The notes under the pieces were generated by a model that saw nothing but the letters and a program-made list of their open reading frames with translations, did no database searches and was not told where the DNA came from. Shown one piece after another: positions 1 to 59,213 of a stretch of 59,213 bases of DNA (position 1 is the first letter of the stretch; each line of letters starts with the position of its first letter). Source of the DNA: an uncultured Verrucomicrobiota bacterium (lineage in GTDB: Bacteria > Verrucomicrobiota > Verrucomicrobiia > Palsa-1439). Made by a program: the position numbers and the translations under genes. The stretch is taken from contig CAIKAP010000089.1 of NCBI GenBank assembly GCA_903825435.1, positions 1-59,213 on the forward strand, in the 5' to 3' direction.

Positions 1-141
1 ACGACGCTGAGGAATGGATGAAAAAGCAAAAGCCAGCAGGCCCATCTTTCGGAGCCACTCAAAGCCGCCAAAGCGCAGGAGTCGCACCGCGTCCCTACAA
101 ACTCCCCGGATGGCTTGCACCGCCGGACTCACTGGCTCAGA
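1..141. repeat. Direct terminal repeat, left copy (circular-contig overlap)
   Basis: These bases are identical to 59073-59213. The reading frame of the gene at 57731 continues in phase across the joint, so the repeat is the overlap of a closed circular assembly, not a real duplication. The unique circle is 59,072 bp. An overlap of exactly 141 is also the size of a common assembler k-mer. Confidence 0.95.
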
Positions 142-167
142 AGTTCGTCAACTCGCTCGGTTCCTGA
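1..167 (+). CDS. 3' end of Pro/Ala-rich late protein (rest at 57731-59213)
   Basis: Last part of a gene split by the arbitrary cut of a circular genome. Reading enters in mid-codon, passes through EEWMKKQKP and stops at TGA 165-167. Joined with 57731-59072 it gives one protein of 502 residues. The part not duplicated at the other end adds only KFVNSLGS. It closes the late operon and meets the minus-strand gene 172-603 tail to tail, with 4 bases between the two stops. See the entry at 57731 for the protein. Confidence 0.85.
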   Translation, partial: DAEEWMKKQKPAGPSFGATQSRQSAGVAPRPYKLPGWLAPPDSLAQKFVNSLGS

Positions 168-171
168 CCGG

Positions 172-603
172 TCATCCCAACTCGGGATACTTCCGCAGGA
201 ACTTCTCGCAGACGCGATCCGTCGCCGGGATTCCGTTCACGGCGACGCCATCGAGCAACTCGCGCACGTCGGCGCGTAGTTCTTCCAGCAATTCTCTCTG
301 ATAATCGGCATCATTTCGCATCATCCTCACATCTGATTGAAGATAGTCGTTCTCCTCACGCAGCCTCTTCACTTTCGCCCGTAGCAGCGGAACACATGTG
401 CAATGGCGCTCGTCGCAGTCGCAACGCTCATCCATCGCGCCAAACGTGGCGTTCTCCACGTCTTCCTTGTAGGCGCGGAGGCTTTCAATCACTTGGCACA
501 ATAGAGTTTCAATATCATTGGCGCGTTCCAGCGGAACAAACAGATCATCCCTGCCGACAATCGCAACCGCCGCAGCTTCTGAAAGTGTCATCTTGTTGCT
601 CAT
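172..603 (-). CDS. Hypothetical coiled-coil protein with a Cys cluster
   Basis: 143 residues, not recognised. The middle carries a dense metal-ligand-like cluster (CDCDERHCTC). It is followed by a predicted coiled coil of about 45 residues rich in Leu, Glu, Arg and Lys (LLRAKVKRLREENDYLQ). The chosen ATG at 603 lies 5 bases after the stop of gene 609-1112. A TTG at 612 overlapping that stop is possible but less likely. The two genes form a minus-strand pair at the edge of the late region. A small regulator or structural partner is possible, but nothing shows a function. Confidence 0.6.
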   Translation of the reverse strand: MSNKMTLSEAAAVAIVGRDDLFVPLERANDIETLLCQVIESLRAYKEDVENATFGAMDERCDCDERHCTCVPLLRAKVKRLREENDYLQSDVRMMRNDADYQRELLEELRADVRELLDGVAVNGIPATDRVCEKFLRKYPELG

Positions 604-608
604 GGCTT

Positions 609-1112
609 TCAATTTCCCTTCCCGCTCATCCGCCGTGCCCGGTGAACAATCGCCGCCGCCAGCCGCGGCACGAACTCATCGAGCCACTTCTGCTCATCCG
701 CATCCGGCAGCAACGAGGCATCAGCCTGCGGCAAAATCCAAGACGCCACCCACGGCAGACTGGTCGGCATCGACGGCATGGTGAAATCAAGCCCGGTGTC
801 AACCGTGTGGCCCACCTTCAAAATCTCGTCCGTGACATTCAGATAATGGCTATCCATCATTTCCCACGCCTCCGCAGCACCAGCCACGGACCAGGCGCAG
901 ACGCAGAACGCGACCACTGCGTCCTTCCCGCGCCGCACATCAAAGACGACAACGCCATTACCACGCTGTATGATAGTGCGCCATGAACCACCACCAGGCA
1001 CCAGATCGCCGCTCTTGACGACCATCGGGATCAGTGAACTGATTTCGTCACGCTCGAAACGAGCGATTGGGATAAGAATGGAAAGGCCGGTGTTTATGGA
1101 CAGATGTATCAT
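609..1112 (-). CDS. Hypothetical protein, 167 aa
   Basis: Not recognised. The sequence is mixed alpha/beta with a hydrophobic stretch (VVVFDVRRGKDAVVAFCVCAWSVAG) near residues 55-75. The C-terminus is basic and alanine-rich (FVPRLAAAIVHRARRMSG) and probably helical. The ATG at 1112 overlaps the stop of a 15-codon open frame upstream (1109-1156) as ATGA. That overlap suggests translational coupling and supports this start. First of two minus-strand genes (the next is 172-603), downstream of a cassette-like region. Confidence 0.6.
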   Translation of the reverse strand: MIHLSINTGLSILIPIARFERDEISSLIPMVVKSGDLVPGGGSWRTIIQRGNGVVVFDVRRGKDAVVAFCVCAWSVAGAAEAWEMMDSHYLNVTDEILKVGHTVDTGLDFTMPSMPTSLPWVASWILPQADASLLPDADEQKWLDEFVPRLAAAIVHRARRMSGKGN

Positions 1113-1156
1113 AGTCGTAAGCGTTTAGATATTATCGAGTTATAAGAGATATGCAT
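1109..1156 (-). CDS. Possible 15-aa leader peptide
   Basis: An ATG at 1156 opens a 15-codon frame (MHISYNSIISKRLRL) whose TGA overlaps the ATG of gene 609-1112. It follows AAGG at a plausible ribosome-binding distance, which the gene itself lacks. It could be a coupling leader or chance. Confidence 0.25.
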   Translation of the reverse strand: MHISYNSIISKRLRL

Positions 1157-1165
1157 GACCTGCTA

Positions 1166-1200
1166 CCTTGGCACGGATCGTTCAATAACACTGTTCGGCC
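1166..1200 (-). repeat. End-of-array element, minus copy
   Basis: On the minus strand GGCCGAAC is followed by AACAGTGTTATT (sharing the AAC) and, a few bases on, CCGTGCCAAGG. About 25 of the 30 bases from AAC to AAGG match the sequence that ends the forward cassette array at 21785-21814. Both copies sit just after a cassette gene, and neither has a second palindrome arm. It may mark the point where cassettes join phage backbone. Confidence 0.5.
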
Positions 1201-1202
1201 AA

Positions 1203-1691
1203 TTACTTCATGCGGACATTAGCATCCGTGTCGTTGATCTTGACGTCTAGGAATGTGGCTTGAGTCCACGGAATATCGATCCCGCGAGTTTGCTTTAGCC
1301 AAGCCGATTTGGCATGTCCATCGAACCACGCTATTGGGGTAATAATGCAGCCAATGAGTAGCGCGACTACAAGACGCTCTACGATGAACTCACCAAGTTT
1401 AATGCCACCCGCATCTTGGAGTCTGATTGGCGCTTTGAGCGAATCAATACTAACACCAAAGAACTTAGAGATTACTTCAAGAAGTTCATTGACGATGACG
1501 ACGGGCTTTTTATCGCGGAGATAACCGAGTGGGCCTCCCGCAAGGCTCCTGCCGGAACAGGCGATCTTCCTTGATCCGCCCCATATCAGGCCGGCATTTC
1601 CTTCCGATATTTCGACCTCTACTTGAGAACACAAACTCACGGGAATTCCGCTAAGTTTGATCAGCGTTCCCGCCTCTAATATAGTTTTCAT
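1203..1691 (-). CDS. Hypothetical membrane-anchored protein in reverse cassette array
   Basis: 162 residues, not recognised. The N-terminal part is soluble and beta-rich. Near residues 105-123 there is one hydrophobic helix (VVALLIGCIITPIAWF), and about 40 residues follow it. It is the last gene of the reverse cassette array: the palindrome at 1753-1840 precedes it, and the end-of-array element (1166-1200) begins 3 bases after its stop. Base composition is more AT-rich than the phage core. The opening core (GTTCGTT) has no matching closing core, so this unit is not a clean cassette. Confidence 0.6.
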   Translation of the reverse strand: MKTILEAGTLIKLSGIPVSLCSQVEVEISEGNAGLIWGGSRKIACSGRSLAGGPLGYLRDKKPVVIVNELLEVISKFFGVSIDSLKAPIRLQDAGGIKLGEFIVERLVVALLIGCIITPIAWFDGHAKSAWLKQTRGIDIPWTQATFLDVKINDTDANVRMK

Positions 1692-1752
1692 GTTTCCGAT
1701 AGCTAGCAGCCAGTGACCACTCTAGGGCAGGTCGCGCCCTCAAAATCAAGAC

Positions 1753-1840
1753 AACGAACAAGCCGTGGGAGAGCGACGCCGAGAAACCCCACAGTTAATC
1801 CGGGCTACTTTCGCGGCGCGCCTCCACAGCGGCGTTCTGC
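1753..1840 (-). repeat. attC-like site r3 (reverse array)
   Basis: Read on the minus strand, the left core is GCAGAAC and the right core GTTCGTT. Inner arms pair as GTGG.AG.GCG.CGCCG against GTGGGAGAGCGACGCCG, with the extra bases all in the right arm. CTTGTT precedes the right crossover. The left core is the exact complement of the core opening this cassette at site r2 (GTTCTGC), and the match extends to 8 bases. Confidence 0.75.
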
Positions 1841-2076
1841 TGATACAATTCATCGACGTGGCAGACATAGGGAGCGCATTTTCCCCGGCGGATCATGGCC
1901 CATATCCCCGCGACGGCTAACACCTCGACGTTGCGCCGTTCCTTTTTGTAGCGCATTCCTCCGCTGGGGGTCCATGTTGCTTTGCTGGCCCGATGAGTGG
2001 CCGGGCCAAGCAGAACCAGGCGTGGGACTCGACCCGCACCAGCGGGCGTGTCAGTTTTGGAAGTCGGGGCTTTCAT
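1795..2076 (-). CDS. Hypothetical cassette protein, 93 aa
   Basis: Not assigned to a family. The conserved-looking core is MRYKKERRNVEVLAVAGIWAMIRR followed by a short acidic stretch (HVDELYQQ), a style seen in small phage proteins of unknown role. The ATG at 2076 overlaps the TGA of gene 2073-2288 as ATGA, and it lies in the loop of palindrome r2. The first 25 or so residues are therefore encoded by the right arm of that site. The C-terminus runs into site r3. A complete cassette by the core rule (GTTCTGC opens, GCAGAAC closes). Confidence 0.6.
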   Translation of the reverse strand: MKAPTSKTDTPAGAGRVPRLVLLGPATHRASKATWTPSGGMRYKKERRNVEVLAVAGIWAMIRRGKCAPYVCHVDELYQQNAAVEARRESSPD

Positions 2077-2112
2077 GGCGCTGGTTTGGTCGAGTCCACA
2101 TGAGCGTTCGGC
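2010..2112 (-). repeat. attC-like site r2 (reverse array)
   Basis: On the minus strand the left core is GCCGAAC and the right core GTTCTGC. Arms are GTGG.ACTCGACC and ACCAGCG, paired with CGCTGGT and GGTCGAGTCCCAC. One extra G lies in the right arm. The left arm closely resembles that of forward site p2 (16966-17067). The core opening this cassette at r1 (GTTCGAC) pairs with GCCGAAC at 6 of 7 bases. Confidence 0.75.
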
Positions 2113-2288
2113 AGAAAAGGAACCACAAATTTTAACCGTTGATCGCCGCAATTGGAAATCCCGAAGAATTCACGATTTGCAACAATCCCAATATCAAAGG
2201 AAACAATATCAGGAATGTCACATCCCGCATCTTCGCATCCCTTGCGAATTTGATTCAGAACAGAAAACACAAACAATTGTATAGTCAT
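2073..2288 (-). CDS. Hypothetical protein, 71 aa, divergent from Trypco2-like gene
   Basis: Not recognised with confidence. The last third (QRLKFVVPFLP) resembles the C-terminal strand of Trypco2-type proteins such as its neighbour (NRIRFTVPIHY), so it could be a diverged or partial relative. That resemblance is weak. Its start codon shares the bases CATG with the start of the plus-strand gene 2287-2610, so the two genes diverge from a single overlapping start with no room between them for promoters. Its end lies in the left arm of site r2. Confidence 0.5.
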   Translation of the reverse strand: MTIQLFVFSVLNQIRKGCEDAGCDIPDIVSFDIGIVANREFFGISNCGDQRLKFVVPFLPNAHVDSTKPAP

Positions 2289-2610
2289 GGAATTAGATTA
2301 TTTTGTTGAGACCACATTGACACAGATCCTTGGCGGCGTGGCAAAGGCCAAGGAGAAGTTCGGAAGCCAAGTTGGCATTAGCACTAAACACCCAAGCGGA
2401 ACAGTTGCTGTTGCCGAAGACAGCCAAGGATGGCTTGCGTATCTGGTTGAGTTTAACATTGAGGTTTCCGCGTCTTCCAAAGGGAACGGAAAGATCAAAG
2501 TAGGGTGGGCGGCGATAGGAGCCGGTGCCGGAGGTGAAGCCTCTAGAAAGTCCTCGCATACCAACCGCATTCGATTTACCGTTCCTATTCATTACAGCAA
2601 GGTCCACTAA
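2287..2610 (+). CDS. Trypco2-like protein
   Basis: 107 residues matching the layout of the trypsin-co-occurring domain 2 family. There is an N-terminal helix with LTQILGGVAKAKEKFG, a central beta hairpin (LVEFNIEVSAS), a lysine/glycine stretch ending in a Gly/Ala-rich turn (IGAGAGGEA), and a final strand NRIRFTVPIHY. The family is known from predicted bacterial conflict systems, often beside trypsin-like proteases. No protease is encoded nearby, so a role as decoy, inhibitor or stand-alone effector is only inference. It lies on the plus strand inside the reverse cassette array, between sites r1 and r2. No Shine-Dalgarno is visible. Confidence 0.65.
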   Translation: MELDYFVETTLTQILGGVAKAKEKFGSQVGISTKHPSGTVAVAEDSQGWLAYLVEFNIEVSASSKGNGKIKVGWAAIGAGAGGEASRKSSHTNRIRFTVPIHYSKVH

Positions 2611-2619
2611 AATGAAGAG

Positions 2620-2715
2620 GTCGAACAAGACGTGGCTGGACAACCGGCGCGAGCTTCTCAGTTTCATTTCAACCTCCATTCAACATCCGCCAGTGCCAGC
2701 ACATCGGCGTTCGAA
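2620..2715 (-). repeat. attC-like site r1 (reverse array)
   Basis: On the minus strand the left core is TTCGAAC and the right core GTTCGAC, preceded by CGTCTT. The inner arms pair GTG.CTGG with CCAGCCAC, leaving one extra G in the right arm as in p4 and p5. The stop codon of gene 2664-3005 lies inside the palindrome. No opening core for the upstream unit was found, so r1 marks the array edge. Confidence 0.65.
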
Positions 2716-3005
2716 GAATCCAAAACCGAGATCCGCAATCCGTCACCAGAACGCGACACTGTGAAGGCATTGCCAGTCAGGACGATCTCACGACCGGCTG
2801 ACGCACCGACCGCTCGCGCCGATTCCTCGCGCTCGATAGCCTCCGACAGCGCACGCTGCAGGAACTCAGAGCGATACCGCGCCGCCGCATTCGGTGCCAG
2901 GGCACAGTAAATCGACTGCAAGGCCCGCCCTGACTCCTTGGCAAGCCAGGCGGGTTTCAGCCCTAGCGCCTTCAATCGCGGTGTCATTTCTTCAAAGCGG
3001 ACCAT
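2664..3005 (-). CDS. Putative HTH regulator
   Basis: 113 residues. The first 45 fit a Cro/CI-like helix-turn-helix: MTPRLKALGLKPAWLAKESGRALQSIYCALAP, with the recognition region AKESGRALQSIY. A helical linker rich in Arg and Ala follows, then a beta-rich C-terminus (REIVLTGNAFTVSRSGDGLRISVLD). It is transcribed away from the early plus-strand operon that begins at 3127, from a shared AT-rich gap (3006-3126). This placement suggests it controls the early switch. An AATTATTTTCG motif shared with two other regulatory gaps lies 36 bases upstream. Confidence 0.6.
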   Translation of the reverse strand: MVRFEEMTPRLKALGLKPAWLAKESGRALQSIYCALAPNAAARYRSEFLQRALSEAIEREESARAVGASAGREIVLTGNAFTVSRSGDGLRISVLDSSNADVLALADVEWRLK

Positions 3006-3040
3006 GCGGGCACTATAACCACCGATTCAGCCCCTACAAG

Positions 3041-3051
3041 AATTATTTTCG
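3041..3051 (-). promoter_or_regulatory. Shared AT-rich promoter-like motif, copy 1
   Basis: On the minus strand this reads CGAAAATAATT. The same 11 bases occur at 20095-20105 (minus), and CGAAAATAAAT occurs at 20590-20600 (plus). Each copy lies 35-80 bases upstream of a small regulatory gene or operon. It may be part of an early promoter or an operator. Confidence 0.35.
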
Positions 3052-3126
3052 GCAAATTGAAAAATAAATGTGGACACGGGACGGAAAATAACCATTATTC
3101 GCTCGCAAGCCGCAACATCCCCCACG

Positions 3127-3483
3127 ATGAGCCGAATCCTTCACCTTTTTCCCTGTCGCACCTGCGGTGCCCCGGCGATCATTACGTTTCACCCATTGGC
3201 CGGTGCCCCATACTGCCTGGCCGAATGCTCGGCCCGGTTCGACTGCCCATCATGGGACATGACCCGCTGGCACTTCAACGAGGCCGACGCCGCGCAGGCG
3301 TGGAACGAGGGGCGAATACTTTCCGATCCTGAGCCGGGGGTGAGGTCTCCGGTCAAAACGCACTCCACTGATCCATGGGGGAATCAAGCTAACAATGAGA
3401 CTCAGGGTCGGAATCCCACTCTCGCGGAAAGCCAAGTGGCCGCGCCGCAGCCAAACCGAACCACACCCCAACATGCCCGCTAA
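3127..3483 (+). CDS. Zinc-ribbon protein resembling Lar-type antirestriction proteins
   Basis: 118 residues. The first 60 form a compact zinc-binding module with Cys pairs (PCRTCG near residue 10, CLAEC and a further Cys 15-30 residues on), followed by W..NEADAAQAWNEG. Cys-X2-Cys-Gly, a second Cys pair and a terminal A..AWN are typical of Lar restriction-alleviation-like proteins. The rest is low-complexity and partly encodes the leader of the next gene. First gene of the early plus-strand operon. An ATG at 3070 is possible but would overlap the regulatory gap. The function is inferred only from the zinc pattern. Confidence 0.55.
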   Translation: MSRILHLFPCRTCGAPAIITFHPLAGAPYCLAECSARFDCPSWDMTRWHFNEADAAQAWNEGRILSDPEPGVRSPVKTHSTDPWGNQANNETQGRNPTLAESQVAAPQPNRTTPQHAR

Positions 3484-3616
3484 AAAGAAAGCGCCAGCAC
3501 CGAAGGCACCGCCCATGAAGGCACCCCCGATGGCACCGAAAGCACCCGCGAAAGCGATGCCGCCGATGCCCAAAGGAATGCCACCCATGGGACCGCCGAT
3601 GAAAGGCCGCTGCTGA
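3473..3616 (+). CDS. Small Lys/Pro/Ala/Met-rich basic protein
   Basis: 47 residues made almost entirely of K, P, A, M and G (MPAKKKAPAPKAPPMKAPPM and similar repeats). It overlaps the end of gene 3127-3483 by 11 bases. The composition recalls basic DNA-binding tails, but it may be a low-complexity open frame in GC-rich DNA. Confidence 0.4.
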   Translation: MPAKKKAPAPKAPPMKAPPMAPKAPAKAMPPMPKGMPPMGPPMKGRC

Positions 3617-3666
3617 ACACCCAGGCCGGCGGCGCCCACCAAAGCGCCGCCGGCCAACTTCCACCC

Positions 3667-3849
3667 ATGCCGATCATGAGCGCCGAGGCCTCCATAGCCA
3701 CCTACAGCGACGAAGCCCTGCTGGATGCCGCCCAGCAACTCCGCAACCACGAACGCGCCGGCTGGCCTAATTCGTGGGAAGCGAAGCGACTGCTGGCAAT
3801 CCTGCGCGAAATCCGCCGCCGCGGCCTCGACCGCCAACCCCAAGAATGA
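3667..3849 (+). CDS. Hypothetical small helical protein, 60 aa
   Basis: Not recognised. Likely two helices (SDEALLDAAQQLRNHER and EAKRLLAILREIRRRG) joined by a short turn. The start is at 3667 or at the ATG three codons later. The stop overlaps the ATG of the next gene as ATGA, the pattern used throughout this early operon, which supports it as a real gene. Confidence 0.55.
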   Translation: MPIMSAEASIATYSDEALLDAAQQLRNHERAGWPNSWEAKRLLAILREIRRRGLDRQPQE

Positions 3850-4070
3850 CCCATGCCGAGTTCAACTCCATACCGTGGTCCGAGATTCCGCTCGGATGGG
3901 ATTGTATCGCCTACTTCAATCATGATGACCCGGAAGCCGTCATATGCATGCGCCAGCACATCGCCCGCGGCAAGCGACCGATCCTCGCACACGACAAGCG
4001 CCGCCTGAGCGTGTGGCTGCCGACAATCCCGCTTTTCACCGATCCTCAACCCCCGCCACCCAAACCATGA
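3846..4070 (+). CDS. Hypothetical protein, 74 aa
   Basis: Not recognised. It has two Trp-rich strands (IPWSEIPLGWDCIAYF) and a basic helix (RQHIARGKRPILAHDKRR). The ATGA overlaps at both ends tie it into the early operon and fix the start. Ends with a Pro run that is partly dictated by the leader of the next gene. Confidence 0.55.
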   Translation: MTHAEFNSIPWSEIPLGWDCIAYFNHDDPEAVICMRQHIARGKRPILAHDKRRLSVWLPTIPLFTDPQPPPPKP

Positions 4071-4363
4071 GTGCAGCCACCAGCAAAAGCGCCATCGCAT
4101 GCCAGGCCCGCAGGAAAGCGCAAGGCCTCTGCATCCGGTGCGGCCAGCCACAGCACCCGAAATCAAAGAACCACTGCAAAAGGTGCCGCGCCCTCTGCGC
4201 CGACTACACCCGCAACCGGTACAGAGCAAAGCAAGGAATCCCGCTCGACGCTCCAATGGCCATCCACGGGAAAAAGCGGGCACAGCACCGACTCTGCACC
4301 GAATTGGCTGCAGCATTCACCCGCGCAATCTCACGCATAACGCAACCAACCCCCACCCCATGA
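4067..4363 (+). CDS. Small zinc-finger-like protein, 98 aa
   Basis: Residues about 20-45 carry two Cys pairs (LCIRCGQPQ, then HCKRCRALC) spaced as in a zinc finger. A basic segment (RNRYRAKQG) typical of nucleic-acid contact follows. The N- and C-terminal parts look unstructured. Overlaps its neighbours by ATGA on both sides. Probably a DNA- or RNA-binding accessory protein, but no family can be named. Confidence 0.55.
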   Translation: MSAATSKSAIACQARRKAQGLCIRCGQPQHPKSKNHCKRCRALCADYTRNRYRAKQGIPLDAPMAIHGKKRAQHRLCTELAAAFTRAISRITQPTPTP

Positions 4364-4530
4364 CCACAGACCCCATGCCCTACATCATCAGCGCCGCCAT
4401 GGTTGGCACTGCCCTCGGCTACGGCACCGCCCGCTGGCAGTTCCGCCACCTCATCAAACGCGCCAACGCGGACTTGCGAGCCAACATCGAACGCTGGATC
4501 CGCAATAGCCAGAACGGCCCGAGACTCTGA
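4360..4530 (+). CDS. Small membrane protein, 56 aa
   Basis: One N-terminal membrane helix (MPYIISAAMVGTALGYGTA) is followed by a basic cytoplasmic-type tail (WQFRHLIKRANADLRANIERW). Starts by ATGA overlap with the gene before it. The size and topology resemble small phage membrane proteins of many roles. Confidence 0.5.
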   Translation: MTTDPMPYIISAAMVGTALGYGTARWQFRHLIKRANADLRANIERWIRNSQNGPRL

Positions 4531-4556
4531 AACCGAACCTACCGAAAGCAACCGCC

Positions 4557-4841
4557 ATGAAATACCAAATCATCATCACCAGAATCGACACCAAAAAAAC
4601 CACCAAGCGCGGAGAATACACCGTCATCGACAAGGTGCCGTGGACGCAGAAAGAATTGAGCAAAGCAAGCGACGAAATCTACGGCACATCCGTCAATTTT
4701 TTGAACGAGAATCCGCTGCGTGAAGTGCGCGGGTACGCGCCCAACTACGAAGCGCTGGAAAGCGTCAGCACGCAGGTTTTACAACAGGAAGTCGAAGACC
4801 TCGACCTCGCCGCCGTCATCAAGGCCATCAACAAACTCTGA
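4557..4841 (+). CDS. Hypothetical protein, 94 aa
   Basis: Not recognised. It opens with a beta strand (KYQIIITRID) and contains PWTQKELSKASDEIYG, followed by acidic helices (LQQEVEDLDLAAVIKAINKL). The leader (AACCGCC before ATG) has no Shine-Dalgarno. It lies two genes before the Bet-like recombinase, so an accessory recombination role is possible but unproven. Confidence 0.5.
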   Translation: MKYQIIITRIDTKKTTKRGEYTVIDKVPWTQKELSKASDEIYGTSVNFLNENPLREVRGYAPNYEALESVSTQVLQQEVEDLDLAAVIKAINKL

Positions 4842-4868
4842 CTCTCTCCACAACCCCCAACCAACACC

Positions 4869-5732
4869 ATGAAAGAAACAACCGCATTAATCCTGAAAGG
4901 TGCCGGATACGGCATCGAAATCGACCCGTCAGCCGAAACCACCAAGCTCCGCATCCTCAAGGAAGCGGCGCTCATCTTCGAGGTCAACGACCCGACCGCC
5001 TGCGCCGCAGCCCGCATCCAACTCGACCAACTGTCCAGCATGCGAATCCTCGTCGAGAAATCCCGCACCGAGGTCAAGAAGCCAGTCCTACAAGTCGGAC
5101 GCGACATCGACAGCAAGGCCGCTGACTTCGTCGCCGACATCCTGCTGGCCGAGGCCCGAGTTAGGAAGCTGATGGAGGACTACGCCGCCAAGGTCGAAGC
5201 CGAGCGCCAGCGAGTCCTGCGCGAGATGGAAGCCAAGCGCCGGGAGGAGGAGAGCCAAGAAGCACTGCGCCAGCAAGCCGCCCGCGAGGTCGAGCGCCAG
5301 CGCCAGGAAGCGGAGCAGGCCGCCGAAGCCGCCCGCCACGCTGCCGAGGAAGCGGAATGGAACGCCACCACGCCCGAGGAGGAAGCCGCCGCAGCCAAGG
5401 CAGCGGAAGCCGCCGCCGAAACAGCCAGGCTGGCACAGATGGCCGCCGATAGGCAGCGCCAAGAAGATGCCGCCCGCGCCGCCGCCGTGTGCGAAGCATC
5501 GCTGGCCGCCACCGCCGCACCGGTCATGGTGCCGGAAAAGGTCAAGGGTGCCAAGATGGTGACAGACTTCACGGTCACCGACCTCGACGCGCTCTACCAT
5601 TGGGACGCGCAAATGGTGTCTATGAGCGTGCGCCGCATGGAAATCCTAGCCGCTATCGAGCGGCTGACGGTCGGCGAAGAATTGCCCGCGATCCCCGGCC
5701 TGAACATCTTCCGCAAGCCGGTCGTCCGGTAA
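4869..5732 (+). CDS. Long coiled-coil protein upstream of the Bet-like gene
   Basis: 287 residues. An N-terminal alpha/beta part (1-90) is followed by a long alanine-, glutamate- and arginine-rich coiled coil (about 100-215, with many QR/EAE heptads). A short C-terminal domain contains FTVTDLDALYHWDAQMVSMSVRR. Coiled-coil proteins of this design often sit directly before phage single-strand annealing proteins. This one ends 29 bases before the Bet-like gene, so it is probably part of the recombination or replication module. The coiled coil could scaffold a complex. The leader AACCAACACC before the ATG lacks a Shine-Dalgarno. Confidence 0.6.
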   Translation: MKETTALILKGAGYGIEIDPSAETTKLRILKEAALIFEVNDPTACAAARIQLDQLSSMRILVEKSRTEVKKPVLQVGRDIDSKAADFVADILLAEARVRKLMEDYAAKVEAERQRVLREMEAKRREEESQEALRQQAAREVERQRQEAEQAAEAARHAAEEAEWNATTPEEEAAAAKAAEAAAETARLAQMAADRQRQEDAARAAAVCEASLAATAAPVMVPEKVKGAKMVTDFTVTDLDALYHWDAQMVSMSVRRMEILAAIERLTVGEELPAIPGLNIFRKPVVR

Positions 5733-5761
5733 CCCACTAACCCCAACCAGAAAGCAACAAT

Positions 5762-6787
5762 ATGAACACGCAACTATCCCAACCTGCCCGCCGCAGCGCC
5801 CTAATCACGATGGCGAACCGACTCAACGTCGAACCCGACCAACTACTCAAGAGCCTCAAGGAAACAGTCTGCAAAGGCTGCACCGACTCCGAACTAATGG
5901 CCTTTGGCATCGTCGCTAACGAATACGGCCTCAACCCGTTCATCAAACACATCTACGCATTCCCGGCCAAGGGAGGCGGAATCGTCCCGGTCGTCAGCGT
6001 TGACGGCTGGATCACCATGGCCAACAACCACCCGCAGATGGACGGGCTAGAGTTCGCCGACGAGCACGACGACAAGCGCAACCTCGTCGCTATCACCTGC
6101 TCGATCTACCGCAAGGATCGCGCCCGCCCGGTCGTGGTGAAGGAATACCTCAATGAGTGCCGCCGCAACACCGACCCATGGAAGATGGAACACCGGATGC
6201 TTCGACACAAGGCACTCATTCAGTGCGCTCGCTACGCATTCGGATTCTCAGGCGTCTATGACGAGGACGAGGCCGCAGACATTGCCCGCAGCGGAGGCAT
6301 GCGCGAGACGACTGGCCGCGTGGTGGAAGAAAACCCCTACACCGACCAACCCGCCACCGGGCAACCCGGCCAGCAAGCCGCTGACGCGCCCGAGAAGGCC
6401 GCCCACAAGCCGCGTGGCACCAAGCAGCCGGAATCCGCCCAGGACGCGCCAACCGCCGCACCAGAGCCTCAAACACCCCCACGCAAGCAGATGGTCGACG
6501 ACCTGAAGGCAGCGTTTAAGGCGGCCGGCATCACGGCCCCCTACGCGGTCACCCTCGCCCGATCCGCCGGATTCATGAAAGCGGCAGACGACCGGTGCCG
6601 GAACGAAGCCACTCCCCGCCTGTCCAGCACCAGCGACATGACCGACGCGGAGATGGTCGAGATGTGGCAGGTGCGCGACACCCTGTTCTCCGGCCAACCC
6701 GCCAAGACCGAAACCAAGACCGACGACGACGATGCCGGCGCGGACTACCCGATGGACGGCGAAGGGCAGGAAGGAGGGAACGAGTGA
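5762..6787 (+). CDS. bet: Bet/RecT-type single-strand annealing protein
   Basis: 341 residues, typical for the Red-beta/RecT group. The conserved core lies in residues about 30-170: CTDSELMAFGIVANEYGLNP, then KGGGIVPVVSVDGW, ITMANNHPQMDGLEF, and WKMEHRMLRHKALIQCARYAFG. The C-terminal 150 residues are Pro/Ala-rich and acidic, a usual variable tail. It anneals complementary single strands coated on DNA made by the partner exonuclease. The stop overlaps the ATG of the YqaJ-type nuclease as ATGA, so the two are translationally coupled and form a two-gene recombination system. Confidence 0.9.
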   Translation: MNTQLSQPARRSALITMANRLNVEPDQLLKSLKETVCKGCTDSELMAFGIVANEYGLNPFIKHIYAFPAKGGGIVPVVSVDGWITMANNHPQMDGLEFADEHDDKRNLVAITCSIYRKDRARPVVVKEYLNECRRNTDPWKMEHRMLRHKALIQCARYAFGFSGVYDEDEAADIARSGGMRETTGRVVEENPYTDQPATGQPGQQAADAPEKAAHKPRGTKQPESAQDAPTAAPEPQTPPRKQMVDDLKAAFKAAGITAPYAVTLARSAGFMKAADDRCRNEATPRLSSTSDMTDAEMVEMWQVRDTLFSGQPAKTETKTDDDDAGADYPMDGEGQEGGNE

Positions 6788-7461
6788 TGAGAATCATCGA
6801 CTGCAACCAAAACACACCTGAATGGTTCTCCGCTCGCGCTGGCGTGTTCAGCGCATCCGAGTATGGCCCGTACATCACTGGAAGCGGAAAGACCGCCGAC
6901 ACTGCCCGGCTGAAATACATCCTCCAAAAGATCCGCGACACCCAGGTGAAAGATGCGTGGGAAATCCAAGAAGAGGACAAGGAAGAAAAGGCCATGAGCT
7001 ACAACATCGCCGTGCAGCGTGGCAACGCGCTGGAACCGGAGGCGCGGGAATGGTATGAGCAACACTCCGGCCAGATTGTAACCAAGATCGGCTTCATCAC
7101 CGACGACGCCGGGAACATCGGATGCAGCCCTGACGGGATGCTGGTAGGCGACAATGAGCACCCGTGGTCGCACGGAATCGAAATCAAATGCCCGATGCCA
7201 ACAACCCACCTACGCCGCCTGCTCGACGGCGCGTTGCCCGACGAACACAAATACCAAGTCCACGGAAGCATGGCTATTACCGGCCTCAACCGATGGGACT
7301 ACCTGAGCTACTGCCCAGGCGAAGCGCCGCTGCTGATCACCGTTCGACGCGATGCATTCACCGAGGACTTGCTGCGCGGCCTGCACGCGATGGTGCAAGA
7401 ACGTGACCGGATCAAAGCCAAACTCGCCTCGCTCTGGCAGGCGGCATACGGGAAGAAGTAA
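6787..7461 (+). CDS. YqaJ-type phage exonuclease (recombination partner)
   Basis: 224 residues. The PD-(D/E)XK nuclease signature is complete: RGNALEPEARE (Glu83), CSPDGML (Asp116) and EIKCPMPTTH (Glu132, Lys134). The N-terminus TPEWFSARAGVFSASE is the usual start of this lambda-exonuclease-like family. It resects double-stranded DNA ends 5' to 3' for the Bet-like protein encoded just before it. The start is fixed by ATGA overlap. The downstream gene begins 4 bases after the stop. Confidence 0.9.
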   Translation: MRIIDCNQNTPEWFSARAGVFSASEYGPYITGSGKTADTARLKYILQKIRDTQVKDAWEIQEEDKEEKAMSYNIAVQRGNALEPEAREWYEQHSGQIVTKIGFITDDAGNIGCSPDGMLVGDNEHPWSHGIEIKCPMPTTHLRRLLDGALPDEHKYQVHGSMAITGLNRWDYLSYCPGEAPLLITVRRDAFTEDLLRGLHAMVQERDRIKAKLASLWQAAYGKK

Positions 7462-7465
7462 CCCC

Positions 7466-7660
7466 ATGAAGATCATCCCCAACCAAACCAACAACCAACA
7501 CCAAATGCAAGACATCGAATCCCAACTGACCGACCTCGAACTGCGCCACAAGCGTCACCAACAGCTTATGGAAGATCAACACGACCGCAAGTGGCAGCGG
7601 CGCGAGGACCACAAGAAACGCCGCTACCGCATCAAGCAAATCCCGATCCTCCTGCGGTAA
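7466..7660 (+). CDS. Small basic coiled-coil protein, 64 aa
   Basis: Not recognised. Starts 4 bases after the exonuclease gene. Almost wholly helical and charged (IESQLTDLELRHKRHQQLMEDQHDRKWQRRE), ending in a basic tail. Probably a short coiled coil. A DNA-binding or nuclease-partner role is possible from its position only. Confidence 0.5.
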   Translation: MKIIPNQTNNQHQMQDIESQLTDLELRHKRHQQLMEDQHDRKWQRREDHKKRRYRIKQIPILLR

Positions 7661-7683
7661 CGCGCACCACTCTCCCAACCGTC

Positions 7684-8541
7684 ATGGCTCACAGAATACA
7701 ATGGTCCGACGATATAATCGCACGCCTTGGAAAGGTGACGGACGGGACTATTGCGAAGGAGATCGGAACGTCCGCGGGATATGTTCAGCGGAAAAGGCAA
7801 TTGCTCGGCATACCAAGGATGTCCATCCCGTCCATCATCGGTGTGCCCGCCATAATTAATGGCAAGGCGAACCCGGAGTATACCAAAAGATGGCGCAACG
7901 CACATCCACTCACCCCGGAACAAAAGGCCAGAATCATCGAGAAGAGAAAGGCGTACCTCAAGTCCGAAAAAGGCATATTATACAAGGAACGTCTCAGAAA
8001 AAGGCGCAATGCAAGGCGAAAATCCAGTACAACTCCAAAAATTCGCCACGACAACTTAAGCGCCAAGGCTGTATACTCACTAGGAATGAGTCAAAAAGAC
8101 TTGGCGAAAATCCTCGGAATAAACGAAACCGAGATATCCGCGTTCGTTCAGGAGAAAAAACCACGTAACAAAAGACACGCGACCCTGCTTCGCCAATATC
8201 TACGCAGCCAGGGAGCGCTTGGAGACGAGGAAATCGCGCCAATCCAAATCAGCGAGGAAGAAGCGTTCATGATAAAGACGTTGTCAAGCAACCTGTCACC
8301 ATTCGACATACTCACCAACGATGAAATAGCAGCAGCCCTGCAAGACTCGATATCCCGCCTCAAGGAAAATGAAAAAAAAGTTCTCCGTTACCGATTCTTT
8401 CATAAATACACACTGGAAGATACGGGAAAAGCAATGCGGAAGACCAGAGAGAGCATCAGGCAAATACAAGATAGAGCGCTGCGCAGGCTGCGGCACCCAA
8501 GCTCGCCAATCATGCAATTGTTCGACGGTATATTTCAATAA
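7684..8541 (+). CDS. Sigma-70 region 4-like transcription factor
   Basis: 285 residues with three DNA-binding-like segments. Residues 1-45 form an N-terminal HTH of the Myb/GcrA style (IQWSDDIIARLGKVTDGTIAKEIGTS). Around 120-175 lies an XRE-like HTH (GMSQKDLAKILGINETEISAFV). Around 220-272 lies a region that follows sigma-70 region 4 closely (LKENEKKVLRYRFFHKYTLEDTGKAM, then RESIRQIQDRALRRLRHP). No region 2 is visible, so it is not a complete sigma factor. It may recruit host RNA polymerase to phage promoters or work with a host sigma. It is a candidate for recognising the repeated late motif. Base composition is more AT-rich than its neighbours, suggesting a separate origin. Confidence 0.7.
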   Translation: MAHRIQWSDDIIARLGKVTDGTIAKEIGTSAGYVQRKRQLLGIPRMSIPSIIGVPAIINGKANPEYTKRWRNAHPLTPEQKARIIEKRKAYLKSEKGILYKERLRKRRNARRKSSTTPKIRHDNLSAKAVYSLGMSQKDLAKILGINETEISAFVQEKKPRNKRHATLLRQYLRSQGALGDEEIAPIQISEEEAFMIKTLSSNLSPFDILTNDEIAAALQDSISRLKENEKKVLRYRFFHKYTLEDTGKAMRKTRESIRQIQDRALRRLRHPSSPIMQLFDGIFQ

Positions 8542-8579
8542 GACTAACCAACACCCATCTCCCAACGAGAAACCAAACC

Positions 8580-8888
8580 ATGAAAACGAAAAAGAAAGCA
8601 ACCCGAGTCCCAACCCACATCACCAAGTTCGACGCGCCCTCATTTAGAGGCTATCGTGTTCAAATTCAACGAGACGGCCACAAGTACATTCAATACGTCG
8701 GCGCGGCCAAACAGCCATCCACGTTGCCGACAAAGCGCATGGCACTCGCCTATGGACGCGCCACCGACCTTCTGGCCGACCTCGCGCTCATCATCAGCAA
8801 GCCCAGCCACAAGCACGACGGCATCCTGACGGCAAAGGCTCACAAGACCATCACCAGGCTGGGATACAACATCATCACGCTCTCCTAA
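8580..8888 (+). CDS. Hypothetical basic protein, 102 aa
   Basis: Not recognised. It begins with KTKKKATRVPTHITKF, then GYRVQIQRDGHKYIQYVGA, a motif reminiscent of the short three-stranded N-terminal domain of phage integrases and AP2-like DNA-binding domains. A helix (RMALAYGRATDLLADLALIISK) follows. That similarity is short. There is no catalytic recombinase domain attached. The leader AACCAAACC before the ATG lacks a Shine-Dalgarno. Confidence 0.5.
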   Translation: MKTKKKATRVPTHITKFDAPSFRGYRVQIQRDGHKYIQYVGAAKQPSTLPTKRMALAYGRATDLLADLALIISKPSHKHDGILTAKAHKTITRLGYNIITLS

Positions 8889-8921
8889 CAACCAACAACC
8901 ACAATCAGAAAACCAACCACC

Positions 8922-9458
8922 ATGCCTGAACTAAAAAGCATCACCATCGGCCGCAAGGCCATCACATTCGTCACCGAGATCAACGCCGGCAACACCGACC
9001 CTGAAATCGACAGCGAAGTCAGAACCACGACCGCCAAGGCTGAGCCGCTCGCCAGCTTCACAAAAGCGTTCGACGCGCTGCGGCCAGTTGCCACCAATAT
9101 CCTCGAAACCGAGGACCAGTGGCAGCATGGCGTGACGGTCGAGAAGCTGACCATCAGCCGCACCAAGCATGGCACCCGGAGCGTCAAGCTTCGCCTGACC
9201 AAACAACTCGACAGCCGCACTGACCTGCTGCACCGGATCGACACACCGTTCGTCCAGGTTGATAAACCAGCCGATGGCGAGAGTGGCGAGGTCCAAGTCG
9301 AACCGAAACACCAGAAGGCAATCCTTAAGGCCATCCAAGAAGCCGAGGCTTACGCGGACGGGAAACGCTCGCAGTCGTTGTTCAGCTTCGAGGACGCCAA
9401 GAAGACGTTGCAGGCCACCGCTGACATCGGCCAGGCAAACCTTGGATTCGGAGGCTAA
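8922..9458 (+). CDS. Hypothetical protein, 178 aa, before RecU-like gene
   Basis: Not assigned to a named family. Contains FTKAFDALRPVATNILE, WQHGVTVEKLTISRTKHGTRSVKLRLTKQL and a C-terminal helical stretch (HQKAILKAIQEAEAYADGKRSQ). The central part reads as an extended beta sheet. It lies 4 bases before the RecU-like gene, within the recombination module. It may be a small DNA-metabolism accessory protein. Confidence 0.55.
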   Translation: MPELKSITIGRKAITFVTEINAGNTDPEIDSEVRTTTAKAEPLASFTKAFDALRPVATNILETEDQWQHGVTVEKLTISRTKHGTRSVKLRLTKQLDSRTDLLHRIDTPFVQVDKPADGESGEVQVEPKHQKAILKAIQEAEAYADGKRSQSLFSFEDAKKTLQATADIGQANLGFGG

Positions 9459-9462
9459 CGCC

Positions 9463-10107
9463 ATGATCCCGGCATCCCTCAAAGGAAAGGAACTTGAGGC
9501 GCTTCTATTGGAAGCAGCCAAACGAGAGGAATCGGCTGGACGTCTCACCATGTCGCGCTATGGCGTGCAGGGTGTGACATTCGGGGGGAAAACGATTCTG
9601 GTGCCATCACTTCCAGATTTTGAGGGATGCCTTCCAGGCGGCCGCCAAATCATCATCGAGGCCAAGTGCTGCCAGGGATCGGCATTCCCACTGGCAGACG
9701 ACCACTTCCGCGACCGGCAATACCGCCACATGGCCACCCGCGCCAGATTCGGTGCGCTCGCATTCCTCGTCATCCACTTCGCCGAGCGCTACCTCAAAAC
9801 CACCGGCACAGACCCAGGCATGACCGTGGCTGTCCCTGTGGACGAGCAGATGCAGTTCTGGATGGCGTACACCAACCGTGAAGCCCGCACCCTGAGCCGA
9901 AGCGAGGCAACAACCATCGGCACCATCGTCCCGTGGAACGTGCCTAAAGGCTGCCGGAAGCCGCTCCCAAACCTCATGGCGTTCCTGATGCCGACCCACC
10001 CGTGCAACCGGCCTGCGACCCTGCAGGACACGCCGGTGCCCGCACCGCTGACCGAGCATGACGCATGGGAGCTATTCCCTCAATACGAAGATTTTCCAGC
10101 CCCATGA
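9463..10107 (+). CDS. RecU-like Holliday-junction resolvase
   Basis: 214 residues. The nuclease core follows the RecU pattern: YGVQGVTFGGKTILVPSLPDFEG (Asp52), then IIIEAKCC (Glu66, Lys68), FPLADDHFRDRQYRHM, and LAFLVIHFAE. It would cut branched recombination or replication intermediates before packaging. The ATG at 9463 follows the previous stop closely. An upstream in-frame start would overlap that gene by 200 bases. Placed with the Bet and YqaJ genes, it completes a recombination-dependent replication set. Its C-terminal 90 residues carry no recognised domain. Confidence 0.75.
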   Translation: MIPASLKGKELEALLLEAAKREESAGRLTMSRYGVQGVTFGGKTILVPSLPDFEGCLPGGRQIIIEAKCCQGSAFPLADDHFRDRQYRHMATRARFGALAFLVIHFAERYLKTTGTDPGMTVAVPVDEQMQFWMAYTNREARTLSRSEATTIGTIVPWNVPKGCRKPLPNLMAFLMPTHPCNRPATLQDTPVPAPLTEHDAWELFPQYEDFPAP

Positions 10108-10286
10108 AAAATAGTTCTGGACTCGCCAACAAATTCCGACATTCTCCAACCGTCTGGACACCCCGCTTGAAACCGGCCAGCACCTCCCAAAACATGAAAC
10201 TACCACAAACAGCCTCCTGCGCTTTTCATCCGCCCGTGCATGTTCGGGAGTTTCACGGATGGGAAGCGCTGGGGGTTTTTTGCGAT

Positions 10287-10757
10287 ATGATGACGAAGGC
10301 AAAAAAAGGAACCTGTACAACCATTAAAAACGCACGAAACCAAAAAGAATACTTCATTTGGTCCGGCATGAAAACCCGCTGCTATAACGACAAACGAAAA
10401 GGGTATGAGAACTACGGTGGAAGAGGGATCACTGTATGCGATAGATGGTTTTGCTCTTACGACAACTTCATATCTGGCATGGGTCCAAGACCCAGCCCAC
10501 AACATACCATAGACAGAATTGACAACGATCTCGGTTACTCACCAGACAACTGCCGCTGGGCCACACGTAGAGAACAAAACAATAACTCGAGACGCCAAAA
10601 CATGATGACACACCGAAACAAATCCATGAACCTAACTCAATGGGCAAGGGAGCTTAACATGAGTCGTAAAGGCTTAACTGACAGGTTTGCTGCTGGGTGG
10701 AGTCAGGAACGCGCCCTTTCAAAACCTAACCAGAAAAAACGCCAATGTTCGATATAG
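10287..10757 (+). CDS. HNH endonuclease of the free-standing phage type
   Basis: 156 residues from the ATG at 10287; the next codon but one is also ATG. The order is characteristic: YFIWSGMKTRCYN, ENYGGRGITVCDRWF, FISGMGPRPSPQHTIDRIDN, GYSPDNCRWATRREQNNNSRR. The C-terminal helix-turn-helix-like piece (LTQWARELNMSRKGLTDRF) would contact DNA. Such genes are usually homing-type invaders. It is markedly more AT-rich than its neighbours, and its end overlaps gene 10745-11080 by 13 bases. The 179 bases before it have no other gene. Confidence 0.8.
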   Translation: MMTKAKKGTCTTIKNARNQKEYFIWSGMKTRCYNDKRKGYENYGGRGITVCDRWFCSYDNFISGMGPRPSPQHTIDRIDNDLGYSPDNCRWATRREQNNNSRRQNMMTHRNKSMNLTQWARELNMSRKGLTDRFAAGWSQERALSKPNQKKRQCSI

Positions 10758-11080
10758 GATCACGCGTGGTTTGTTGTGACGACCGTTTCCCCAACTGCTG
10801 CAAAGCCATCTTCCCGACCCTTCCGCGCAAAGGCCACCGCTACACCGTCCGTGACGTGGTCGCCGGCCAGGAATTGAACCTCCAGCGCACGGTCGCCATC
10901 CTGCTCGACGAGATCCACACACCTCCCAACCAACACGGAATAGAACCAGGATTCCGTCCCAGCCGCTTCGTGGACGCCAGCGAGGTCGCGGTGAGCCACC
11001 AGGAGGCCACCACCAGCATCGGCTCCTTCACGGCCCGCAGGAAGGCATTCGAGAACGCCAATGGTGATGCGCGGCGGTAG
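10745..11080 (+). CDS. Hypothetical protein, 111 aa, ends in an attC-like site
   Basis: Not recognised. It opens with FDIGSRVVCCDDRFP and KGHRYTVRDVV, a small SH3-like beta-barrel pattern common in unknown phage proteins. EIHTPPNQHGIEPGFRPSRFVD follows. The last ten residues (FENANGDARR) are encoded by the left arm of site m1, and the stop falls in its loop. The left core CGAGAAC has no matching opening core upstream, so this gene marks the edge of the small array. Confidence 0.55.
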   Translation: MFDIGSRVVCCDDRFPNCCKAIFPTLPRKGHRYTVRDVVAGQELNLQRTVAILLDEIHTPPNQHGIEPGFRPSRFVDASEVAVSHQEATTSIGSFTARRKAFENANGDARR

Positions 11081-11106
11081 CCGTCGCATCCACCTTCTTG
11101 TTCTGA
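11050..11106 (+). repeat. attC-like site m1
   Basis: Only 57 bases, the size of classical short attC sites. Left core CGAGAAC, right core GTTCTGA. Arms GGTG.ATGCG and CGCATCCACC pair with one extra base in the right arm. A 36-base stretch over the right arm and crossover (11080-11115) is identical to 18922-18957 in site p5. The cassette it opens closes perfectly at m2 (TCAGAAC). Confidence 0.8.
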
Positions 11107-11126
11107 GTCTTAATTTTTGAATCACT

Positions 11127-12065
11127 ATGCAACAACTACTTCCAGGATACGAACCAACCCACAGCGAATTTGTGGATCTGATGACACCGCAAGAGAGGAT
11201 CGATCGAGCGTTGATCTTGCTCCGCGAAAATGAACCTGACGATGGGTATTATCTAGCGTTCAGCGGGGGGAAAGACTCAGTAGTAATCAAACGCCTGGCC
11301 GAGATGGCGACTGTGAAATTCGATGCGTGGTATAACAATACGACGATTGACCCGCCCGAACTGGTGAAATTCATCAAGTCACACCATGCCGATGTTCGGT
11401 GGAACCAGCCAAAGCACGGAAGCATGATGGCGCGGGTCGCAACCAAAAACGGACTACCGCCCACAAGGTCAATGAGGTGGTGCTGCGACGAATACAAAGA
11501 ACAGGGCGGCGATAGCAGGATGAAGATTTTCGGAGTGCGCGGAGCGGAAAGCGCAGCAAGGTCAAGGAGGTGGTCAGAGATCAGCATGGACGCTTACAAG
11601 AACACGGCAATTTGCCCCATCGTTCACTGGTCTGACGCCCATGTGTGGGAGTTTATCCGGTCGGAAAATGTCCCATACTGCTCACTCTATGACGAGGGAT
11701 GGACAAGGTTGGGATGCGTGGGATGCCCGCTCAATCCGCAAAGCCAAGCAAAGGAGTTTGAACGCTGGCCGAGATACCGCGAAAATTGGAAGCGAGCGAT
11801 AATCAAGAATTGGGATGCGTTCAAAGACGTTCCGAGGCGCGACGGAAAGCCACGGTATCATGCCAAGTTCAAGACTGGTGATGACATGTGGCAATGGTGG
11901 CTATCGACCAACGCGCCGGACTATTTTAGAGGCGACTGCCAGAGCATGATGCTTTGGACGTCCGAGGACGGGTTGCCTTTCTTTGATCCTCAGAACAGCC
12001 AAGCCATCCCACGCGAAGCGTTGGGATCGGCGACCTGTTCGACACCCGAGGAAAATCAACCATGA
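11127..12065 (+). CDS. PAPS-reductase-family (PP-loop) protein in a cassette
   Basis: 312 residues. The adenine-nucleotide alpha-hydrolase PP-loop is SGGKDS at 46-51. Cys pairs follow at 119/120 (RWCCDEYK) and 197/200 (LGCVGCP), a spacing that could hold a metal or iron-sulfur centre. Phage members of this family resemble both assimilatory PAPS reductases and the sulfur-handling DndC proteins, and none of this can be settled from sequence. It fills the cassette between sites m1 and m2. The last 25 residues (from FDPQNSQ) are encoded by site m2. A role in DNA or nucleotide modification is inference. Confidence 0.75.
   Translation: MQQLLPGYEPTHSEFVDLMTPQERIDRALILLRENEPDDGYYLAFSGGKDSVVIKRLAEMATVKFDAWYNNTTIDPPELVKFIKSHHADVRWNQPKHGSMMARVATKNGLPPTRSMRWCCDEYKEQGGDSRMKIFGVRGAESAARSRRWSEISMDAYKNTAICPIVHWSDAHVWEFIRSENVPYCSLYDEGWTRLGCVGCPLNPQSQAKEFERWPRYRENWKRAIIKNWDAFKDVPRRDGKPRYHAKFKTGDDMWQWWLSTNAPDYFRGDCQSMMLWTSEDGLPFFDPQNSQAIPREALGSATCSTPEENQP
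11990..12043 (+). repeat. attC-like site m2
   Basis: Left core TCAGAAC is the exact complement of the m1 opening core GTTCTGA, and the match extends to 8 bases. Right core GTTCGAC. Arms GCC.ATCCCA and TGGGATCGGC pair with one extra base in the right arm. Total 54 bases. No closing partner for GTTCGAC was found downstream before 16277. Confidence 0.8.
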
Positions 12066-12775
12066 AACACTCCCCGCCAATGTCGCCCGACCAGTGGCAC
12101 CTCCGCAACCCGTACGGGCGGCGCAAGAAGCGCAAGCTCGACGCCTACCCACCCGAGTGGCCGGCCACAGCCGAACGCATCAAGGCAGCCGCAGGATGGC
12201 GCTGTGAGCGATGCCAGCACGCCAACGACCTGCCGAGCGGTCATGTCCTGACGGTACACCACCTTGACGGCCACAAGCACAACCTGGCCGATTGGAATTT
12301 GGCTGCACTGTGCCAGCGGTGTCACCTCAAGATCCAAGGCCGGGTGAAGATGGACCAGATGTTCTTCGCCGAGGTGCTCGACGTGAGCGAGTGGTTCAAA
12401 CCGCACCTAAAAGGCTACCTCGCCAGCCTTTCCAAACTTCCCCAGGCCGCCGGCGAGTGCCGGAACTCCCGCGAGAGCGGGCAGGTCGCGCCACCGCCCG
12501 AGACGCAGCTACCCTCACCGGGGCTGGTTGACGTAAGCGCCGCGGGCGGTGGCAGTGAGACAGTATGCCCGCACTGCGGGGGCGATGTGATCATCACGTG
12601 GACACGCGGCTGGGCCGCTGACGGAACGCACCTCCTGGGGCACTGCTGCGACAACCGGCACGGTGGCTGCGGCCGCCACTTCGACAGCCAAATTACACCC
12701 ACCTCTGCGCCCGTTGCCAACGGCGCAGAAACCTGCCATTGTCTTCCCGTCACACGATGTGACGCGTCCGACTAA
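12062..12775 (+). CDS. HNH nuclease-like protein with extra zinc ribbon
   Basis: 237 residues. The HNH core is at 48-90: CERCQ (Cys48, Cys51), LTVHHLDGHKHN (His66/67), DWNLAALCQRCH (Asn79, Cys84, Cys87, His88). All zinc and catalytic positions are present. After residue 165 comes a second metal-binding part (CPHCGGDVIITW, later CCDNRHGGC). Phage HNH proteins can assist packaging, degrade DNA or act as homing nucleases. Its start overlaps the stop of the PAPS-like gene as ATGA. It therefore reads across the cassette boundary and is likely co-translated with it. Confidence 0.75.
   Translation: MKHSPPMSPDQWHLRNPYGRRKKRKLDAYPPEWPATAERIKAAAGWRCERCQHANDLPSGHVLTVHHLDGHKHNLADWNLAALCQRCHLKIQGRVKMDQMFFAEVLDVSEWFKPHLKGYLASLSKLPQAAGECRNSRESGQVAPPPETQLPSPGLVDVSAAGGGSETVCPHCGGDVIITWTRGWAADGTHLLGHCCDNRHGGCGRHFDSQITPTSAPVANGAETCHCLPVTRCDASD
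12703..12715 (+). promoter_or_regulatory. Late-type motif CTCTGCGCCCGTT inside HNH gene
   Basis: An exact copy of the motif that precedes late genes, here 175 bases before gene 12890-13948. The distance is longer than elsewhere, so it may be a promoter for the replication genes or a chance copy. Confidence 0.35.
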
Positions 12776-12790
12776 GCCCGGAATGAAAAC

Positions 12791-12880
12791 GATTCGACCA
12801 ACAATGCGCCCCGGTCGGCGCGACAGGAACCCCGAGGGGGTTCGGCTTAGATGTTGTGCCGCCGGGGCGAACCTCGAATC
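12791..12880. repeat. Large imperfect palindrome before the replisome organizer
   Basis: GATTCGA and TCGAATC form the outer stem. After an internal loop, CGCCCCGG.CGGC pairs with GCCGCCGGGGCG, with one unpaired T. The tip is a perfect hairpin, GAACCCC-GAG-GGGGTTC. The build resembles the attC-like sites but lacks the GTT core. It lies just before the gene at 12890 and could be a terminator, an operator or part of a replication origin. Confidence 0.55.
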
Positions 12881-12889
12881 AGCAGATAA

Positions 12890-13948
12890 ATGAAAAGATT
12901 CACAGAAACTGGCAAGTGGGACGACGTGTGGTTCAGAAAACTTACACCGGCCACCAAACTTCTCTGGTATTGGATGCTTGATAAATGCGACCACGCGGGA
13001 GTCATCGAACCTGACTTCGATCTAGCATCCTTCCAAACCGGATCACCCATAGGCATTGATAACCTTTCAGAAATTGGCGAAAGGGTAAGAAAGATTTCAG
13101 ACACCAAATGGGTGATTGTGAAATTTGTGTTGTTTCAGTACGGGAAGCTTTCAAAGGACTGCAAACCGCACGCTCCAGTTTTTGCGGCCCTTGAACGACA
13201 CGGTCTCTCAGCCGCCGCCACAATCCAAAATGAAACATTTACGGAGATCGTTCCTGTCTATCTACGAGAGAAAATCATCGAGCGGGACGGTCCAATTTGC
13301 GCCTATACCGGAAAACAATTGGACCCATGGGAAGTCGTTGTGGATCACATAGTTCCAAGAATCAAAGGAGGACTTGCGGAACCAACAAATCTGGTGGTTG
13401 TTGACGCCAAGGTAAACGGTAGAAAAAGAGACATGGATCTCGATGAATTCTGTGGCGCGGAAGGGCTCGACTTAAAGGCAGTCCAAGACACTTTGAGAGC
13501 GAGAACTAAAAAGGATTTGAAAGGGTATCGGAAAGGCTTTCAAAGCCTACAGGAAGAGGAAAAGGAAAAGAGTACGGAAAAGGAAACGGATTCTGGTGAT
13601 TCCGCGCACGCGAAAACAACCCCACCCCACGACGAATTCGCCGACGCCCCCGAACAACCCAAACCACTCTGCACCATCAAGCAGGCCAAAAGCCACGCTG
13701 GCACCTGCGGACTCACCGACTCCGAAGCAGAATTCTGGTGGCACGCCAGAAACAAGACTGGATGGACGACCGGAACATCGGGAGGCGGTGCTGCCCGCAA
13801 GATCACCTCGTGGCAATCCGACATGGCCAGCGCCACCTCATGGGTCCGCGAAGGCTGCGCCAAATCCAAACAGCCCATCGCTGCCAACGGAAAGCCCGCC
13901 AAACGATTCTCAGGAATGCAAGAAACCATCGACATGCCAGCCCTATGA
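12890..13948 (+). CDS. Replisome organizer-like protein with embedded HNH domain
   Basis: 352 residues. Residues 1-115 look like the N-terminal winged-helix part of phage replication organizers (KLTPATKLLWYWMLDKCDHAGVIEPDFD). Residues 126-185 form a complete HNH module (ICAYTGKQLD, VVDHIVPRIKGG with Asp152/His153, NLVVVD with Asn167, VNGRKRDMD). A Lys/Glu-rich linker and a C-terminal domain follow (CTIKQAKSHAGTCGLTDSEAEFWWHARN). It directly precedes DnaC- and DnaB-like genes, so it probably marks the origin and hands on the helicase. Base composition shifts from AT-rich to GC-rich at about 13,610, which indicates a mosaic origin. The stop overlaps the next ATG. Confidence 0.7.
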   Translation: MKRFTETGKWDDVWFRKLTPATKLLWYWMLDKCDHAGVIEPDFDLASFQTGSPIGIDNLSEIGERVRKISDTKWVIVKFVLFQYGKLSKDCKPHAPVFAALERHGLSAAATIQNETFTEIVPVYLREKIIERDGPICAYTGKQLDPWEVVVDHIVPRIKGGLAEPTNLVVVDAKVNGRKRDMDLDEFCGAEGLDLKAVQDTLRARTKKDLKGYRKGFQSLQEEEKEKSTEKETDSGDSAHAKTTPPHDEFADAPEQPKPLCTIKQAKSHAGTCGLTDSEAEFWWHARNKTGWTTGTSGGGAARKITSWQSDMASATSWVREGCAKSKQPIAANGKPAKRFSGMQETIDMPAL

Positions 13949-14562
13949 ACCACCCCAAGACACCCATCCAAGGATTCCCAACGCGCTACGCGGAATTGCA
14001 GCCACAGGAGGACAAAGACCACCCGTGGACCGCCGCCGCCGCACGCGTCTACAAAGCCCTCAAGAAAGGCGGATTGATCGCCCTCTACGGCAACCGCGGC
14101 ACCGGCAAAACCTACATGGCGAGGGACATGGCCAACCGCTGCGAAAACTACCCCGACCCGTGGTTCCCGCAAAAATACGCTGACGGCACCCCGATCAACG
14201 CCAGGCCGGCGATCTACAGCACCGCGATGATGATCTTCCTCCAAATCCGCAACACCTACCGCAACGACTGCCCGACCAGCGAACTCGACCTGATGGAAAG
14301 CTGGAAGGATGCCGCCCTGCTAGTGATCGACGAAATCCAAGAGCGAGGCGAATCGACCTTCGAAGACCAGAAGCTGGCCGCCATCATCGACATGCGATAC
14401 CAGCATAACCGGCCAACCATCCTCATCGCCAACTACGCCACCAGCCGCGAATTCGCTGCAGCCGTCTCACCATCGATCGCCAGCCGGATGCAGGAAAACG
14501 GTGGATCAATCCTCTGCGACTGGCCCAGCTTCCGCGCCACACCCCACCAGAACCCAGCCTGA
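13945..14562 (+). CDS. dnaC: DnaC-like AAA+ helicase loader
   Basis: 205 residues. Walker A is YGNRGTGKT at 48-56, Walker B is LLVIDE at 125-130, and a sensor/arginine-finger region is SIASRMQENG near 185. This is the AAA+ arrangement of DnaC/DnaI loaders, which open the DnaB ring at the origin. There is no separate N-terminal helicase-binding domain beyond about 40 residues, so it is short for the family. The start and stop are both set by ATGA overlaps with the organizer and DnaB genes. Confidence 0.8.
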   Translation: MNHPKTPIQGFPTRYAELQPQEDKDHPWTAAAARVYKALKKGGLIALYGNRGTGKTYMARDMANRCENYPDPWFPQKYADGTPINARPAIYSTAMMIFLQIRNTYRNDCPTSELDLMESWKDAALLVIDEIQERGESTFEDQKLAAIIDMRYQHNRPTILIANYATSREFAAAVSPSIASRMQENGGSILCDWPSFRATPHQNPA

Positions 14563-16058
14563 TGCACCCCCTCGACGAATTCGCCGACGACCCGATGCCA
14601 ACCCAGGCACCACGACTGCAGGCGGCACCAGCACCGACCCCAAGCTACACCGAGGACGTGACACGCGCCCTGCCGCACGCCATCGGCCCGGAAAAATCCA
14701 TCCTGAGCAGCATGCTGCAGGAGCCCCAACAATGGATCGGTGCCGCCGTCGAAATCGGCCTGACTGCCAGCCATTTTTACATGCCCAGCCACGCAACCCT
14801 ATTCGCCACTCTTGTGGACCTCGAAAACCAGGGCACCGAGATCGAACTTGTCAGCCTGGTGCAGAAGCTGCTCGACACCGGCCTGCTCGACCGGATCGGC
14901 GGACCAGCGGCTCTCACCGACATCTACACCTACGCGCCAAGCGCCGGCCACTTCCGGCACCACGCCAAGATCGTGCAGGACAAGTTCGTCCTGCGCTCGA
15001 TCATCCAAAACGCCACCGAGTCCATCGCGGCCGCCTACGACGCGCCCGACGAAGTGGACGAACTACTCGACAGCACCGAGGAGCGATTTATGGCGATTCG
15101 CAACACCCGCGAGACAGGAACCGACGTGGCGGTCAAGACCACTGTGGAAGTCGTCTGCGACATGGTGCAGGCCAAGATGCGCGGAGAGCAGGAAGTGTTC
15201 GGCATCAGCACCGGCTACGACACCCTCGACCGCCTCGGCGTGACGTTAAAACCCGGCGAGGTATTCATCATCGCCGCCAGACCATCTATCGGAAAGACGA
15301 GCCTCATGATGAACATCGCCGAGCGAGTCTGCCTCGACTGCCAGAACCCAACACTGGTGTTCAGCCTCGAAATGACCCGCACCCAACTGATCGACCGCCT
15401 GATTTTCAGCCGCGCCAGGATCAACAGCGCCGAAGTGGTCAGCGGTTGGAATCCGAACAAAGGCGACCTACAACGATTCCACCGCGCCGCCATGGACGTC
15501 GCCACATCCCTGCTGCATATCAACGACCAACCCGACCTCACCATCGGCCAACTCCGCGCCATCGCCCGCAGGAAGCACAAGGAGGCCAAACTAAAGCTGA
15601 TCGCCATCGACTACCTGCAACTCCTGCACTCGACCAGCAAACAGGCCACCGGCAGCCGTGAACGCGAAGTGGCGGAAATCAGCAGCGGCATCAAGGCTCT
15701 GGCCAAAGAACTCGGCATCCCGATCATCCTGCTGGCGCAACTCAACCGCGGCCCCGAGCAGCGCACCGGCAAGAACTACGGCAAGCCCAGGCTGGCCGAC
15801 CTACGCGAGAGCGGGAGCATCGAGCAGGACGCCGACATGGTCAGCCTACTCTACCGGGCCAGCTATTACGCCGACGACGAGGCATCCGCTACGGACGACG
15901 CCAGCGCGGAACTCATCATAGCCAAGAACCGCAATGGCCCGACCGGATCCGCGCACCTGACATTCTGCAAGGAACTCATGCGGTTTGAAAGCGGGTCGCC
16001 GGCCGCAGAACAGAACATGCCAAAACAACGATCCTTTCTATCCCGCGATGACGACTGA
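14562..16058 (+). CDS. dnaB: DnaB-type replicative helicase
   Basis: 498 residues, full length. The N-terminal helical domain is at about 35-150 (AIGPEKSILSSMLQEPQQW, FYMPSHATLFATLVDL). The RecA-like domain carries Walker A ARPSIGKTS near 239-247, Walker B IAIDYLQLL near 347-355, and RESGSIEQDADMVSLLYR, the signature of DnaB helicases. It unwinds the fork for host polymerase; no phage replicative polymerase is encoded. The start overlaps the loader gene by ATGA. Confidence 0.93.
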   Translation: MHPLDEFADDPMPTQAPRLQAAPAPTPSYTEDVTRALPHAIGPEKSILSSMLQEPQQWIGAAVEIGLTASHFYMPSHATLFATLVDLENQGTEIELVSLVQKLLDTGLLDRIGGPAALTDIYTYAPSAGHFRHHAKIVQDKFVLRSIIQNATESIAAAYDAPDEVDELLDSTEERFMAIRNTRETGTDVAVKTTVEVVCDMVQAKMRGEQEVFGISTGYDTLDRLGVTLKPGEVFIIAARPSIGKTSLMMNIAERVCLDCQNPTLVFSLEMTRTQLIDRLIFSRARINSAEVVSGWNPNKGDLQRFHRAAMDVATSLLHINDQPDLTIGQLRAIARRKHKEAKLKLIAIDYLQLLHSTSKQATGSREREVAEISSGIKALAKELGIPIILLAQLNRGPEQRTGKNYGKPRLADLRESGSIEQDADMVSLLYRASYYADDEASATDDASAELIIAKNRNGPTGSAHLTFCKELMRFESGSPAAEQNMPKQRSFLSRDDD

Positions 16059-16281
16059 AATCACACCCGCACACCAAGCAATCCTCGAGCGCGTGAAGCA
16101 GATCACCTACGCCCGCCAGATCAACTGGATCACCAGTCAGCCGCAGGACTCGGAACTGGAAACAACCCACCAAGCGGAACTCAAGTGCCTCAGTGAGTCG
16201 CTGACCCAGCACGAACCAGTAGCCACCAAACAAACCCTGCTCCAGCGGTTCTTCGCGTGGATGGAAAGAATGAAAATATGA
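16048..16281 (+). CDS. Hypothetical protein, 77 aa
   Basis: Not recognised. Wholly helical, with TPAHQAILERVKQITYARQI and LKCLSESLTQHE. Ends in a basic amphipathic segment (LLQRFFAWMERMKI). Overlaps the helicase end by 11 bases. Its stop codon overlaps the left core of palindrome p1, where the forward cassette array begins. Confidence 0.5.
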   Translation: MTTEITPAHQAILERVKQITYARQINWITSQPQDSELETTHQAELKCLSESLTQHEPVATKQTLLQRFFAWMERMKI

Positions 16282-16399
16282 ACGTCCAAGGCCACGCGTC
16301 GGGGCGGCAGGAACCACAACTGAAGCGATAACGCATCTCCAATCCTATGAGCAACGAAACTAGAACCAATGCCCCGTCGCGTGCGCCGACTTGTTCGGC
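16277..16399 (+). repeat. attC-like site p1, start of forward array
   Basis: Left core TATGAAC, right core GTTCGGC after CGACTT. Inner arms CACGCG.CGGGGC pair with GCCCCG.CGCGTG, leaving one mismatch. The loop contains the ATG of the PolX-like gene. The left core has no partner upstream, so p1 is the array edge. The opening core GTTCGGC is closed exactly at p2. Confidence 0.8.
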
Positions 16400-16958
16400 T
16401 GGAAAAGTTCGCTGGCCGCGATCCGCCGGATTGGAAGTTGCCAAAGAACTCTGCGACCGACTCAAACCGTGCTGCGAAAAGCTGATCGTGGCGGGCAGTC
16501 TTCGCCGCCGGAAATCCGACATTGGTGACGTGGAAATCCTCTACGTCTCGCGCATGGAATCCCGCCCATTCGACATGTTCTCCTCCGTCTCGGTCAGCCT
16601 GGCGGAAGAGGAGATTGCGAGGATGCTGGAAGACGGGACGGTGATGAAGCGCCCGTCGAAAGTCGGTGGCACGGCATGGGGAGACAAAAACAAGCTGGCG
16701 CTTCACCGCTCCGGCATGCCCGTCGATCTATTCCGCACGATGCCCGAATCATGGTGGAACTATCTGGTCTGCCGCACCGGCCCAGCCGATAGCAATACGC
16801 GGATCGCCCACGAGGCGCAGCACAAAGGCTACCGCTGGAATCCCTATGGTGCCGGATATACCTGCCTTGCCGATGGCCGCATCACGCCGATGGACAGCGA
16901 GGAATCCGTCTTCGCATTCGTCGGCCTTCCCTACCTTGAACCATGGAACCGAAAATAA
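16347..16958 (+). CDS. PolX-type nucleotidyltransferase in a cassette
   Basis: 203 residues. The Pol-beta superfamily palm motif is VAGSLRRRKSDIGDVEIL (Gly50-Ser51, Asp61 and Glu63), with a third carboxylate at MPVDLF (Asp127). A short thumb-like end (WWNYLVCRTGPADSNTRIA) follows. There is no 8-kDa lyase domain, so it is a minimal phage-type enzyme that could fill small gaps or add nucleotides. The ATG at 16347 lies in the loop of site p1, so about 18 N-terminal residues come from that palindrome. A TTG at 16431 matches the usual family start better. It is the sole gene of the cassette between p1 and p2. Confidence 0.75.
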   Translation: MSNETRTNAPSRAPTCSAGKVRWPRSAGLEVAKELCDRLKPCCEKLIVAGSLRRRKSDIGDVEILYVSRMESRPFDMFSSVSVSLAEEEIARMLEDGTVMKRPSKVGGTAWGDKNKLALHRSGMPVDLFRTMPESWWNYLVCRTGPADSNTRIAHEAQHKGYRWNPYGAGYTCLADGRITPMDSEESVFAFVGLPYLEPWNRK

Positions 16959-16965
16959 TTTCTCT

Positions 16966-17067
16966 GCCGAACGCCGATGTCCAGCCGACCACACCAGCGC
17001 CCCAATAGCATGAAAGCACGAACTAACAAGAACGCTGGTGCGGGTCGGCTGGGACGCCTTGTTCGGC
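16966..17067 (+). repeat. attC-like site p2
   Basis: The clearest palindrome. GCCGAAC and GTTCGGC are the cores, with CAGCCGACC/GGTCGGCTG and ACCAGCG/CGCTGGT as arms and one extra base in the right arm. CGCCTT precedes the right crossover. The left core closes the PolX cassette (7 of 7). The right core is closed at p3 (8 of 8). Confidence 0.88.
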
Positions 17068-17264
17068 CTTTCGAGGTCGGGGAAAGCGTGTACTACCAGA
17101 ACCACGCTGCCGGATACCAGATATTCCCGCTGGAAGTGTTGGACATCGCAGGAAATATCGTCACCGCCAGAAACGAAGAATGCCGGACATTCACGTTCCG
17201 AGCCGATACAGGACGGGCCACATGGTCCCCGAATCTGTCGATCAAGCATTGGCCGAACGTCTAA
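17010..17264 (+). CDS. Hypothetical cassette protein, 84 aa
   Basis: Not recognised. A small beta-rich protein (VGESVYYQNHAAGYQIFPLEVLDI, NIVTARNEECRTFTF), plausibly an SH3-like barrel. The ATG at 17010 is in the loop of p2, and the first 19 residues (MKARTNKNAGAGRLGRLVR) are encoded by its right arm. The end (IKHWPNV) runs into the left core of p3. Thus the whole gene is framed by two palindromes, as expected for a single-gene cassette. Confidence 0.6.
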   Translation: MKARTNKNAGAGRLGRLVRPFEVGESVYYQNHAAGYQIFPLEVLDIAGNIVTARNEECRTFTFRADTGRATWSPNLSIKHWPNV

Positions 17265-17355
17265 ATGCACCCACCGCTATGAGCGCCCCCGACCCGACCG
17301 TTAAAACCCCTGACGCAGCCGCGAATAGCGGTTGCGGTGCCATGCCTTGTTCTCC
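17252..17355 (+). repeat. attC-like site p3
   Basis: Left core GCCGAAC, right core GTTCTCC after GCCTT. Arms GCACC.CACCGCTAT pair with ATAGCGGTTGCGGTGC, with the extra bases in the right arm. The opening core GTTCTCCC is closed at p4 by GGGAGAAC (8 of 8). Confidence 0.88.
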
Positions 17356-17359
17356 CGTT

Positions 17360-17542
17360 ATGACGCGGTACTGGACACTTCTGTTTGAGACGCACGACGG
17401 GATGTGCCACCCAACAAGAATTACCTTCAGGACCGAAGGAACCGAAGCCGACGCTCGACGGCATGGATCGGAATATATGCAACGCGAATCCCGGTGGCTG
17501 AAATCCATCTGCGATTGTTACCCAACAGAGATCAAATCATGA
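17360..17542 (+). CDS. Hypothetical cassette protein, 60 aa
   Basis: Not recognised. A compact alpha/beta protein (TRYWTLLFETHDG, RITFRTEGTEADARRHG, ESRWLKSICDCYP). The ATG at 17360 begins 5 bases after the right core of p3, the usual position for a cassette gene. An ATG at 17279 in the palindrome loop would add 27 residues. First of three genes in the p3-p4 cassette. The stop overlaps the next ATG as ATGA. Confidence 0.6.
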   Translation: MTRYWTLLFETHDGMCHPTRITFRTEGTEADARRHGSEYMQRESRWLKSICDCYPTEIKS

Positions 17543-17733
17543 GCGACCCCGAAACAGAAACAGTCAACGTCACCATCATAGGAGAGACGGAGAAAGCCTA
17601 TCGTTTAAGCGATGGCGAACTTGAGAGATGGTTCCCGAAATCGGAAGTCACCTTCCAACAGCGGAACATCAAGACCGGCAAGGCCACAGCGGAAATCCCG
17701 CTCTGGCTGCTCGAAGCGAAAGGATGGAACTAA
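17539..17733 (+). CDS. Hypothetical cassette protein, 64 aa
   Basis: Not recognised. An acidic small beta protein (VNVTIIGETEKAYRLSDGELERWFPKSEV and AEIPLWLLEAKGW). The pattern 'WFPKS' followed by 'EIPLWLLEAKG' is seen in small phage and mobile-element proteins that I cannot name. Coupled at both ends: ATGA at the start, TAATG at the stop. Middle gene of the p3-p4 cassette. Confidence 0.6.
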   Translation: MSDPETETVNVTIIGETEKAYRLSDGELERWFPKSEVTFQQRNIKTGKATAEIPLWLLEAKGWN

Positions 17734-18590
17734 TGAAAGGACTACGACTCGACAACCCGAACGGCATGCTACCCGATCCCGGCGAATATGGACGCGACTC
17801 ACGCGGCGACTGGTATGGCATGACTCCCAACGGACACCTTGCAAACCTCAGCGCTCATGCCGTCATGGAAGAGGACGACGGGACGATCACCGTGCATCCA
17901 TCCATCTTGGTGAAGGCACCGGATGGCACCGAACTGTGGCACGGATTCCTACGCGACGGCGTGTGGGAACCGTGCGGACACTATTGGGAGAACGTCAAAG
18001 TGCATGCGCCCGCGCCAAGCCCGGAGATTGAAACGCAACAAGCAAGCTTTTGCGGGTCGCATGCCACGCCTTGTTCGGAATCTTCAATTATTGGGGACTC
18101 AACCTTGCCCACGTCTGAAATTCCCTCCCTGCAAAACCCCAACCGCAAGAATCCCACCAATCTGAAAGAAAAATCCGCGCAACTTTATCCGGGGTACCCT
18201 TGGGGAACGGAAAAAGCCCGCCTGGAAGAGTGGTATGGCATCCCATTAGACCTAACAGGAAAGAGCGTGCTGTCGCGACACGAATTCGCAAAAGTAGCAG
18301 CGCTTCTTCACTGCATTGAGGTAATTTGCCCGACGATGACCATTGCCGAACTACTTCATGAACTTCTTCTCTATGCGCGTGACAGATCGCTTCCCAGGTG
18401 CATTGTGAGCCATCTAGTGGAACATCCATTATTCTCAGATCAGCGAATAATGAAGTTGGATGGTCCGAGCGCTCAATCTGACCTAGAATCATTGATGCTT
18501 CATACCATGTGTGGGTCGCTTCAAGGTTTGGTGTCATTGTGTGATATGCCTTCTGATTGTTTCTCTAAGGTGTCATCAAATATCGCTTAA
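17733..18590 (+). CDS. Fused cassette ORF: DUF6527-like N-terminus joined across an attC-like site
   Basis: 285 residues that read without stop through palindrome p4. Residues 1-85 look like a small DUF6527-type protein (MTPNGHLANLSAHAV, EEDDGTITVHPSILV, LWHGFLRDGVWE). Residues about 86-117 are encoded by the palindrome itself. The rest (IPLDLTGKSVLSRHEFAKVA, AELLHELLLYARD) is an unrelated helical domain that belongs to the next cassette. So one frame joins two cassettes. Either a fusion protein is made, or the second part has its own unrecognised start. The start overlaps the previous stop as TAATG. Confidence 0.55.
   Translation: MKGLRLDNPNGMLPDPGEYGRDSRGDWYGMTPNGHLANLSAHAVMEEDDGTITVHPSILVKAPDGTELWHGFLRDGVWEPCGHYWENVKVHAPAPSPEIETQQASFCGSHATPCSESSIIGDSTLPTSEIPSLQNPNRKNPTNLKEKSAQLYPGYPWGTEKARLEEWYGIPLDLTGKSVLSRHEFAKVAALLHCIEVICPTMTIAELLHELLLYARDRSLPRCIVSHLVEHPLFSDQRIMKLDGPSAQSDLESLMLHTMCGSLQGLVSLCDMPSDCFSKVSSNIA
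17987..18079 (+). repeat. attC-like site p4, inside an open frame
   Basis: Left core GGAGAAC, right core GTTCGGA after GCCTT. Arms GTG.CATGCG.CCCGC pair with GCGGGTCGCATGCCAC, with two single extra bases, both in the right arm. The left core closes the p3 cassette, and the right core is closed at p5 by TTCCGAAC (8 of 8). The frame of gene 17733-18590 stays open through it. Confidence 0.88.
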
Positions 18591-18852
18591 TCTCCAATAT
18601 GCTGGGAAAACTCATGAGCAACCCAACTGCATGCCGAAAAGGACTCCCATCGGGATCGCCTCCAAACTTCTCAACAAACCGATCAAGGTCGTTGGGAAGC
18701 CATTCTGCAATCTTATGCCCCGGCAGCAAACCAAGGAAGCGCATCTTGAAAATAGCGATTCCCTGCTGCGTAACCGACAGCATGACCTTTTCTCCTGAAT
18801 CCAACTGCACAGTCGAATACCGTGACTCCATGTATGTGATGATACGTGCCAT
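18565..18852 (-). CDS. Hypothetical protein, 95 aa, minus strand in cassette p4-p5
   Basis: Not recognised. Mixed alpha/beta (MARIITYMESRYSTVQLDS, KVMLSVTQQGIAIFKMRF, WLPNDLDRFVEKFGGD). Overlaps the end of the plus-strand gene by 26 bases and is transcribed toward it. The ATG at 18852 lies 10 bases inside the cassette end, with AT-rich DNA upstream. A minus-strand gene inside a plus-strand cassette must carry its own promoter. Confidence 0.55.
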   Translation of the reverse strand: MARIITYMESRYSTVQLDSGEKVMLSVTQQGIAIFKMRFLGLLPGHKIAEWLPNDLDRFVEKFGGDPDGSPFRHAVGLLMSFPSILEIKRYLMTP

Positions 18853-18861
18853 ATTTTTATT

Positions 18862-18948
18862 TCCGAACGCTGATGGTGATGCGTCGGCGCGGAAACCGCC
18901 GCTGTAACTACTGAGCCTCTCGCCGTCGCATCCACCTTCTTGTTCTGA
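18862..18948 (+). repeat. attC-like site p5
   Basis: Left core TCCGAAC, right core GTTCTGA after TTCTT. Arms GGTG.ATGCG.CGGCG pair with CGCCGTCGCATCCACC, with one extra base in the right arm. Its right half is identical over 36 bases (18922-18957) to site m1 at 11080-11115. Its opening core pairs with the p6 left core at 6 of 7 positions. Confidence 0.85.
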
Positions 18949-18970
18949 GTCTTAATTCCAAACCGCTGCC

Positions 18971-19144
18971 ATGCCCAAAAGCTACTCACCACCGAAAAAC
19001 CCAAGCCGCCAATACCTGGAAGACATCGCCTGGATCAAGGCGTTTGTCGGGTGCGGGTGGACTGGAAAACGCGCCATCGGGGCTGCCGACGCAGCCATAG
19101 GAATCACCATCATCCTGCCACAAAAGAAAAAACGTCCGAACTGA
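18971..19144 (+). CDS. Small cassette protein, 57 aa
   Basis: A short open frame alone in the 190-base cassette between p5 and p6. It starts 23 bases after the right core. It is basic, with a helical middle (YLEDIAWIKAFVGCGWTGKRA) and a hydrophobic end (AAIGITIILPQKKKRPN). It may contact membranes, but no family is recognised. The stop lies in the left arm of p6. Confidence 0.5.
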   Translation: MPKSYSPPKNPSRQYLEDIAWIKAFVGCGWTGKRAIGAADAAIGITIILPQKKKRPN

Positions 19145-19220
19145 CGCTATGAGCGCCCCAGACGCAAAATTAACCCCGGAGCCCGCCGCGAATGCGGTTA
19201 GCTCCAGGGTCTTGTTGGAC
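19135..19220 (+). repeat. attC-like site p6
   Basis: Left core TCCGAAC, right core GTTGGAC after GTCTT. GTTGGAC fits the classical GTTRRRY consensus. The arms are weaker than elsewhere, but a nested hairpin GGAGC/GCTCC is clear. The opening core GTTGGACG is closed at p7 by CGTCCAAC (8 of 8). Confidence 0.75.
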
Positions 19221-19223
19221 GTC

Positions 19224-19457
19224 TTAGACGAGCGTGGACATGACGTTGAGCGGGGCGGCCTCAGGCATGCGGCCGGACTCCCAGCCCTCGACTGTGCGTC
19301 GGGACACGCCGCACTTGTCGGCAAGCTGTTGTGTGCTCAATTTGAGCTTGGCGCGGATCGCCTTGATGCCGGGGGCGTAGTCCATGACCTTCCCGTCATC
19401 CCCGAGGATGACGGGTTGGCCGTAAGAACTTGCAGAGTGATTGCATGTGACTCTCAT
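19224..19457 (-). CDS. XRE-family HTH regulator in cassette
   Basis: 77 residues. The HTH is KLKLSTQQLADKCGVSRRTVEGWESGRMP at about 37-65, a textbook XRE/Cro domain. An internal ATG (MDYAPGIKAIRAKLKL) may be the real start. It is the last gene of a three-gene minus-strand operon (20021 to 19224) that fills the p6-p7 cassette. The operon's control region at 20060-20135 carries a TTACGC-6-GCGTAA palindrome that this protein could bind. The plus-strand frame covering these genes is a shadow. Confidence 0.7.
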   Translation of the reverse strand: MRVTCNHSASSYGQPVILGDDGKVMDYAPGIKAIRAKLKLSTQQLADKCGVSRRTVEGWESGRMPEAAPLNVMSTLV

Positions 19458-19460
19458 GGC

Positions 19461-19685
19461 TTATGCGAGGTTGGCGGTGACAAAATCCCCATGCTTGGAG
19501 TCCACCCAAAGGCCGCGCAGCGAGCCGTCAGGCATGCGGGTCCAAAACGTGGCGGTGATGAGCTTGCCGGATGCAAATCCGACCGCAGCGCCCATGGATT
19601 CCGGGCGGGCGAAAAATCCGGTGCCGCGATCCTCAGTGATGAGGCCGCGCCGGCCGGTAGTGTCTATGATGTGTTTGATGGTCAT
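19461..19685 (-). CDS. Hypothetical cassette protein, 74 aa
   Basis: Not recognised. A small beta-rich protein (HIIDTTGRRGLITEDRGTGFF, GKLITATFWTRMPDGSLRGLWVDS). It lies 3 bases before the XRE gene in the same minus-strand operon. No catalytic pattern or membrane segment is visible. Confidence 0.55.
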   Translation of the reverse strand: MTIKHIIDTTGRRGLITEDRGTGFFARPESMGAAVGFASGKLITATFWTRMPDGSLRGLWVDSKHGDFVTANLA

Positions 19686-19706
19686 GGTTGTGTGTGGGGT
19701 TGGAGA

Positions 19707-20021
19707 TTACAGGGTTTTGATCGCGGCTTGCAGCTCGGCGAGAGAGTAACCGCGAGCAAGGCAAGCGGTGTTGGCGGCGGCAAGATCTTTGGCTGTCCAC
19801 CCCTGGGCCTTGGCCCACGCGCGGGCGGATTCGATGCCCTCGCGAGTGGCCAACGGGCTGGCGGCAGCGCGGGCGGAGGCCAACTCGGCGCTCAGACGCT
19901 CAATCTCGGACTCGTCAACGTAGCCGCCTTGGGACTCGTTGTTGACGGCGCGGAAAGCGGCGCGCTTGGCGGCGGCGGCTTTGAGATCGGATTCGATGGA
20001 GGTGATGGGGCGGGTGGTCAT
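19707..20021 (-). CDS. Hypothetical helical cassette protein, 104 aa
   Basis: Not recognised. Helical and Ala-rich, with ESDLKAAAAKRAAFRAVN, a heptad-like ESEIERLSAELASARAAASPLAT, and a C-terminal SAP-like piece (AWAKAQGWTAKDLAAANTACLARGYS). I chose the ATG at 20021 because it follows the A/C-rich leader style used across the genome; 20048 is an alternative. First gene of the cassette's minus-strand operon. A link with the XRE gene in a toxin-antitoxin-like unit is conceivable but not shown. Confidence 0.55.
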   Translation of the reverse strand: MTTRPITSIESDLKAAAAKRAAFRAVNNESQGGYVDESEIERLSAELASARAAASPLATREGIESARAWAKAQGWTAKDLAAANTACLARGYSLAELQAAIKTL

Positions 20022-20068
20022 GGTCTTGGTGGTTTGCAGGGGCCTCATTGCCCGCTGACGAGATCAAT

Positions 20069-20116
20069 TTACGCTTTTCTGCGTAACGGTCAACAATTAT
20101 TTTCGCATTTCTGCAT
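20069..20116 (-). promoter_or_regulatory. Operator-like repeats upstream of cassette minus operon
   Basis: A perfect inverted repeat TTACGC-TTTTCT-GCGTAA lies at 20069-20086. A similar box, CGCATTTCTGCAT, lies at 20104-20116 and matches CGCTTTTCTGCGT inside the first. Two related boxes 32 bases apart in an AT-rich gap, upstream of an operon that encodes an XRE protein, suggest autoregulation. Confidence 0.5.
20095..20105 (-). promoter_or_regulatory. Shared AT-rich promoter-like motif, copy 2
   Basis: CGAAAATAATT on the minus strand, identical to 3041-3051. It lies between the two operator-like boxes, 74 bases upstream of the start at 20021. Confidence 0.35.
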
Positions 20117-20143
20117 ATTTTTTTTCAGGGCCGATTTCGGTCC

Positions 20144-20294
20144 GTCCAACGCTAACTGTCCACCCGTGGGCGAGAAAGAATAAGCCAATGGACCCATCAG
20201 ACCGACTCCAAATGTACTACGACGCATTCAGCGCACGCCAGCGCCTAGCAAAAGAGCAAGCGAAACGCCCATCGGGTGCGACGGATTGTTCGAC
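20144..20294 (+). repeat. attC-like site p7
   Basis: The longest site, 151 bases. CCGTCCAAC and GTTCGACGG frame it. CACCCG.TGGGCG (20161-20172) pairs with CGCCCATCGGGTG (20266-20278), with one extra A in the right arm. The 93-base loop holds the start of gene 20188-20481. The opening core GTTCGAC is closed at p8 (7 of 7). Confidence 0.85.
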
Positions 20295-20481
20295 GGTTCT
20301 TGTAACCGCTCGCGACCCACAAGCAGTGGAGCTTCTTACCCGCGCCGTCAAATGGTTGGACCGCCTGCACAACCGCAGGGACATGGTATCCCCTGCATTT
20401 TGGGATAACTATACCGACCCCGAACCGCTGTTGCGCGATGTCCGCAAGTATCTGTCGAACGCAGAGGTATCCGACCGATGA
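20188..20481 (+). CDS. Hypothetical cassette protein, 97 aa
   Basis: Not recognised. Helical (MDPSDRLQMYYDAFSARQRLAKEQAK, QAVELLTRAVKWLDRLHN), with an acidic end (YTDPEPLLRDVRKYLSNAE). The ATG is in the loop of p7, and residues up to about 36 are encoded by the loop and right arm of that site. The C-terminus runs into the left arm of p8. It fills the p7-p8 cassette. Confidence 0.55.
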   Translation: MDPSDRLQMYYDAFSARQRLAKEQAKRPSGATDCSTVLVTARDPQAVELLTRAVKWLDRLHNRRDMVSPAFWDNYTDPEPLLRDVRKYLSNAEVSDR

Positions 20482-20553
20482 CAGCGCCCCAGGACATCAC
20501 CACACCCCAAGACTCCCCCGCTGGCAGCGGTTCGGATCACCGTCTTGTTCGTG
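20454..20553 (+). repeat. attC-like site p8
   Basis: Left core GTCGAAC, right core GTTCGTG after GTCTT. Arms ATCCGA.CCG and CGGTTCGGAT pair with one extra base in the right arm, then CAGCG/CGCTG. The opening core GTTCGTGG is closed at p9 by CCACGAAC (8 of 8). Confidence 0.85.
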
Positions 20554-20589
20554 GTCTTTGGGGACGCCCGAAAAAAATCTCACTTTGTG

Positions 20590-20600
20590 CGAAAATAAAT
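20590..20600 (+). promoter_or_regulatory. Shared AT-rich promoter-like motif, copy 3
   Basis: CGAAAATAAAT, one base different from the copies at 3041 and 20095 (minus). It lies 77 bases before the ATG of gene 20677-20934, inside the p8-p9 cassette. The cassette may therefore carry its own promoter. Confidence 0.35.
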
Positions 20601-20676
20601 GTTGGCTTGGTTCGCCCTTTGTGCGATTCTCTCCCCGTCGCCGCGAGCGACGCAAACAACCAACCAAATCAATCGA

Positions 20677-20934
20677 ATGAAACTGCAAATCACAAACCGC
20701 CGGGCGCTGCTGAAAAACTTCAACGTCGAGAACTGCACGACCGCCGCAAACTCAAGATACGTCGGTGCCGAAGTCCTCACGAATCGCAACAATCCGCTGG
20801 CCATCGGCTTCAAGCACACGAATGGAAGTGGATACCACATCCTGACTTTCCGGTGCGTTGATCGTGCGACCGGGAAATGCGTCTGCACAGAGTCGGGATT
20901 CGAGGAAACCGCAAAACATGTCTATTGCGCATGA
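20677..20934 (+). CDS. Hypothetical cassette protein, 85 aa
   Basis: Not recognised. A compact beta-rich protein (KLQITNRRALLKNFNVENC, YVGAEVLTNRNNPLAIGFKHTNG, YHILTFRCVDRATGKCVC). The ATG at 20677 follows the leader CAACCAAATCAATCGA, with no Shine-Dalgarno. The stop overlaps the ATG of the XRE gene as ATGA, so the two are coupled, like a target or partner protein with its regulator. Confidence 0.55.
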   Translation: MKLQITNRRALLKNFNVENCTTAANSRYVGAEVLTNRNNPLAIGFKHTNGSGYHILTFRCVDRATGKCVCTESGFEETAKHVYCA

Positions 20935-21119
20935 ACTTCTCAGAAACCATCCGCACCGAACGCGAGCGCCTCGGCCTGACACAGGCAGGGGTGGCCGCTC
21001 GTCTTGGCGTCTCCAAGTCGGTCATCGAAAAATGGGAAGCCGGCACCCGCACCCCCCTTGCAATCACGCAAGAGGGGGTGCTCTCCCGTCTTCGATCAAC
21101 CCCGAAATCCCGAAAGTGA
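20931..21119 (+). CDS. XRE-family HTH regulator in cassette, 62 aa
   Basis: Residues 4-45 are a canonical XRE domain (TIRTERERLGLTQAGVAARLGVSKSVIEKWEAGTRTP). The rest is a short tail. The stop comes 4 bases before the left core of site p9. Coupled to gene 20677-20934, it forms a two-gene cassette. The pairing recalls HTH antitoxins next to a small partner, but nothing proves that. Confidence 0.7.
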   Translation: MNFSETIRTERERLGLTQAGVAARLGVSKSVIEKWEAGTRTPLAITQEGVLSRLRSTPKSRK

Positions 21120-21123
21120 ATCC

Positions 21124-21228
21124 CACGAACGACCAAGCTGAGCGATGAGAGGGAGCGTGCAAATGATGTTCGATTGCAACGTGGACGTGCCCGCGCTCCC
21201 TCTCATTCGCTCCAGCGCGTGGTTAGAC
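21124..21228 (+). repeat. attC-like site p9
   Basis: Left core CACGAAC, right core GTTAGAC, which fits the classical GTTRRRY consensus exactly. Arms GAGCG.ATGAGAGGGAGCG pair with CGCTCCCTCTCATTCGCTC, with one extra base in the right arm. The opening core, GTTAGACGGCC, is complementary over 11 bases to GGCCGTCTAAC at 21777-21787. Confidence 0.9.
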
Positions 21229-21786
21229 GGCCTTTCCGGCGAAGCGTTCGACTCTCAATGGCGGCAATGCTCTGCAATCGAAAAGTGCTCCGTGACTGCG
21301 CTCGACGAATACATCCGGGCGCACTACCTCGGCAAGCGGCCGGCCATCGTGATGCTCGCGCTGAAAATGACGGTGCGGAAAGAGCCTGTCGGAATGGTCA
21401 TCTACTCGATGCCGCCACGGGAAGCGGACACGCGCTACGGTGGCAAGACGTGGGAACTGGCCAGACTCTACCTGCTCGACGAAATCCCGCGCAATGCCGA
21501 GACGTGGCTGATAGGCCGCAGCGTCCGCTACATCAAACAGAACCATCGGGAAGTGAAATACCTCCTGAGCTACGCTGACCCGTCCGCTGGTCATCGCGGC
21601 ACAATCTACCAAGCGGCCAACTGGAAAGCAGACGGAAGGACAGACGATGAACGCAAAACACCACGATGCGACTACTACGACGACCGCACCGGCCAGAAAT
21701 ACGGCAGGCGCGGGAACATGCCAGCGGATGCCGTCATCGTCCGCAAACCGAGGGTGTCCAAGTGGCGCTACGTCTTGGCCGTCTAA
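21145..21786 (+). CDS. Mom-like DNA-modification protein (GNAT fold) in a cassette
   Basis: 213 residues. The central part follows phage Mom and its relatives: HYLGKRPAIVML, KTWELARLYLLDEIPRNAETW (103-121), LLSYADPSAGHRGTIYQAANW (140-160). Mu Mom modifies adenine (methylcarbamoylation) and shields DNA from restriction enzymes. The ATG at 21145 lies in the left arm of p9, so the first 28 residues are palindrome-encoded. A later start would match the family better, but no good ATG exists. It fills the last cassette, whose closing core GTCTAAC begins at 21781 and overlaps the stop codon. Confidence 0.75.
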   Translation: MRGSVQMMFDCNVDVPALPLIRSSAWLDGLSGEAFDSQWRQCSAIEKCSVTALDEYIRAHYLGKRPAIVMLALKMTVRKEPVGMVIYSMPPREADTRYGGKTWELARLYLLDEIPRNAETWLIGRSVRYIKQNHREVKYLLSYADPSAGHRGTIYQAANWKADGRTDDERKTPRCDYYDDRTGQKYGRRGNMPADAVIVRKPRVSKWRYVLAV

Positions 21787-21814
21787 CAGTTTTATTATAC
21801 CACCCGTGCCAAGG
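21777..21814 (+). repeat. Closing core and end-of-array element, plus copy
   Basis: GGCCGTCTAAC closes the Mom cassette (11-base complement to its opening core). No second palindrome arm follows. Instead the AAC runs into AGTTTTATT and, a few bases on, CCGTGCCAAGG. This resembles the minus-strand end element at 1166-1200 over about 25 of 30 bases. AAGGA at 21811-21815 may also serve as ribosome-binding site for gene 21825-22163. Confidence 0.6.
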
Positions 21815-21824
21815 AATGACTCCG

Positions 21825-22163
21825 ATGCGTAGCCGATACAACAGACGAAAGGCCAAGCGATTACGCGAACATTGCCGGATGATTGCAAAGGATCGCTGGC
21901 GCGACCGGCCTCAACCAGACCCTGAGCGAATACGAGAACTAGAGGAGATCGAGATCAACAATCTACCGCGCAAGCAAGGTGATGCCCTCGGATGTTGGCA
22001 ATGGACGGATTTCGGGACTGGCAAGATCCGTCGATGGATCGTGCGAATTGGCGACAGATCTGACCGAATCACCACCGAAACGCCAGATGGTAAGAAAACG
22101 CTGTCGAGCGGGTGGACATGGGTAATGGACCACCTGAGAGGATACTTGGCCGGAAGGAAATGA
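21825..22163 (+). CDS. Hypothetical protein, 112 aa
   Basis: Not recognised. An Arg/Lys-rich N-terminus (MRSRYNRRKAKRLREHCRM) is followed by WQWTDFGTGKIRRWIVRIGDRSDRITTETPDG, a WWE- or SH3-like beta sheet. First gene after the cassette array. AAGGA 9 bases before the ATG is one of the few Shine-Dalgarno-like sequences in the genome. An ATG at 21816 is also possible. Confidence 0.5.
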   Translation: MRSRYNRRKAKRLREHCRMIAKDRWRDRPQPDPERIRELEEIEINNLPRKQGDALGCWQWTDFGTGKIRRWIVRIGDRSDRITTETPDGKKTLSSGWTWVMDHLRGYLAGRK

Positions 22164-22167
22164 AACC

Positions 22168-22554
22168 ATGAAGACTATCACCTATCTACGCGCCGGTCGC
22201 CAGCGCCGATCAACGGGAACCATGTGCGGTGCCAATAGCCTCGGTCAGTGGGTTAAGCCAGCGCACATAGGATGGAAACGCGTGCTCGTTACCAAGGAAG
22301 AAGTCGCCGCCGGTGCCAAGCAGCCGCCTTACACGCCCAGGCAAAAGAACGCGGAATCGCCAGAGAAAGAAAAGCGCGAACGCAAGCCTAAGCCTCCGGT
22401 GGTGCCGAGGTGGAAACTGTTGGTGGACTCGCTCCGTTTGTTTCGATTCCCATCCAGCGACGGACGCAAAACGGCGGAAGTGCAAATCGACTTGCTCTTG
22501 ACGATTGCCGACGAACTGGAGTCCGCACACACCCAACCATCCCTACCGCTATGA
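22168..22554 (+). CDS. Hypothetical protein, 128 aa
   Basis: Not recognised. The N-terminus is short and basic, the middle is a long Lys/Pro/Arg-rich linker (EKEKRERKPKPPVVPRWK), and the end is helical (TAEVQIDLLLTIADELE). Starts 4 bases after the previous stop; the leader carries GGAAGGAAA. Ends with ATGA overlap. Probably an early accessory protein of unknown role. Confidence 0.5.
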   Translation: MKTITYLRAGRQRRSTGTMCGANSLGQWVKPAHIGWKRVLVTKEEVAAGAKQPPYTPRQKNAESPEKEKRERKPKPPVVPRWKLLVDSLRLFRFPSSDGRKTAEVQIDLLLTIADELESAHTQPSLPL

Positions 22555-22922
22555 CAACCCCATCCAAGCCCACGGATCTATGGACACCCGACGACGCACC
22601 GACCGTCGAGGAAGACGGACTCGCGCCATTCCGCTATTGGGTGGAGTCAGACAGCGACATCGAGCGGCGCTATTTGTGCGACATCACCGCCAACGACGGA
22701 CTAGGCCGGTGCTCATGCGTGGACTTCCAGATGGTCTGCGAGCCAAACCAGCGCCGCCTTGGATTCCGCATCCCCTACGCGAAAGGCAGGACAGGAAGAA
22801 CAGATTGCCGGCATTTGAACGCGTCCAGAGCCTACTTCTTCGAGCACGTCACCCGCCCAATGCTGGCCGGATTCAAGAACGGCATCAGCCAACCCTCACC
22901 CCAAACCAACCAAGAACCATGA
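22551..22922 (+). CDS. SWIM-like zinc-finger protein, 123 aa
   Basis: CSCVDF (Cys-X-Cys) is followed after about 40 residues by DCRHL (Cys-X-His), the ligand order of SWIM zinc fingers. An acidic N-terminus and an Arg-rich middle surround it (NQRRLGFRIPYAKGRTGRT). SWIM domains bind DNA or proteins. Coupled by ATGA overlaps to the genes on both sides. Confidence 0.6.
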   Translation: MTTPSKPTDLWTPDDAPTVEEDGLAPFRYWVESDSDIERRYLCDITANDGLGRCSCVDFQMVCEPNQRRLGFRIPYAKGRTGRTDCRHLNASRAYFFEHVTRPMLAGFKNGISQPSPQTNQEP

Positions 22923-23407
22923 GCAAAGGACCAAGACCCCGCCCCTACAACCCGCACGTCGAAGCCGCCAACCGCGCGGCCATCGACTTCTCGAAACGCC
23001 AGGACCGCAAGCACTGTGAAAGGCATACCCGGGAGCATCCCTACTGTGTGGACTGCCTAAAATTGAATTGGCAACAGGATTACCTTCACGCCGCCGAGCG
23101 GATCGCCCTCAAGGTGACGGGACCGCCGGAAACGATCCGATTCAATGTCAGCGAGTCAGACTCGGACTATCTCAAGCGAACCGGACATACCCGTGCAGAC
23201 GTAGAGAGCTTTGTTGTTTTAAGAAAAATAATCGACGAGCCAAAATACTGCCGCCGCTGCGACAAGAACACAGTCCCATCGTGGGGCGACCTCTGCCCGA
23301 CCTGCGAACGCTTCGAGGACGCCCGCCAGGAAGCCGGGGCCGAGGAGATGGAAGAACGCGCCCTGCGCTCACAGGCCGCCAGGAACTACGCGGAGGAAAA
23401 CCCATGA
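22919..23407 (+). CDS. Zinc-ribbon protein, 162 aa
   Basis: Two metal-binding pieces: HCERHTREHPYCVDC at about 35-50 and YCRRCDKNT...LCPTC at about 110-130. Between them lies a helical section with SDYLKRTGHTRADVESFVVLRK. The end is acidic and helical. No enzyme motif is seen. Start and stop are set by ATGA overlaps. The role is unknown; nucleic-acid binding is likely. Confidence 0.55.
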   Translation: MSKGPRPRPYNPHVEAANRAAIDFSKRQDRKHCERHTREHPYCVDCLKLNWQQDYLHAAERIALKVTGPPETIRFNVSESDSDYLKRTGHTRADVESFVVLRKIIDEPKYCRRCDKNTVPSWGDLCPTCERFEDARQEAGAEEMEERALRSQAARNYAEENP

Positions 23408-23739
23408 TCACCTTCCTCAACGGTCCCGCCAAAGGCCAATCCCTCTCGCTCACCCGTGCCGCCTACTTTCTCCGCATCGTCCACGGACCCAAGGGATGGG
23501 ACGGGCTAGACCAACTCGAAGACACCCCGGCACCCGATGAGACGATCCACATCTATCGCGCCGCCAACACACCAAGCACCGTGCATGTGGACGGCTGCAC
23601 CAACGGCAAACGCTGGAGCAAGTGGATGGTCCACGGCGAATACCGCCTCGCTATCGAACAGCCCGACGACGCGACCGCAAGAAACAACCCGGCATGGCGC
23701 GAGTGGTGCCAAGACCAAGCGAAGAAAGGCAACCGATGA
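23404..23739 (+). CDS. Hypothetical protein, 111 aa
   Basis: Not recognised. It starts MITFLNGPAKGQSLSLTRAAYFLRIVHG, a beta-sheet opening common in small phage proteins, and continues with ETIHIYRAANTPSTVHVDG. A Trp-rich helical end follows (NPAWREWCQDQAKKG). Coupled to its neighbours by ATGA overlaps. Confidence 0.55.
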   Translation: MITFLNGPAKGQSLSLTRAAYFLRIVHGPKGWDGLDQLEDTPAPDETIHIYRAANTPSTVHVDGCTNGKRWSKWMVHGEYRLAIEQPDDATARNNPAWREWCQDQAKKGNR

Positions 23740-23912
23740 ACTCACAGGACTTCACTCAGACCACCTCATGGTATCAGGGAACCCGCAGTGGACGCCCAGG
23801 ATCAGGCGAGCGCCCGGTGTTCATCCTGCGGCACCCGGATGAACGCTGTTCTACGCCATGGTCACGCTGCACCCGCCGCACTGGACGTGGCACGTCACGG
23901 GCAGGACGATGA
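23736..23912 (+). CDS. Hypothetical short ORF, 58 aa, overlaps next gene
   Basis: The start is coupled by ATGA to the gene before it. The first 40 residues (MNSQDFTQTTSWYQGTRSG) look natural, but the last 20 are Arg/Ser/Thr-rich and overlap the following gene in another frame. A frameshift that joins this frame to 23858-24064 would make one protein of natural composition. Confidence 0.35.
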   Translation: MNSQDFTQTTSWYQGTRSGRPGSGERPVFILRHPDERCSTPWSRCTRRTGRGTSRAGR

Positions 23913-24064
23913 GCTACGCCGCCACCGGACGCGCCCCGCGCAAGCGCCAGGCCATGCGCCAGGCGATCACCGCCCTCGAAGAGTTCTACGCCAAGTGCCA
24001 GGCGCTATCTCCCATAGCGCAGGACGCATCAGGCCGCTTTATCACCGCCCCGCCCGCCAAGTAG
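23858..24064 (+). CDS. Hypothetical protein, 68 aa
   Basis: Not recognised. HPPHWTWHVTGRTMSYAATGRAPRK is followed by a helix (RQAMRQAITALEEFYAKCQ). The beta strand and basic turn then helix could be a small DNA-binding fold. Last plus-strand gene before the hairpin at 24110. Overlaps 23736-23912 by 55 bases. Confidence 0.5.
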   Translation: MVTLHPPHWTWHVTGRTMSYAATGRAPRKRQAMRQAITALEEFYAKCQALSPIAQDASGRFITAPPAK

Positions 24065-24109
24065 TCCCAAAATCGCGCCCAAGCCCTCCACGGGAATCCT
24101 GGACGCAAA

Positions 24110-24137
24110 GACGCCCACCCCGGAAACAGGGTGGGCG
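24110..24137. terminator. Bidirectional hairpin terminator between converging units
   Basis: ACGCCCACCC pairs perfectly with GGGTGGGCGT (10 bp) around an 8-base loop. It sits between the end of the plus-strand early genes (24064) and the end of the minus-strand operon (24158), as expected for a shared terminator. No long T run follows. Confidence 0.65.
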
Positions 24138-24157
24138 TGATTCGTCAAACGGGCGTT

Positions 24158-24337
24158 CTACTTCCTAGCCCTCCGCTTCGACAGCGACCTGATCGCCATC
24201 ACCATCTCTGGTGACAACTTCACCCGCCCGCCCTCGCGGGAGTTCACGGTCGCCCGAGTCACCCCGAGCGCGTCAGCCAAGCCCTGCTGGGTCAGTCCCA
24301 GCGCCTTGCGGTGTTCGCGGTATTCGATGGCGGTCAC
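24158..24337 (-). CDS. XRE-family HTH protein, 59 aa, GTG start
   Basis: Reads VTAIEYREHRKALGLTQQGL then ADALGVTRATVNSREGG, an XRE domain that fills the whole protein. The GTG at 24337 overlaps the TGA of the gene before it (GTGA), which supports the start. Last gene of a four-gene minus-strand operon (25133 to 24158) that diverges from the late region. It may repress the early or late promoters. Confidence 0.7.
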   Translation of the reverse strand: MTAIEYREHRKALGLTQQGLADALGVTRATVNSREGGRVKLSPEMVMAIRSLSKRRARK

Positions 24338-24558
24338 AACGCCACCCCCGATCCGACGAGTTCACGCACAGCCGGCAGAGCCACCGGCATCACGCCAAGC
24401 GGCTCACGATAGCCAGTGGCGGCGCGCGCAACCAGCGCCCGAGCGGCCCCAGCCGCGTGGTCAGGCACCAGCCAGCCGCGCTTCGATTTGTCCCAGTGAC
24501 CCCCGAGCGCGATGATCTGCAGCCGCACAGGGTAGGTGTTGCCGGTGATGAGAGTCAT
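24334..24558 (-). CDS. Small 'TGNTYPVR' domain protein, 74 aa
   Basis: Starts LITGNTYPVRLQIIALGGHWDKSKRGWLVPDHAAGAARAL. This short alpha/beta domain recurs in phage and bacterial proteins linked to DNA processing and helicases, usually as 'GNTYPVKD.LKALGGRWD....GW'. The family function is not established. Coupled to neighbours by overlaps at both ends. Confidence 0.6.
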   Translation of the reverse strand: MTLITGNTYPVRLQIIALGGHWDKSKRGWLVPDHAAGAARALVARAATGYREPLGVMPVALPAVRELVGSGVAL

Positions 24559-24800
24559 GACTCCACCTCCGATCCCTTGAGCGCCGAGCGGGCGGCATTG
24601 TAACGATCAGTAGCCTCCGGGGAGCACGAGCACTTCGCGTGGAGCGCTGGCAACGCCTCATGCAACGCGTGGTGCAGATCGGCACGCTGCCACTCCATGG
24701 CCAACGCATCCGCCCGCAGGCGATTGTAGGCATGCCCGAGCGTCTGCACATCAGGCGGGCACTCGGCATCAAAGACAGGGTATTCTTCGGCAATTTTCAT
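24555..24800 (-). CDS. Hypothetical helical protein, 81 aa
   Basis: Not recognised. Helical (PDVQTLGHAYNRLRADALAMEWQRADLHHALHEALPALHAK) with CSCSP in the second half. The leader on the minus strand is AAGAAACGAAACC before the ATG. The stop overlaps the next gene by ATGA. Confidence 0.55.
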   Translation of the reverse strand: MKIAEEYPVFDAECPPDVQTLGHAYNRLRADALAMEWQRADLHHALHEALPALHAKCSCSPEATDRYNAARSALKGSEVES

Positions 24801-24842
24801 GGTTTCGTTTCTTTCTTGGTTTGGTTTACAGACGGGAGAGTT

Positions 24843-25133
24843 TCAGCGGTGAATCCCATGGAACCGCCCACCACAGGAGCACTCGCAATGTTGCCCACGC
24901 GCATGGGTGCAGGACGCGTTGCATTTGTGGCCAGAGCCATCCATGTCGAACCGCACCGTGCGCGTCACTGGCAGGAGCGCCCCAGACGGGCTGTAGCCGC
25001 ACCGGACACCATCGCGGACAGTCACAGCCGACACCGGCACAGACCCGGCAAAATGGCGCGTACGGACGCGAGGACCGGCCACTGGCAGGACGGCGACATC
25101 AGAATCGAAGGGGAAGAGGGATTGAGCGGTCAT
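24843..25133 (-). CDS. Cys-rich metal-binding protein, 96 aa
   Basis: The last 35 residues carry a tight Cys/His cluster, HKCNASCTHARGQHCECSCGG, followed by RFHGIHR, which could bind zinc or an iron-sulfur cluster. The N-terminal 60 residues are beta-rich (SAVTVRDGVRCGYSPSGALLP). The ATG at 25133 is chosen because a longer frame to 25268 has no leader of the usual type. First gene of the minus-strand operon. Confidence 0.6.
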   Translation of the reverse strand: MTAQSLFPFDSDVAVLPVAGPRVRTRHFAGSVPVSAVTVRDGVRCGYSPSGALLPVTRTVRFDMDGSGHKCNASCTHARGQHCECSCGGRFHGIHR

Positions 25134-25318
25134 GGAAGCGTTTCTTTCGGGTAGGGGTTGGGGACTCAGGAAGCCTCGCGGCGACAGGGACAACGTAAAG
25201 GAGTTTGACATGGATACAACATAATTCTGCATCTGGAAATGACAAACATCCCGACATCCTACAGCCAAGCGGAACGCAGCCCAAAACTATTAGATTTCCA
25301 CCCCAAGAAAACGCGCCC

Positions 25319-25331
25319 CTCTGCGCCCCTT
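25319..25331 (+). promoter_or_regulatory. Late motif CTCTGCGCCCCTT before terminase small subunit
   Basis: Exact match to CTCTGCGCCC[GC]TT, 40 bases before the ATG of the first late gene. A run of T follows directly. See the finding on the late motif for all copies. Confidence 0.65.
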
Positions 25332-25358
25332 TTTTTTGAGCGTGACATCCTGATTACA

Positions 25359-25958
25359 ATGCAGACACGCCGACGAGCGAAGACCACCGACGCGCACATG
25401 AAACCGACACCGAAGAAACAAGGGAAGAAACCCACCAAACAGCGCCCGCTCACGGTCAGGCAGCAGCGATTTGCGGAATTGGTGGCTTCTGGAATGAGCG
25501 GGACGCAAGCATGGTTACAGGTGTACCCCAAGTGCGCGTACGAAACAGCGCAGGCCAGCGCGAGCAAAAGCATAAGAAAAGACATGGTTGCTGCAAGAAT
25601 TGCGGAGCTTCGCAAGCCGGTGACCAAGAAACTCTTGTTCACCAAGGACAAACAGCGCGAGGAACTCTACGCAATCGGCACAAATCCCGACGCCAGCCTC
25701 ATGGCCCGCATCCGCGCCATCGAGGTCGACGCGAAGCTCGCCGGGTTCTTCGCCCCCGAGCAAGTGGTCATGGAGCAAGGCCCGCGCACGCTCGACGCGA
25801 TCAAGGAGCGTGCCGATAAGATGGCCAGCGCTCTCGACCTGCGGGCCAGGATGCTCGCCGCCAAGGTGGCAGCCAACGGTAACGGCAACGGCCACTCAAA
25901 CTGCCACAGCAACGGCAATGGCCATGTCGGCAGCCTGTCACGTTGGAACCCGTCCTAA
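25359..25958 (+). CDS. terS: Terminase small subunit
   Basis: 199 residues. Residues about 25-85 match the Terminase_2 type: PLTVRQQRFAELVASGMSGTQAWLQVYP, then ASASKSIRKDMVAARIAELR. A helical oligomerisation part follows, then an odd Asn/Gly/His repeat near the end (NGNGNGHSNCHSNGNGH). It binds the packaging site and starts DNA packaging with TerL. The ATG at 25359 lies 40 bases after a copy of the late motif, which favours it over the ATG at 25239. Confidence 0.85.
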   Translation: MQTRRRAKTTDAHMKPTPKKQGKKPTKQRPLTVRQQRFAELVASGMSGTQAWLQVYPKCAYETAQASASKSIRKDMVAARIAELRKPVTKKLLFTKDKQREELYAIGTNPDASLMARIRAIEVDAKLAGFFAPEQVVMEQGPRTLDAIKERADKMASALDLRARMLAAKVAANGNGNGHSNCHSNGNGHVGSLSRWNPS

Positions 25959-25963
25959 TCCCC

Positions 25964-27775
25964 ATGCCCCGCCTCGCCGACCCGCTGGAAATCGCATTTG
26001 CAGCCGCCATCCGCGACCGCACACCGGCCGAACTGGAAGCGCTCGCACTAAAATCCCCAGCCATCCACTTTGCCTGCTTCTGCACGATCCGCGACAAAAA
26101 CAACGACCTGATCGCAGGCCCAACACCAAACATCCTCCAACTGCGGATTTCAGAGGCATACGAAACGCTGACAGCGATGGGAGTGAAGGTGCGCATCATC
26201 GTCACCAAGCCCAGGCGGGCCGGATGCTCGACGTTTTGTGCTCACGTCCTCTACCACCACGGGATGCGCAAACCCTGCGAAGGCATCGCCATCGCGGACA
26301 AAAAGGAGCACTCGGAAGCCCTGCTCGAAAAGCTGAAATCCTACACCAGCACCGACGCCTATCCATGGGAAACCCCGATGATCAGCGACCCGTCATTCAG
26401 CATCGAGTGGGCCAACGGCACCAAGTGGACGGTGGACACGGCCCAGAACCCGAACGCCAGCGTTGGCGACACCAACACGCTCGGCCTGTTCAGCGAGGTC
26501 AGCAAGTGGCCCAAGACCACCCAGCGCAACGACGCCGACGTTATGGCAGCCGTGTTGCCAACCCTGAGCGGATCCGCCACCGTGGCATTCAGCGAGTCAA
26601 CGCCCGAGGGAGCCGTGGGATTCCAGCACGACACGTGGAAAACCGCGGTCACACTGGAAGAGTTCATCCGCATGCACGAAGCCGGCATCAGGCCGGAAGA
26701 GCAGTGGGTCAAGGTGTTCGCCGCGTGGTTCGAGTTTGCGGACAACCGGCGCAAAGAACCGATAACGCCCGAGGAAGCGGCGCTGATCGAAGCTACCCTT
26801 GAGGACGACGAACGGGCGGAGCGCGAGAAGTATGGACTCGACTATGAGCAGATCGCGTGGCGGCGCGAGATCATCAAAAACGTCTGCAAGGGGGACAAAA
26901 AGAAGTTCTCTTACTACTACCCGTCCAACGACATCGACTGTTGGCTTGCCAGCGGCAGCCCGCGCTTCGACATGCAGGTGCTCGCCGAGATGCAGCAGAT
27001 CGCCAGTAGCCAGACGCCCGAGGTCGGGCACCTCGTCCCCCAGGGGCGCAGCGGAGATGGTCCCATTGTTTTCCAGCGTGCCAACGAGGGTTTGATTTAC
27101 ATATGGGAGCGGCCCGCACCGCGCCTGCGCTACCTGGTGGCGCTCGACCCGGCCACCGACAAGAGCCAAACAGTAGGAGCCGATCCCGACCGGCACAGCC
27201 TCAAGGTTTGGCGGGCGGGCTACCACGATACGGCTAACAATGTCTGGCGCAACGCCAAGGTCGTCGCTAGGCTCAAGCCACCGTTCTACGGCGAGGGTGA
27301 CGAGGTAGCAGCCCACGCGGTGCGCCTGTGCAAGTTCTACGGACACTGCATATTCTGGGGGGAAACCAACATGGGCCTCGACATCGTGCGCCAGGTTAAG
27401 GCCGCCGGCATCGCGGTGGGCAAGCGGCATCCGCTCAGCCACCGGACAGGCGAAACCATCGAGCAATTCGGATTCCGCCTCAAGGACGAGCAGGAGCGCA
27501 ACGCCATCATCGAGGGTCTGGCCGCGGCAATCCGCGAACGCAGGATCGATATCCCGTGCGCCCACACCATGGGCGAGTACATGCGCTTCATCCGCAAACC
27601 CAACGGCAGAGCCGAGGCAGCGAGCGGAGCACACGACGACGACGTCATGAGCGATGCCATGGCGTGGGAATCGATGGTCAGCGCCACCGAGTACAGCGTC
27701 CACAAGGCCCAGAACGTGGACCCGCCCGACCTGAACTCATGGCGAACGGTCAACGCGGTGCGGCGCGGGTATTGA
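25964..27775 (+). CDS. terL: Terminase large subunit
   Basis: 603 residues. The ATPase part has a deviant Walker A (TKPRRAGCST). The nuclease part shows the RNase-H-like start LRYLVALDPATDKSQ, then IFWGETNMGLDIVRQ and a late AASGAHDDDVMSDAM, the usual acidic cluster. It translocates DNA into the prohead and cuts it. It begins just after the TerS stop; a TTG at 25943 is a less likely start. Part of the nuclease domain (GADPDRHSLKVWRAGYHD) is repeated in the small gene 27834-28082. Confidence 0.88.
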   Translation: MPRLADPLEIAFAAAIRDRTPAELEALALKSPAIHFACFCTIRDKNNDLIAGPTPNILQLRISEAYETLTAMGVKVRIIVTKPRRAGCSTFCAHVLYHHGMRKPCEGIAIADKKEHSEALLEKLKSYTSTDAYPWETPMISDPSFSIEWANGTKWTVDTAQNPNASVGDTNTLGLFSEVSKWPKTTQRNDADVMAAVLPTLSGSATVAFSESTPEGAVGFQHDTWKTAVTLEEFIRMHEAGIRPEEQWVKVFAAWFEFADNRRKEPITPEEAALIEATLEDDERAEREKYGLDYEQIAWRREIIKNVCKGDKKKFSYYYPSNDIDCWLASGSPRFDMQVLAEMQQIASSQTPEVGHLVPQGRSGDGPIVFQRANEGLIYIWERPAPRLRYLVALDPATDKSQTVGADPDRHSLKVWRAGYHDTANNVWRNAKVVARLKPPFYGEGDEVAAHAVRLCKFYGHCIFWGETNMGLDIVRQVKAAGIAVGKRHPLSHRTGETIEQFGFRLKDEQERNAIIEGLAAAIRERRIDIPCAHTMGEYMRFIRKPNGRAEAASGAHDDDVMSDAMAWESMVSATEYSVHKAQNVDPPDLNSWRTVNAVRRGY

Positions 27776-27833
27776 ACCAACGCCCGTTTGATTGCAGCTT
27801 GACACCCTGAGCACCAACGGGTAAAGAGCGGGC

Positions 27834-28082
27834 ATGAACACGAACCAACTGCCCTCACTCGCCCAGCCGTGCCCCGCGTGCCTTGGCACCAAGCTCCTAC
27901 TGAACGATCCCTGCCACCGGCACCGGAAGTGCCCCGCGTGCGGCGGAACCGGTCGGCACAAAGTCGACATCGGCGCGGATACCGACCGGCACAGCGTGCT
28001 GATATTGAAAGCAGGCTACCACGACGCAACGAACAACCGATGGATGCCGGCCAAAGTGATCGCTAGGCTCCGCGCAGCCTGA
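27834..28082 (+). CDS. Zinc-ribbon protein carrying a duplicated TerL fragment
   Basis: 82 residues. The first 45 hold two Cys pairs of the DnaJ zinc-finger type (CPACLGTK and CPACGGTG). The last 37 (GADTDRHSVLILKAGYHD, then AKVIARL) are clearly homologous to TerL residues starting at GADPDRHSLKVWRAGYHD and running to AKVVARL, both in protein and in DNA (27171-27283 against 27966-28078). So a piece of the terminase gene was copied next door and fused to a zinc ribbon. It might compete with or regulate TerL, or be a relic of recombination. Confidence 0.65.
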   Translation: MNTNQLPSLAQPCPACLGTKLLLNDPCHRHRKCPACGGTGRHKVDIGADTDRHSVLILKAGYHDATNNRWMPAKVIARLRAA

Positions 28083-28083
28083 C

Positions 28084-28096
28084 CTCTGCGCCCCTT
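28084..28096 (+). promoter_or_regulatory. Late motif CTCTGCGCCCCTT in noncoding gap
   Basis: Exact motif copy 2 bases after the stop of gene 27834-28082. No start codon lies at the usual distance. It may drive a noncoding RNA or act with the copy at 28410. Confidence 0.5.
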
Positions 28097-28275
28097 GGCG
28101 GCCGGTGGGAATCGCGTCACCATCACAGACGCTGCAATGATTTCCAGCGGCAACGCAATCAGGACCGGTAAGCCGATAGAGCCGGAAAACGCGGGGGTTT
28201 TTCCTTCGACATGGTTCCACCTCATAACTCCCTGACCTGGCAGGGTCCGCATCATCGGCCCAGGACCAAAGAAAC

Positions 28276-28306
28276 AGCCCGAGCAAGTAGCGACCTCGCT
28301 CGGGCT
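28276..28306. terminator. Hairpin in noncoding gap
   Basis: AGCCCGAGC pairs with GCTCGGGCT (9 bp) around 13 bases. It could end transcription from the terminase operon or from the motif at 28084. No T run follows, so intrinsic termination is uncertain. Confidence 0.45.
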
Positions 28307-28409
28307 GACTGCCTGCGGGATTGGAACCCACAACGGATGGTTAAGACATGGTCGAAGCATAGGCCGCGCAACCCCGTGACACCATGGGCAGTAACCCTGC
28401 TAACCACCC

Positions 28410-28423
28410 CGCCTGCGCCCGTA
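28410..28423 (+). promoter_or_regulatory. Late motif variant before megaprotein gene
   Basis: CGCCTGCGCCCGTA, a near match to CTCTGCGCCCGTT, 48 bases before ATG 28458. The spacing equals that at the portal and scaffold genes. Confidence 0.5.
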
Positions 28424-28457
28424 GCCACCTGATCAGAACCGTGCCACTCTCCCCGGC

Positions 28458-31400
28458 ATGGCCTCATATAGAGATTTGAACGATCCCGACGTCAACGACT
28501 TCCTAGATCGAGTTTCCAACGGCACGGCAGGCGTGGACCCACAAGCGAACGCGATGGCCCGGACCACCGGGAACCCGCAAGCGCAGGCGGAAGGCAACAT
28601 GATCCTGGCCCGGCAGGCAGCGGAGCGAGATGCGCAGCAGCAGCAGCAGGCCGCGCAGATCCAGCAGGACGCCATCAAAGCACAGAAGGACCAAGCCAAA
28701 GCGCAGGAGGAGCAGCAAAAGGCCACGGTTCGGGCAGCCGCCGCCGCAGGGATGCAGACCGGAATCGGGATCGCCAGCGGAAAGCAGGAGGTCAAGACCG
28801 ACGACACCGGCAAACCGCTCTGGAAGGTCGGGGCAGTGGCACCGCCGCGCCAAGTGCCCGCAGTCAACGATGCGATGACAACGGTCCCTGGCCTCGGCGA
28901 CATTTACCAGCACGGCCACATGGGGATGCCGGTCGGCTACGAGCCGGCCAACGGCCAAGCCGCCGTGCAAACGTGGCGCGACGAGCACAACAACCAGGTG
29001 ACGCGCCCGGTGCCCACCAAGACCGACATGGACACCGGCAACGTGACCACCACCGGCAAGGACCAGTTCGGCGCGCCGACGACCGTCAATGCCGGGACCG
29101 ACTTCGCCAACCAGGCGCAGGCGCAGGCGAAAGCCGACCTCGACCAGCGGCACGCGACCATCCAAGCCCGCGAAGCGCAGATCCAGATGCGGCGCTTGCA
29201 GTTCGATCCCGCGTTCAAAGCCGTGGATGACGCGGCAACCGACGCCGGCCGCGAACTGGCCGCATTCTACAAGTCTCCGAAGTTCATCCGAACGGACGAC
29301 GGCAAGTGGGCGAAGCGCGACGCGGACACGGACCTACCGAAGAAGGTGACCACCGTCAAAGTCATCGGCGGCAAGGTTTACCAACCAGGCGAAGTCGAAC
29401 CGACCGACCCCGAGGAACTGACCAAGTGGCAGCGCCAGAAGGACTACCTCGAATCAGTCAACGCGCAGGCGCAGGCAGCCCGCAACAAGCTCCAGCCTGC
29501 CGCCGACCAACTGAAAGTGGCCGAGCAGAAGGTCAAGCAGGACCGCTACCAGCACAGCCTCGACCTGATCCGGCACCTGCACCCCGGCATCGACGATGGG
29601 AGCGCCGACCTGCTGGCAGCCACACAGACGGGGCAACCGAGCCAGACCGCGCAGGCGTTCGACGCCATCACGGGACTTCCAGCCGCGGCCCCGCCGTTCA
29701 ATGGACCGCCAGCGCCGCAGGATTCAGCGCAACCAGGTATTGCGTCCGGCGCAAATCCACAACAGCCGCAACCAGCCGCCACTGGGAAACAGCTACCAAC
29801 CACCGGCCAAAATCCGCAGTTCGACGCATGGAAGGCACAATACGCGCCCAACGACACCGGCAAGGATTACGACCTGATGGGAGCGTTCAGCGCGGGAATC
29901 AAGCCCGATGGCGACCGGGGACACTTCCCCGACACGTTCAAACTGCCGAATCATCCGACATTCTCCGATCAGTCGCAGTATTCCACCAAGGACGCACCCG
30001 GCGGCAAGTGGGGCACTGATGCGGACGGGAAGGACACATTCACGCCCTCTCCGTGGATGGCGAAAGACCCGGCGCGGATGGCCTACCTCAAGGATTACAT
30101 GGCCAAGGCCGAGCCGAACGCGAAATTGATCCTGCCCGAAGCAAAGACCGCCCCCTCGGCGGCGGCGCAACCGCTCATCCCGCTCGACCAGATGGACGAC
30201 CCATCCAAGCTGACCGCAGCGTCAAAGCTGGTCGGTGGACTCAAAGACCCGGCCAGCGTCAAGGTCGAAACCTTGCCAGCCGGCGTGACGGCGCTCACCC
30301 GCAACGGCGACAATATCGGATTCATGTCCCGCGACAGCCAGGGCAACCCGATGTTCGAACTGAGCAGCAGCGTGGAAGGCAGTGACCTGCGGCACCATGT
30401 CGATTTCAGCGCGACCACCGGCATCCCGATCTACCTGCAACGCGCTCCCGGCACCGAGCCGCACGACCCGGTCAAGGGTGCCCAATACGTCGCCAGCGTC
30501 ATGGCAGCGGTCAAGAACGTAACTGACAACCCCGGTTCCTACGCCAACCCGCAGGCGGCCAACGACGCGGTCAAGACCAGCCTCCAGGCGCTCCAAGCCA
30601 CGCCCGACCAGATCAGCGCCAAGGTACGCACCGGCCAACTGGCCGTGCAGCAGGGGCAGGCGACCATGAAAAACGTGTGGGGAATGAGCCTGCAGCCCGA
30701 CGATCCGAGCGACCTCAAACTCTTCCACGAATGGTTCATCAAGCAGCCTGCCGACGTCCAGAAGGCATGGAAGAACTCGACCACGCCCGAGGAATCCAAC
30801 CCGATCAAGGCCGAATACCTCAAGGATTGGATCCAGAACAACGCATGGAAGCCGGGAATGGACCAGGCGTTCGTCGACAAGACGTGGAAGCAGCAACTCC
30901 CCGGACGCGCACCGGAAGGCCAACTCGAAACCATCGGGCGAAACCTCGTCATGGACACGGTGCCGGCCATTGGGACGGCGGTCGGAGCGGCCATCGGTGG
31001 TCTCCTCGGAATCGAGTCAGGCCCAGGCGCGGTGGCTACGGCAACGGCCGGCGGCATGGCAGGCGCAGCCATCGCCACCAAAGCGCAGAAAGCCATCTTT
31101 CACGCGGTCTTCGGCGACAACGCCATGAAGGAAATGGAATACCAGCAGGCGGCCAACAGAGCGGCGCACCCAGGGGCCGACCAGATCGGCGCTATGGCGC
31201 CGCTCCTGATCTCCTGCATCGGCAACCCGGTCGGCGGAGCAGTGAAGGTCGAAGGCAAACTCCTCGGCCGTGCGCTCACCGCCAGCGGCAAAGCCGCCAT
31301 CGCTGCCAACGAGGCCGCGCCATGGGCGGAACGCGTGGCGCAGAATTGGGCAACCGGCATGCGCGTCGGTGGTGGTGACAAACTCCGCGATTGGGTGAAC

Positions 31401-34400
31401 GACAAGACCAACCCGGACGGCAGCCCGATCACGCCATTGTCGGTGCTGAACTCGATGGCCCGCGAAGGCGTGACGTTTGGATCGCTTGGCTTCGCCCCGG
31501 AAGCCATCGCAGCCCTGCCAATCATGAAGAACATCTTCGTGAAAGCCGGATACAAAGGCGTGGCGGATTCCACCCTGATGGCAACAAGTGGCGTGCTCTA
31601 TGACGCGCTGACCACCGGCAAAGCCCCGGACTGGTCCCGCGCCGCCGCCGAATCCAAGAGCGGCATCACGCCATTCTTCCTGCAAAACCTCGTCATGGGT
31701 GCCCTGCACCGATCGCTCACCGGTCGAAAGACCGACGCGCGGCCGCAACCGGGAGATGAAGCGCCGCCCGCCGACAGCGCGCCACCCGTCCCGCACGATC
31801 CAGTGGCCATCGCCGCCATGGGCGACCAGGAATACGGCGACTGGATCAACAAGAACACGCCGGTCGACGCGTCAAGCGTCAGTTCGCCCGATCACCTGAA
31901 AGCCGTCGAGGCTGGAATCACCGCGGCCCGCGCGCGCGGCGACAATCACACCGCCGACATCCTGACCGCGCAGCTTCACAACTCGGAGCAGCCGACCAAC
32001 CACCAACCCGGCGGAGAAAATGACCTCAGCCCCGAGTCGGCGCAACTCTTCAACCGGAACGCCCGCAACTTCAACCAGGCGCTGGCAGCCACCAAGGAGC
32101 GCCTCGGGATCGAGAGCGCACCACCGGCAGCCACGGGCGACCAGAACGCGCCAGCGGGCACGCCAGGTGCAGGACAGGGCACCCAGGCGGAACCAACGCC
32201 AGTGACCATGCACCCGTGGGCATCGCAGGAACCGGCCATCTACGCCGGCAGCGAGGAAGCGAACAAACCGAGCGTGCGCGACGCCGTGAGCGAGGCCTAC
32301 ACCAACGGGCAAGCCGTGCATGCCGGCATGGCCAAGATCGCGGAGAAGGCAGGCGTGCCGATTCCCTCTCACTACGAGAAGCAGGGCAACCTGCTGGTGC
32401 CCAACCGAGAATCCCGCACCCCGGCGCCCGCCGCCCACACGCCGGCCATCCAACTGCCGCCGATGGAGCTGAAAGGCGGCAACAAACCGGCGACTCCAGC
32501 CGCAACCGCTGCACAGCCGCACCCGGAATCCCGCGTCGGTGACCACCCGGTGGCCGTGGCCAACCGCATCAAGGATCGCGTCGAGGCCGAGATGCCCAAG
32601 ACCAAAGGCAGGATCGACATCCGCCACGAAGAAGGACCGTCGCCGACCGGCGGTGCCGAAGTGGGCAGCGACGGACGAATGACGCTCCGACTCCCCGACA
32701 TTGCCGCCCACCTCAACCGATTCGACCCAAAAGCGGTCGAGGACTCGGTCGTCAGGATCGCCGTGGCCCACGAAGCCGTCCACATGGTGCAGGTCGAGGC
32801 TGTCAAATCGCTGTGGGAAACCGCCAAGAAGTCCGGTTCGAAGCAGGACTACCCCGAATTCTTCCACGAGTTGTATGGCAAGCTTCACGGTGAACTCGCA
32901 CCGGAAGCCATCAACGCCGCGCGCGAGATCTACGGTGCCGACGCATGGGACGCGCTGCCTGACGATTCCACCCGAGCCGCCGAACTGGCCAGGATGCTCG
33001 TAGAAGCAAAGCTCAACCCGGATCCGGCCAAGGCCGATCAATTCTCCGAGCTTTACCGCGCCCTCAAGCTCAAGCAATCGCCCACCCTGATCGCAACCAT
33101 CCGACAGGCGGTGGAAACGATGATCCGCATGATCAAGAGCGGCGAGCTTCCCGAGTCGTGGAAGGAACACATCGGCAAGCTGGAAGAACTCTACCGCGAC
33201 ATGGCCGGCGAAGAAGCGGAACCCAAGGACGAGCCGAAGCAGGAACCGCCCAAACCTGACACCAAGCCCGCGGCAACCGATGACGAATACACCGCCGTTC
33301 CAAACCCGGACGGCAAGACGGCGACCATCCATGAGAACGGCAAGCCCATCGGCAATGTCCCGGCAGACAAAGCCGAGGGATTCCTGACCGACCTGCGCAA
33401 CGCCAAGACGGCACCCATCCCGGTCACGCGCCGCGCCATTACAGCCGCCAAGGACACGCTCCGCGAGCGCCTGACGGCCCAGCAGGACGACGATTTGACC
33501 AACGCCATGGAACCGCTGGCCGAACTCATGGAGAAAATGCCGCCGGACGAGCGCCAACCATGGGTCGAACAGCAGATCGAAGACTGGCTGGCACCCATCC
33601 GCGCCGAGCAGGAAGCCAAGGCGCAGCGGTCAGCCATCCAACGCGAGTTCAGGGACCGCCAGAAGCGCCGCCGCGTCGAGCGGGCCAAGGCCATCACCAA
33701 CGAGAGCGGGTCGATCTTCGCCAAGATGGCCGAACACGGCAAACTCGAGCCACCACCCAACCTGATCGGCATGCTCGCCCGCAAACGGGCGGGAAAACCG
33801 CTCACCGAGGCCGACATCAAGGCCAAGCGGGACTCGCAGACATGGGACGACGTGCCAGGCAAAAGCAGCTTTCGGGGCGGCAAAAACTCCACCCTGATGG
33901 GTGACGTGATCGACCAATACACCGCGGCCGCACCCGGCGAAGGGCTGGCACCCGACGAGATGGCATCCGAGCTGGGCATGGACCTCAAAGAGTTTACCGA
34001 GCAACTCCAGAAGGAACTGCGCCAAGTCGCCAACGGCAAGCCGGATGGTGCGCTCTCCGACGAGCAGATCGGCGAGATGAGCGACGCGCAGATTGCCAAA
34101 TACATGGCCGACCACCCGTCAGAGTTTGCCGACAACGCACCCAGGGTCACGCCTGAGCAGCAGGCTGCGCAGGACGCAGCCCATGAGGCGGAAATCGAAG
34201 CCCAGGCGCGTAAGGCCGAGGAGGACGCGTCCAACACCCTCCACTGGCAGGATTTCGCCGGTCCCGACGCCAAGGTCGGCACCAAGACGGCCGCCAGAGC
34301 GCAGGAAATCTTCACCGGCAAGTGGAAGGATGCCGAGGAGCGCGAGAATGATCCGTTCTACGAGCCGCAACCGGACGAACAGAAGCAGTGGATGGCCGAC

Positions 34401-37400
34401 GCGCTCAAGCAGGCGCAGGAGGAGGATGCGGCCAAATCCAGGCCCATCGCCGAAGGGCACGACCTGCTCGGAAACCCGGCGGCATACCGCGAGGAAACGC
34501 CGGAAGCCCCGATCGGATCCCCGGTGACAACCCAAAAGATAAAGGCCCAGGCTCCCTACCTGATGAGCGGCAACAAAGGGGACATCGTGGGACGCCACGG
34601 CAAACTGTTCCAGACGCTCGCCAAAGGTGCATCCAAGGTCATCGACGCCTTCGGCGGTGCCGGCATCTACACCCATTTCCTCGCCAAAGCCGGGCTGATG
34701 CCGAAAGGCAGCACGTTCAATGAGTGGACCCACACCAGGACCATCACCAACAGCCAACTGCGGGACCGGGCGCACGACGTGACCCAAGCCGTGGCATCGC
34801 TGAACGCCGAGTATCTGCGGGCATTTCCGCGCGAGACACTCCCGAAATCCCGCGACGAGATGCTCAAAACCCGCGAGAAGATTCTCGATTGGGCTACGCA
34901 AAAGGTCCGCGATCTGGTCGGTGACAACCCAAAAAACGACGATCAGGAACGCCTCGTCTTGCCCGAAAACCCGAAAACCGCCGCGCTTTACCTGTTCCTC
35001 CAAAACCACGCGAAGGAAAACCGGGTGATCGACTTCTCGCTGGTTGACGGCAAGGTCGAGATCACCAACTCCACCAAGGTGCTCGGCAAGGATGACTTCG
35101 ACTTCGTGAGCCACGACGAGGACACCAATGTGGTGAAATGGAACCCATCCGGCAAAGTCACCCAACCCATCCACAAACTCGGCCAATTCCTGAAAAACGC
35201 CGGTGAGGACTTCAAGGGGATGGATATCACGCGTGGTGACGGATGGGAGGCCGCGGCCAACGCCCCGGACGATGCCTTGGCGTTTGTGGACACCAGCTAC
35301 TTCCCGAGCGACGAGGACGCAGCCAAAGGCCACAAGGTGATGAATTACGGCGGGAAAACAGAGGCCGATGGCGACTGGCGCACTAATCTGGCGAAAATCC
35401 GCAAATATCTGCTACCCAATGCCAACCGAGTGCGGTATGTGCTGACTAACAACTTCAACAGCAACGTCGTGGAAGCCCTCGAAAAGGACGGATGGACGGT
35501 GCTTCACACAATCCGCAACCCCAAGAAACCACAACATGAATTCATCGCACTCTCACCGGCCGCGGCACGCGCCGCAGGCATTGAAGCATCAGGACCACGC
35601 CGATACGCCCCCGGCGGATTTGAGCGTACAGACATGGGAAGCGCTGAAAGCCAAGGGCTACCCGAAACAGGACAGCGACCCGGCGACGGGCGAGACGTTC
35701 GAGACGTACCCGGAATCGGTGTTCAGCCACAGCAACCCGCTGGTGGACGAAATACCGGAGGGAAGCCGCCCGGTGAACTGGCGGGAGATGGACAGCGCGT
35801 TCTACAACCCGAGCCAGGCACGGGACGCGAGGTCGGCGCAGACCGAGAAGCAGTAGAACACACCGACCCGTCTGAGTGGCCGCTATTCTCCAGCCCGGTG
35901 CCGGAAGAGAAGCCCAAACAATCCCTCGCCGAATTCAAGGAGCAACGCAAGGCCTCCGCCCGCGAGATGATGGCAGCCCGCGAAGCATCAGAATCCACGA
36001 TCAACCCGCGTGACCGCAATCAATCACCAGGCCGAGATTACCCGGTCCCGCCAAACTCCATCGCCATCCAGCCGCGTGGACTCGACACAATTCCGCTTTC
36101 TGACAAGGTCTACACCTACCCGTACGATGGAACTGCCGCAGACGCGGCCAAGGTCGGAGCAAAGGCATTCAAGGAACTCAACGCCAAATTCCCCGAGATG
36201 AGCCAGCGCGAAAGCGTGTTCATCGGATCAAACGACGATGGTATGGCACGGCACCGCATGGAGATGGACTTCGTGCATGACCGGGTGAAGGTGACGACGA
36301 TGGGCAAGGAACAGGGGAAGATCACTGACCTCACTACCGCCGCCACTGCGCCAGACGCCACCACCAAGCTCGGCGACGTGAAGGTCGGCACCATGTCAGC
36401 CCTCGGCGCTTACCGCACGCTCACGGCCAAGCTGGAGCGCACGGGCGGCCTGACAGACGCGGAGCAGGGGAAACTCGACGCGGCCAGCAAGGCGCTGGAA
36501 CAGAGGCTGGCAGCACCGACCGGGGAATCGATACCCACCACCGGCAAACCCTACGATTTCCACTCCGTGCGCAACACGGAAAAATCCCCGAACGCGGGAT
36601 CACGCTTTGGGCAGGACGTGGAACCAGCCGGGAAATACATGGTCGAATCCAGTCCAGAATCAGCGAAGGGACTCGACCCGAAATTTGAGCATGGACCGGC
36701 GCGGCTTGAGTCGCCACTTGTGCTTCCTTTCGGCGGCGGATATGGCGAAGAATCCAACTGGAAGAACGTGCTGTCAAAACAGTTTGACGGGAAGAAAGGC
36801 AAGGAGTTGTCGCAGGCCGTACGAGACGCCGGATATGACGGTATCATCACCACGGAACCAAGCACCGGTCCAAACCGACCGGCACACACCAGCGAGATCG
36901 TGGACCTGCGATCGATCACACCCACCGACCCCAACGGGCAGATGCGGCTTCTGTCGAGCCCAGTCAGCAAGGATTACGACGCCCGCTACCTCGAACTCGC
37001 CAAAGACCCGGAGAAGAACCGGGACGAGTTGCAGCGGATGGTGGATGAGAGGGCCAAGACTGCGGGTGGGAAACAAGTTGAAAGCGACACACTGCTAGAT
37101 CCAGAAAAGATAGAACCCGTCAACGAAATCGACAAGCCAAAGCAGGTGACGACCCAGGCCAAAATCATGAGAAAGGAAGGGTGGATTGGACGCCCGCTGT
37201 TGGTTGCAGACGAGGGAGATAGGATTCAGGCTTTCACCGGCAGTCACAGGCTGGCTGCGGCTGTTGAGGCGGGACTTGATGAAATACCCGTAGTCCACAT
37301 CCCGGTGGAAGAACTCGCACGGTGGATTGAAGAAGGTGGGGACGAATATGACAGCCTGTTTGTTGACTATCAGGGCTTCTCCAACGGCCGTGAAAGTGAC

Positions 37401-40400
37401 AAGCTGGATGATCTAAAACGCGCTAGAATGGATGGCATTGAAGGATTGGACGATGCTATTGACCTTTTGGAAATCGAAGATGAATCAAACTTCCTTGACA
37501 CCAAAGAGCGCGGACCACTTCACCGAAACCCATGGATTGTTGATGGTAGGGTGAAATCCGCCGACCCCATCACCCGCGACTCCGCAGGCAACGTCATCCC
37601 GCTGTCGCAGCGGTTCAACCCGGAGAGTGACAGCATCCTCCGCAGCAGCCCCGCCCCCGACGACACCACATCCCAGCAAGCCGTCCGCGCCGTCCTCGAC
37701 CGCATGGGCAAGCGCGAGCGTGACATCTACAACGACACGAACGCCGGAATGCCGCTGGCCGAGGTGATGAAGAAACACGGCGTGAGCGCCAAGGGAGTCG
37801 GCAACCTCCTCGACCAAGTGCGGGCACGCATGCAGACCGTCATCAGCGCCGCCAGCCCCGATGGCCTAAAACCCGTGATGCGCGGCGACAAGATCGTCGG
37901 CGGCAGGCCCGACCTCGCCGGATCCACGGTGCCGGAAATCGCGGCCATCCACCAGATCAGGAACGAGAACGGCCTGCCCGACCGCGTGAACCTGGCCGAA
38001 ATCCACGCCCGCGCCCGCCAGACCGTCGACTCCGACTTCAACGGCACGATCAACAACCTGCTCGACAAGCAGAGCAGGCGGGAACCCTACACGCTCGACG
38101 ACGCGGCCCAGGCGCAATATATCAGCCGAAAGATGGTGCTGGCCGGCGAGGACAACACCACCGAAAACCGGGTGAAGATCGGCCAGTTGACGACCGGGTA
38201 CATCGACATCGGAACCGACCTGGCACGCAGCATGAGAATCCGGGTGGACGACGCGGCCACGCCCGCCGAGCGCCACGCCCAATACATCGCCGGTGCGCTC
38301 TACACGCCCGACGACGTCATCAGGAAGCAGATGCGCAACGCCAAGCCCGAGGTGGCCAGACAGATCATGGAAAAATGGGTCACCACCAAGACCGACCGCA
38401 TCAAGGCCGAGATGCTCTCCCAAGGAATCGACATCGACGCCAGCCTCAAACAATACCGCGAAGCCGAAGAGGAGCGTCAGCAGGCGGCAGAGGAAAGCCC
38501 GCGGACGCAAAAAGCCATCGATGAGACGTTCGCCAAGCTGAACACGGCCGACAAGGTAGCCATCAAGGCGATCAACACCGGAGCATCCGTCGAAATGGCG
38601 GCCATGATCTCAGGCATCTCGGTTTTTGACTTGGAACAATCATATCGCAGATACACGGACTCGATCCTCAAGGCAATGAAGGAAACCGCGAAACGGCATG
38701 TCGACAATGCCGCGCTCGCATCATCACCAGCACACGATGCGCTATGGGACATCTTGGGAGAATTAGGCGTCAAAAAGTGGGAAGACATACCCAAGACCGA
38801 AGTGGACCGCGAGCGCATGATGGTCGAAAAGCAGCAGGCCAAGCGCAAGCAGTCGTCCAAACCCAAAGCGCCCAAGGCACCCGGAGCGGCGACGCCCGAG
38901 GCCACCGACGCCAACCAGCAGAACATCCCGCTGGAAGGATCGGCCAAGGACGCCGACCCGGACCACCAGGGGCTGTTCATCCCTGAAGGACCAAAACAAG
39001 GCCAACAGGACATCGACCTGCACGGCACCGCCGCCGACCCGGGCGATCACGAGGGGCTGTTCATCGGCGACACCGTGGACAAAAAGACCGTCATGTCCGA
39101 CAAGAAGGCCAACTGGAAGTCGAAATTCACGACGCTCGAGGACGGCACCATGCTGGAACGCCGGGTGGACAAAAAAGGCAAGGTGACGTGGAAGGTCACC
39201 AGCGGCACATTTGATCTAAACGACCCCATCGCCGTGAAGCACGTCCTCGATGCCTTTGGCGTCGCACGCGGAGGCTGGGGTGACAAGATGATGGACTACT
39301 GGCGCATGAGCGTGCTGACCGGCCCACAAACGATGATTGTCAACGCATCCAGCCACGCAGCCCACGCGCTCTGGAACGCGGTACCGCGACGCCTGCTGGA
39401 AGCCACCGTGAACAACACGCTCGGTCTGGTCGGCCAGAGCAGCCCAGATGCCGCCACCTTCGGCGAGTTCAAGCCGATGGCCAAGGCGCTCGGTGCCGCA
39501 TTTCACACCGCCGCCCGCATGGCGCTCACATCATGGAAACTCGGTGGATTGCGCACGTTCCAAGCCTACGCGGAAGGCAAGGCGCTCGACCTGCAGTCGC
39601 TGGGAGTGGGCGGCGAATACCTGCCGCCGGCCATCAGCGGAAAGTTCGGCGACCTCATGCGCTCGATCAGCTACAAGCCGATGGCCGCCGCTGACGAGTT
39701 CATCAAATCGATCTACGGCACCCTCCAGACAGCGGCAATCGCCCACCGGATGGCAGCCGTTGCGGAAGGACTCAAGGGAGACGCCTACGAAGCCCGACTG
39801 AACGAACTGATGCAGCCGGGATCGGAGGCTGCGATCCGCGCCATGGACAATACCCAGCGCACAGCGTTTCAAGAAAAACTGGACGGCAAAAACCCGCAGG
39901 CGATCTACCGCCTCGACCAAGCATCGCAGTGGCTCAAGAAAATGCGCCGGGAACCGTATATCGGCAAACCACTAAGTTTCATCATCCCGTTTGTCGACAC
40001 CCCGACCAATCTGGCAAAACTGGGAATGGAGATGACCCCGCTCAACGGATTCCTGATCGCCGCCGACATGGCCCGGTCGCTCAAGCGCCGGATGTTCAAT
40101 GGCGACATCCCGAAAGAGGAGGCAATCCGCCAAGCCAACGAAATCTACGACCGGATGCGACTGGTCAAAGACATCACCAACCAGACGATGGCATGGGCCG
40201 CGTTCCTGGCCATCCGCAACCTCATCAGCAGCGACAACGAGGACGGCCTGCCGTGGATCACCGGCACGACCAGCTACACGGCGACCAAGCGTGGTGAGCG
40301 CGACAACGCCAACGCCGTGATGCCGCCGATGAGCATCCGCCTTGGGAAATGGCAGTTCCGATACAACCGCATGGAGCCGTTCGCCATCGCGCTGGCCACC

Positions 40401-41183
40401 GCCGCCGACCTCGCGCACTCCAATGAGCAGCAAGGCGGATTCGGAATGGCATCAGCCAGCGAGACGGCCGCCAAGTTCAAAGACCAGATGAAGGAAAAGA
40501 CGTTCCTCTACGGGATCACCAATCTCATCACGGCGTTTGAACAACCGGAGCGCTTCACTCAACGCGAAATCGGCGGTATCCTGACCGGATTCGTGCCAAA
40601 CCTGATCCGTCAGACAATCCGCGAGTCCGACACCCAGGGCAGAAACACCTACGCGAACACCAAACTCGGGTGGTGGAACTCACTGGCCAAGACGGTCGGC
40701 TACCAAGTGGTTCCGCAGTTCGCGCCGCAGAAAATCGACGTATGGGGACGCCCGGTAATGACCAACCGCGGCGACCTGATCGGTGGCACCCGCCCGACCG
40801 ACCTCGCCATGCACATCTTCGACCCGTCCAACCTGACGATCAACCCGCACATCCTGCCAATCGACCGCTGGATTTTCCGCTACAACCACCAGGTGGCCGA
40901 GGATTCCAGCGCCATCGGCATCCAGCCGATCAAGGACACCATCGAAGTGACGGACCCGGTGACCAAGAAGCGCACTCAGGTGCCGCTTTCCGAGCAGGAA
41001 CACGAACAGGCCAACATCGCCGCCGGCCAGATGGCGCTAAAGGCGCTCGGAGACGGCTGGGAGGACCGCCCGCTCACCGACGACAACGCCAAACTGATCA
41101 CCAAGGTGGTCGGCCAGTGCCAGGAGGCCCAAAGAAAGATCCTGCACGCCAACAAACTGGTGGAAATGCTCGGGAAGAAGTGA
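28458..41183 (+). CDS. Giant polyvalent virion protein, 4241 aa
   Basis: One frame of 12.7 kb, a fifth of the genome. In order: a Gln/Ala/Lys coiled coil (about 50-110); a Gly-rich hydrophobic segment (about 833-875); a zinc-protease-like HEAVH (1438-1442); a Dam-type methyltransferase-like region with VIDAFGGAG (2061-2069) and a changed motif FVDTSYF (2277-2282) in place of DPPY; an ADP-ribosyltransferase-like region ending GYDGII (2792-2797); a ParB-like GSHRLAAAVEAG (2928-2939); an HTH resembling sigma region 4 (about 3083-3130); and from about 3610 a helical C-terminal domain like those ending other phage polyvalent proteins (LPD38 type). Such proteins are thought to be packaged and injected to protect or process incoming DNA. 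Placement between terminase and portal fits. Individual enzyme activities are inference. Confidence 0.75.
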   Translation: MASYRDLNDPDVNDFLDRVSNGTAGVDPQANAMARTTGNPQAQAEGNMILARQAAERDAQQQQQAAQIQQDAIKAQKDQAKAQEEQQKATVRAAAAAGMQTGIGIASGKQEVKTDDTGKPLWKVGAVAPPRQVPAVNDAMTTVPGLGDIYQHGHMGMPVGYEPANGQAAVQTWRDEHNNQVTRPVPTKTDMDTGNVTTTGKDQFGAPTTVNAGTDFANQAQAQAKADLDQRHATIQAREAQIQMRRLQFDPAFKAVDDAATDAGRELAAFYKSPKFIRTDDGKWAKRDADTDLPKKVTTVKVIGGKVYQPGEVEPTDPEELTKWQRQKDYLESVNAQAQAARNKLQPAADQLKVAEQKVKQDRYQHSLDLIRHLHPGIDDGSADLLAATQTGQPSQTAQAFDAITGLPAAAPPFNGPPAPQDSAQPGIASGANPQQPQPAATGKQLPTTGQNPQFDAWKAQYAPNDTGKDYDLMGAFSAGIKPDGDRGHFPDTFKLPNHPTFSDQSQYSTKDAPGGKWGTDADGKDTFTPSPWMAKDPARMAYLKDYMAKAEPNAKLILPEAKTAPSAAAQPLIPLDQMDDPSKLTAASKLVGGLKDPASVKVETLPAGVTALTRNGDNIGFMSRDSQGNPMFELSSSVEGSDLRHHVDFSATTGIPIYLQRAPGTEPHDPVKGAQYVASVMAAVKNVTDNPGSYANPQAANDAVKTSLQALQATPDQISAKVRTGQLAVQQGQATMKNVWGMSLQPDDPSDLKLFHEWFIKQPADVQKAWKNSTTPEESNPIKAEYLKDWIQNNAWKPGMDQAFVDKTWKQQLPGRAPEGQLETIGRNLVMDTVPAIGTAVGAAIGGLLGIESGPGAVATATAGGMAGAAIATKAQKAIFHAVFGDNAMKEMEYQQAANRAAHPGADQIGAMAPLLISCIGNPVGGAVKVEGKLLGRALTASGKAAIAANEAAPWAERVAQNWATGMRVGGGDKLRDWVNDKTNPDGSPITPLSVLNSMAREGVTFGSLGFAPEAIAALPIMKNIFVKAGYKGVADSTLMATSGVLYDALTTGKAPDWSRAAAESKSGITPFFLQNLVMGALHRSLTGRKTDARPQPGDEAPPADSAPPVPHDPVAIAAMGDQEYGDWINKNTPVDASSVSSPDHLKAVEAGITAARARGDNHTADILTAQLHNSEQPTNHQPGGENDLSPESAQLFNRNARNFNQALAATKERLGIESAPPAATGDQNAPAGTPGAGQGTQAEPTPVTMHPWASQEPAIYAGSEEANKPSVRDAVSEAYTNGQAVHAGMAKIAEKAGVPIPSHYEKQGNLLVPNRESRTPAPAAHTPAIQLPPMELKGGNKPATPAATAAQPHPESRVGDHPVAVANRIKDRVEAEMPKTKGRIDIRHEEGPSPTGGAEVGSDGRMTLRLPDIAAHLNRFDPKAVEDSVVRIAVAHEAVHMVQVEAVKSLWETAKKSGSKQDYPEFFHELYGKLHGELAPEAINAAREIYGADAWDALPDDSTRAAELARMLVEAKLNPDPAKADQFSELYRALKLKQSPTLIATIRQAVETMIRMIKSGELPESWKEHIGKLEELYRDMAGEEAEPKDEPKQEPPKPDTKPAATDDEYTAVPNPDGKTATIHENGKPIGNVPADKAEGFLTDLRNAKTAPIPVTRRAITAAKDTLRERLTAQQDDDLTNAMEPLAELMEKMPPDERQPWVEQQIEDWLAPIRAEQEAKAQRSAIQREFRDRQKRRRVERAKAITNESGSIFAKMAEHGKLEPPPNLIGMLARKRAGKPLTEADIKAKRDSQTWDDVPGKSSFRGGKNSTLMGDVIDQYTAAAPGEGLAPDEMASELGMDLKEFTEQLQKELRQVANGKPDGALSDEQIGEMSDAQIAKYMADHPSEFADNAPRVTPEQQAAQDAAHEAEIEAQARKAEEDASNTLHWQDFAGPDAKVGTKTAARAQEIFTGKWKDAEERENDPFYEPQPDEQKQWMADALKQAQEEDAAKSRPIAEGHDLLGNPAAYREETPEAPIGSPVTTQKIKAQAPYLMSGNKGDIVGRHGKLFQTLAKGASKVIDAFGGAGIYTHFLAKAGLMPKGSTFNEWTHTRTITNSQLRDRAHDVTQAVASLNAEYLRAFPRETLPKSRDEMLKTREKILDWATQKVRDLVGDNPKNDDQERLVLPENPKTAALYLFLQNHAKENRVIDFSLVDGKVEITNSTKVLGKDDFDFVSHDEDTNVVKWNPSGKVTQPIHKLGQFLKNAGEDFKGMDITRGDGWEAAANAPDDALAFVDTSYFPSDEDAAKGHKVMNYGGKTEADGDWRTNLAKIRKYLLPNANRVRYVLTNNFNSNVVEALEKDGWTVLHTIRNPKKPQHEFIALSPAAARAAGIEASGPRRYAPGGFERTDMGSAESQGLPETGQRPGDGRDVRDVPGIGVQPQQPAGGRNTGGKPPGELAGDGQRVLQPEPGTGREVGADREAVEHTDPSEWPLFSSPVPEEKPKQSLAEFKEQRKASAREMMAAREASESTINPRDRNQSPGRDYPVPPNSIAIQPRGLDTIPLSDKVYTYPYDGTAADAAKVGAKAFKELNAKFPEMSQRESVFIGSNDDGMARHRMEMDFVHDRVKVTTMGKEQGKITDLTTAATAPDATTKLGDVKVGTMSALGAYRTLTAKLERTGGLTDAEQGKLDAASKALEQRLAAPTGESIPTTGKPYDFHSVRNTEKSPNAGSRFGQDVEPAGKYMVESSPESAKGLDPKFEHGPARLESPLVLPFGGGYGEESNWKNVLSKQFDGKKGKELSQAVRDAGYDGIITTEPSTGPNRPAHTSEIVDLRSITPTDPNGQMRLLSSPVSKDYDARYLELAKDPEKNRDELQRMVDERAKTAGGKQVESDTLLDPEKIEPVNEIDKPKQVTTQAKIMRKEGWIGRPLLVADEGDRIQAFTGSHRLAAAVEAGLDEIPVVHIPVEELARWIEEGGDEYDSLFVDYQGFSNGRESDKLDDLKRARMDGIEGLDDAIDLLEIEDESNFLDTKERGPLHRNPWIVDGRVKSADPITRDSAGNVIPLSQRFNPESDSILRSSPAPDDTTSQQAVRAVLDRMGKRERDIYNDTNAGMPLAEVMKKHGVSAKGVGNLLDQVRARMQTVISAASPDGLKPVMRGDKIVGGRPDLAGSTVPEIAAIHQIRNENGLPDRVNLAEIHARARQTVDSDFNGTINNLLDKQSRREPYTLDDAAQAQYISRKMVLAGEDNTTENRVKIGQLTTGYIDIGTDLARSMRIRVDDAATPAERHAQYIAGALYTPDDVIRKQMRNAKPEVARQIMEKWVTTKTDRIKAEMLSQGIDIDASLKQYREAEEERQQAAEESPRTQKAIDETFAKLNTADKVAIKAINTGASVEMAAMISGISVFDLEQSYRRYTDSILKAMKETAKRHVDNAALASSPAHDALWDILGELGVKKWEDIPKTEVDRERMMVEKQQAKRKQSSKPKAPKAPGAATPEATDANQQNIPLEGSAKDADPDHQGLFIPEGPKQGQQDIDLHGTAADPGDHEGLFIGDTVDKKTVMSDKKANWKSKFTTLEDGTMLERRVDKKGKVTWKVTSGTFDLNDPIAVKHVLDAFGVARGGWGDKMMDYWRMSVLTGPQTMIVNASSHAAHALWNAVPRRLLEATVNNTLGLVGQSSPDAATFGEFKPMAKALGAAFHTAARMALTSWKLGGLRTFQAYAEGKALDLQSLGVGGEYLPPAISGKFGDLMRSISYKPMAAADEFIKSIYGTLQTAAIAHRMAAVAEGLKGDAYEARLNELMQPGSEAAIRAMDNTQRTAFQEKLDGKNPQAIYRLDQASQWLKKMRREPYIGKPLSFIIPFVDTPTNLAKLGMEMTPLNGFLIAADMARSLKRRMFNGDIPKEEAIRQANEIYDRMRLVKDITNQTMAWAAFLAIRNLISSDNEDGLPWITGTTSYTATKRGERDNANAVMPPMSIRLGKWQFRYNRMEPFAIALATAADLAHSNEQQGGFGMASASETAAKFKDQMKEKTFLYGITNLITAFEQPERFTQREIGGILTGFVPNLIRQTIRESDTQGRNTYANTKLGWWNSLAKTVGYQVVPQFAPQKIDVWGRPVMTNRGDLIGGTRPTDLAMHIFDPSNLTINPHILPIDRWIFRYNHQVAEDSSAIGIQPIKDTIEVTDPVTKKRTQVPLSEQEHEQANIAAGQMALKALGDGWEDRPLTDDNAKLITKVVGQCQEAQRKILHANKLVEMLGKK

Positions 41184-41194
41184 TAAAACAGGCC

Positions 41195-41389
41195 ATGGAG
41201 GAAAATACATGCGCGAAATGCGGAAAGCCGATGAAATACAACGTCCCGCGATTGGGACCGGCAGGCGGATACGTCCACACTGAGACGAACAGCCCGCTGT
41301 GCGCCAAGAACGATGAAAAGCCATCATTAGAGCTTTTCGCCGCGTCAGTTACCCGCCGACCAACGCACCCGCACGAAGAACGCTGGTGA
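41195..41389 (+). CDS. Small zinc-ribbon protein, 64 aa
   Basis: MEENTCAKCGKPMKYNVPRLG at the start has one Cys pair, with a later single Cys (SPLCAKND); together they could bind one metal. The rest is short and polar. The ATG at 41195 comes 12 bases after the megaprotein stop, with CATGGAGG nearby. Converges with the minus-strand gene 41393-41644, 3 bases away. Confidence 0.5.
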   Translation: MEENTCAKCGKPMKYNVPRLGPAGGYVHTETNSPLCAKNDEKPSLELFAASVTRRPTHPHEERW

Positions 41390-41392
41390 CCA

Positions 41393-41644
41393 TCAAATCC
41401 CGAGGACAGAGCGCCTCACCCGCCTCACATCGCGGTTCATGATCAGCGCAATTTGCCAGCGCCGCATGTGAAACCGCCGGATCATCACCCTCATCACGCT
41501 GATCCTAGCTTGGTCCACCACGACCGACCGAATGTGAGCCGTGATCATCACGGGTGGTATGGCATGCTTCTCGGCAGTCTTGGTAATCAGGCGTCGGCAG
41601 CGTTCAACAGTCACAGTATCAAGCCGAACCGATGTTTTGGTCAT
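41393..41644 (-). CDS. DnaA domain IV-like HTH protein, 83 aa
   Basis: The only minus-strand gene in the late region. The helix pattern (VERCRRLITKTAEKHAIPPVMITAHIRS, then DQARISVMRVMIRRFHMRRWQIA, then RDVRRVRRSV) follows the DNA-binding domain IV of DnaA, without the AAA+ part. The ATG at 41644 is used; a longer frame to 41941 would run into the portal gene. It could bind DnaA boxes and interfere with host initiation, or regulate late transcription. That is inference. Confidence 0.55.
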   Translation of the reverse strand: MTKTSVRLDTVTVERCRRLITKTAEKHAIPPVMITAHIRSVVVDQARISVMRVMIRRFHMRRWQIALIMNRDVRRVRRSVLGI

Positions 41645-41685
41645 GGCCGCGTTACTACGCGAATCCGAAATACCTGTCAATCCCT

Positions 41686-41698
41686 CTCTGCGCCCGTT
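41686..41698 (+). promoter_or_regulatory. Late motif CTCTGCGCCCGTT before portal
   Basis: Exact copy, 47 bases before ATG 41733. It lies upstream of that start and inside the longer open frame, which supports 41733 as the true start. Confidence 0.65.
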
Positions 41699-41732
41699 AC
41701 GCCCAAAGCCCCGATATGCCACCGTCCCGGCC

Positions 41733-43967
41733 ATGGATATCCATATCCCCGACAACCGGCCCACGGCAGACCAGCGCATGCAAGAGGACCAGGTGCGTAA
41801 AACCCCGCCCCTGCTGGACCTGAGCCAAGGCAAAAGCCCGCTCGCCCGCGCCCTCAACCCGATCCAGGCCAACTGGCTGATCAAACACGCCTGTGACCGC
41901 TGGTGGACGCTCTGGAACGACCTCGCTGTCTGGCGGGCCAAGATGATCCGATGGGAGGAAATGAGCGAAGGTATCTACACCAGCCGGGTCGGCGCCCCAA
42001 ACAACACCGACCCCCAATACAAAAAGGACGTTTTCAGCTACTGCAACGACACGATGGGTGTCAGCGAAGCCAACGTGGACTTCGTGGCGGCCCAGGCGAT
42101 CAACGACCTGTTCGGCACCGACCCGTGGATTGCGGCCACCCCGGACGGTCCCGGCGACAGCAACGAGGAAGTCGACATGGCTGACATCGTATCCAAGCAC
42201 CTCAGCTGGAAACTCGGGCAATCCAACATGGAACGCGCAATCAAGGACGCGGTGAAAATGGCCGTGTGGGGCGGTACATCCTTCGTCAAGCCGGCATGGC
42301 GCCACTTCACCGAAACCTACACCAAGGCCGACACAGTGGCATTCCAAAAGAGCACAAACGCTCCACTGACAGCCCCCGGCGGCGATTACTGGCGCGACAA
42401 GGAATCCCTGCAGGCATTCATGACCAACCCGGACACACCGCCGGAACTGCTGGTTGACGGTTCGGACATCGAGTGGCGGGAAATGGACAGCGAGCAGACC
42501 GTCACCGTGCTGCGCAACGTCGATACCAGCATCCTCGACTTCAAGGACGTGGCGTTTGACCAGACGCAACCCTACCTGAATTTGATGTTCACCGACTTCT
42601 ACAGCAGGGTCAGAATGGGCCTGCTCGACGTGGCAGCTCTCTACGGGCTCACCGAGGAACAAACCCAACTGCTGCGCATGGCCTACGCCCACCCGGACGA
42701 GGAAGTCCGCTACCGCCGGGGCGAAACCGCCATCAGCATGCGGAGCACCTTCGGCAGCGAGATGGAAGCCAACCCGCAGGTTTCATTCGTGGAGGGATAC
42801 ATGCGGTGCGACCCGCTCAACAATGGCAACCCGATCCGCATCCATTACGTGTTCAGCCCCGAGCTTTACGCCTGCTTCGCCCTCGACTACCTGCCAAACA
42901 TCACCCCAGACGGCATCCTTCCGGTGTTCCCGATCCGCGTCTTCAAACTGCCCCGGCGAATCCTTGGCCGCGGATACTTCGAGAAATACGAGAACGCCAA
43001 CAACGCCATCGACCGGATGTATTGCGCATCGGTCTACCGGAACGAACTCGGATCGCACGTCATTTCAGCCATCGACAAATCGCAGTTTCTCAAACCCGAT
43101 GACATCGCGTCCAAGAACTTCATGGCCGACACACGCGTGCCAGTCGAACTGACCCCGGACGGAGCATTGCAAAAAGCCGTCCAATTCCTGCCCATCCCGG
43201 TCAGCGAGGCCATGTCTGAAAAGCTGATGAACCAGCGCCTCCAGATGGTGCAGATGGCATCCGGCGTCATTAGCCCCGCCACTGGCGAACTCCCAGGCGT
43301 CCCCAGCACCAACACGGCGACCGGCGACAACATCCTCGAAACCCGCAGTGCGATTCTGGTCAAAGACCCCATCGACCAGATGGTCGAGGACATCCAGCCG
43401 GCCGTGGAACTTGCCGCATTCCTGATTTACGACAACCAGGATGTGGATGAAACCTTCCGCTGGGGCGAGGGCAAGGAGTCAGAATTGATGAAAATCAAGG
43501 CCGGCGACGTGCAAGGCATGCGGGCAAAGATCAGCCTGACGCTGGTGCAGAGTCAGAACAAACAGAAGCTGGCCGCCGCCAACCAGGCCATCAGTGCCGC
43601 TTTGCAATACGTCAATGTGCCCGAGACGGACAAAATCAACCTGCGACCGCTCTTTGTGCAGGCGATCAGCAGCCTCGGGTTTCACAACGCGGACCAGATC
43701 ATCCGCGAAGGCATCACCAACCCGGCCGGACTGCTGGCCATGCTGCCACCAGAGCAACAACCGGCCATGCAGGCGGCCATGGAATCAGCGGGACTGCTCC
43801 AGCCACCGGCACCCGTGGACGCGTCAGGAATGCCCGTGGAAGGCGACCAAGCGGCTGCTGGACCGAGTGACCAGAATGCCCAGCCACCGCTGCCACAAGC
43901 CCAGCCAGTGGCCATCCCAACCACTCCTGACAACCCACCCTCTGCGCCCGTTATGCAGGCCCAATAA
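41733..43967 (+). CDS. Portal protein
   Basis: 744 residues. The family is recognised from its size, position and overall pattern: WTLWNDLAVWRAKMIRWEEMSEG, VWGGTSFVKPAWRHF, YLNLMFTDFYSRVRMG, FPIRVFKLPRRILGRGYFEKYENANNAIDRMY, and a helical C-terminus rich in Pro, Gln and Ala. It forms the dodecameric DNA gate between capsid and tail and docks the terminase. The open frame extends upstream to 41541, but the late motif and the convergent minus-strand gene place the start at 41733. Long portals of this type are common in podoviruses. Confidence 0.78.
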   Translation: MDIHIPDNRPTADQRMQEDQVRKTPPLLDLSQGKSPLARALNPIQANWLIKHACDRWWTLWNDLAVWRAKMIRWEEMSEGIYTSRVGAPNNTDPQYKKDVFSYCNDTMGVSEANVDFVAAQAINDLFGTDPWIAATPDGPGDSNEEVDMADIVSKHLSWKLGQSNMERAIKDAVKMAVWGGTSFVKPAWRHFTETYTKADTVAFQKSTNAPLTAPGGDYWRDKESLQAFMTNPDTPPELLVDGSDIEWREMDSEQTVTVLRNVDTSILDFKDVAFDQTQPYLNLMFTDFYSRVRMGLLDVAALYGLTEEQTQLLRMAYAHPDEEVRYRRGETAISMRSTFGSEMEANPQVSFVEGYMRCDPLNNGNPIRIHYVFSPELYACFALDYLPNITPDGILPVFPIRVFKLPRRILGRGYFEKYENANNAIDRMYCASVYRNELGSHVISAIDKSQFLKPDDIASKNFMADTRVPVELTPDGALQKAVQFLPIPVSEAMSEKLMNQRLQMVQMASGVISPATGELPGVPSTNTATGDNILETRSAILVKDPIDQMVEDIQPAVELAAFLIYDNQDVDETFRWGEGKESELMKIKAGDVQGMRAKISLTLVQSQNKQKLAAANQAISAALQYVNVPETDKINLRPLFVQAISSLGFHNADQIIREGITNPAGLLAMLPPEQQPAMQAAMESAGLLQPPAPVDASGMPVEGDQAAAGPSDQNAQPPLPQAQPVAIPTTPDNPPSAPVMQAQ
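43940..43952 (+). promoter_or_regulatory. Late motif CTCTGCGCCCGTT before fibre-like gene
   Basis: Exact copy within the last codons of the portal gene, 67 bases before ATG 44007. Confidence 0.6.
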
Positions 43968-44006
43968 TTCACCTACCATCCCAACCGCACTGGCCATCCA
44001 AACACC

Positions 44007-45296
44007 ATGAACGCACCAGCCCAATACTTCCAGCCGCCGCAACCTACAACCAGCAACGCTGGGTACAATTTCAGCGATCCCGCCGCCGAAGACAGCCTGG
44101 CGCAACAGGCGTGGAAATGGCGGCCAGCCAACTGCCAGAACGAACCGCCGGTGTCCACCATGACACGCGTGGCGTTGCGCCTGGTCGACCGCAAAACGGG
44201 TGAATCCTACAGCGCCGACGAACTGATTGCGGAATACCAACAGGACACCTACGCCGGAATACCCGTCAACTACGTGGCGGCAGTGGCAGCGGTCGGCACG
44301 GCAGCGGGGGTGACATGGACCGACAAAACGGGCGGAGCTGGCGGCAACGGGATGATTCTCAATATCGTGGACCCAGGATTTCCGTCGCAAACGGCACTTC
44401 TGTTCTCCATCGACGGCGTGAACATCAACGTGTATCCATGCACGGACGACGGGGCAAAGGCGACAGCCGCTAGCGGCTCGTCAGGAAGCGCGGTGACGTG
44501 GGAATGGCCGGTTGCCGGAACCGTTGGAAACATGAAGTCGGTGGATTTCTTCAACCCGGGAACCGCGAACTATGCGGGCCGGTGCGAGGTGATCGGCAAT
44601 GTTTACAACGTGTATCTTCCCACCAATTCCGGCGGGGCGGCCTACAAAACCGCCACGCAGATTGCGGCGGATGAAACCCACTTCTCGAACTTCCCGTTCA
44701 CGGCAAAGAACGGCGGCAGCAATGTTCCGGCATTCGGTGACGGCGGATCAACGATGGGCACGGGTGGCCTTGGCTACGTCTCGATCAGCACGGCGGCGGA
44801 GATTGCCGCTTTGACGGACTTCCCGCTCGCCGCGACCGGCACCACATCCAATGTTCCGATCATCGGCAACGGTCTGGTGACGCTGGCGGATGGTGTTGAC
44901 GCCACTCCCGGCACGCCTGGCAAGCTCGGTCGGCTGGCATCCTACGGTGGCCTTGCATGGTTCGCCAGCAAGGATAACCCGACGATCACCCAGGACGGAT
45001 GGGTGCCAATCGAAGCGGGAGCGAATTCGCCCGCCCCGGTCATCGCCACCCCGGCGACCGCCTACACGGTGCCGCTGCCGTCCTCTGCTCCAGCCGGGAC
45101 GAAGGTGGAGTATCACATCACCTCGACGAGAGGCGGTGATTTGACGCTGGAGACTGGCATCGTGGTGCCGGACAAGTATGCGGGCACGTTTCCGGTGACG
45201 ATGTCGGCGGGCGGAAAATACATCGTCCAACTCACCTACGCCTTCGCTCAGTGGAACCTCACCGGGATTGAAGGTTCGTTTGTTTTACCATCCTAA
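44007..45296 (+). CDS. Putative virion or fibre protein, 429 aa
   Basis: Not assigned to a family. Beta-rich with many Gly, Thr, Ala and Ser residues (VPAFGDGGSTMGTGGLGYVSI, LPAATGTTSNV-like turns). An N-terminal stretch (TRVALRLVDRKTGESYSADELIAEYQQDTYAG) resembles an attachment part. The C-terminal 100 residues look like a beta-sandwich tip (EYHITSTRGGDLTLETGI). It starts a group of host-contact-like genes between portal and lysis genes. Confidence 0.5.
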   Translation: MNAPAQYFQPPQPTTSNAGYNFSDPAAEDSLAQQAWKWRPANCQNEPPVSTMTRVALRLVDRKTGESYSADELIAEYQQDTYAGIPVNYVAAVAAVGTAAGVTWTDKTGGAGGNGMILNIVDPGFPSQTALLFSIDGVNINVYPCTDDGAKATAASGSSGSAVTWEWPVAGTVGNMKSVDFFNPGTANYAGRCEVIGNVYNVYLPTNSGGAAYKTATQIAADETHFSNFPFTAKNGGSNVPAFGDGGSTMGTGGLGYVSISTAAEIAALTDFPLAATGTTSNVPIIGNGLVTLADGVDATPGTPGKLGRLASYGGLAWFASKDNPTITQDGWVPIEAGANSPAPVIATPATAYTVPLPSSAPAGTKVEYHITSTRGGDLTLETGIVVPDKYAGTFPVTMSAGGKYIVQLTYAFAQWNLTGIEGSFVLPS

Positions 45297-45308
45297 CTTC
45301 ATACGACA

Positions 45309-46286
45309 ATGGAAAATCCGAAACTTTACTTCAACGATTCCGACTTACTGGAAGCTTGGGAAAATGTCGAGAATTGGCTTTTGTACCCCAATCTCTATTG
45401 GACCGATGACGAACCTACTTCGCCGGTGGAGCTTGATATATGGGTAACAGTTCCCACTCATGTAACCCCGTCCGTCCAAAAGATCTGGCATAACGGGGCA
45501 TGGGTGACGAACGAGGTGTTCCCGTTTCACCCGACCGAACCGCCGTGGCAATCGGCAACCGCGTATCTGGATTATGATCTTGTTGATCCCCCTCTTCCCG
45601 GCACAGGTAACTGTGCCTTGATAAATGCCGACATTGGGGATGTTAATGGAGTTTGGCAGATTACCGGAACCTGTTTTCTAAACGGTGTTATTCTAAATTC
45701 CCTAACTATTGTCCGTAACGCTAGATTCCTTGGTTCCGATTTTGAAAACAACGGAACCACGTACGATGGCGTGTTCGGCAACTGGTTTGTCAATTATGGC
45801 ACTACCAACGATGGTAGGTTTGGTGACGGGTTCGAAAATTATAGCACTACCAATCGTGGTATTTTTGACGACGTGTTTGTCAATTATGGCACTACCTACG
45901 ATGGTATTTTTGGCGACGCGTTCGACAACTGTGGCACTACCAATAAAGGTGTTTTTGGAAGCGGATTCGATAATGAAGGTGGCGCTTACACAAATGCAGG
46001 AGTATTTGGCGACTGGTTCGTAAACTACGGAATGTCCAGTGCCGGAGTGTTCGGCAACGGACTCTACAACGGTGGTTCGGCAGTATCCTATGGTGGCATT
46101 TATATGGGAGCCAACACTATGTTCAATGGCAGTGCATTGATCGGCCCAACATGGGCACGCAACATCACTTTCGTCGCGGATGGAGTGACGATCATAGCCC
46201 CCGACGTTGGGGCGCCCGATGCAACCTTCACGGTTCTCTCTCTCGCCACCGTGGCGCAAGCCGAAATCCTCGGCCCGCTTCTCTAA
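45309..46286 (+). CDS. Repeat-containing fibre-like protein, 325 aa
   Basis: The middle carries at least five repeats of 15 residues, FxNYGTTNxGxFGDx (about residues 150-255), with conserved Phe, Gly and Asn at fixed steps. This would form a regular beta solenoid like those in tail fibres and ice-binding proteins. The N-terminal third and C-terminal cap are not repeated. The DNA is visibly more AT-rich than its neighbours, suggesting exchange. Likely a receptor-binding or surface protein. Confidence 0.6.
   Translation: MENPKLYFNDSDLLEAWENVENWLLYPNLYWTDDEPTSPVELDIWVTVPTHVTPSVQKIWHNGAWVTNEVFPFHPTEPPWQSATAYLDYDLVDPPLPGTGNCALINADIGDVNGVWQITGTCFLNGVILNSLTIVRNARFLGSDFENNGTTYDGVFGNWFVNYGTTNDGRFGDGFENYSTTNRGIFDDVFVNYGTTYDGIFGDAFDNCGTTNKGVFGSGFDNEGGAYTNAGVFGDWFVNYGMSSAGVFGNGLYNGGSAVSYGGIYMGANTMFNGSALIGPTWARNITFVADGVTIIAPDVGAPDATFTVLSLATVAQAEILGPLL
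45756..46077 (+). repeat. 45-bp imperfect tandem repeats in fibre-like gene
   Basis: Units of about 45 bases encode FxNYGTTNxGxFGDx. The most conserved part reads AATTATGGCACTACC in several units. The copy number could change by slippage or recombination. Confidence 0.7.
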
Positions 46287-46315
46287 CCAAACTAAAACAA
46301 CAACAACGATAAAAC

Positions 46316-46762
46316 ATGATCGCTAATCCCAATCCAATCACCACCGGAGTCTTTGACGGCTACTGGATCAGCAACCTCGGAATTTTTCTGCCAACGGCTG
46401 ACAAGCCGCGCGGATTCCTCGCCGGGAACATGCTGCCATACGACGGCACTCACCTTCTGCAAACTGGCACGAAGCGCATTCAGGTCATGGACCTGGCGAC
46501 GAAACGTGCCAACGACCCAGCACTTGACGGCATCCTGACCGGACTAGCCGCGGAGTGCCAGCGGCAGGCGGTGAAGACCACTGACGTGAAGTTCGTTCAA
46601 GTCCAGGCGGGCGACCCCGCAAAACCTGTGTTCGCGCAAGTGGCATTTGTCGATGGTTCGTTCCATCGCATCCTCGACGTGTTTGGCCTGGCCGGAACCG
46701 ATCCGGTGTTCGCCGGAGTCTTGACATCCACCATGAACGCACTTGCGGCTCTCGCAGCGTAG
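46316..46762 (+). CDS. Hypothetical structural protein, 148 aa
   Basis: Not recognised. Contains GVFDGYWISNLGIFLPTADKP, GNMLPYDGTHLLQTGTKRI and VQVQAGDPAKPVFAQVAFVDGSFHRILDVFG. Mostly beta strands with an Ala-rich end. Placed in the fibre group; it may be a small virion component. Confidence 0.45.
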   Translation: MIANPNPITTGVFDGYWISNLGIFLPTADKPRGFLAGNMLPYDGTHLLQTGTKRIQVMDLATKRANDPALDGILTGLAAECQRQAVKTTDVKFVQVQAGDPAKPVFAQVAFVDGSFHRILDVFGLAGTDPVFAGVLTSTMNALAALAA

Positions 46763-46788
46763 GCGACATACCGCACCGGAACATCATA

Positions 46789-47160
46789 ATGGCAACACCA
46801 AGACATCCATCTCCCCCCGAAACCATGAGCGAAAACGAAGTAATAGCCCGCCTTGAACGCTTGGAAATCCGCACCGACAAACACATCGAGGGGATATGTT
46901 CCGAGCTAAAATTGATCAATGACAAATTGACCGCCATAGCCATTTCCAATGCTGGCCGCCATGAATGCCCACAGCCGGGATTGTGCCTGAACATCGCACC
47001 GCGCATCACCGAACTCGAAACGCGGGCGCATGAAAGGGACCGGGATTTCGCTAAACTGCAAAACCGCGTATCATGGATTCTTGGAATCCTATTCATTCTA
47101 TCCGGTCTAGTCACGCTTTTCGGGCCGTCGATCCGGCATATTTTGAACATCTCATCCTGA
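46789..47160 (+). CDS. Coiled-coil protein with C-terminal membrane anchor, 123 aa
   Basis: A helical region (SENEVIARLERLEIRTDKHIEGICSELKLI) precedes a Cys-bearing loop. A second coiled coil follows (RITELETRAHERDRDFAKLQNR), then one membrane helix (WILGILFILSGLVTLF) near the C-terminus. It starts the lysis cluster, and its TGA overlaps the next ATG. It could be a holin-related or spanin-associated protein. Confidence 0.55.
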   Translation: MATPRHPSPPETMSENEVIARLERLEIRTDKHIEGICSELKLINDKLTAIAISNAGRHECPQPGLCLNIAPRITELETRAHERDRDFAKLQNRVSWILGILFILSGLVTLFGPSIRHILNISS

Positions 47161-47825
47161 TGAAAACAACCCGATGGTTGGTCCTTGTAACAGCGGCGCT
47201 GTGCGTGTCGTGTGCCACGAAGCAAAGTATACCTCTTCCCGCCCCGGTCGTTAAGCAGCCGCCAATTACGCAACCGATCCAGATTGTTGCGGAGAGCAAC
47301 CACAAGACGGAAATAGTTGCGGCGAAAATCACGGCGCAGGTGGACAATCTGAAAGACCAGACAGCCTCTCTCGACGACAAGATGGCGCAACTCGATAAGA
47401 CAATGGCTGATGCCAAACCGACTATCGAATCCCTAGCCGCATCACAAGCAATGGTTCATGCCGCGCACGCGCAGGTGGACGACATGATTGCGAAAGTCAC
47501 GGAGTTGCAAACCGCTAACGTCGAGATGGCGAAATCGTTACAGGATACCCAGGCGAACATCGTGGCACTCGTCAAGGCCGGGCAACAGAAAGACGAGGAA
47601 ACGAAGTCTATCCGCGATCAGGTAGTTGTACTGAGTGATAAATACCTCGCCGCCGACAAGCGGGCGACCGTGGCTGAAAAGAAGATCGTCTCAATGACTC
47701 CCGCATACGAACTAGGGATTAAGGTCCGCTGGGTATGCGCCATCATTGTCCTACTCGTGGTGCTCTATGCCGGACTCCGCGTTCTTGTTTCCATGGGTAA
47801 AATCACCCTACCATTCACGATATGA
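47160..47825 (+). CDS. Candidate unimolecular spanin
   Basis: 221 residues. The N-terminus is a lipoprotein-like signal, RWLVLVTAALCVSC, with Cys18 as the likely lipidation site, though the -3 position is not the usual Leu. A long periplasmic coiled coil follows (about 45-180, with many VDNLKDQTASLDDKMAQLD heptads). A single membrane helix lies near the C-terminus (VCAIIVLLVVLYAGLRVLV, about 190-210). Outer-membrane lipid at one end and an inner-membrane helix at the other is the plan of u-spanins such as T1 gp11, which fuse the two membranes in the last lysis step. Overlaps with the genes on both sides couple it to the lysis cluster. Confidence 0.6.
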   Translation: MKTTRWLVLVTAALCVSCATKQSIPLPAPVVKQPPITQPIQIVAESNHKTEIVAAKITAQVDNLKDQTASLDDKMAQLDKTMADAKPTIESLAASQAMVHAAHAQVDDMIAKVTELQTANVEMAKSLQDTQANIVALVKAGQQKDEETKSIRDQVVVLSDKYLAADKRATVAEKKIVSMTPAYELGIKVRWVCAIIVLLVVLYAGLRVLVSMGKITLPFTI

Positions 47826-48085
47826 AAACGACAACCACTTGGATCATCGAAAGATTCTCTGAAAAGTCCACATACATGGGACTGGTGAAACTCGTCATCG
47901 GGGCGATGGTTCTCTACTGTGCGTTTTTCCGTACACCTCTTTATGCGCTGGCAATAGCGGGTGCCGGGAAGATCGTCGAGGGGATGATAAACTGCTCGCC
48001 CGACCAGGGGACGGTAACACAGAGCCAGACATCCGTTGTGGTTCTCGACAGGCCACAACCACCCCAACCACAACGAGACGCATGA
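47822..48085 (+). CDS. Holin-like membrane protein, 87 aa
   Basis: Two hydrophobic segments, MGLVKLVIGAMVLYCAFF and PLYALAIAGAGKIVEGMI, follow a short charged N-terminus, and the C-terminus is polar and Pro-rich. Size, topology and place between the spanin-like gene and the hydrolases fit a class II-like holin that opens the inner membrane at the lysis time. Start and stop overlap neighbours by ATGA. Confidence 0.55.
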   Translation: MKTTTTWIIERFSEKSTYMGLVKLVIGAMVLYCAFFRTPLYALAIAGAGKIVEGMINCSPDQGTVTQSQTSVVVLDRPQPPQPQRDA

Positions 48086-48204
48086 CCGAGGAAACCAAAG
48101 ACCTATGCTGGGCCATCACGGCATCCGCCGCATGGTTCGCCTTCGTCATGGTTCTCTGCTACTTTTTCGCCTTTTACGCCCAATACGAACTCACTCACCC
48201 ATAA
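48082..48204 (+). CDS. Small single-span membrane protein, 40 aa
   Basis: MTEETKDLCWAITASAAWFA leads into VMVLCYFFAFYAQYELTHP, one membrane helix. The ATG is coupled to the holin-like gene by ATGA. It may be an antiholin or second holin. It overlaps the frame of the following hydrolase gene. Confidence 0.5.
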   Translation: MTEETKDLCWAITASAAWFAFVMVLCYFFAFYAQYELTHP

Positions 48205-48674
48205 AAACGCTCGGAACCATTCAGGAATGCTCGATAGTCGAACTCGAAGACGGATCGGTCACATGGACAGGCCATGCCTACATTGATGACGACGGCAGCG
48301 ACAACCGGCACCATGACCCGTGCTGGCAGCCGCAGACGAGCCTCCATCCTGACGGCGGGGCGCTCGACGCGGAATCAGTTCCCTACATCGTCGTGCCACC
48401 GCTCATCCTTCTTGGCGTTGCTGGCGTGGTTCTCGGTTGCCAGGCTCATTGCCGCAACACCATCAACGGGTCGGAGTGTGACGCGGTGGTGGGCGACGTG
48501 GGGCCACATGAGCGCATCGGCGAAATGTCCTGCGAGTGTGCCCGCCGCCTTGGTTTGTCCGGCGATCCGAACACCGGAGGAACCGAGCAGAAGTCCATCG
48601 AATATGTCATTTTCCCAGGTCAACCCGCCATCTGTGATGGCGTTCAGTATTCACTCCAACCATTCCGCACATGA
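48132..48674 (+). CDS. GH75 chitosanase-like hydrolase, start uncertain
   Basis: The C-terminal two thirds follow the GH75-like pattern: GALDAESVPYIVVPP, then CDAVVGDVGPHERIGEMSCECARRLGL, GGTEQKSIEYVIFPGQPA. The Asp of GDVGP and the Glu of IGE are the likely catalytic acids. It probably cuts a cell-wall or surface glycan. The start is unclear: ATG 48132 gives an Arg/Leu-rich N-terminus that overlaps the 40-aa membrane protein. The domain begins only near 48225 (IQECSIVELEDG), where no ATG exists. A non-ATG start or frameshift from the membrane gene is possible. The stop overlaps the amidase ATG. Confidence 0.5.
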   Translation: MVRLRHGSLLLFRLLRPIRTHSPIKTLGTIQECSIVELEDGSVTWTGHAYIDDDGSDNRHHDPCWQPQTSLHPDGGALDAESVPYIVVPPLILLGVAGVVLGCQAHCRNTINGSECDAVVGDVGPHERIGEMSCECARRLGLSGDPNTGGTEQKSIEYVIFPGQPAICDGVQYSLQPFRT

Positions 48675-49240
48675 AAGCCGCCCTTTGCGTAGGTCACAGC
48701 CGCGTTATTAATCATTCCAAGGACGGCGGCGCAATCGCGTTCAATGGCATCTCCGAATGGGATTTCAACAACGCCCTCGTCAATCATATCGCGGACAAGC
48801 TCGACGCCATGGGAATCGACCACATGATTCTGAACGCCTACCAGGGCGACGGCTACGGGTCCGCAATGCAATGGATGGCCGAACAGGTTGACCATGCAGG
48901 GTGCGACATCGGCATTGAGTTCCACTTCAACGACGCGGACGCATCCGCCAGCGGTCACGAAGTTCTTTACTGCGCCAGTTCGACCAGAGGCGCGCGACTG
49001 GCCGGATTTCTGAATGCCAAGCTGGGATCGACCTTTGGAACCAAGGATCGTGGCATCACGCCAATCGACTCCACCGGACGAGGATGGGCAGCGTTGAGTC
49101 TGCCGAAAGCCGTCATGTGCATCCTTGAGCCGTTCTTTGGAAGCAACGAATCAGACTGGAACACCGTCGCCGGGAATGTTGACGCGCTCGCGCAAGCGAT
49201 TGCCTACGGGATTCAGGACTACGCTCAAAACCAACCATGA
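48671..49240 (+). CDS. N-acetylmuramoyl-L-alanine amidase (endolysin)
   Basis: 189 residues of the Amidase_3 type. Zinc ligands and the catalytic Glu are in place: VGHSR near residue 8, GIEFHFND near 83 and CILEPFFGSNESD near 150. It would cut the bond between muramic acid and the stem peptide. No export signal, so it depends on the holin. The start is coupled by ATGA to the GH75-like gene. Confidence 0.8.
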   Translation: MKAALCVGHSRVINHSKDGGAIAFNGISEWDFNNALVNHIADKLDAMGIDHMILNAYQGDGYGSAMQWMAEQVDHAGCDIGIEFHFNDADASASGHEVLYCASSTRGARLAGFLNAKLGSTFGTKDRGITPIDSTGRGWAALSLPKAVMCILEPFFGSNESDWNTVAGNVDALAQAIAYGIQDYAQNQP

Positions 49241-49605
49241 AACCATCATACTCATCCTTCGTTCTAGCCATGGTCGGCATCGTCGCCAACCTCCACATCG
49301 AACACTGGAAGGCAGACCGCAAAACCAACGAACACCGTGCTCTTGGCGACCTATACGACGACCTCGACGGGCACCTCGACACGTTTGTCGAACTGACGAT
49401 GGGCCGGTGTGGATCCAGCCAACTCCAAAAAGGCACCGTGAGCCTGAACAGCCAGGCCTACGCGGACCTCATCAAAACCGCCTTGGAAAAGGTCGCCACC
49501 ACCATCGAGCAGGCCACCGCCGACGCCGCCCAAGACCTTGTGAACGTGCTCGCGGACATGCAGACCGCGCTGAATCACGCCAAGTATTTTTTGATGATCC
49601 AGTGA
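49237..49605 (+). CDS. Ferritin/Dps-like helical protein, 122 aa
   Basis: The start PSYSSFVLAMVGIVANLHIEHWKADRKTNEHRALGDLYDDLDGHLDTFVELTMG follows small phage proteins with a Dps/ferritin-like four-helix design, seen near lysis or capsid genes. His and Glu residues are present (HIEHW, EHRALGDLYDD), but the full metal site cannot be verified. Coupled to the amidase by ATGA. The role is unknown; it may bind DNA or metal. Confidence 0.5.
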   Translation: MKPSYSSFVLAMVGIVANLHIEHWKADRKTNEHRALGDLYDDLDGHLDTFVELTMGRCGSSQLQKGTVSLNSQAYADLIKTALEKVATTIEQATADAAQDLVNVLADMQTALNHAKYFLMIQ

Positions 49606-49621
49606 CCGGAATCCGGTCCCG

Positions 49622-49634
49622 CTCTGCGCCCGTT
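49622..49634 (+). promoter_or_regulatory. Late motif CTCTGCGCCCGTT before scaffold gene
   Basis: Exact copy, 48 bases before ATG 49670, between the lysis cluster and the capsid genes. Confidence 0.65.
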
Positions 49635-49669
49635 ACGGAATCCACGCAAGCCCGCTAAGGTTTGCGCCG

Positions 49670-50731
49670 ATGAACGAACCAACCACCACGCCAGGTGCAG
49701 AACCGGCGCCAGTTGTCGAAGCTCCGCAGCCAGGTGCACAACCGGCCGCCGCAGCGCCCACCACGCCCGATTTCAGCAGCCAGACCCGCGAACAACTCGC
49801 CAGCCTGATCGCCGAAATCGAATCGCCGCCCAAACCGCCCGCCGCCACGGCAACCCCGCCAGCAGCCCCAGAAACGCCAACGCCAGGTGAACAACCGGCC
49901 GCCGCACTGGAAACGCCACCCGAGGTCACCCCGACGACGCCAGCGGATCAAGCCCCACCGAACCGCGTGTCGATCCGCACGCTGGACCCCGGAGAGCAGG
50001 CAAAGGTAGCCGAGGCAATGGCCTTGGTGCGAAACGGAACCGTTAAGAACTTCGCGGACGCCTGGCAACAGGTCTCACCGAACCAGACGGCACCGCCAGC
50101 CACACCTACCACGCCTGAGACTCCCGCCCAGCCCGCGCTACCGACACAACCAGCCACCCCGCCCGAAGTCGCCCGCATTGAAACCGAACTCGCCAGACTG
50201 CGTGAAGAACGCAGAATCGCCAGAACGGAGGATTTCGACAACAACAAGGTCGAGGAACTCACCGTCCAGATCGAGGACTTGGTGCCCCAACTGACCGAGG
50301 CCCGCATTCATGCGGAAACCCGCCAGTCGCAGGCCGCCAACTACTCCCAAGGATGGGCGAGCGCAGTCGATACAATCGAAACGAGGTACCCGGAGTTGCA
50401 ACAGCCGGATTCACCGTTCTCCGAATTGCTCGACGGCTTGGTTCTCAAGGCCCGTGCGGAACGGGATCCAGCACTCGCCGATCCGAATCACCTTGTGATT
50501 CTGGCCGACAAAGTCGCGGGAATCCTCAAGACGCCAGCAGCGACGACGCCCCAGGCACCCGCCACCCCGATCCCCGATAAGCCAAAACCGGCCCCAGCGG
50601 GAGCGACCGTGGCACCAGGACACACCCCGGCAAGCAGACCGACAGTGAGCGCGGTCGTTCAAGCAATCCACCAGGAAACCAGCCGCGACAAACTCGCCGA
50701 TGCAATTCGGATGATCGAGGCCCGCGGCTAA
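49670..50731 (+). CDS. Putative capsid scaffolding protein
   Basis: 353 residues, directly before the major capsid gene. The N-terminal half is a Pro/Ala/Thr-rich linker (PTTPGAEPAPVVEAP and similar). A charged coiled coil follows (ARIETELARLREERRIARTED and VEELTVQIEDLVPQLTEARIHAET), then a further Pro-rich part and a short basic C-terminal helix (IHQETSRDKLADAIRMIEARG). Such an order, with the C-terminus touching the capsid protein, is usual for scaffolds. No protease motif is seen. Confidence 0.6.
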   Translation: MNEPTTTPGAEPAPVVEAPQPGAQPAAAAPTTPDFSSQTREQLASLIAEIESPPKPPAATATPPAAPETPTPGEQPAAALETPPEVTPTTPADQAPPNRVSIRTLDPGEQAKVAEAMALVRNGTVKNFADAWQQVSPNQTAPPATPTTPETPAQPALPTQPATPPEVARIETELARLREERRIARTEDFDNNKVEELTVQIEDLVPQLTEARIHAETRQSQAANYSQGWASAVDTIETRYPELQQPDSPFSELLDGLVLKARAERDPALADPNHLVILADKVAGILKTPAATTPQAPATPIPDKPKPAPAGATVAPGHTPASRPTVSAVVQAIHQETSRDKLADAIRMIEARG

Positions 50732-50766
50732 ATCCAAACCACCACCACCAACAGAATCCCACTCTT

Positions 50767-52338
50767 ATGGCTACCCAATACGCAAATCAAATCACCGCCC
50801 AGGACATCGCCGATATGACCGGCTATGACTCCAAGGTCAAAGGCGAACTGTACGGCAAGTACCTCGAACGGTGCGCCGGCCAGCACAACGCCTTCAAATT
50901 CTTCACCTCCCAGGTGGACGCCAACGGCCGTGCCGGCGGTGTTCGCTCGATCTTCGCTGAGAAGACCGACCTCGCCGCGGGTGGTGCCGATACCATCAAC
51001 TTCCAGGTCGTCGGTCCTCCCGGCGGTCCCGGTGCCCTCGGCAACCAGGAACTCGTCAGCCGCCTGTCTGTCGCCAAAGTCGCGTCCTACCCGGTGCGCG
51101 TCGGTTGGCAGCGTGACGGCTTCGCGCTCACCAAGGACCAAATCGAATTCCTCGCCGCAGGCCGCAACCTGCAAGTGACGGTGCTCGACCTGCTGTCCCA
51201 GAAGATGGACATCTACAAGCAGAACTCGCAGATGATGCGCCTGATCACCGCGGCCAAAGCGGCGGGCTCGAACGTGTTTCGCCCGAAGAACAAGACCAGT
51301 CTCAACGCGCTGCGCTACGGTGACACCATGTCGCTGTCGCTCGCCACGGCCGGCCGCGCTCGCGCCCGCACCCTCGGTGCCCAGCCATTGTTCCACAAGG
51401 TCAGCGACGTTGGCAGCCCGATTGACGGATACCTGGTCTTCGCGTCTGACGCGGCGATGCTCGCCATCCGCAACACGGACGCATTCAACACCGCCGTGCA
51501 ACTCGCCGACACCCGCGGCCCGGAGAACTCCATGTTCACCGGTGAACTGCTCAAGTGGCAGGGCATGCCGTGGTATGAAATGCCGGTCATCGACCAGCCG
51601 TGGGACGACTACCAGGGACTCCCGATTCTGGCCAAGGCCAAACTCGGCTATGCCGTGGGACGCACCACCTACAGCGGGACCACCGACTCCGAACTCTTGG
51701 TCAACAAGTCCAACACGCTCTCGCAGTACTTCCAGTTCTTCGAAGGCTACGACTACAAGTTCACCGAAGACCAAGGTGCGGCGCCGGATTCCACGGTCTA
51801 CTACGCGTGGGTCATCAACCCGAACGGTTCGCTCGGCTTCATCAGCTACGTCGGCAGCGACAACACCGGAAACAAGATCATCATCAACAAGATCCTGAGT
51901 CCGCATGCCAACACCCACAATGCGAGCAACACCGGAGCGGGTGCGCTTGTTGCCACCACTGTCGGTGATCTCACGATCAACACCACCGACACGTGGACCG
52001 GCGGCGCGGCCACCCTGCCCGCCTCCAGCGCCGACTACGGCACCTGGACCTACACCGACGAATTCGTCGCCGATGCGGTCGTGATTCCGGCCAACAGCCA
52101 CGGTGTGCCATTCGGTCGGAGCTTCGTGTTCGGCGCGATGTCGAGCTGCTACGCCAACGGTCGCGTCGTCCTGAACCAGGTCGAGCAACTGGTGGACTTC
52201 GGCTTCGTCACCGCCAAGGGTTACGAGATGATCTTCGGCACTGGCGTCACCCACAACGCCAACAAGAAGCCCGTCGGATACCTGATGGTCGAACACGCCA
52301 TCACCCACGAAGGCTACCCGGTCCCGGTGATCGCGTAA
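50767..52338 (+). CDS. Major capsid protein, N4 gp56-like family
   Basis: 523 residues. The opening ITAQDIADMTGYDSKVKGELYGKYL, VGWQRDGFALTKDQIEFLAAGRN, QKMDIYKQNSQMMRLI and DGYLVFASDAAMLAIRN match the DUF4043/N4 gp56 type of HK97-fold capsid proteins. It builds the icosahedral shell. The codon usage is the most regular in the genome, as expected for a highly expressed gene. A strong terminator follows at 52357-52393. Confidence 0.82.
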   Translation: MATQYANQITAQDIADMTGYDSKVKGELYGKYLERCAGQHNAFKFFTSQVDANGRAGGVRSIFAEKTDLAAGGADTINFQVVGPPGGPGALGNQELVSRLSVAKVASYPVRVGWQRDGFALTKDQIEFLAAGRNLQVTVLDLLSQKMDIYKQNSQMMRLITAAKAAGSNVFRPKNKTSLNALRYGDTMSLSLATAGRARARTLGAQPLFHKVSDVGSPIDGYLVFASDAAMLAIRNTDAFNTAVQLADTRGPENSMFTGELLKWQGMPWYEMPVIDQPWDDYQGLPILAKAKLGYAVGRTTYSGTTDSELLVNKSNTLSQYFQFFEGYDYKFTEDQGAAPDSTVYYAWVINPNGSLGFISYVGSDNTGNKIIINKILSPHANTHNASNTGAGALVATTVGDLTINTTDTWTGGAATLPASSADYGTWTYTDEFVADAVVIPANSHGVPFGRSFVFGAMSSCYANGRVVLNQVEQLVDFGFVTAKGYEMIFGTGVTHNANKKPVGYLMVEHAITHEGYPVPVIA

Positions 52339-52356
52339 CCTGAAACATCCCCACTG

Positions 52357-52393
52357 GCGGGGCGGCGCAATCCGCCGCCCCGCTTTGTTTTTT
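52357..52393 (+). terminator. Rho-independent terminator after the capsid gene
   Basis: GCGGGGCGGCG pairs perfectly with CGCCGCCCCGC (11 bp) around CAATC and is followed by TTTGTTTTTT. It is the clearest intrinsic terminator in the genome and would limit read-through from capsid to the following genes. Confidence 0.9.
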
Positions 52394-52426
52394 CCCGAAC
52401 CAACACCAACAACCAACCCTGAATCC

Positions 52427-53062
52427 ATGCAAGACCTCGACCAAGCCGAACTCGATAAGCTCGCCACTCCTGCCGACATCCGCGCCATCCGCGTCATCCT
52501 GCGCCAAGTCAACAACCACGGACCCTACGTGGTGAACGGCCGCGCTCATAAATACATCTTCCGCTTCGACACCACCCTCGACGCCCACAAACTCGACATC
52601 CCCGAATCCGTGTGGATGAACGGAGTCCCCGGCGGTGCCTACGTCGACAACGAGAGCGTGTGCCACGACATTCTGGCCAACCGCGCACTCCACCTCGCCC
52701 CTCTGGTGCCGCTGATCGTCCCCATGGCCGGCGGCAAGGCCGAAACTCCCAGAGGATACGGCACCGCCGACGCGCCACCCGCTGAATTCCTCGCTTCACT
52801 CCGCGCGCTGTTCACCAAGATGGGAGCGCCACCGATCGTCATGGAAGCCCTCGACCTGGCCGACACCGGCAACGCCCAATTGCTGGCCGAGTTCGTGGCT
52901 GACGTGGACGTATCGCCGCCGGAACCCATGAACGAGCACTTCGACGCCGCGCCACCGGAACAAACCGCCCCCGGCCTTAATCCCGAAGTGGTCGACCGCA
53001 TGGAAAAGATGCGTCTGGCCAAAGCCGCCAAGAAAGCCGCCCGCGAACTCGCAACCACATAA
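52427..53062 (+). CDS. Hypothetical late protein after capsid, 211 aa
   Basis: Not recognised. The N-terminus (MQDLDQAELDKLATPADIRAIRVILRQVNN) is helical. The middle contains GRAHKYIFRFDTTLDAHKLDIPESVWMNGVPGGAYVDN. The end is a Lys/Ala-rich helix (RMEKMRLAKAAKKAARELA). Placed between capsid and connector-type genes, it may be a head-completion or decoration protein. The ATG at 52427 is preferred to 52385, which lies in the terminator. Confidence 0.5.
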   Translation: MQDLDQAELDKLATPADIRAIRVILRQVNNHGPYVVNGRAHKYIFRFDTTLDAHKLDIPESVWMNGVPGGAYVDNESVCHDILANRALHLAPLVPLIVPMAGGKAETPRGYGTADAPPAEFLASLRALFTKMGAPPIVMEALDLADTGNAQLLAEFVADVDVSPPEPMNEHFDAAPPEQTAPGLNPEVVDRMEKMRLAKAAKKAARELATT

Positions 53063-53095
53063 ATCCCGCATAATTCTGCAACCGGAAGTAGCTCC

Positions 53096-54361
53096 ATGAA
53101 CATCCTCGCCTGTAGCCGTCACCTGCTGACTCACTTCTCACCCGAGGAGCGGGACATTCCAGACCATGTGGACTACCCCGACCGAAACGCGGCGGTGCTG
53201 GCGGCACAGAATGGTGCGCTGCAGGAATTGTACGGTCGTGGCGGGAAATGGGTGCGCCAGGACGACCGCGGCTCCATCCTGTTTGCCCCGACCACAGTCA
53301 GAATCACCGTGGCCACCGGCAGCACCGCGGCAACCATCCACACCGACGACTGGCAGGCGTGGATGGCCGGGTGTTCCATCGTCATCGACGGCAGCGCGGT
53401 GGACAACCAGATCCGCAACGCCAGCGCGACGGTGACGCTCAAATACCCGCACGACGGCGCGAGCGGTGCCACCACAGGAACGGTCTACTGCGACAGCGTG
53501 ACGGTGGCCAGTGACGCGCTGGAGGTCATCGAACCGGTGCGCATCGACCGCCGCCAGATCACCCCCATGCCATCGCCTTACGCCGCCCAGCAGGGGCACC
53601 CGCTCGGCGACTTCAATTTCCACCAGCACTCGCGCGACAACCCGCTGCCGGTTGCCCGCCTTGCCGAGTCCGCATCAGCGCCGGCCGGATTCGTGGTGGA
53701 AACATGGGCACCTGACCAAAACGCCCAAAACCAGATCCGAATCCGCCTGTGGCCCGCCACTAACGCGCAATACGTGCTCGACTACAAGATCATGCTCAAG
53801 CCGCCGCGGATCGAGTCGCTGCTCAACCTCGCTGGAGTGACCGCAGCCACCCTTGTCGTGGGCTCTCATAGCTCGGCGGTCATTTACGAATCAGCCATAC
53901 CGGACGCCAGCGGCAATGACATCACCGTCAGCCACACAATCGTAGCCGGAAGTATCACCATCACGGTGACGGCAAAGGCCATCGCCATCACATTCCCAAG
54001 CGGCACCACGGCGGCCCAAGTCGTCGCTGCCGTAAATGCAGACGAAGCAGCGTCCCTGCTTATTCGACCCAGCGTGGGCGAGTCGTCCGGAGTCGGCGCC
54101 GCCGCAGCAATCACCGCCACCCACCTAGCAGGCGGCACAGGAACCTACGGCATCTACAACACCGACGAGCTCCCGGTGCCGTTCGACCAGGTGGAAACCA
54201 TCTTCCTGCCGCTCGCCATCAAGCGCCTGTCTCAAGGACCGTTCTGGCGTGGCGTGACCAATGAGCAAGCCGTCAACGACTCATTCAAGGAAGCCGGCGA
54301 CCTTCTGAGCAAAGCCAACCCATCACCCACATCCGGCGTGAGATTCAACACCCGATTCTGA
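53096..54361 (+). CDS. Putative head-tail connector or tail protein, 421 aa
   Basis: It starts CSRHLLTHFSPEERDIPDHVDYPDRNAAVLAAQNGALQELYG, an adaptor-like helical opening. A beta-rich body follows (TVRITVATGSTAATIHTDDWQAW). Then comes an inserted repeat-like beta region (DITVSHTIVAGSITITVTAKAIAITFPSGTTAAQVVAAVNAD). The C-terminal RLSQGPFWRGVTNEQAVNDSFKEA recalls podovirus connector proteins. GGAAG before the ATG is a rare Shine-Dalgarno. The role is inferred from position. Confidence 0.5.
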   Translation: MNILACSRHLLTHFSPEERDIPDHVDYPDRNAAVLAAQNGALQELYGRGGKWVRQDDRGSILFAPTTVRITVATGSTAATIHTDDWQAWMAGCSIVIDGSAVDNQIRNASATVTLKYPHDGASGATTGTVYCDSVTVASDALEVIEPVRIDRRQITPMPSPYAAQQGHPLGDFNFHQHSRDNPLPVARLAESASAPAGFVVETWAPDQNAQNQIRIRLWPATNAQYVLDYKIMLKPPRIESLLNLAGVTAATLVVGSHSSAVIYESAIPDASGNDITVSHTIVAGSITITVTAKAIAITFPSGTTAAQVVAAVNADEAASLLIRPSVGESSGVGAAAAITATHLAGGTGTYGIYNTDELPVPFDQVETIFLPLAIKRLSQGPFWRGVTNEQAVNDSFKEAGDLLSKANPSPTSGVRFNTRF

Positions 54362-54371
54362 CCCCACCACC

Positions 54372-56048
54372 ATGCGCGGCAAAGACCCCAATCTGGTCGA
54401 CACCACAAGGACGCGCCTGACGGCACCTCTGAACGGATGGCTTTATGTGACCAGCCGCCCAAAAGTGGCGCTGGAAATGCCCATTCCGCTGATCGGAGAG
54501 ACGATGGCTCACCATTTGGGCCAAGACTTCCAAACCAGCTACATCATCGCCGTCACGGATGGCCCGAGTAAAGACGCGGCCGTCATCACCATCACCCACG
54601 CGGATATTCCAAGCGAGGCGGATCAACTGGCGTCGAATTGGGAGCGCTCCATAATCACGGTCGGCGGCGTCAACTATCCATGCATCAACCGGTCGGTCAT
54701 CATCAAGGCGTCCGATTACAAAGTAGCCTCGCCACTCATAGGTAGCGCGATGCCGATTGCCACTGATGGCATGTTCAATAGCGACGGCTACACGCTCCTA
54801 TACCGCGAAGTCGTCAAAAGCGGGATAAACCTGGAGCCGGTGTTCCGAGTCGAAAAGCGCACCTACATCATCGCCACGGCCGTCGTCGCACAGCAGGCGT
54901 ATGCGGAGCGGGAAGCAGCGCGGACCACGCAAACGCTGGTCAGCGAAGATGCAGCGGCAGACACGGGACTCACCACGCTGGAATCCAAGGTTGACCAGCT
55001 CGGGAACGGTCTCGGAATCAAGACCACACTCGACGTTCTCGGCTGGCACGAGTTGAAGGGATCGACATGGGATGAGGACTTGCAGACGCAGGTGACGCGC
55101 CGCGAACTTCCCGTCACTCCTCCAACCAGCTTTGCCGACCCGTTCACCAGCTACCAGATCGTCAACAAGGACCGATTCCTTCGTATCGTTGAGGACGTGC
55201 CAGAGGCAGCGCTGGCCGCCCGCCATCATGTTTTCCCGACCACCGACGTTGTATCCCTGCCCGCCGTGCTTACCGGCGTGAAATGCGTCGTGACGCGCAA
55301 CCGCAGCAACGGCAACTCGGTCAGCGGAGGGACGCAGTTTTCCGTCATGAACGAAAGTTCGATGGCCATCGCCGCCGACTTCATCTACGACATCGTGCAG
55401 GGTGGGCAGTTCGGATGCGACGCGGAAGTCCACATCTTCTACCTCAAAACGGCATCCCGTGGCAGCGTGCTCGACCGGACAAATTCAATCCCGTGGCCGC
55501 TCTACCGGGAAAAAAGCCACCGGGTTTCAGTCCGCTGCGCACCGCGAAGCCAGCACGTCACCTATTCGTCGTCCCAAGGAGGACAATCCCTGTCCGAAGG
55601 ATCACAGGTGGGAGCATCCGTCACCACGCAGATGATGCCCGAAAGCCTGCACGCACCACTGGCCATAGAAATCGTCTATGAGGACCACGACGTGCCCAAG
55701 GGGCTGGCTGACGCAATCGTCGCCAACATCGAGAGCATCGGCGCAAAGCAACTCGCCATCGTTCGCCAGGCCGTCAGCGGCGGGCGGGTGGTGATGGGAA
55801 TCGACTGCTCGGTTTCCGGCAACGCGGCGCTGGTCAACAACTACCTCGACCTGATGGACAACCAGAACGCGCTGGCGACCGACCTCCAATTCTCCGATTT
55901 CCCGGTCACGGTCGAACCCCGATCGCTGCCGGCCACCAATGTCCCTGATATTATTCCCGGTCGCTACCTCAAGAACTGCAACATCAGCCCCTACAAATAC
56001 GGATGGGTGCAGGTCGAAGCCAAGGTCATCATCGTAGCCAACCCATGA
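54372..56048 (+). CDS. Large late structural protein, 558 aa
   Basis: Not recognised. Mixed alpha/beta with VDTTRTRLTAPLNGWLYVTSRPKVALEMPIPL, TLESKVDQLGNGLGIKTTLDVLGWHELKGSTWDED, and a long C-terminal beta region. No enzyme or collagen-like repeats. Its position after the connector-like gene and before small tail genes suggests a tail or baseplate hub component. The stop overlaps the next ATG. Confidence 0.5.
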   Translation: MRGKDPNLVDTTRTRLTAPLNGWLYVTSRPKVALEMPIPLIGETMAHHLGQDFQTSYIIAVTDGPSKDAAVITITHADIPSEADQLASNWERSIITVGGVNYPCINRSVIIKASDYKVASPLIGSAMPIATDGMFNSDGYTLLYREVVKSGINLEPVFRVEKRTYIIATAVVAQQAYAEREAARTTQTLVSEDAAADTGLTTLESKVDQLGNGLGIKTTLDVLGWHELKGSTWDEDLQTQVTRRELPVTPPTSFADPFTSYQIVNKDRFLRIVEDVPEAALAARHHVFPTTDVVSLPAVLTGVKCVVTRNRSNGNSVSGGTQFSVMNESSMAIAADFIYDIVQGGQFGCDAEVHIFYLKTASRGSVLDRTNSIPWPLYREKSHRVSVRCAPRSQHVTYSSSQGGQSLSEGSQVGASVTTQMMPESLHAPLAIEIVYEDHDVPKGLADAIVANIESIGAKQLAIVRQAVSGGRVVMGIDCSVSGNAALVNNYLDLMDNQNALATDLQFSDFPVTVEPRSLPATNVPDIIPGRYLKNCNISPYKYGWVQVEAKVIIVANP

Positions 56049-56614
56049 GTGCAGACGCCCCGCAACCAACACAGCCGACGACGCTCGACATTCAGGCGAT
56101 CATCAAGGCCTCCGTCGATCAGGCTGTTGCTAAGGCGCTGTCGAACGCGCAGGAGCACGGCAAGGACGTGGACGATTCCCACAAGACCACGTGGCAGCGC
56201 AACGAGGACCGGCGCGAGGCCGAGCGCGAGCGCTTCAACACGCAGCGCGAGGTGAAGAAAGAAGAGGCCCGCCGCAAGCGCCAGACAGTGCCGGAGCCGG
56301 AGAAAACCAGAGAGCGCGTCCCGACCCGCCACCCGGAAGGACGCACCGTGGAAAGCAAGATGGGAGGCTGGCCGTTCGGAATTCCGCAGCAACCACCATC
56401 ATCCGACGAAAGCAACTTGACTGTCGGTAATACGTTCATTCTCGAAATCAAGACATGGGTTATCGCGTCCTACGACAGTGCCGTTCCGAAAAGCCCCGAA
56501 GAAATCACTAAAATATGGTATCTGAATGGAATCGCGTATAATGACGAGCCTGCAAACTGGCCCGGTGACGACGTGATAATCAGGGCAAGTTGGATAACCC
56601 CCCGCATGACATGA
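56045..56614 (+). CDS. Hypothetical protein with charged coiled coil, 189 aa
   Basis: The first 110 residues are helical and very charged (IIKASVDQAVAKALSNAQEHGKD, then NEDRREAERERFNTQREVKKEEARRKRQ). The C-terminal 60 form a small beta domain (NLTVGNTFILEIKTWVIASYD, IWYLNGIAYNDEPANW). It may link a virion part to another protein. Coupled at both ends by ATGA. The last part is more AT-rich than the phage core. Confidence 0.5.
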   Translation: MSADAPQPTQPTTLDIQAIIKASVDQAVAKALSNAQEHGKDVDDSHKTTWQRNEDRREAERERFNTQREVKKEEARRKRQTVPEPEKTRERVPTRHPEGRTVESKMGGWPFGIPQQPPSSDESNLTVGNTFILEIKTWVIASYDSAVPKSPEEITKIWYLNGIAYNDEPANWPGDDVIIRASWITPRMT

Positions 56615-57183
56615 ACATCCAAGCCATAACCGTAGCGACTGGTGACACCTATCGGGGATTGGCCCTGAGTCTGGGTTTATCGATGCGCCATCATGGATGG
56701 CCGGATTTGACCATCGCGTCAGATTCCGAAATAAAGGGATGGGATGGCAGACAGATCGTCTCGCCGGAAATCTCAAAACACTCGCTGCCCAAAACCGCGT
56801 TTTCCGAGTTCTTGCTGGATGAACCTGGAATGGTCATGCTTCTCGATGCGGATTGCGAGGCGGTTGGGACATTCATGGGGCTTGACCCGATTCCCGAGGA
56901 ATCAATTGCGGGCAGAGTAACTGGAGTCTGCGACGCTCCCGGCGGCATCCGTCTGATCTTCCATGTTGCCACATTGTTGTTGTTCGGCAGTGTCCGATTG
57001 TCGAAAACCATTGGTTCCACATGGTGCCGTTTCGCAATCGGAAAACATGAGGACGAAACCCCATTGCTGAAAGCGACCATCAACTGCCATAAAATCGACC
57101 TCGGAGGATCGTATGATTTTCCGCTCCCGAACCTGCGCCACAAAGGAGTTGTGAGCGGAGAGCGCCACCATAATCCCGCTTAA
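56611..57183 (+). CDS. GT-A-type glycosyltransferase-like protein
   Basis: 190 residues. IQAITVATGDTYRGLALSLGLSMRHH is the nucleotide-binding start, and VMLLDADCEAVG carries a DxD motif (Asp79 and Asp81), as in GT8-like transferases that use a metal and sugar nucleotide. It is short for a complete enzyme. It could add sugar to virion proteins or host surface. It is in the late operon next to tail genes, and its DNA is AT-richer than the genome. Confidence 0.6.
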   Translation: MNIQAITVATGDTYRGLALSLGLSMRHHGWPDLTIASDSEIKGWDGRQIVSPEISKHSLPKTAFSEFLLDEPGMVMLLDADCEAVGTFMGLDPIPEESIAGRVTGVCDAPGGIRLIFHVATLLLFGSVRLSKTIGSTWCRFAIGKHEDETPLLKATINCHKIDLGGSYDFPLPNLRHKGVVSGERHHNPA

Positions 57184-57216
57184 TAAATTTCCAATTAACA
57201 CCAACCACACACTACC

Positions 57217-57573
57217 ATGGCCTACGCAGCAGACACACCCGCAGACTTCTTCAACCAAGCGCCCTCAACGTCTGGATTCTCCATCGACGGGACGGCAATC
57301 ATTTTCGGATTGCAAGACGACGCCACCCCCGCCAATCGCTTGCTAACTCATCTCACGTCAACCGATGCCGCCCTCAGCGCCGCCCAGGCGATCTACGCGA
57401 TTCAGGACGCCATCTACACGAAATACAAGGCGCTCGTTGACGCGGGAAGCGCCCCGGCCAAGTTCTCCGTTGGATGCAACGGCTACCTCGACCCGCTGAC
57501 CGGCGAGCAGGTGACGACCTACACGGTGCAGCTTCGCCTCGCGCCAACGGGACTGACGGCCAATAACTCGTAG
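57217..57573 (+). CDS. Hypothetical late protein, 118 aa
   Basis: Not recognised. It has DDATPANRLLTHLTSTDAALSAAQAIYAIQDAIYTKYKALVDAG (helical), then KFSVGCNGYLDPLTGEQVTTYTVQLRLAP (beta). The leader CCAACCACACACTACC before the ATG is typical of this genome. Possibly a small virion protein. Confidence 0.5.
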   Translation: MAYAADTPADFFNQAPSTSGFSIDGTAIIFGLQDDATPANRLLTHLTSTDAALSAAQAIYAIQDAIYTKYKALVDAGSAPAKFSVGCNGYLDPLTGEQVTTYTVQLRLAPTGLTANNS

Positions 57574-57684
57574 GATCGTCCACAAGGCCCGCCAAGGCGT
57601 TTCCGGCACAGACAGCCACCGGAAGCGCCAGACGCGGCCACAGCGAGCCTGTGAGCTAATCTCGGCCAATTCCAGCCAGTCACC

Positions 57685-57697
57685 CGCTGCGCCCCTA
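57685..57697 (+). promoter_or_regulatory. Late motif variant before the last late gene
   Basis: CGCTGCGCCCCTA differs from the consensus at a few positions but lies 46 bases before ATG 57731, the spacing seen at exact copies. Confidence 0.5.
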
Positions 57698-57730
57698 TCT
57701 TAAATCCACAAACCAAGCCACCATACAGCC

Positions 57731-59213
57731 ATGAGCATCAAATCAGAACGCATAGGAGGATCGACATACGGCACCCGGAAGGTCAGGACCACAATGGCAC
57801 GATCCGGCAACCCGCTCGACGCGGCCGGCGTCGCCAACCAGCACCTCGACATGGCCGGAAATCCTATCGGCTGGACCGACCGCTACGACGGCATGAACTA
57901 CGGAGTAAACCAGCATCCCGGCGGGAAGAACTGGAACGACGTGATCGCGGCGCGCCGCCAACTCATCAATGAGATGCGGAAGGCAGGACCGGAAGGCATC
58001 ACCCCGGCGCACCAAGCACGAGCGCTGGCATTGAAGGTGACGCCCGCAGGATGGCAGCGCGCACTGAGCGACTTGCCAAGGCCAGCCACCGCACCCGGCT
58101 ACGGCACCACACAGCAGCCAGCCGCGCCACCCAAGCCCGCCGCCCCCTATGCCAGAAGCGCCGATATTCCCGGCATGGCGCCGACCCCGACCATGGACCC
58201 GGTCACCGCCGCCTACAAAGCCCAGGCCGACAAGACGCTCAACCCGATCTACCGGCAACCGCCGCCCGACAACACACCCTATCCGCAGCCGACCGCGCCG
58301 CTCACGCCGCAGATCGCCACCGACACGTCAGAATCACCAGTCCAATTCAACACGGCCAAACAGCGGATCAATCCCCTCACCGGAAAGCCTTTCGGCTGGA
58401 ACCCCGGCGACCCAACACCACCAATAGCCGCGCCAGGTGCCCCACAAGCGCCGACAGCCCCCGCGCCCTACAAAGCGCCCCCGCTTTCCCTCAACACCGC
58501 CACGACCCCCACAGCGGCGCAACCAGTCACCCCCGGATCGGTGACCGCTCCAAGAAAGCCATCGTGGCAGGACGCTACCGCGCCCATCCCGACCGGCACG
58601 CCAAACTCGCCGTTCGCGGGATCGCAACTGACCGCCAACGCGTCCGCAGCCGACGCCAGCCAGAAATATCACGCCGGCCAAGCCGCGGGACTCACCAAAG
58701 AAACGATCAAGCCGCCGTCTACGCCTCCGGTCCTGCTGACACCCAATCCGTCCACGCCCGACAACAAGCCGGACGCAGCGGCCGCCACGCAGGCGATCAA
58801 GCCGCCAGCCACGCCCGCAACCGACTCGGCGCAGGGAGTCAAACCGCCGCCGCCACCCGCCGCGCCGATCATGAGCGCCTACAATGCGCCAACCAGCACG
58901 ACTCCCAACTCGCCAGTGCCGGTCAAGATGCCATCGTGGAAAACCTCCGCGCCGTCGCCCGCGGCGATGCCAGCCCCGACGCCCAAGCCGCCTTCCACAA
59001 TGAGTCCAGCGGACGCCAAAGGAATCACCAGCCCCGACCAGACGCTCAAAAAAACGGTTGAAGGCGGCCTGGACGACGCTGAGGAATGGATGAAAAAGCA
59101 AAAGCCAGCAGGCCCATCTTTCGGAGCCACTCAAAGCCGCCAAAGCGCAGGAGTCGCACCGCGTCCCTACAAACTCCCCGGATGGCTTGCACCGCCGGAC
59201 TCACTGGCTCAGA
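57731..59213 (+). CDS. Pro/Ala-rich late protein, 5' part (continues at 1-167)
   Basis: With the segment at 1-167 it makes 502 residues. Only the first 120 look folded (GNPIGWTDRYDGMNYGVNQHPGGKNWNDVIAARRQLINEMRKAG). The rest is Pro/Ala/Thr-rich, with short motifs recurring (IKPPATPATD, PNSPVPVKMPSW, PNSPFAGSQL). The end is a conserved-looking segment (RPYKLPGWLAPPDSLAQK). Long disordered Pro/Ala regions suggest a packaged or surface-exposed protein. A late motif variant lies 46 bases upstream. Last gene of the late region. Confidence 0.6.
   Translation, partial: MSIKSERIGGSTYGTRKVRTTMARSGNPLDAAGVANQHLDMAGNPIGWTDRYDGMNYGVNQHPGGKNWNDVIAARRQLINEMRKAGPEGITPAHQARALALKVTPAGWQRALSDLPRPATAPGYGTTQQPAAPPKPAAPYARSADIPGMAPTPTMDPVTAAYKAQADKTLNPIYRQPPPDNTPYPQPTAPLTPQIATDTSESPVQFNTAKQRINPLTGKPFGWNPGDPTPPIAAPGAPQAPTAPAPYKAPPLSLNTATTPTAAQPVTPGSVTAPRKPSWQDATAPIPTGTPNSPFAGSQLTANASAADASQKYHAGQAAGLTKETIKPPSTPPVLLTPNPSTPDNKPDAAAATQAIKPPATPATDSAQGVKPPPPPAAPIMSAYNAPTSTTPNSPVPVKMPSWKTSAPSPAAMPAPTPKPPSTMSPADAKGITSPDQTLKKTVEGGLDDAEEWMKKQKPAGPSFGATQSRQSAGVAPRPYKLPGWLAPPDSLAQ
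59073..59213. repeat. Direct terminal repeat, right copy
   Basis: Identical to 1-141. Removing one copy closes the circle. See the left copy. Confidence 0.95.

Follow-up and report, generated by a model that had tools for sequence, protein, structure and literature searches.

A PAPS-reductase-family gene in a phage genome appears to ride on a genuine integron gene cassette that is inserted at an attC site, and we consider it likely that an integron integrase acting in trans accounts for its presence there. The gene lies in a stretch of 59,213 nucleotides (the window) that carries 14 attC-type sites in three clusters, termed m, n and p. More broadly, this integrase-less phage probably collects cassettes, held in two arrays that begin with attI-like sites and in the outlying PAPS cassette, by using the IntI of its host. 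Judged by the definition of CALINs (at least two nearby attC sites without intI), the m1/m2, p and n clusters all belong to this type.

Within a 3.43 Mb MAG, the window constitutes contig C89. Its ends overlap by a direct repeat of 141 bases (1-141 is identical to 59073-59213), so it probably represents an entire circular phage genome, about 59.07 kb long. Phage genes on this contig include those for the large and small terminase subunits, DnaB, RecT (5762-6787), a RecU/resolvase, a major-head-like protein, a sigma factor and a Mom-like protein. A tRNA-Arg (tcg) gene (28307-28392, minus strand) is located between the terminase and a single giant ORF (28458-41183, 4241 aa) without an NCBIfam match. 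No close relative was found among isolated phages, the best terminase match being only 28% identical. A search of the whole MAG with TIGR02249 returned one bona fide IntI, on contig C161 (376.7 bits), and no intI over the cut-off on C89. The MAG integrase is closest to Verrucomicrobiota/Limisphaerales integrases, with 60-68% identity. The phage probably belongs to a Verrucomicrobiota bacterium, and both the binning and the similarity of the attI and attC types point to the MAG as its host.

Sites m1 (11053-11103) and m2 (11993-12040) are imperfect palindromes that fold at -24.4 and -24.0 kcal/mol respectively and have HNH genes on both sides. From GAAC to GTTC, m1 spans 51 nt (57 with cores), and m2 spans 48 nt (54 with cores). 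Both have the anatomy expected of attC, with R and L boxes, extrahelical bases confined to one arm and a variable loop. In the canonical reading, on the minus strand, R'' of m1 is CTCAGAAC and the extrahelical bases are G then A; m2 has the spacing AAC-N5-3bp-EHB-6bp-A. The cassette cores GTTCTGAG (at 11100) and CTCAGAAC (left side of m2) pair over 8 bases, so that the 5′ core of the PAPS cassette can base-pair over 8 bp with R'' in the attC belonging to this cassette. Taken together, the folds, the cores, the model scores and the 36-base repeat described below place m1 and m2 far beyond chance as attC sites. An earlier note on this DNA, made by reading alone, had described two short attC sites that frame a single PAPS-family gene and have cores complementary over 8 bases, and our folds, scores and profile match bear out both descriptions.

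The polarity of these sites determines which of them travels with the gene. Canonical attC sites carry their extrahelical bases in the L'' arm and have 5/6 spacers. At all 13 sites compared, the two extra bases lie in the arm that is right-hand on the gene strand, with 6/5 spacers, and the canonical reading is therefore on the minus strand for the m and p sites and on the plus strand for the n sites. A covariance model in this reading (R1), made from 11 window sites with m1 included and m2 left out, was run on the integrase loci of same-class genomes and of named MAGs, where 33 of the 34 attC matches adjoining bacterial intI genes point away from intI. The sole match in the wrong direction (17.7 bits) lies inside intI. 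At m1, which is part of the model, R1 scores 57.2 bits on the minus strand versus 2.7 on the plus strand, and at m2, which is absent from it, 27.9 versus 4.4 bits. The canonical attC polarity at the m cluster is thus opposite to the gene strand, and the mobile unit therefore consists of m1 and the gene, with m1 as the attC of the PAPS cassette and m2 as the site that accepted it. The classical reading of the cassette boundaries, in gene sense, is ruled out by the extrahelical bases and by the intI loci. What had been proposed as a one-cassette array does consist of one gene between two attC sites; as to polarity, the proposal was incorrect or incomplete.

The PAPS-family (PP-loop) ORF extends from 11127 to 12065 on the plus strand and encodes 312 aa. 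It matches PF01507 (PAPS_reduct) with an E value of 7.3e-23 (81.9 bits, cut-off 22.5) and phrog_424 with an E value of 8e-34, and scores far below the cut-offs of the CysH models TIGR00434 and TIGR02057. The ORF is thus a member of the PF01507 family that is not assigned to CysH. Its ATG lies 24 bases past the core and not in the attC loop, an exception among the phage cassettes, and its final ~24 residues are read through m2. The cassette is oriented so that the gene runs against the polarity of its attC and along with phage transcription. We reconstructed the empty site in silico by excising 11056-11995, the putative mobile unit of 940 bp (minus strand) comprising m1 and the gene. The excision joins a phage gene (10745-11080, plus strand), whose 3′ end would have been replaced by m1, to the tail that now ends the PAPS ORF. 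This junction is precise and in frame, and the last bases of the restored tail overlap the start codon of the HNH gene at 12062 as ATGA. There is no intact cassette to the right of m2 and no attI at the m site.

A 36-base cassette end within and beside m1 (11080-11115, minus strand) is an exact match to 18922-18957 at p5, as the earlier note had reported, and a 30-mer from it occurs in only two copies, those of m1 and p5, in the 3.43 Mb MAG. The p5 site (18865-18945, minus strand) is of the m1 type and differs in the loop and in a few bases of the left arm. The common part comprises the whole R''/L'' half and 15 bp of the cassette body, which is consistent with a common origin of the m1 and p5 ends; it lies wholly within a single cassette end and spans no boundary between cassettes. 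The core of the p5 cassette is mismatched, as if this cassette had been rebuilt by deletion. The related proposal that cassettes or their ends have moved between arrays holds in so far as the PAPS cassette and the 16-21 kb array have ends in common, and movement of the PAPS cassette between them is plausible.

The two larger clusters are organized as arrays. The p array (16280-21225, minus strand) contains p1 (16280-16396), p2 (16969-17064), p3 (17255-17352), p4 (17990-18076), p5, p6 (~19139-19216), p7 (~20148-20290), p8 (20457-20550) and p9 (21127-21225), and the n array (1756-2712, plus strand) contains n3 (1756-1837), n2 (2013-2109) and n1 (2623-2712). Over the three clusters, cores match by at least 7 bases (7 to 11) in 10 of 13 adjacent pairs versus 9 of 197 non-adjacent pairs, and a permutation gives p = 5e-5, the smallest value reachable. 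The unmatched adjacent pairs are p5-p6, n1-n2 and n3-n4. In site p6 the left arm has been lost and the loop sequence is copied from p3 (CGCTATGAGCGCCCC); the site marks a deletion or rearrangement within the array. The tetranucleotide TCTT recurs at positions 9-12 past the core GTT (right cores 11100, 18073, 18942, 19214, 20547, n1 and n3), which corresponds to AAGA just inside the cassette end and is also seen in the MAG's own integron (L011).

Genes in these arrays are usually antisense to attC, as is the PAPS gene, and they therefore run with phage transcription. Gene sense along attC polarity, which is usual although not obligatory, is seen for the longest ORF in 10 of the 11 bacterial cassettes examined. 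At least one gene of the p array, an HTH gene (19224-19457, minus strand), does run with attC polarity. Eight of the 14 phage attC sites have a loop ATG that begins a phage-strand ORF of 80 aa or more, compared with three of 27 control attC sites read on the equivalent strand (Fisher p 0.003), and in-frame loop start codons for the gene that follows on the phage strand are present at p1, p2, p3, p7, p8, p9, n1 and n2. Examples are a PolX-like gene (16347-16958, plus strand, Pfam match) in cassette p1/p2, which starts in the p1 loop, and a Mom-like DNA modification gene (21145-21786, plus strand; phrog_1384, 5.7e-29), the first cassette gene after attI, which starts in the p9 loop. Similar leader peptides are encoded from attC loops (MSAPDPT, MSAPDAK, MTAPQDI and MKAPTSK).

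Both large arrays begin with attI-like sites, a feature that was absent from the earlier reading. The n array is preceded by GGCACGGATCGTTCAATAACACTG↓TT (1170-1195, plus strand) and the p array by GGCACGGGTGGTATAATAAAACTG↓TT (21785-21810, minus strand), each located by a PWM and by the motif GGCACGG..GT..AATA..ACTG↓TT, which in the canonical reading precedes the first G↓TT of each array. This motif, which was derived from the two copies themselves, is present twice in the window and in none of 100 shuffles. As an independent check, a bacterial attI PWM of 24 nt, whose training set was limited to six bacterial sites next to intI, ranks the two sites first and second among ~118,000 window positions (1176, plus strand, 20.2 bits; 21781, minus strand, 18.9 bits), whereas the maxima of 30 random windows average 13.1 bits and the highest reaches 18.8 bits (1/30). 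The third-ranked position (20584, plus strand, 14.4 bits) lies within a cassette and is probably due to chance. Conversely, when a PWM was derived from five phage sites, its top match in most Limisphaerales-type loci (L114-L121, L126, L127 and L130) was the site that lies upstream of intI. We refer to the phage sites as attI-like, a designation that follows from similarity over 24 nt. With respect to the organization of a complete integron, the n and p arrays have attI-like sites at their starts, the m cluster does not, and there is no linked intI.

Similar array starts are present in two other phage contigs, and attI-like sites thus begin integrase-less arrays in three phage contigs, including the window. 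In L021 the two array starts (7136 and 7876) are the top two PWM matches (17.3 and 9.2 bits). Contig L102, which has a tape-measure gene, carries an attI-like site (4678-4693) and, downstream of it, an attC whose 7-base core matches; a tblastn search with the IntI of the MAG detected no integrase on this contig. Because L102 was found through an attI-derived pattern, its attI match is in part circular, and the downstream attC is the independent part. No viral contig matched the 18-base attI motif exactly; a looser motif matched 26, with attC recovered by the model only in L102. A scan for AATAATACTGTTNGRC matched at least 120 viral contigs; these matches are probably due to chance, because no attC was found in the 80 of them that were scanned.

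Other phages and same-class genomes were compared with respect to movement. A PAPS homologue in L013 shares 78.6% nucleotide identity over 11130-11977 only, so that homology stops at the cassette edges, and its product diverges past residue ~289. It lies in an unrelated phage context, with no detectable attC around the gene. None of 383 other same-class genomes carries the PAPS gene, and neither an empty m site nor a PAPS gene in another array was found in any relative; the earlier note had looked to genomes that carry the PAPS cassette in the 16-21 kb array, and no such relative emerged. In scans of viral contigs, neither the m1 end sequence nor gene 10745-11080 matched anything but the same phage. 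The terminase scan yielded one relative, L021, whose terminase is about 70% identical. There the PolX-like gene is an ordinary gene upstream of DnaB, and in the window it is downstream of DnaB, in cassette p1/p2; the L021 array downstream of DnaB holds other genes than those of the window phage. The gene content of the platform thus differs between relatives, as far as one distant pair can indicate. The R1 model misses the attC of L021, and their identification therefore rests on folding and inspection by eye.

Several other explanations were weighed against capture by an integrase in trans. Readings of the palindromes as terminators, REP-like elements or homing-endonuclease scars, for which the HNH genes on both sides might speak, are highly improbable, as they are contradicted by the attC-specific asymmetry, by the covariance-model matches beside intI and by the attI-like starts, which would be unexpected. 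Equally remote is a chimera of assembly or binning in which a chromosomal attC cluster was joined to a phage. The contig was indeed binned in a MAG, but its ends overlap by 141 bases and at three places its cassettes alternate with phage genes. In addition, a stretch of 11.8 kb that includes m1 and m2 is identical in a virus record (L012), although this record probably derives from the same sample.

That the PAPS gene was swapped by ordinary phage mosaicism, with homologous recombination through the 36-base end and with attC serving as homology only, is unlikely. The identity between m1 and p5 and the presence of RecT are in keeping with such a process, while pairing of the m1 and m2 cores over 8 bases is the signature of site-specific exchange of cassettes, and the reconstructed empty site has an exact, in-frame junction. 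Somewhat less doubtful is the possibility that the cassettes are fossils, in which host-integron material was gained by homologous or illegitimate recombination and no integrase now acts in the phage. The lost left arm of p6, the three core pairs that no longer match, the antisense genes (versus sense in 10 of 11 bacterial cassettes) and an IntI source that is only inferred would fit this explanation. However, 10 of 13 core pairs are perfect or near-perfect, both attI-like sites are preserved, and the array content of L021 differs at the same place downstream of DnaB.

In the capture mechanism that we favour, a Verrucomicrobiota host would supply IntI in trans. Replication or recombination of the phage may expose attC as a single strand, and IntI would then fold the recombinogenic attC strand, here the gene-coding strand, and exchange the folded attC with attI or with another attC. 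In this manner the integrase would have inserted m1 and the PAPS gene (11056-11995) at m2, within the 3′-terminal part of a phage gene. Captured genes, being mostly antisense to attC, would follow phage transcription, and several would start in attC loops. The anatomy and polarity of the sites, the core pairing, the attI similarity and the presence of intI in the MAG and its absence from the phage are observed; the recombination itself, the supplier of IntI and the order of these events we infer. More tentatively, and with somewhat less than even confidence, we propose that integrase-free attI platforms and cassettes that carry attC 5′ of the gene, with a start codon in the loop, could allow the host IntI to bring in and rearrange genes for counter-defence and DNA metabolism, aligned with phage transcription.

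Qi et al. 2023 (PMC9892861) described clusters of attC without integrase in phages, including virulent ones, and showed that phage attC recombine with attI1 through IntI1; the attI sites in that account occur in temperate phages, together with an integrase gene or a complete integron. The window phage resembles those described there in its integrase-less attC clusters and differs, as far as that account describes them, in having two integrase-less arrays that start at attI-like sites, mostly antisense genes and attC loops with start codons. With the sedentary chromosomal integrons of Verrucomicrobiota (Limisphaerales/Pedosphaerales; L114-L121 and C161) it has in common the attI core, the attC architecture and spacing and the core pairing, whereas in those integrons intI lies beside attI and genes run with attC polarity. 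Insertion at attG or secondary sites likewise places a cassette outside the main arrays without an adjoining attI, but the acceptor m2 is a full attC hairpin and not a bare GTT site. Within the limited literature compared, phage attI platforms without integrase appear to be new.

Although attC clusters in phages were already known, their origin and use had been unclear. The PP-loop sulfur-type enzyme and the Mom-like DNA modifier suggest a counter-defence cargo, and the arrays suggest that the phage exploits the integron enzyme of its host to gather and swap genes. If this is true, phages would go beyond carrying stray cassettes and parasitise host integrons for gene capture.
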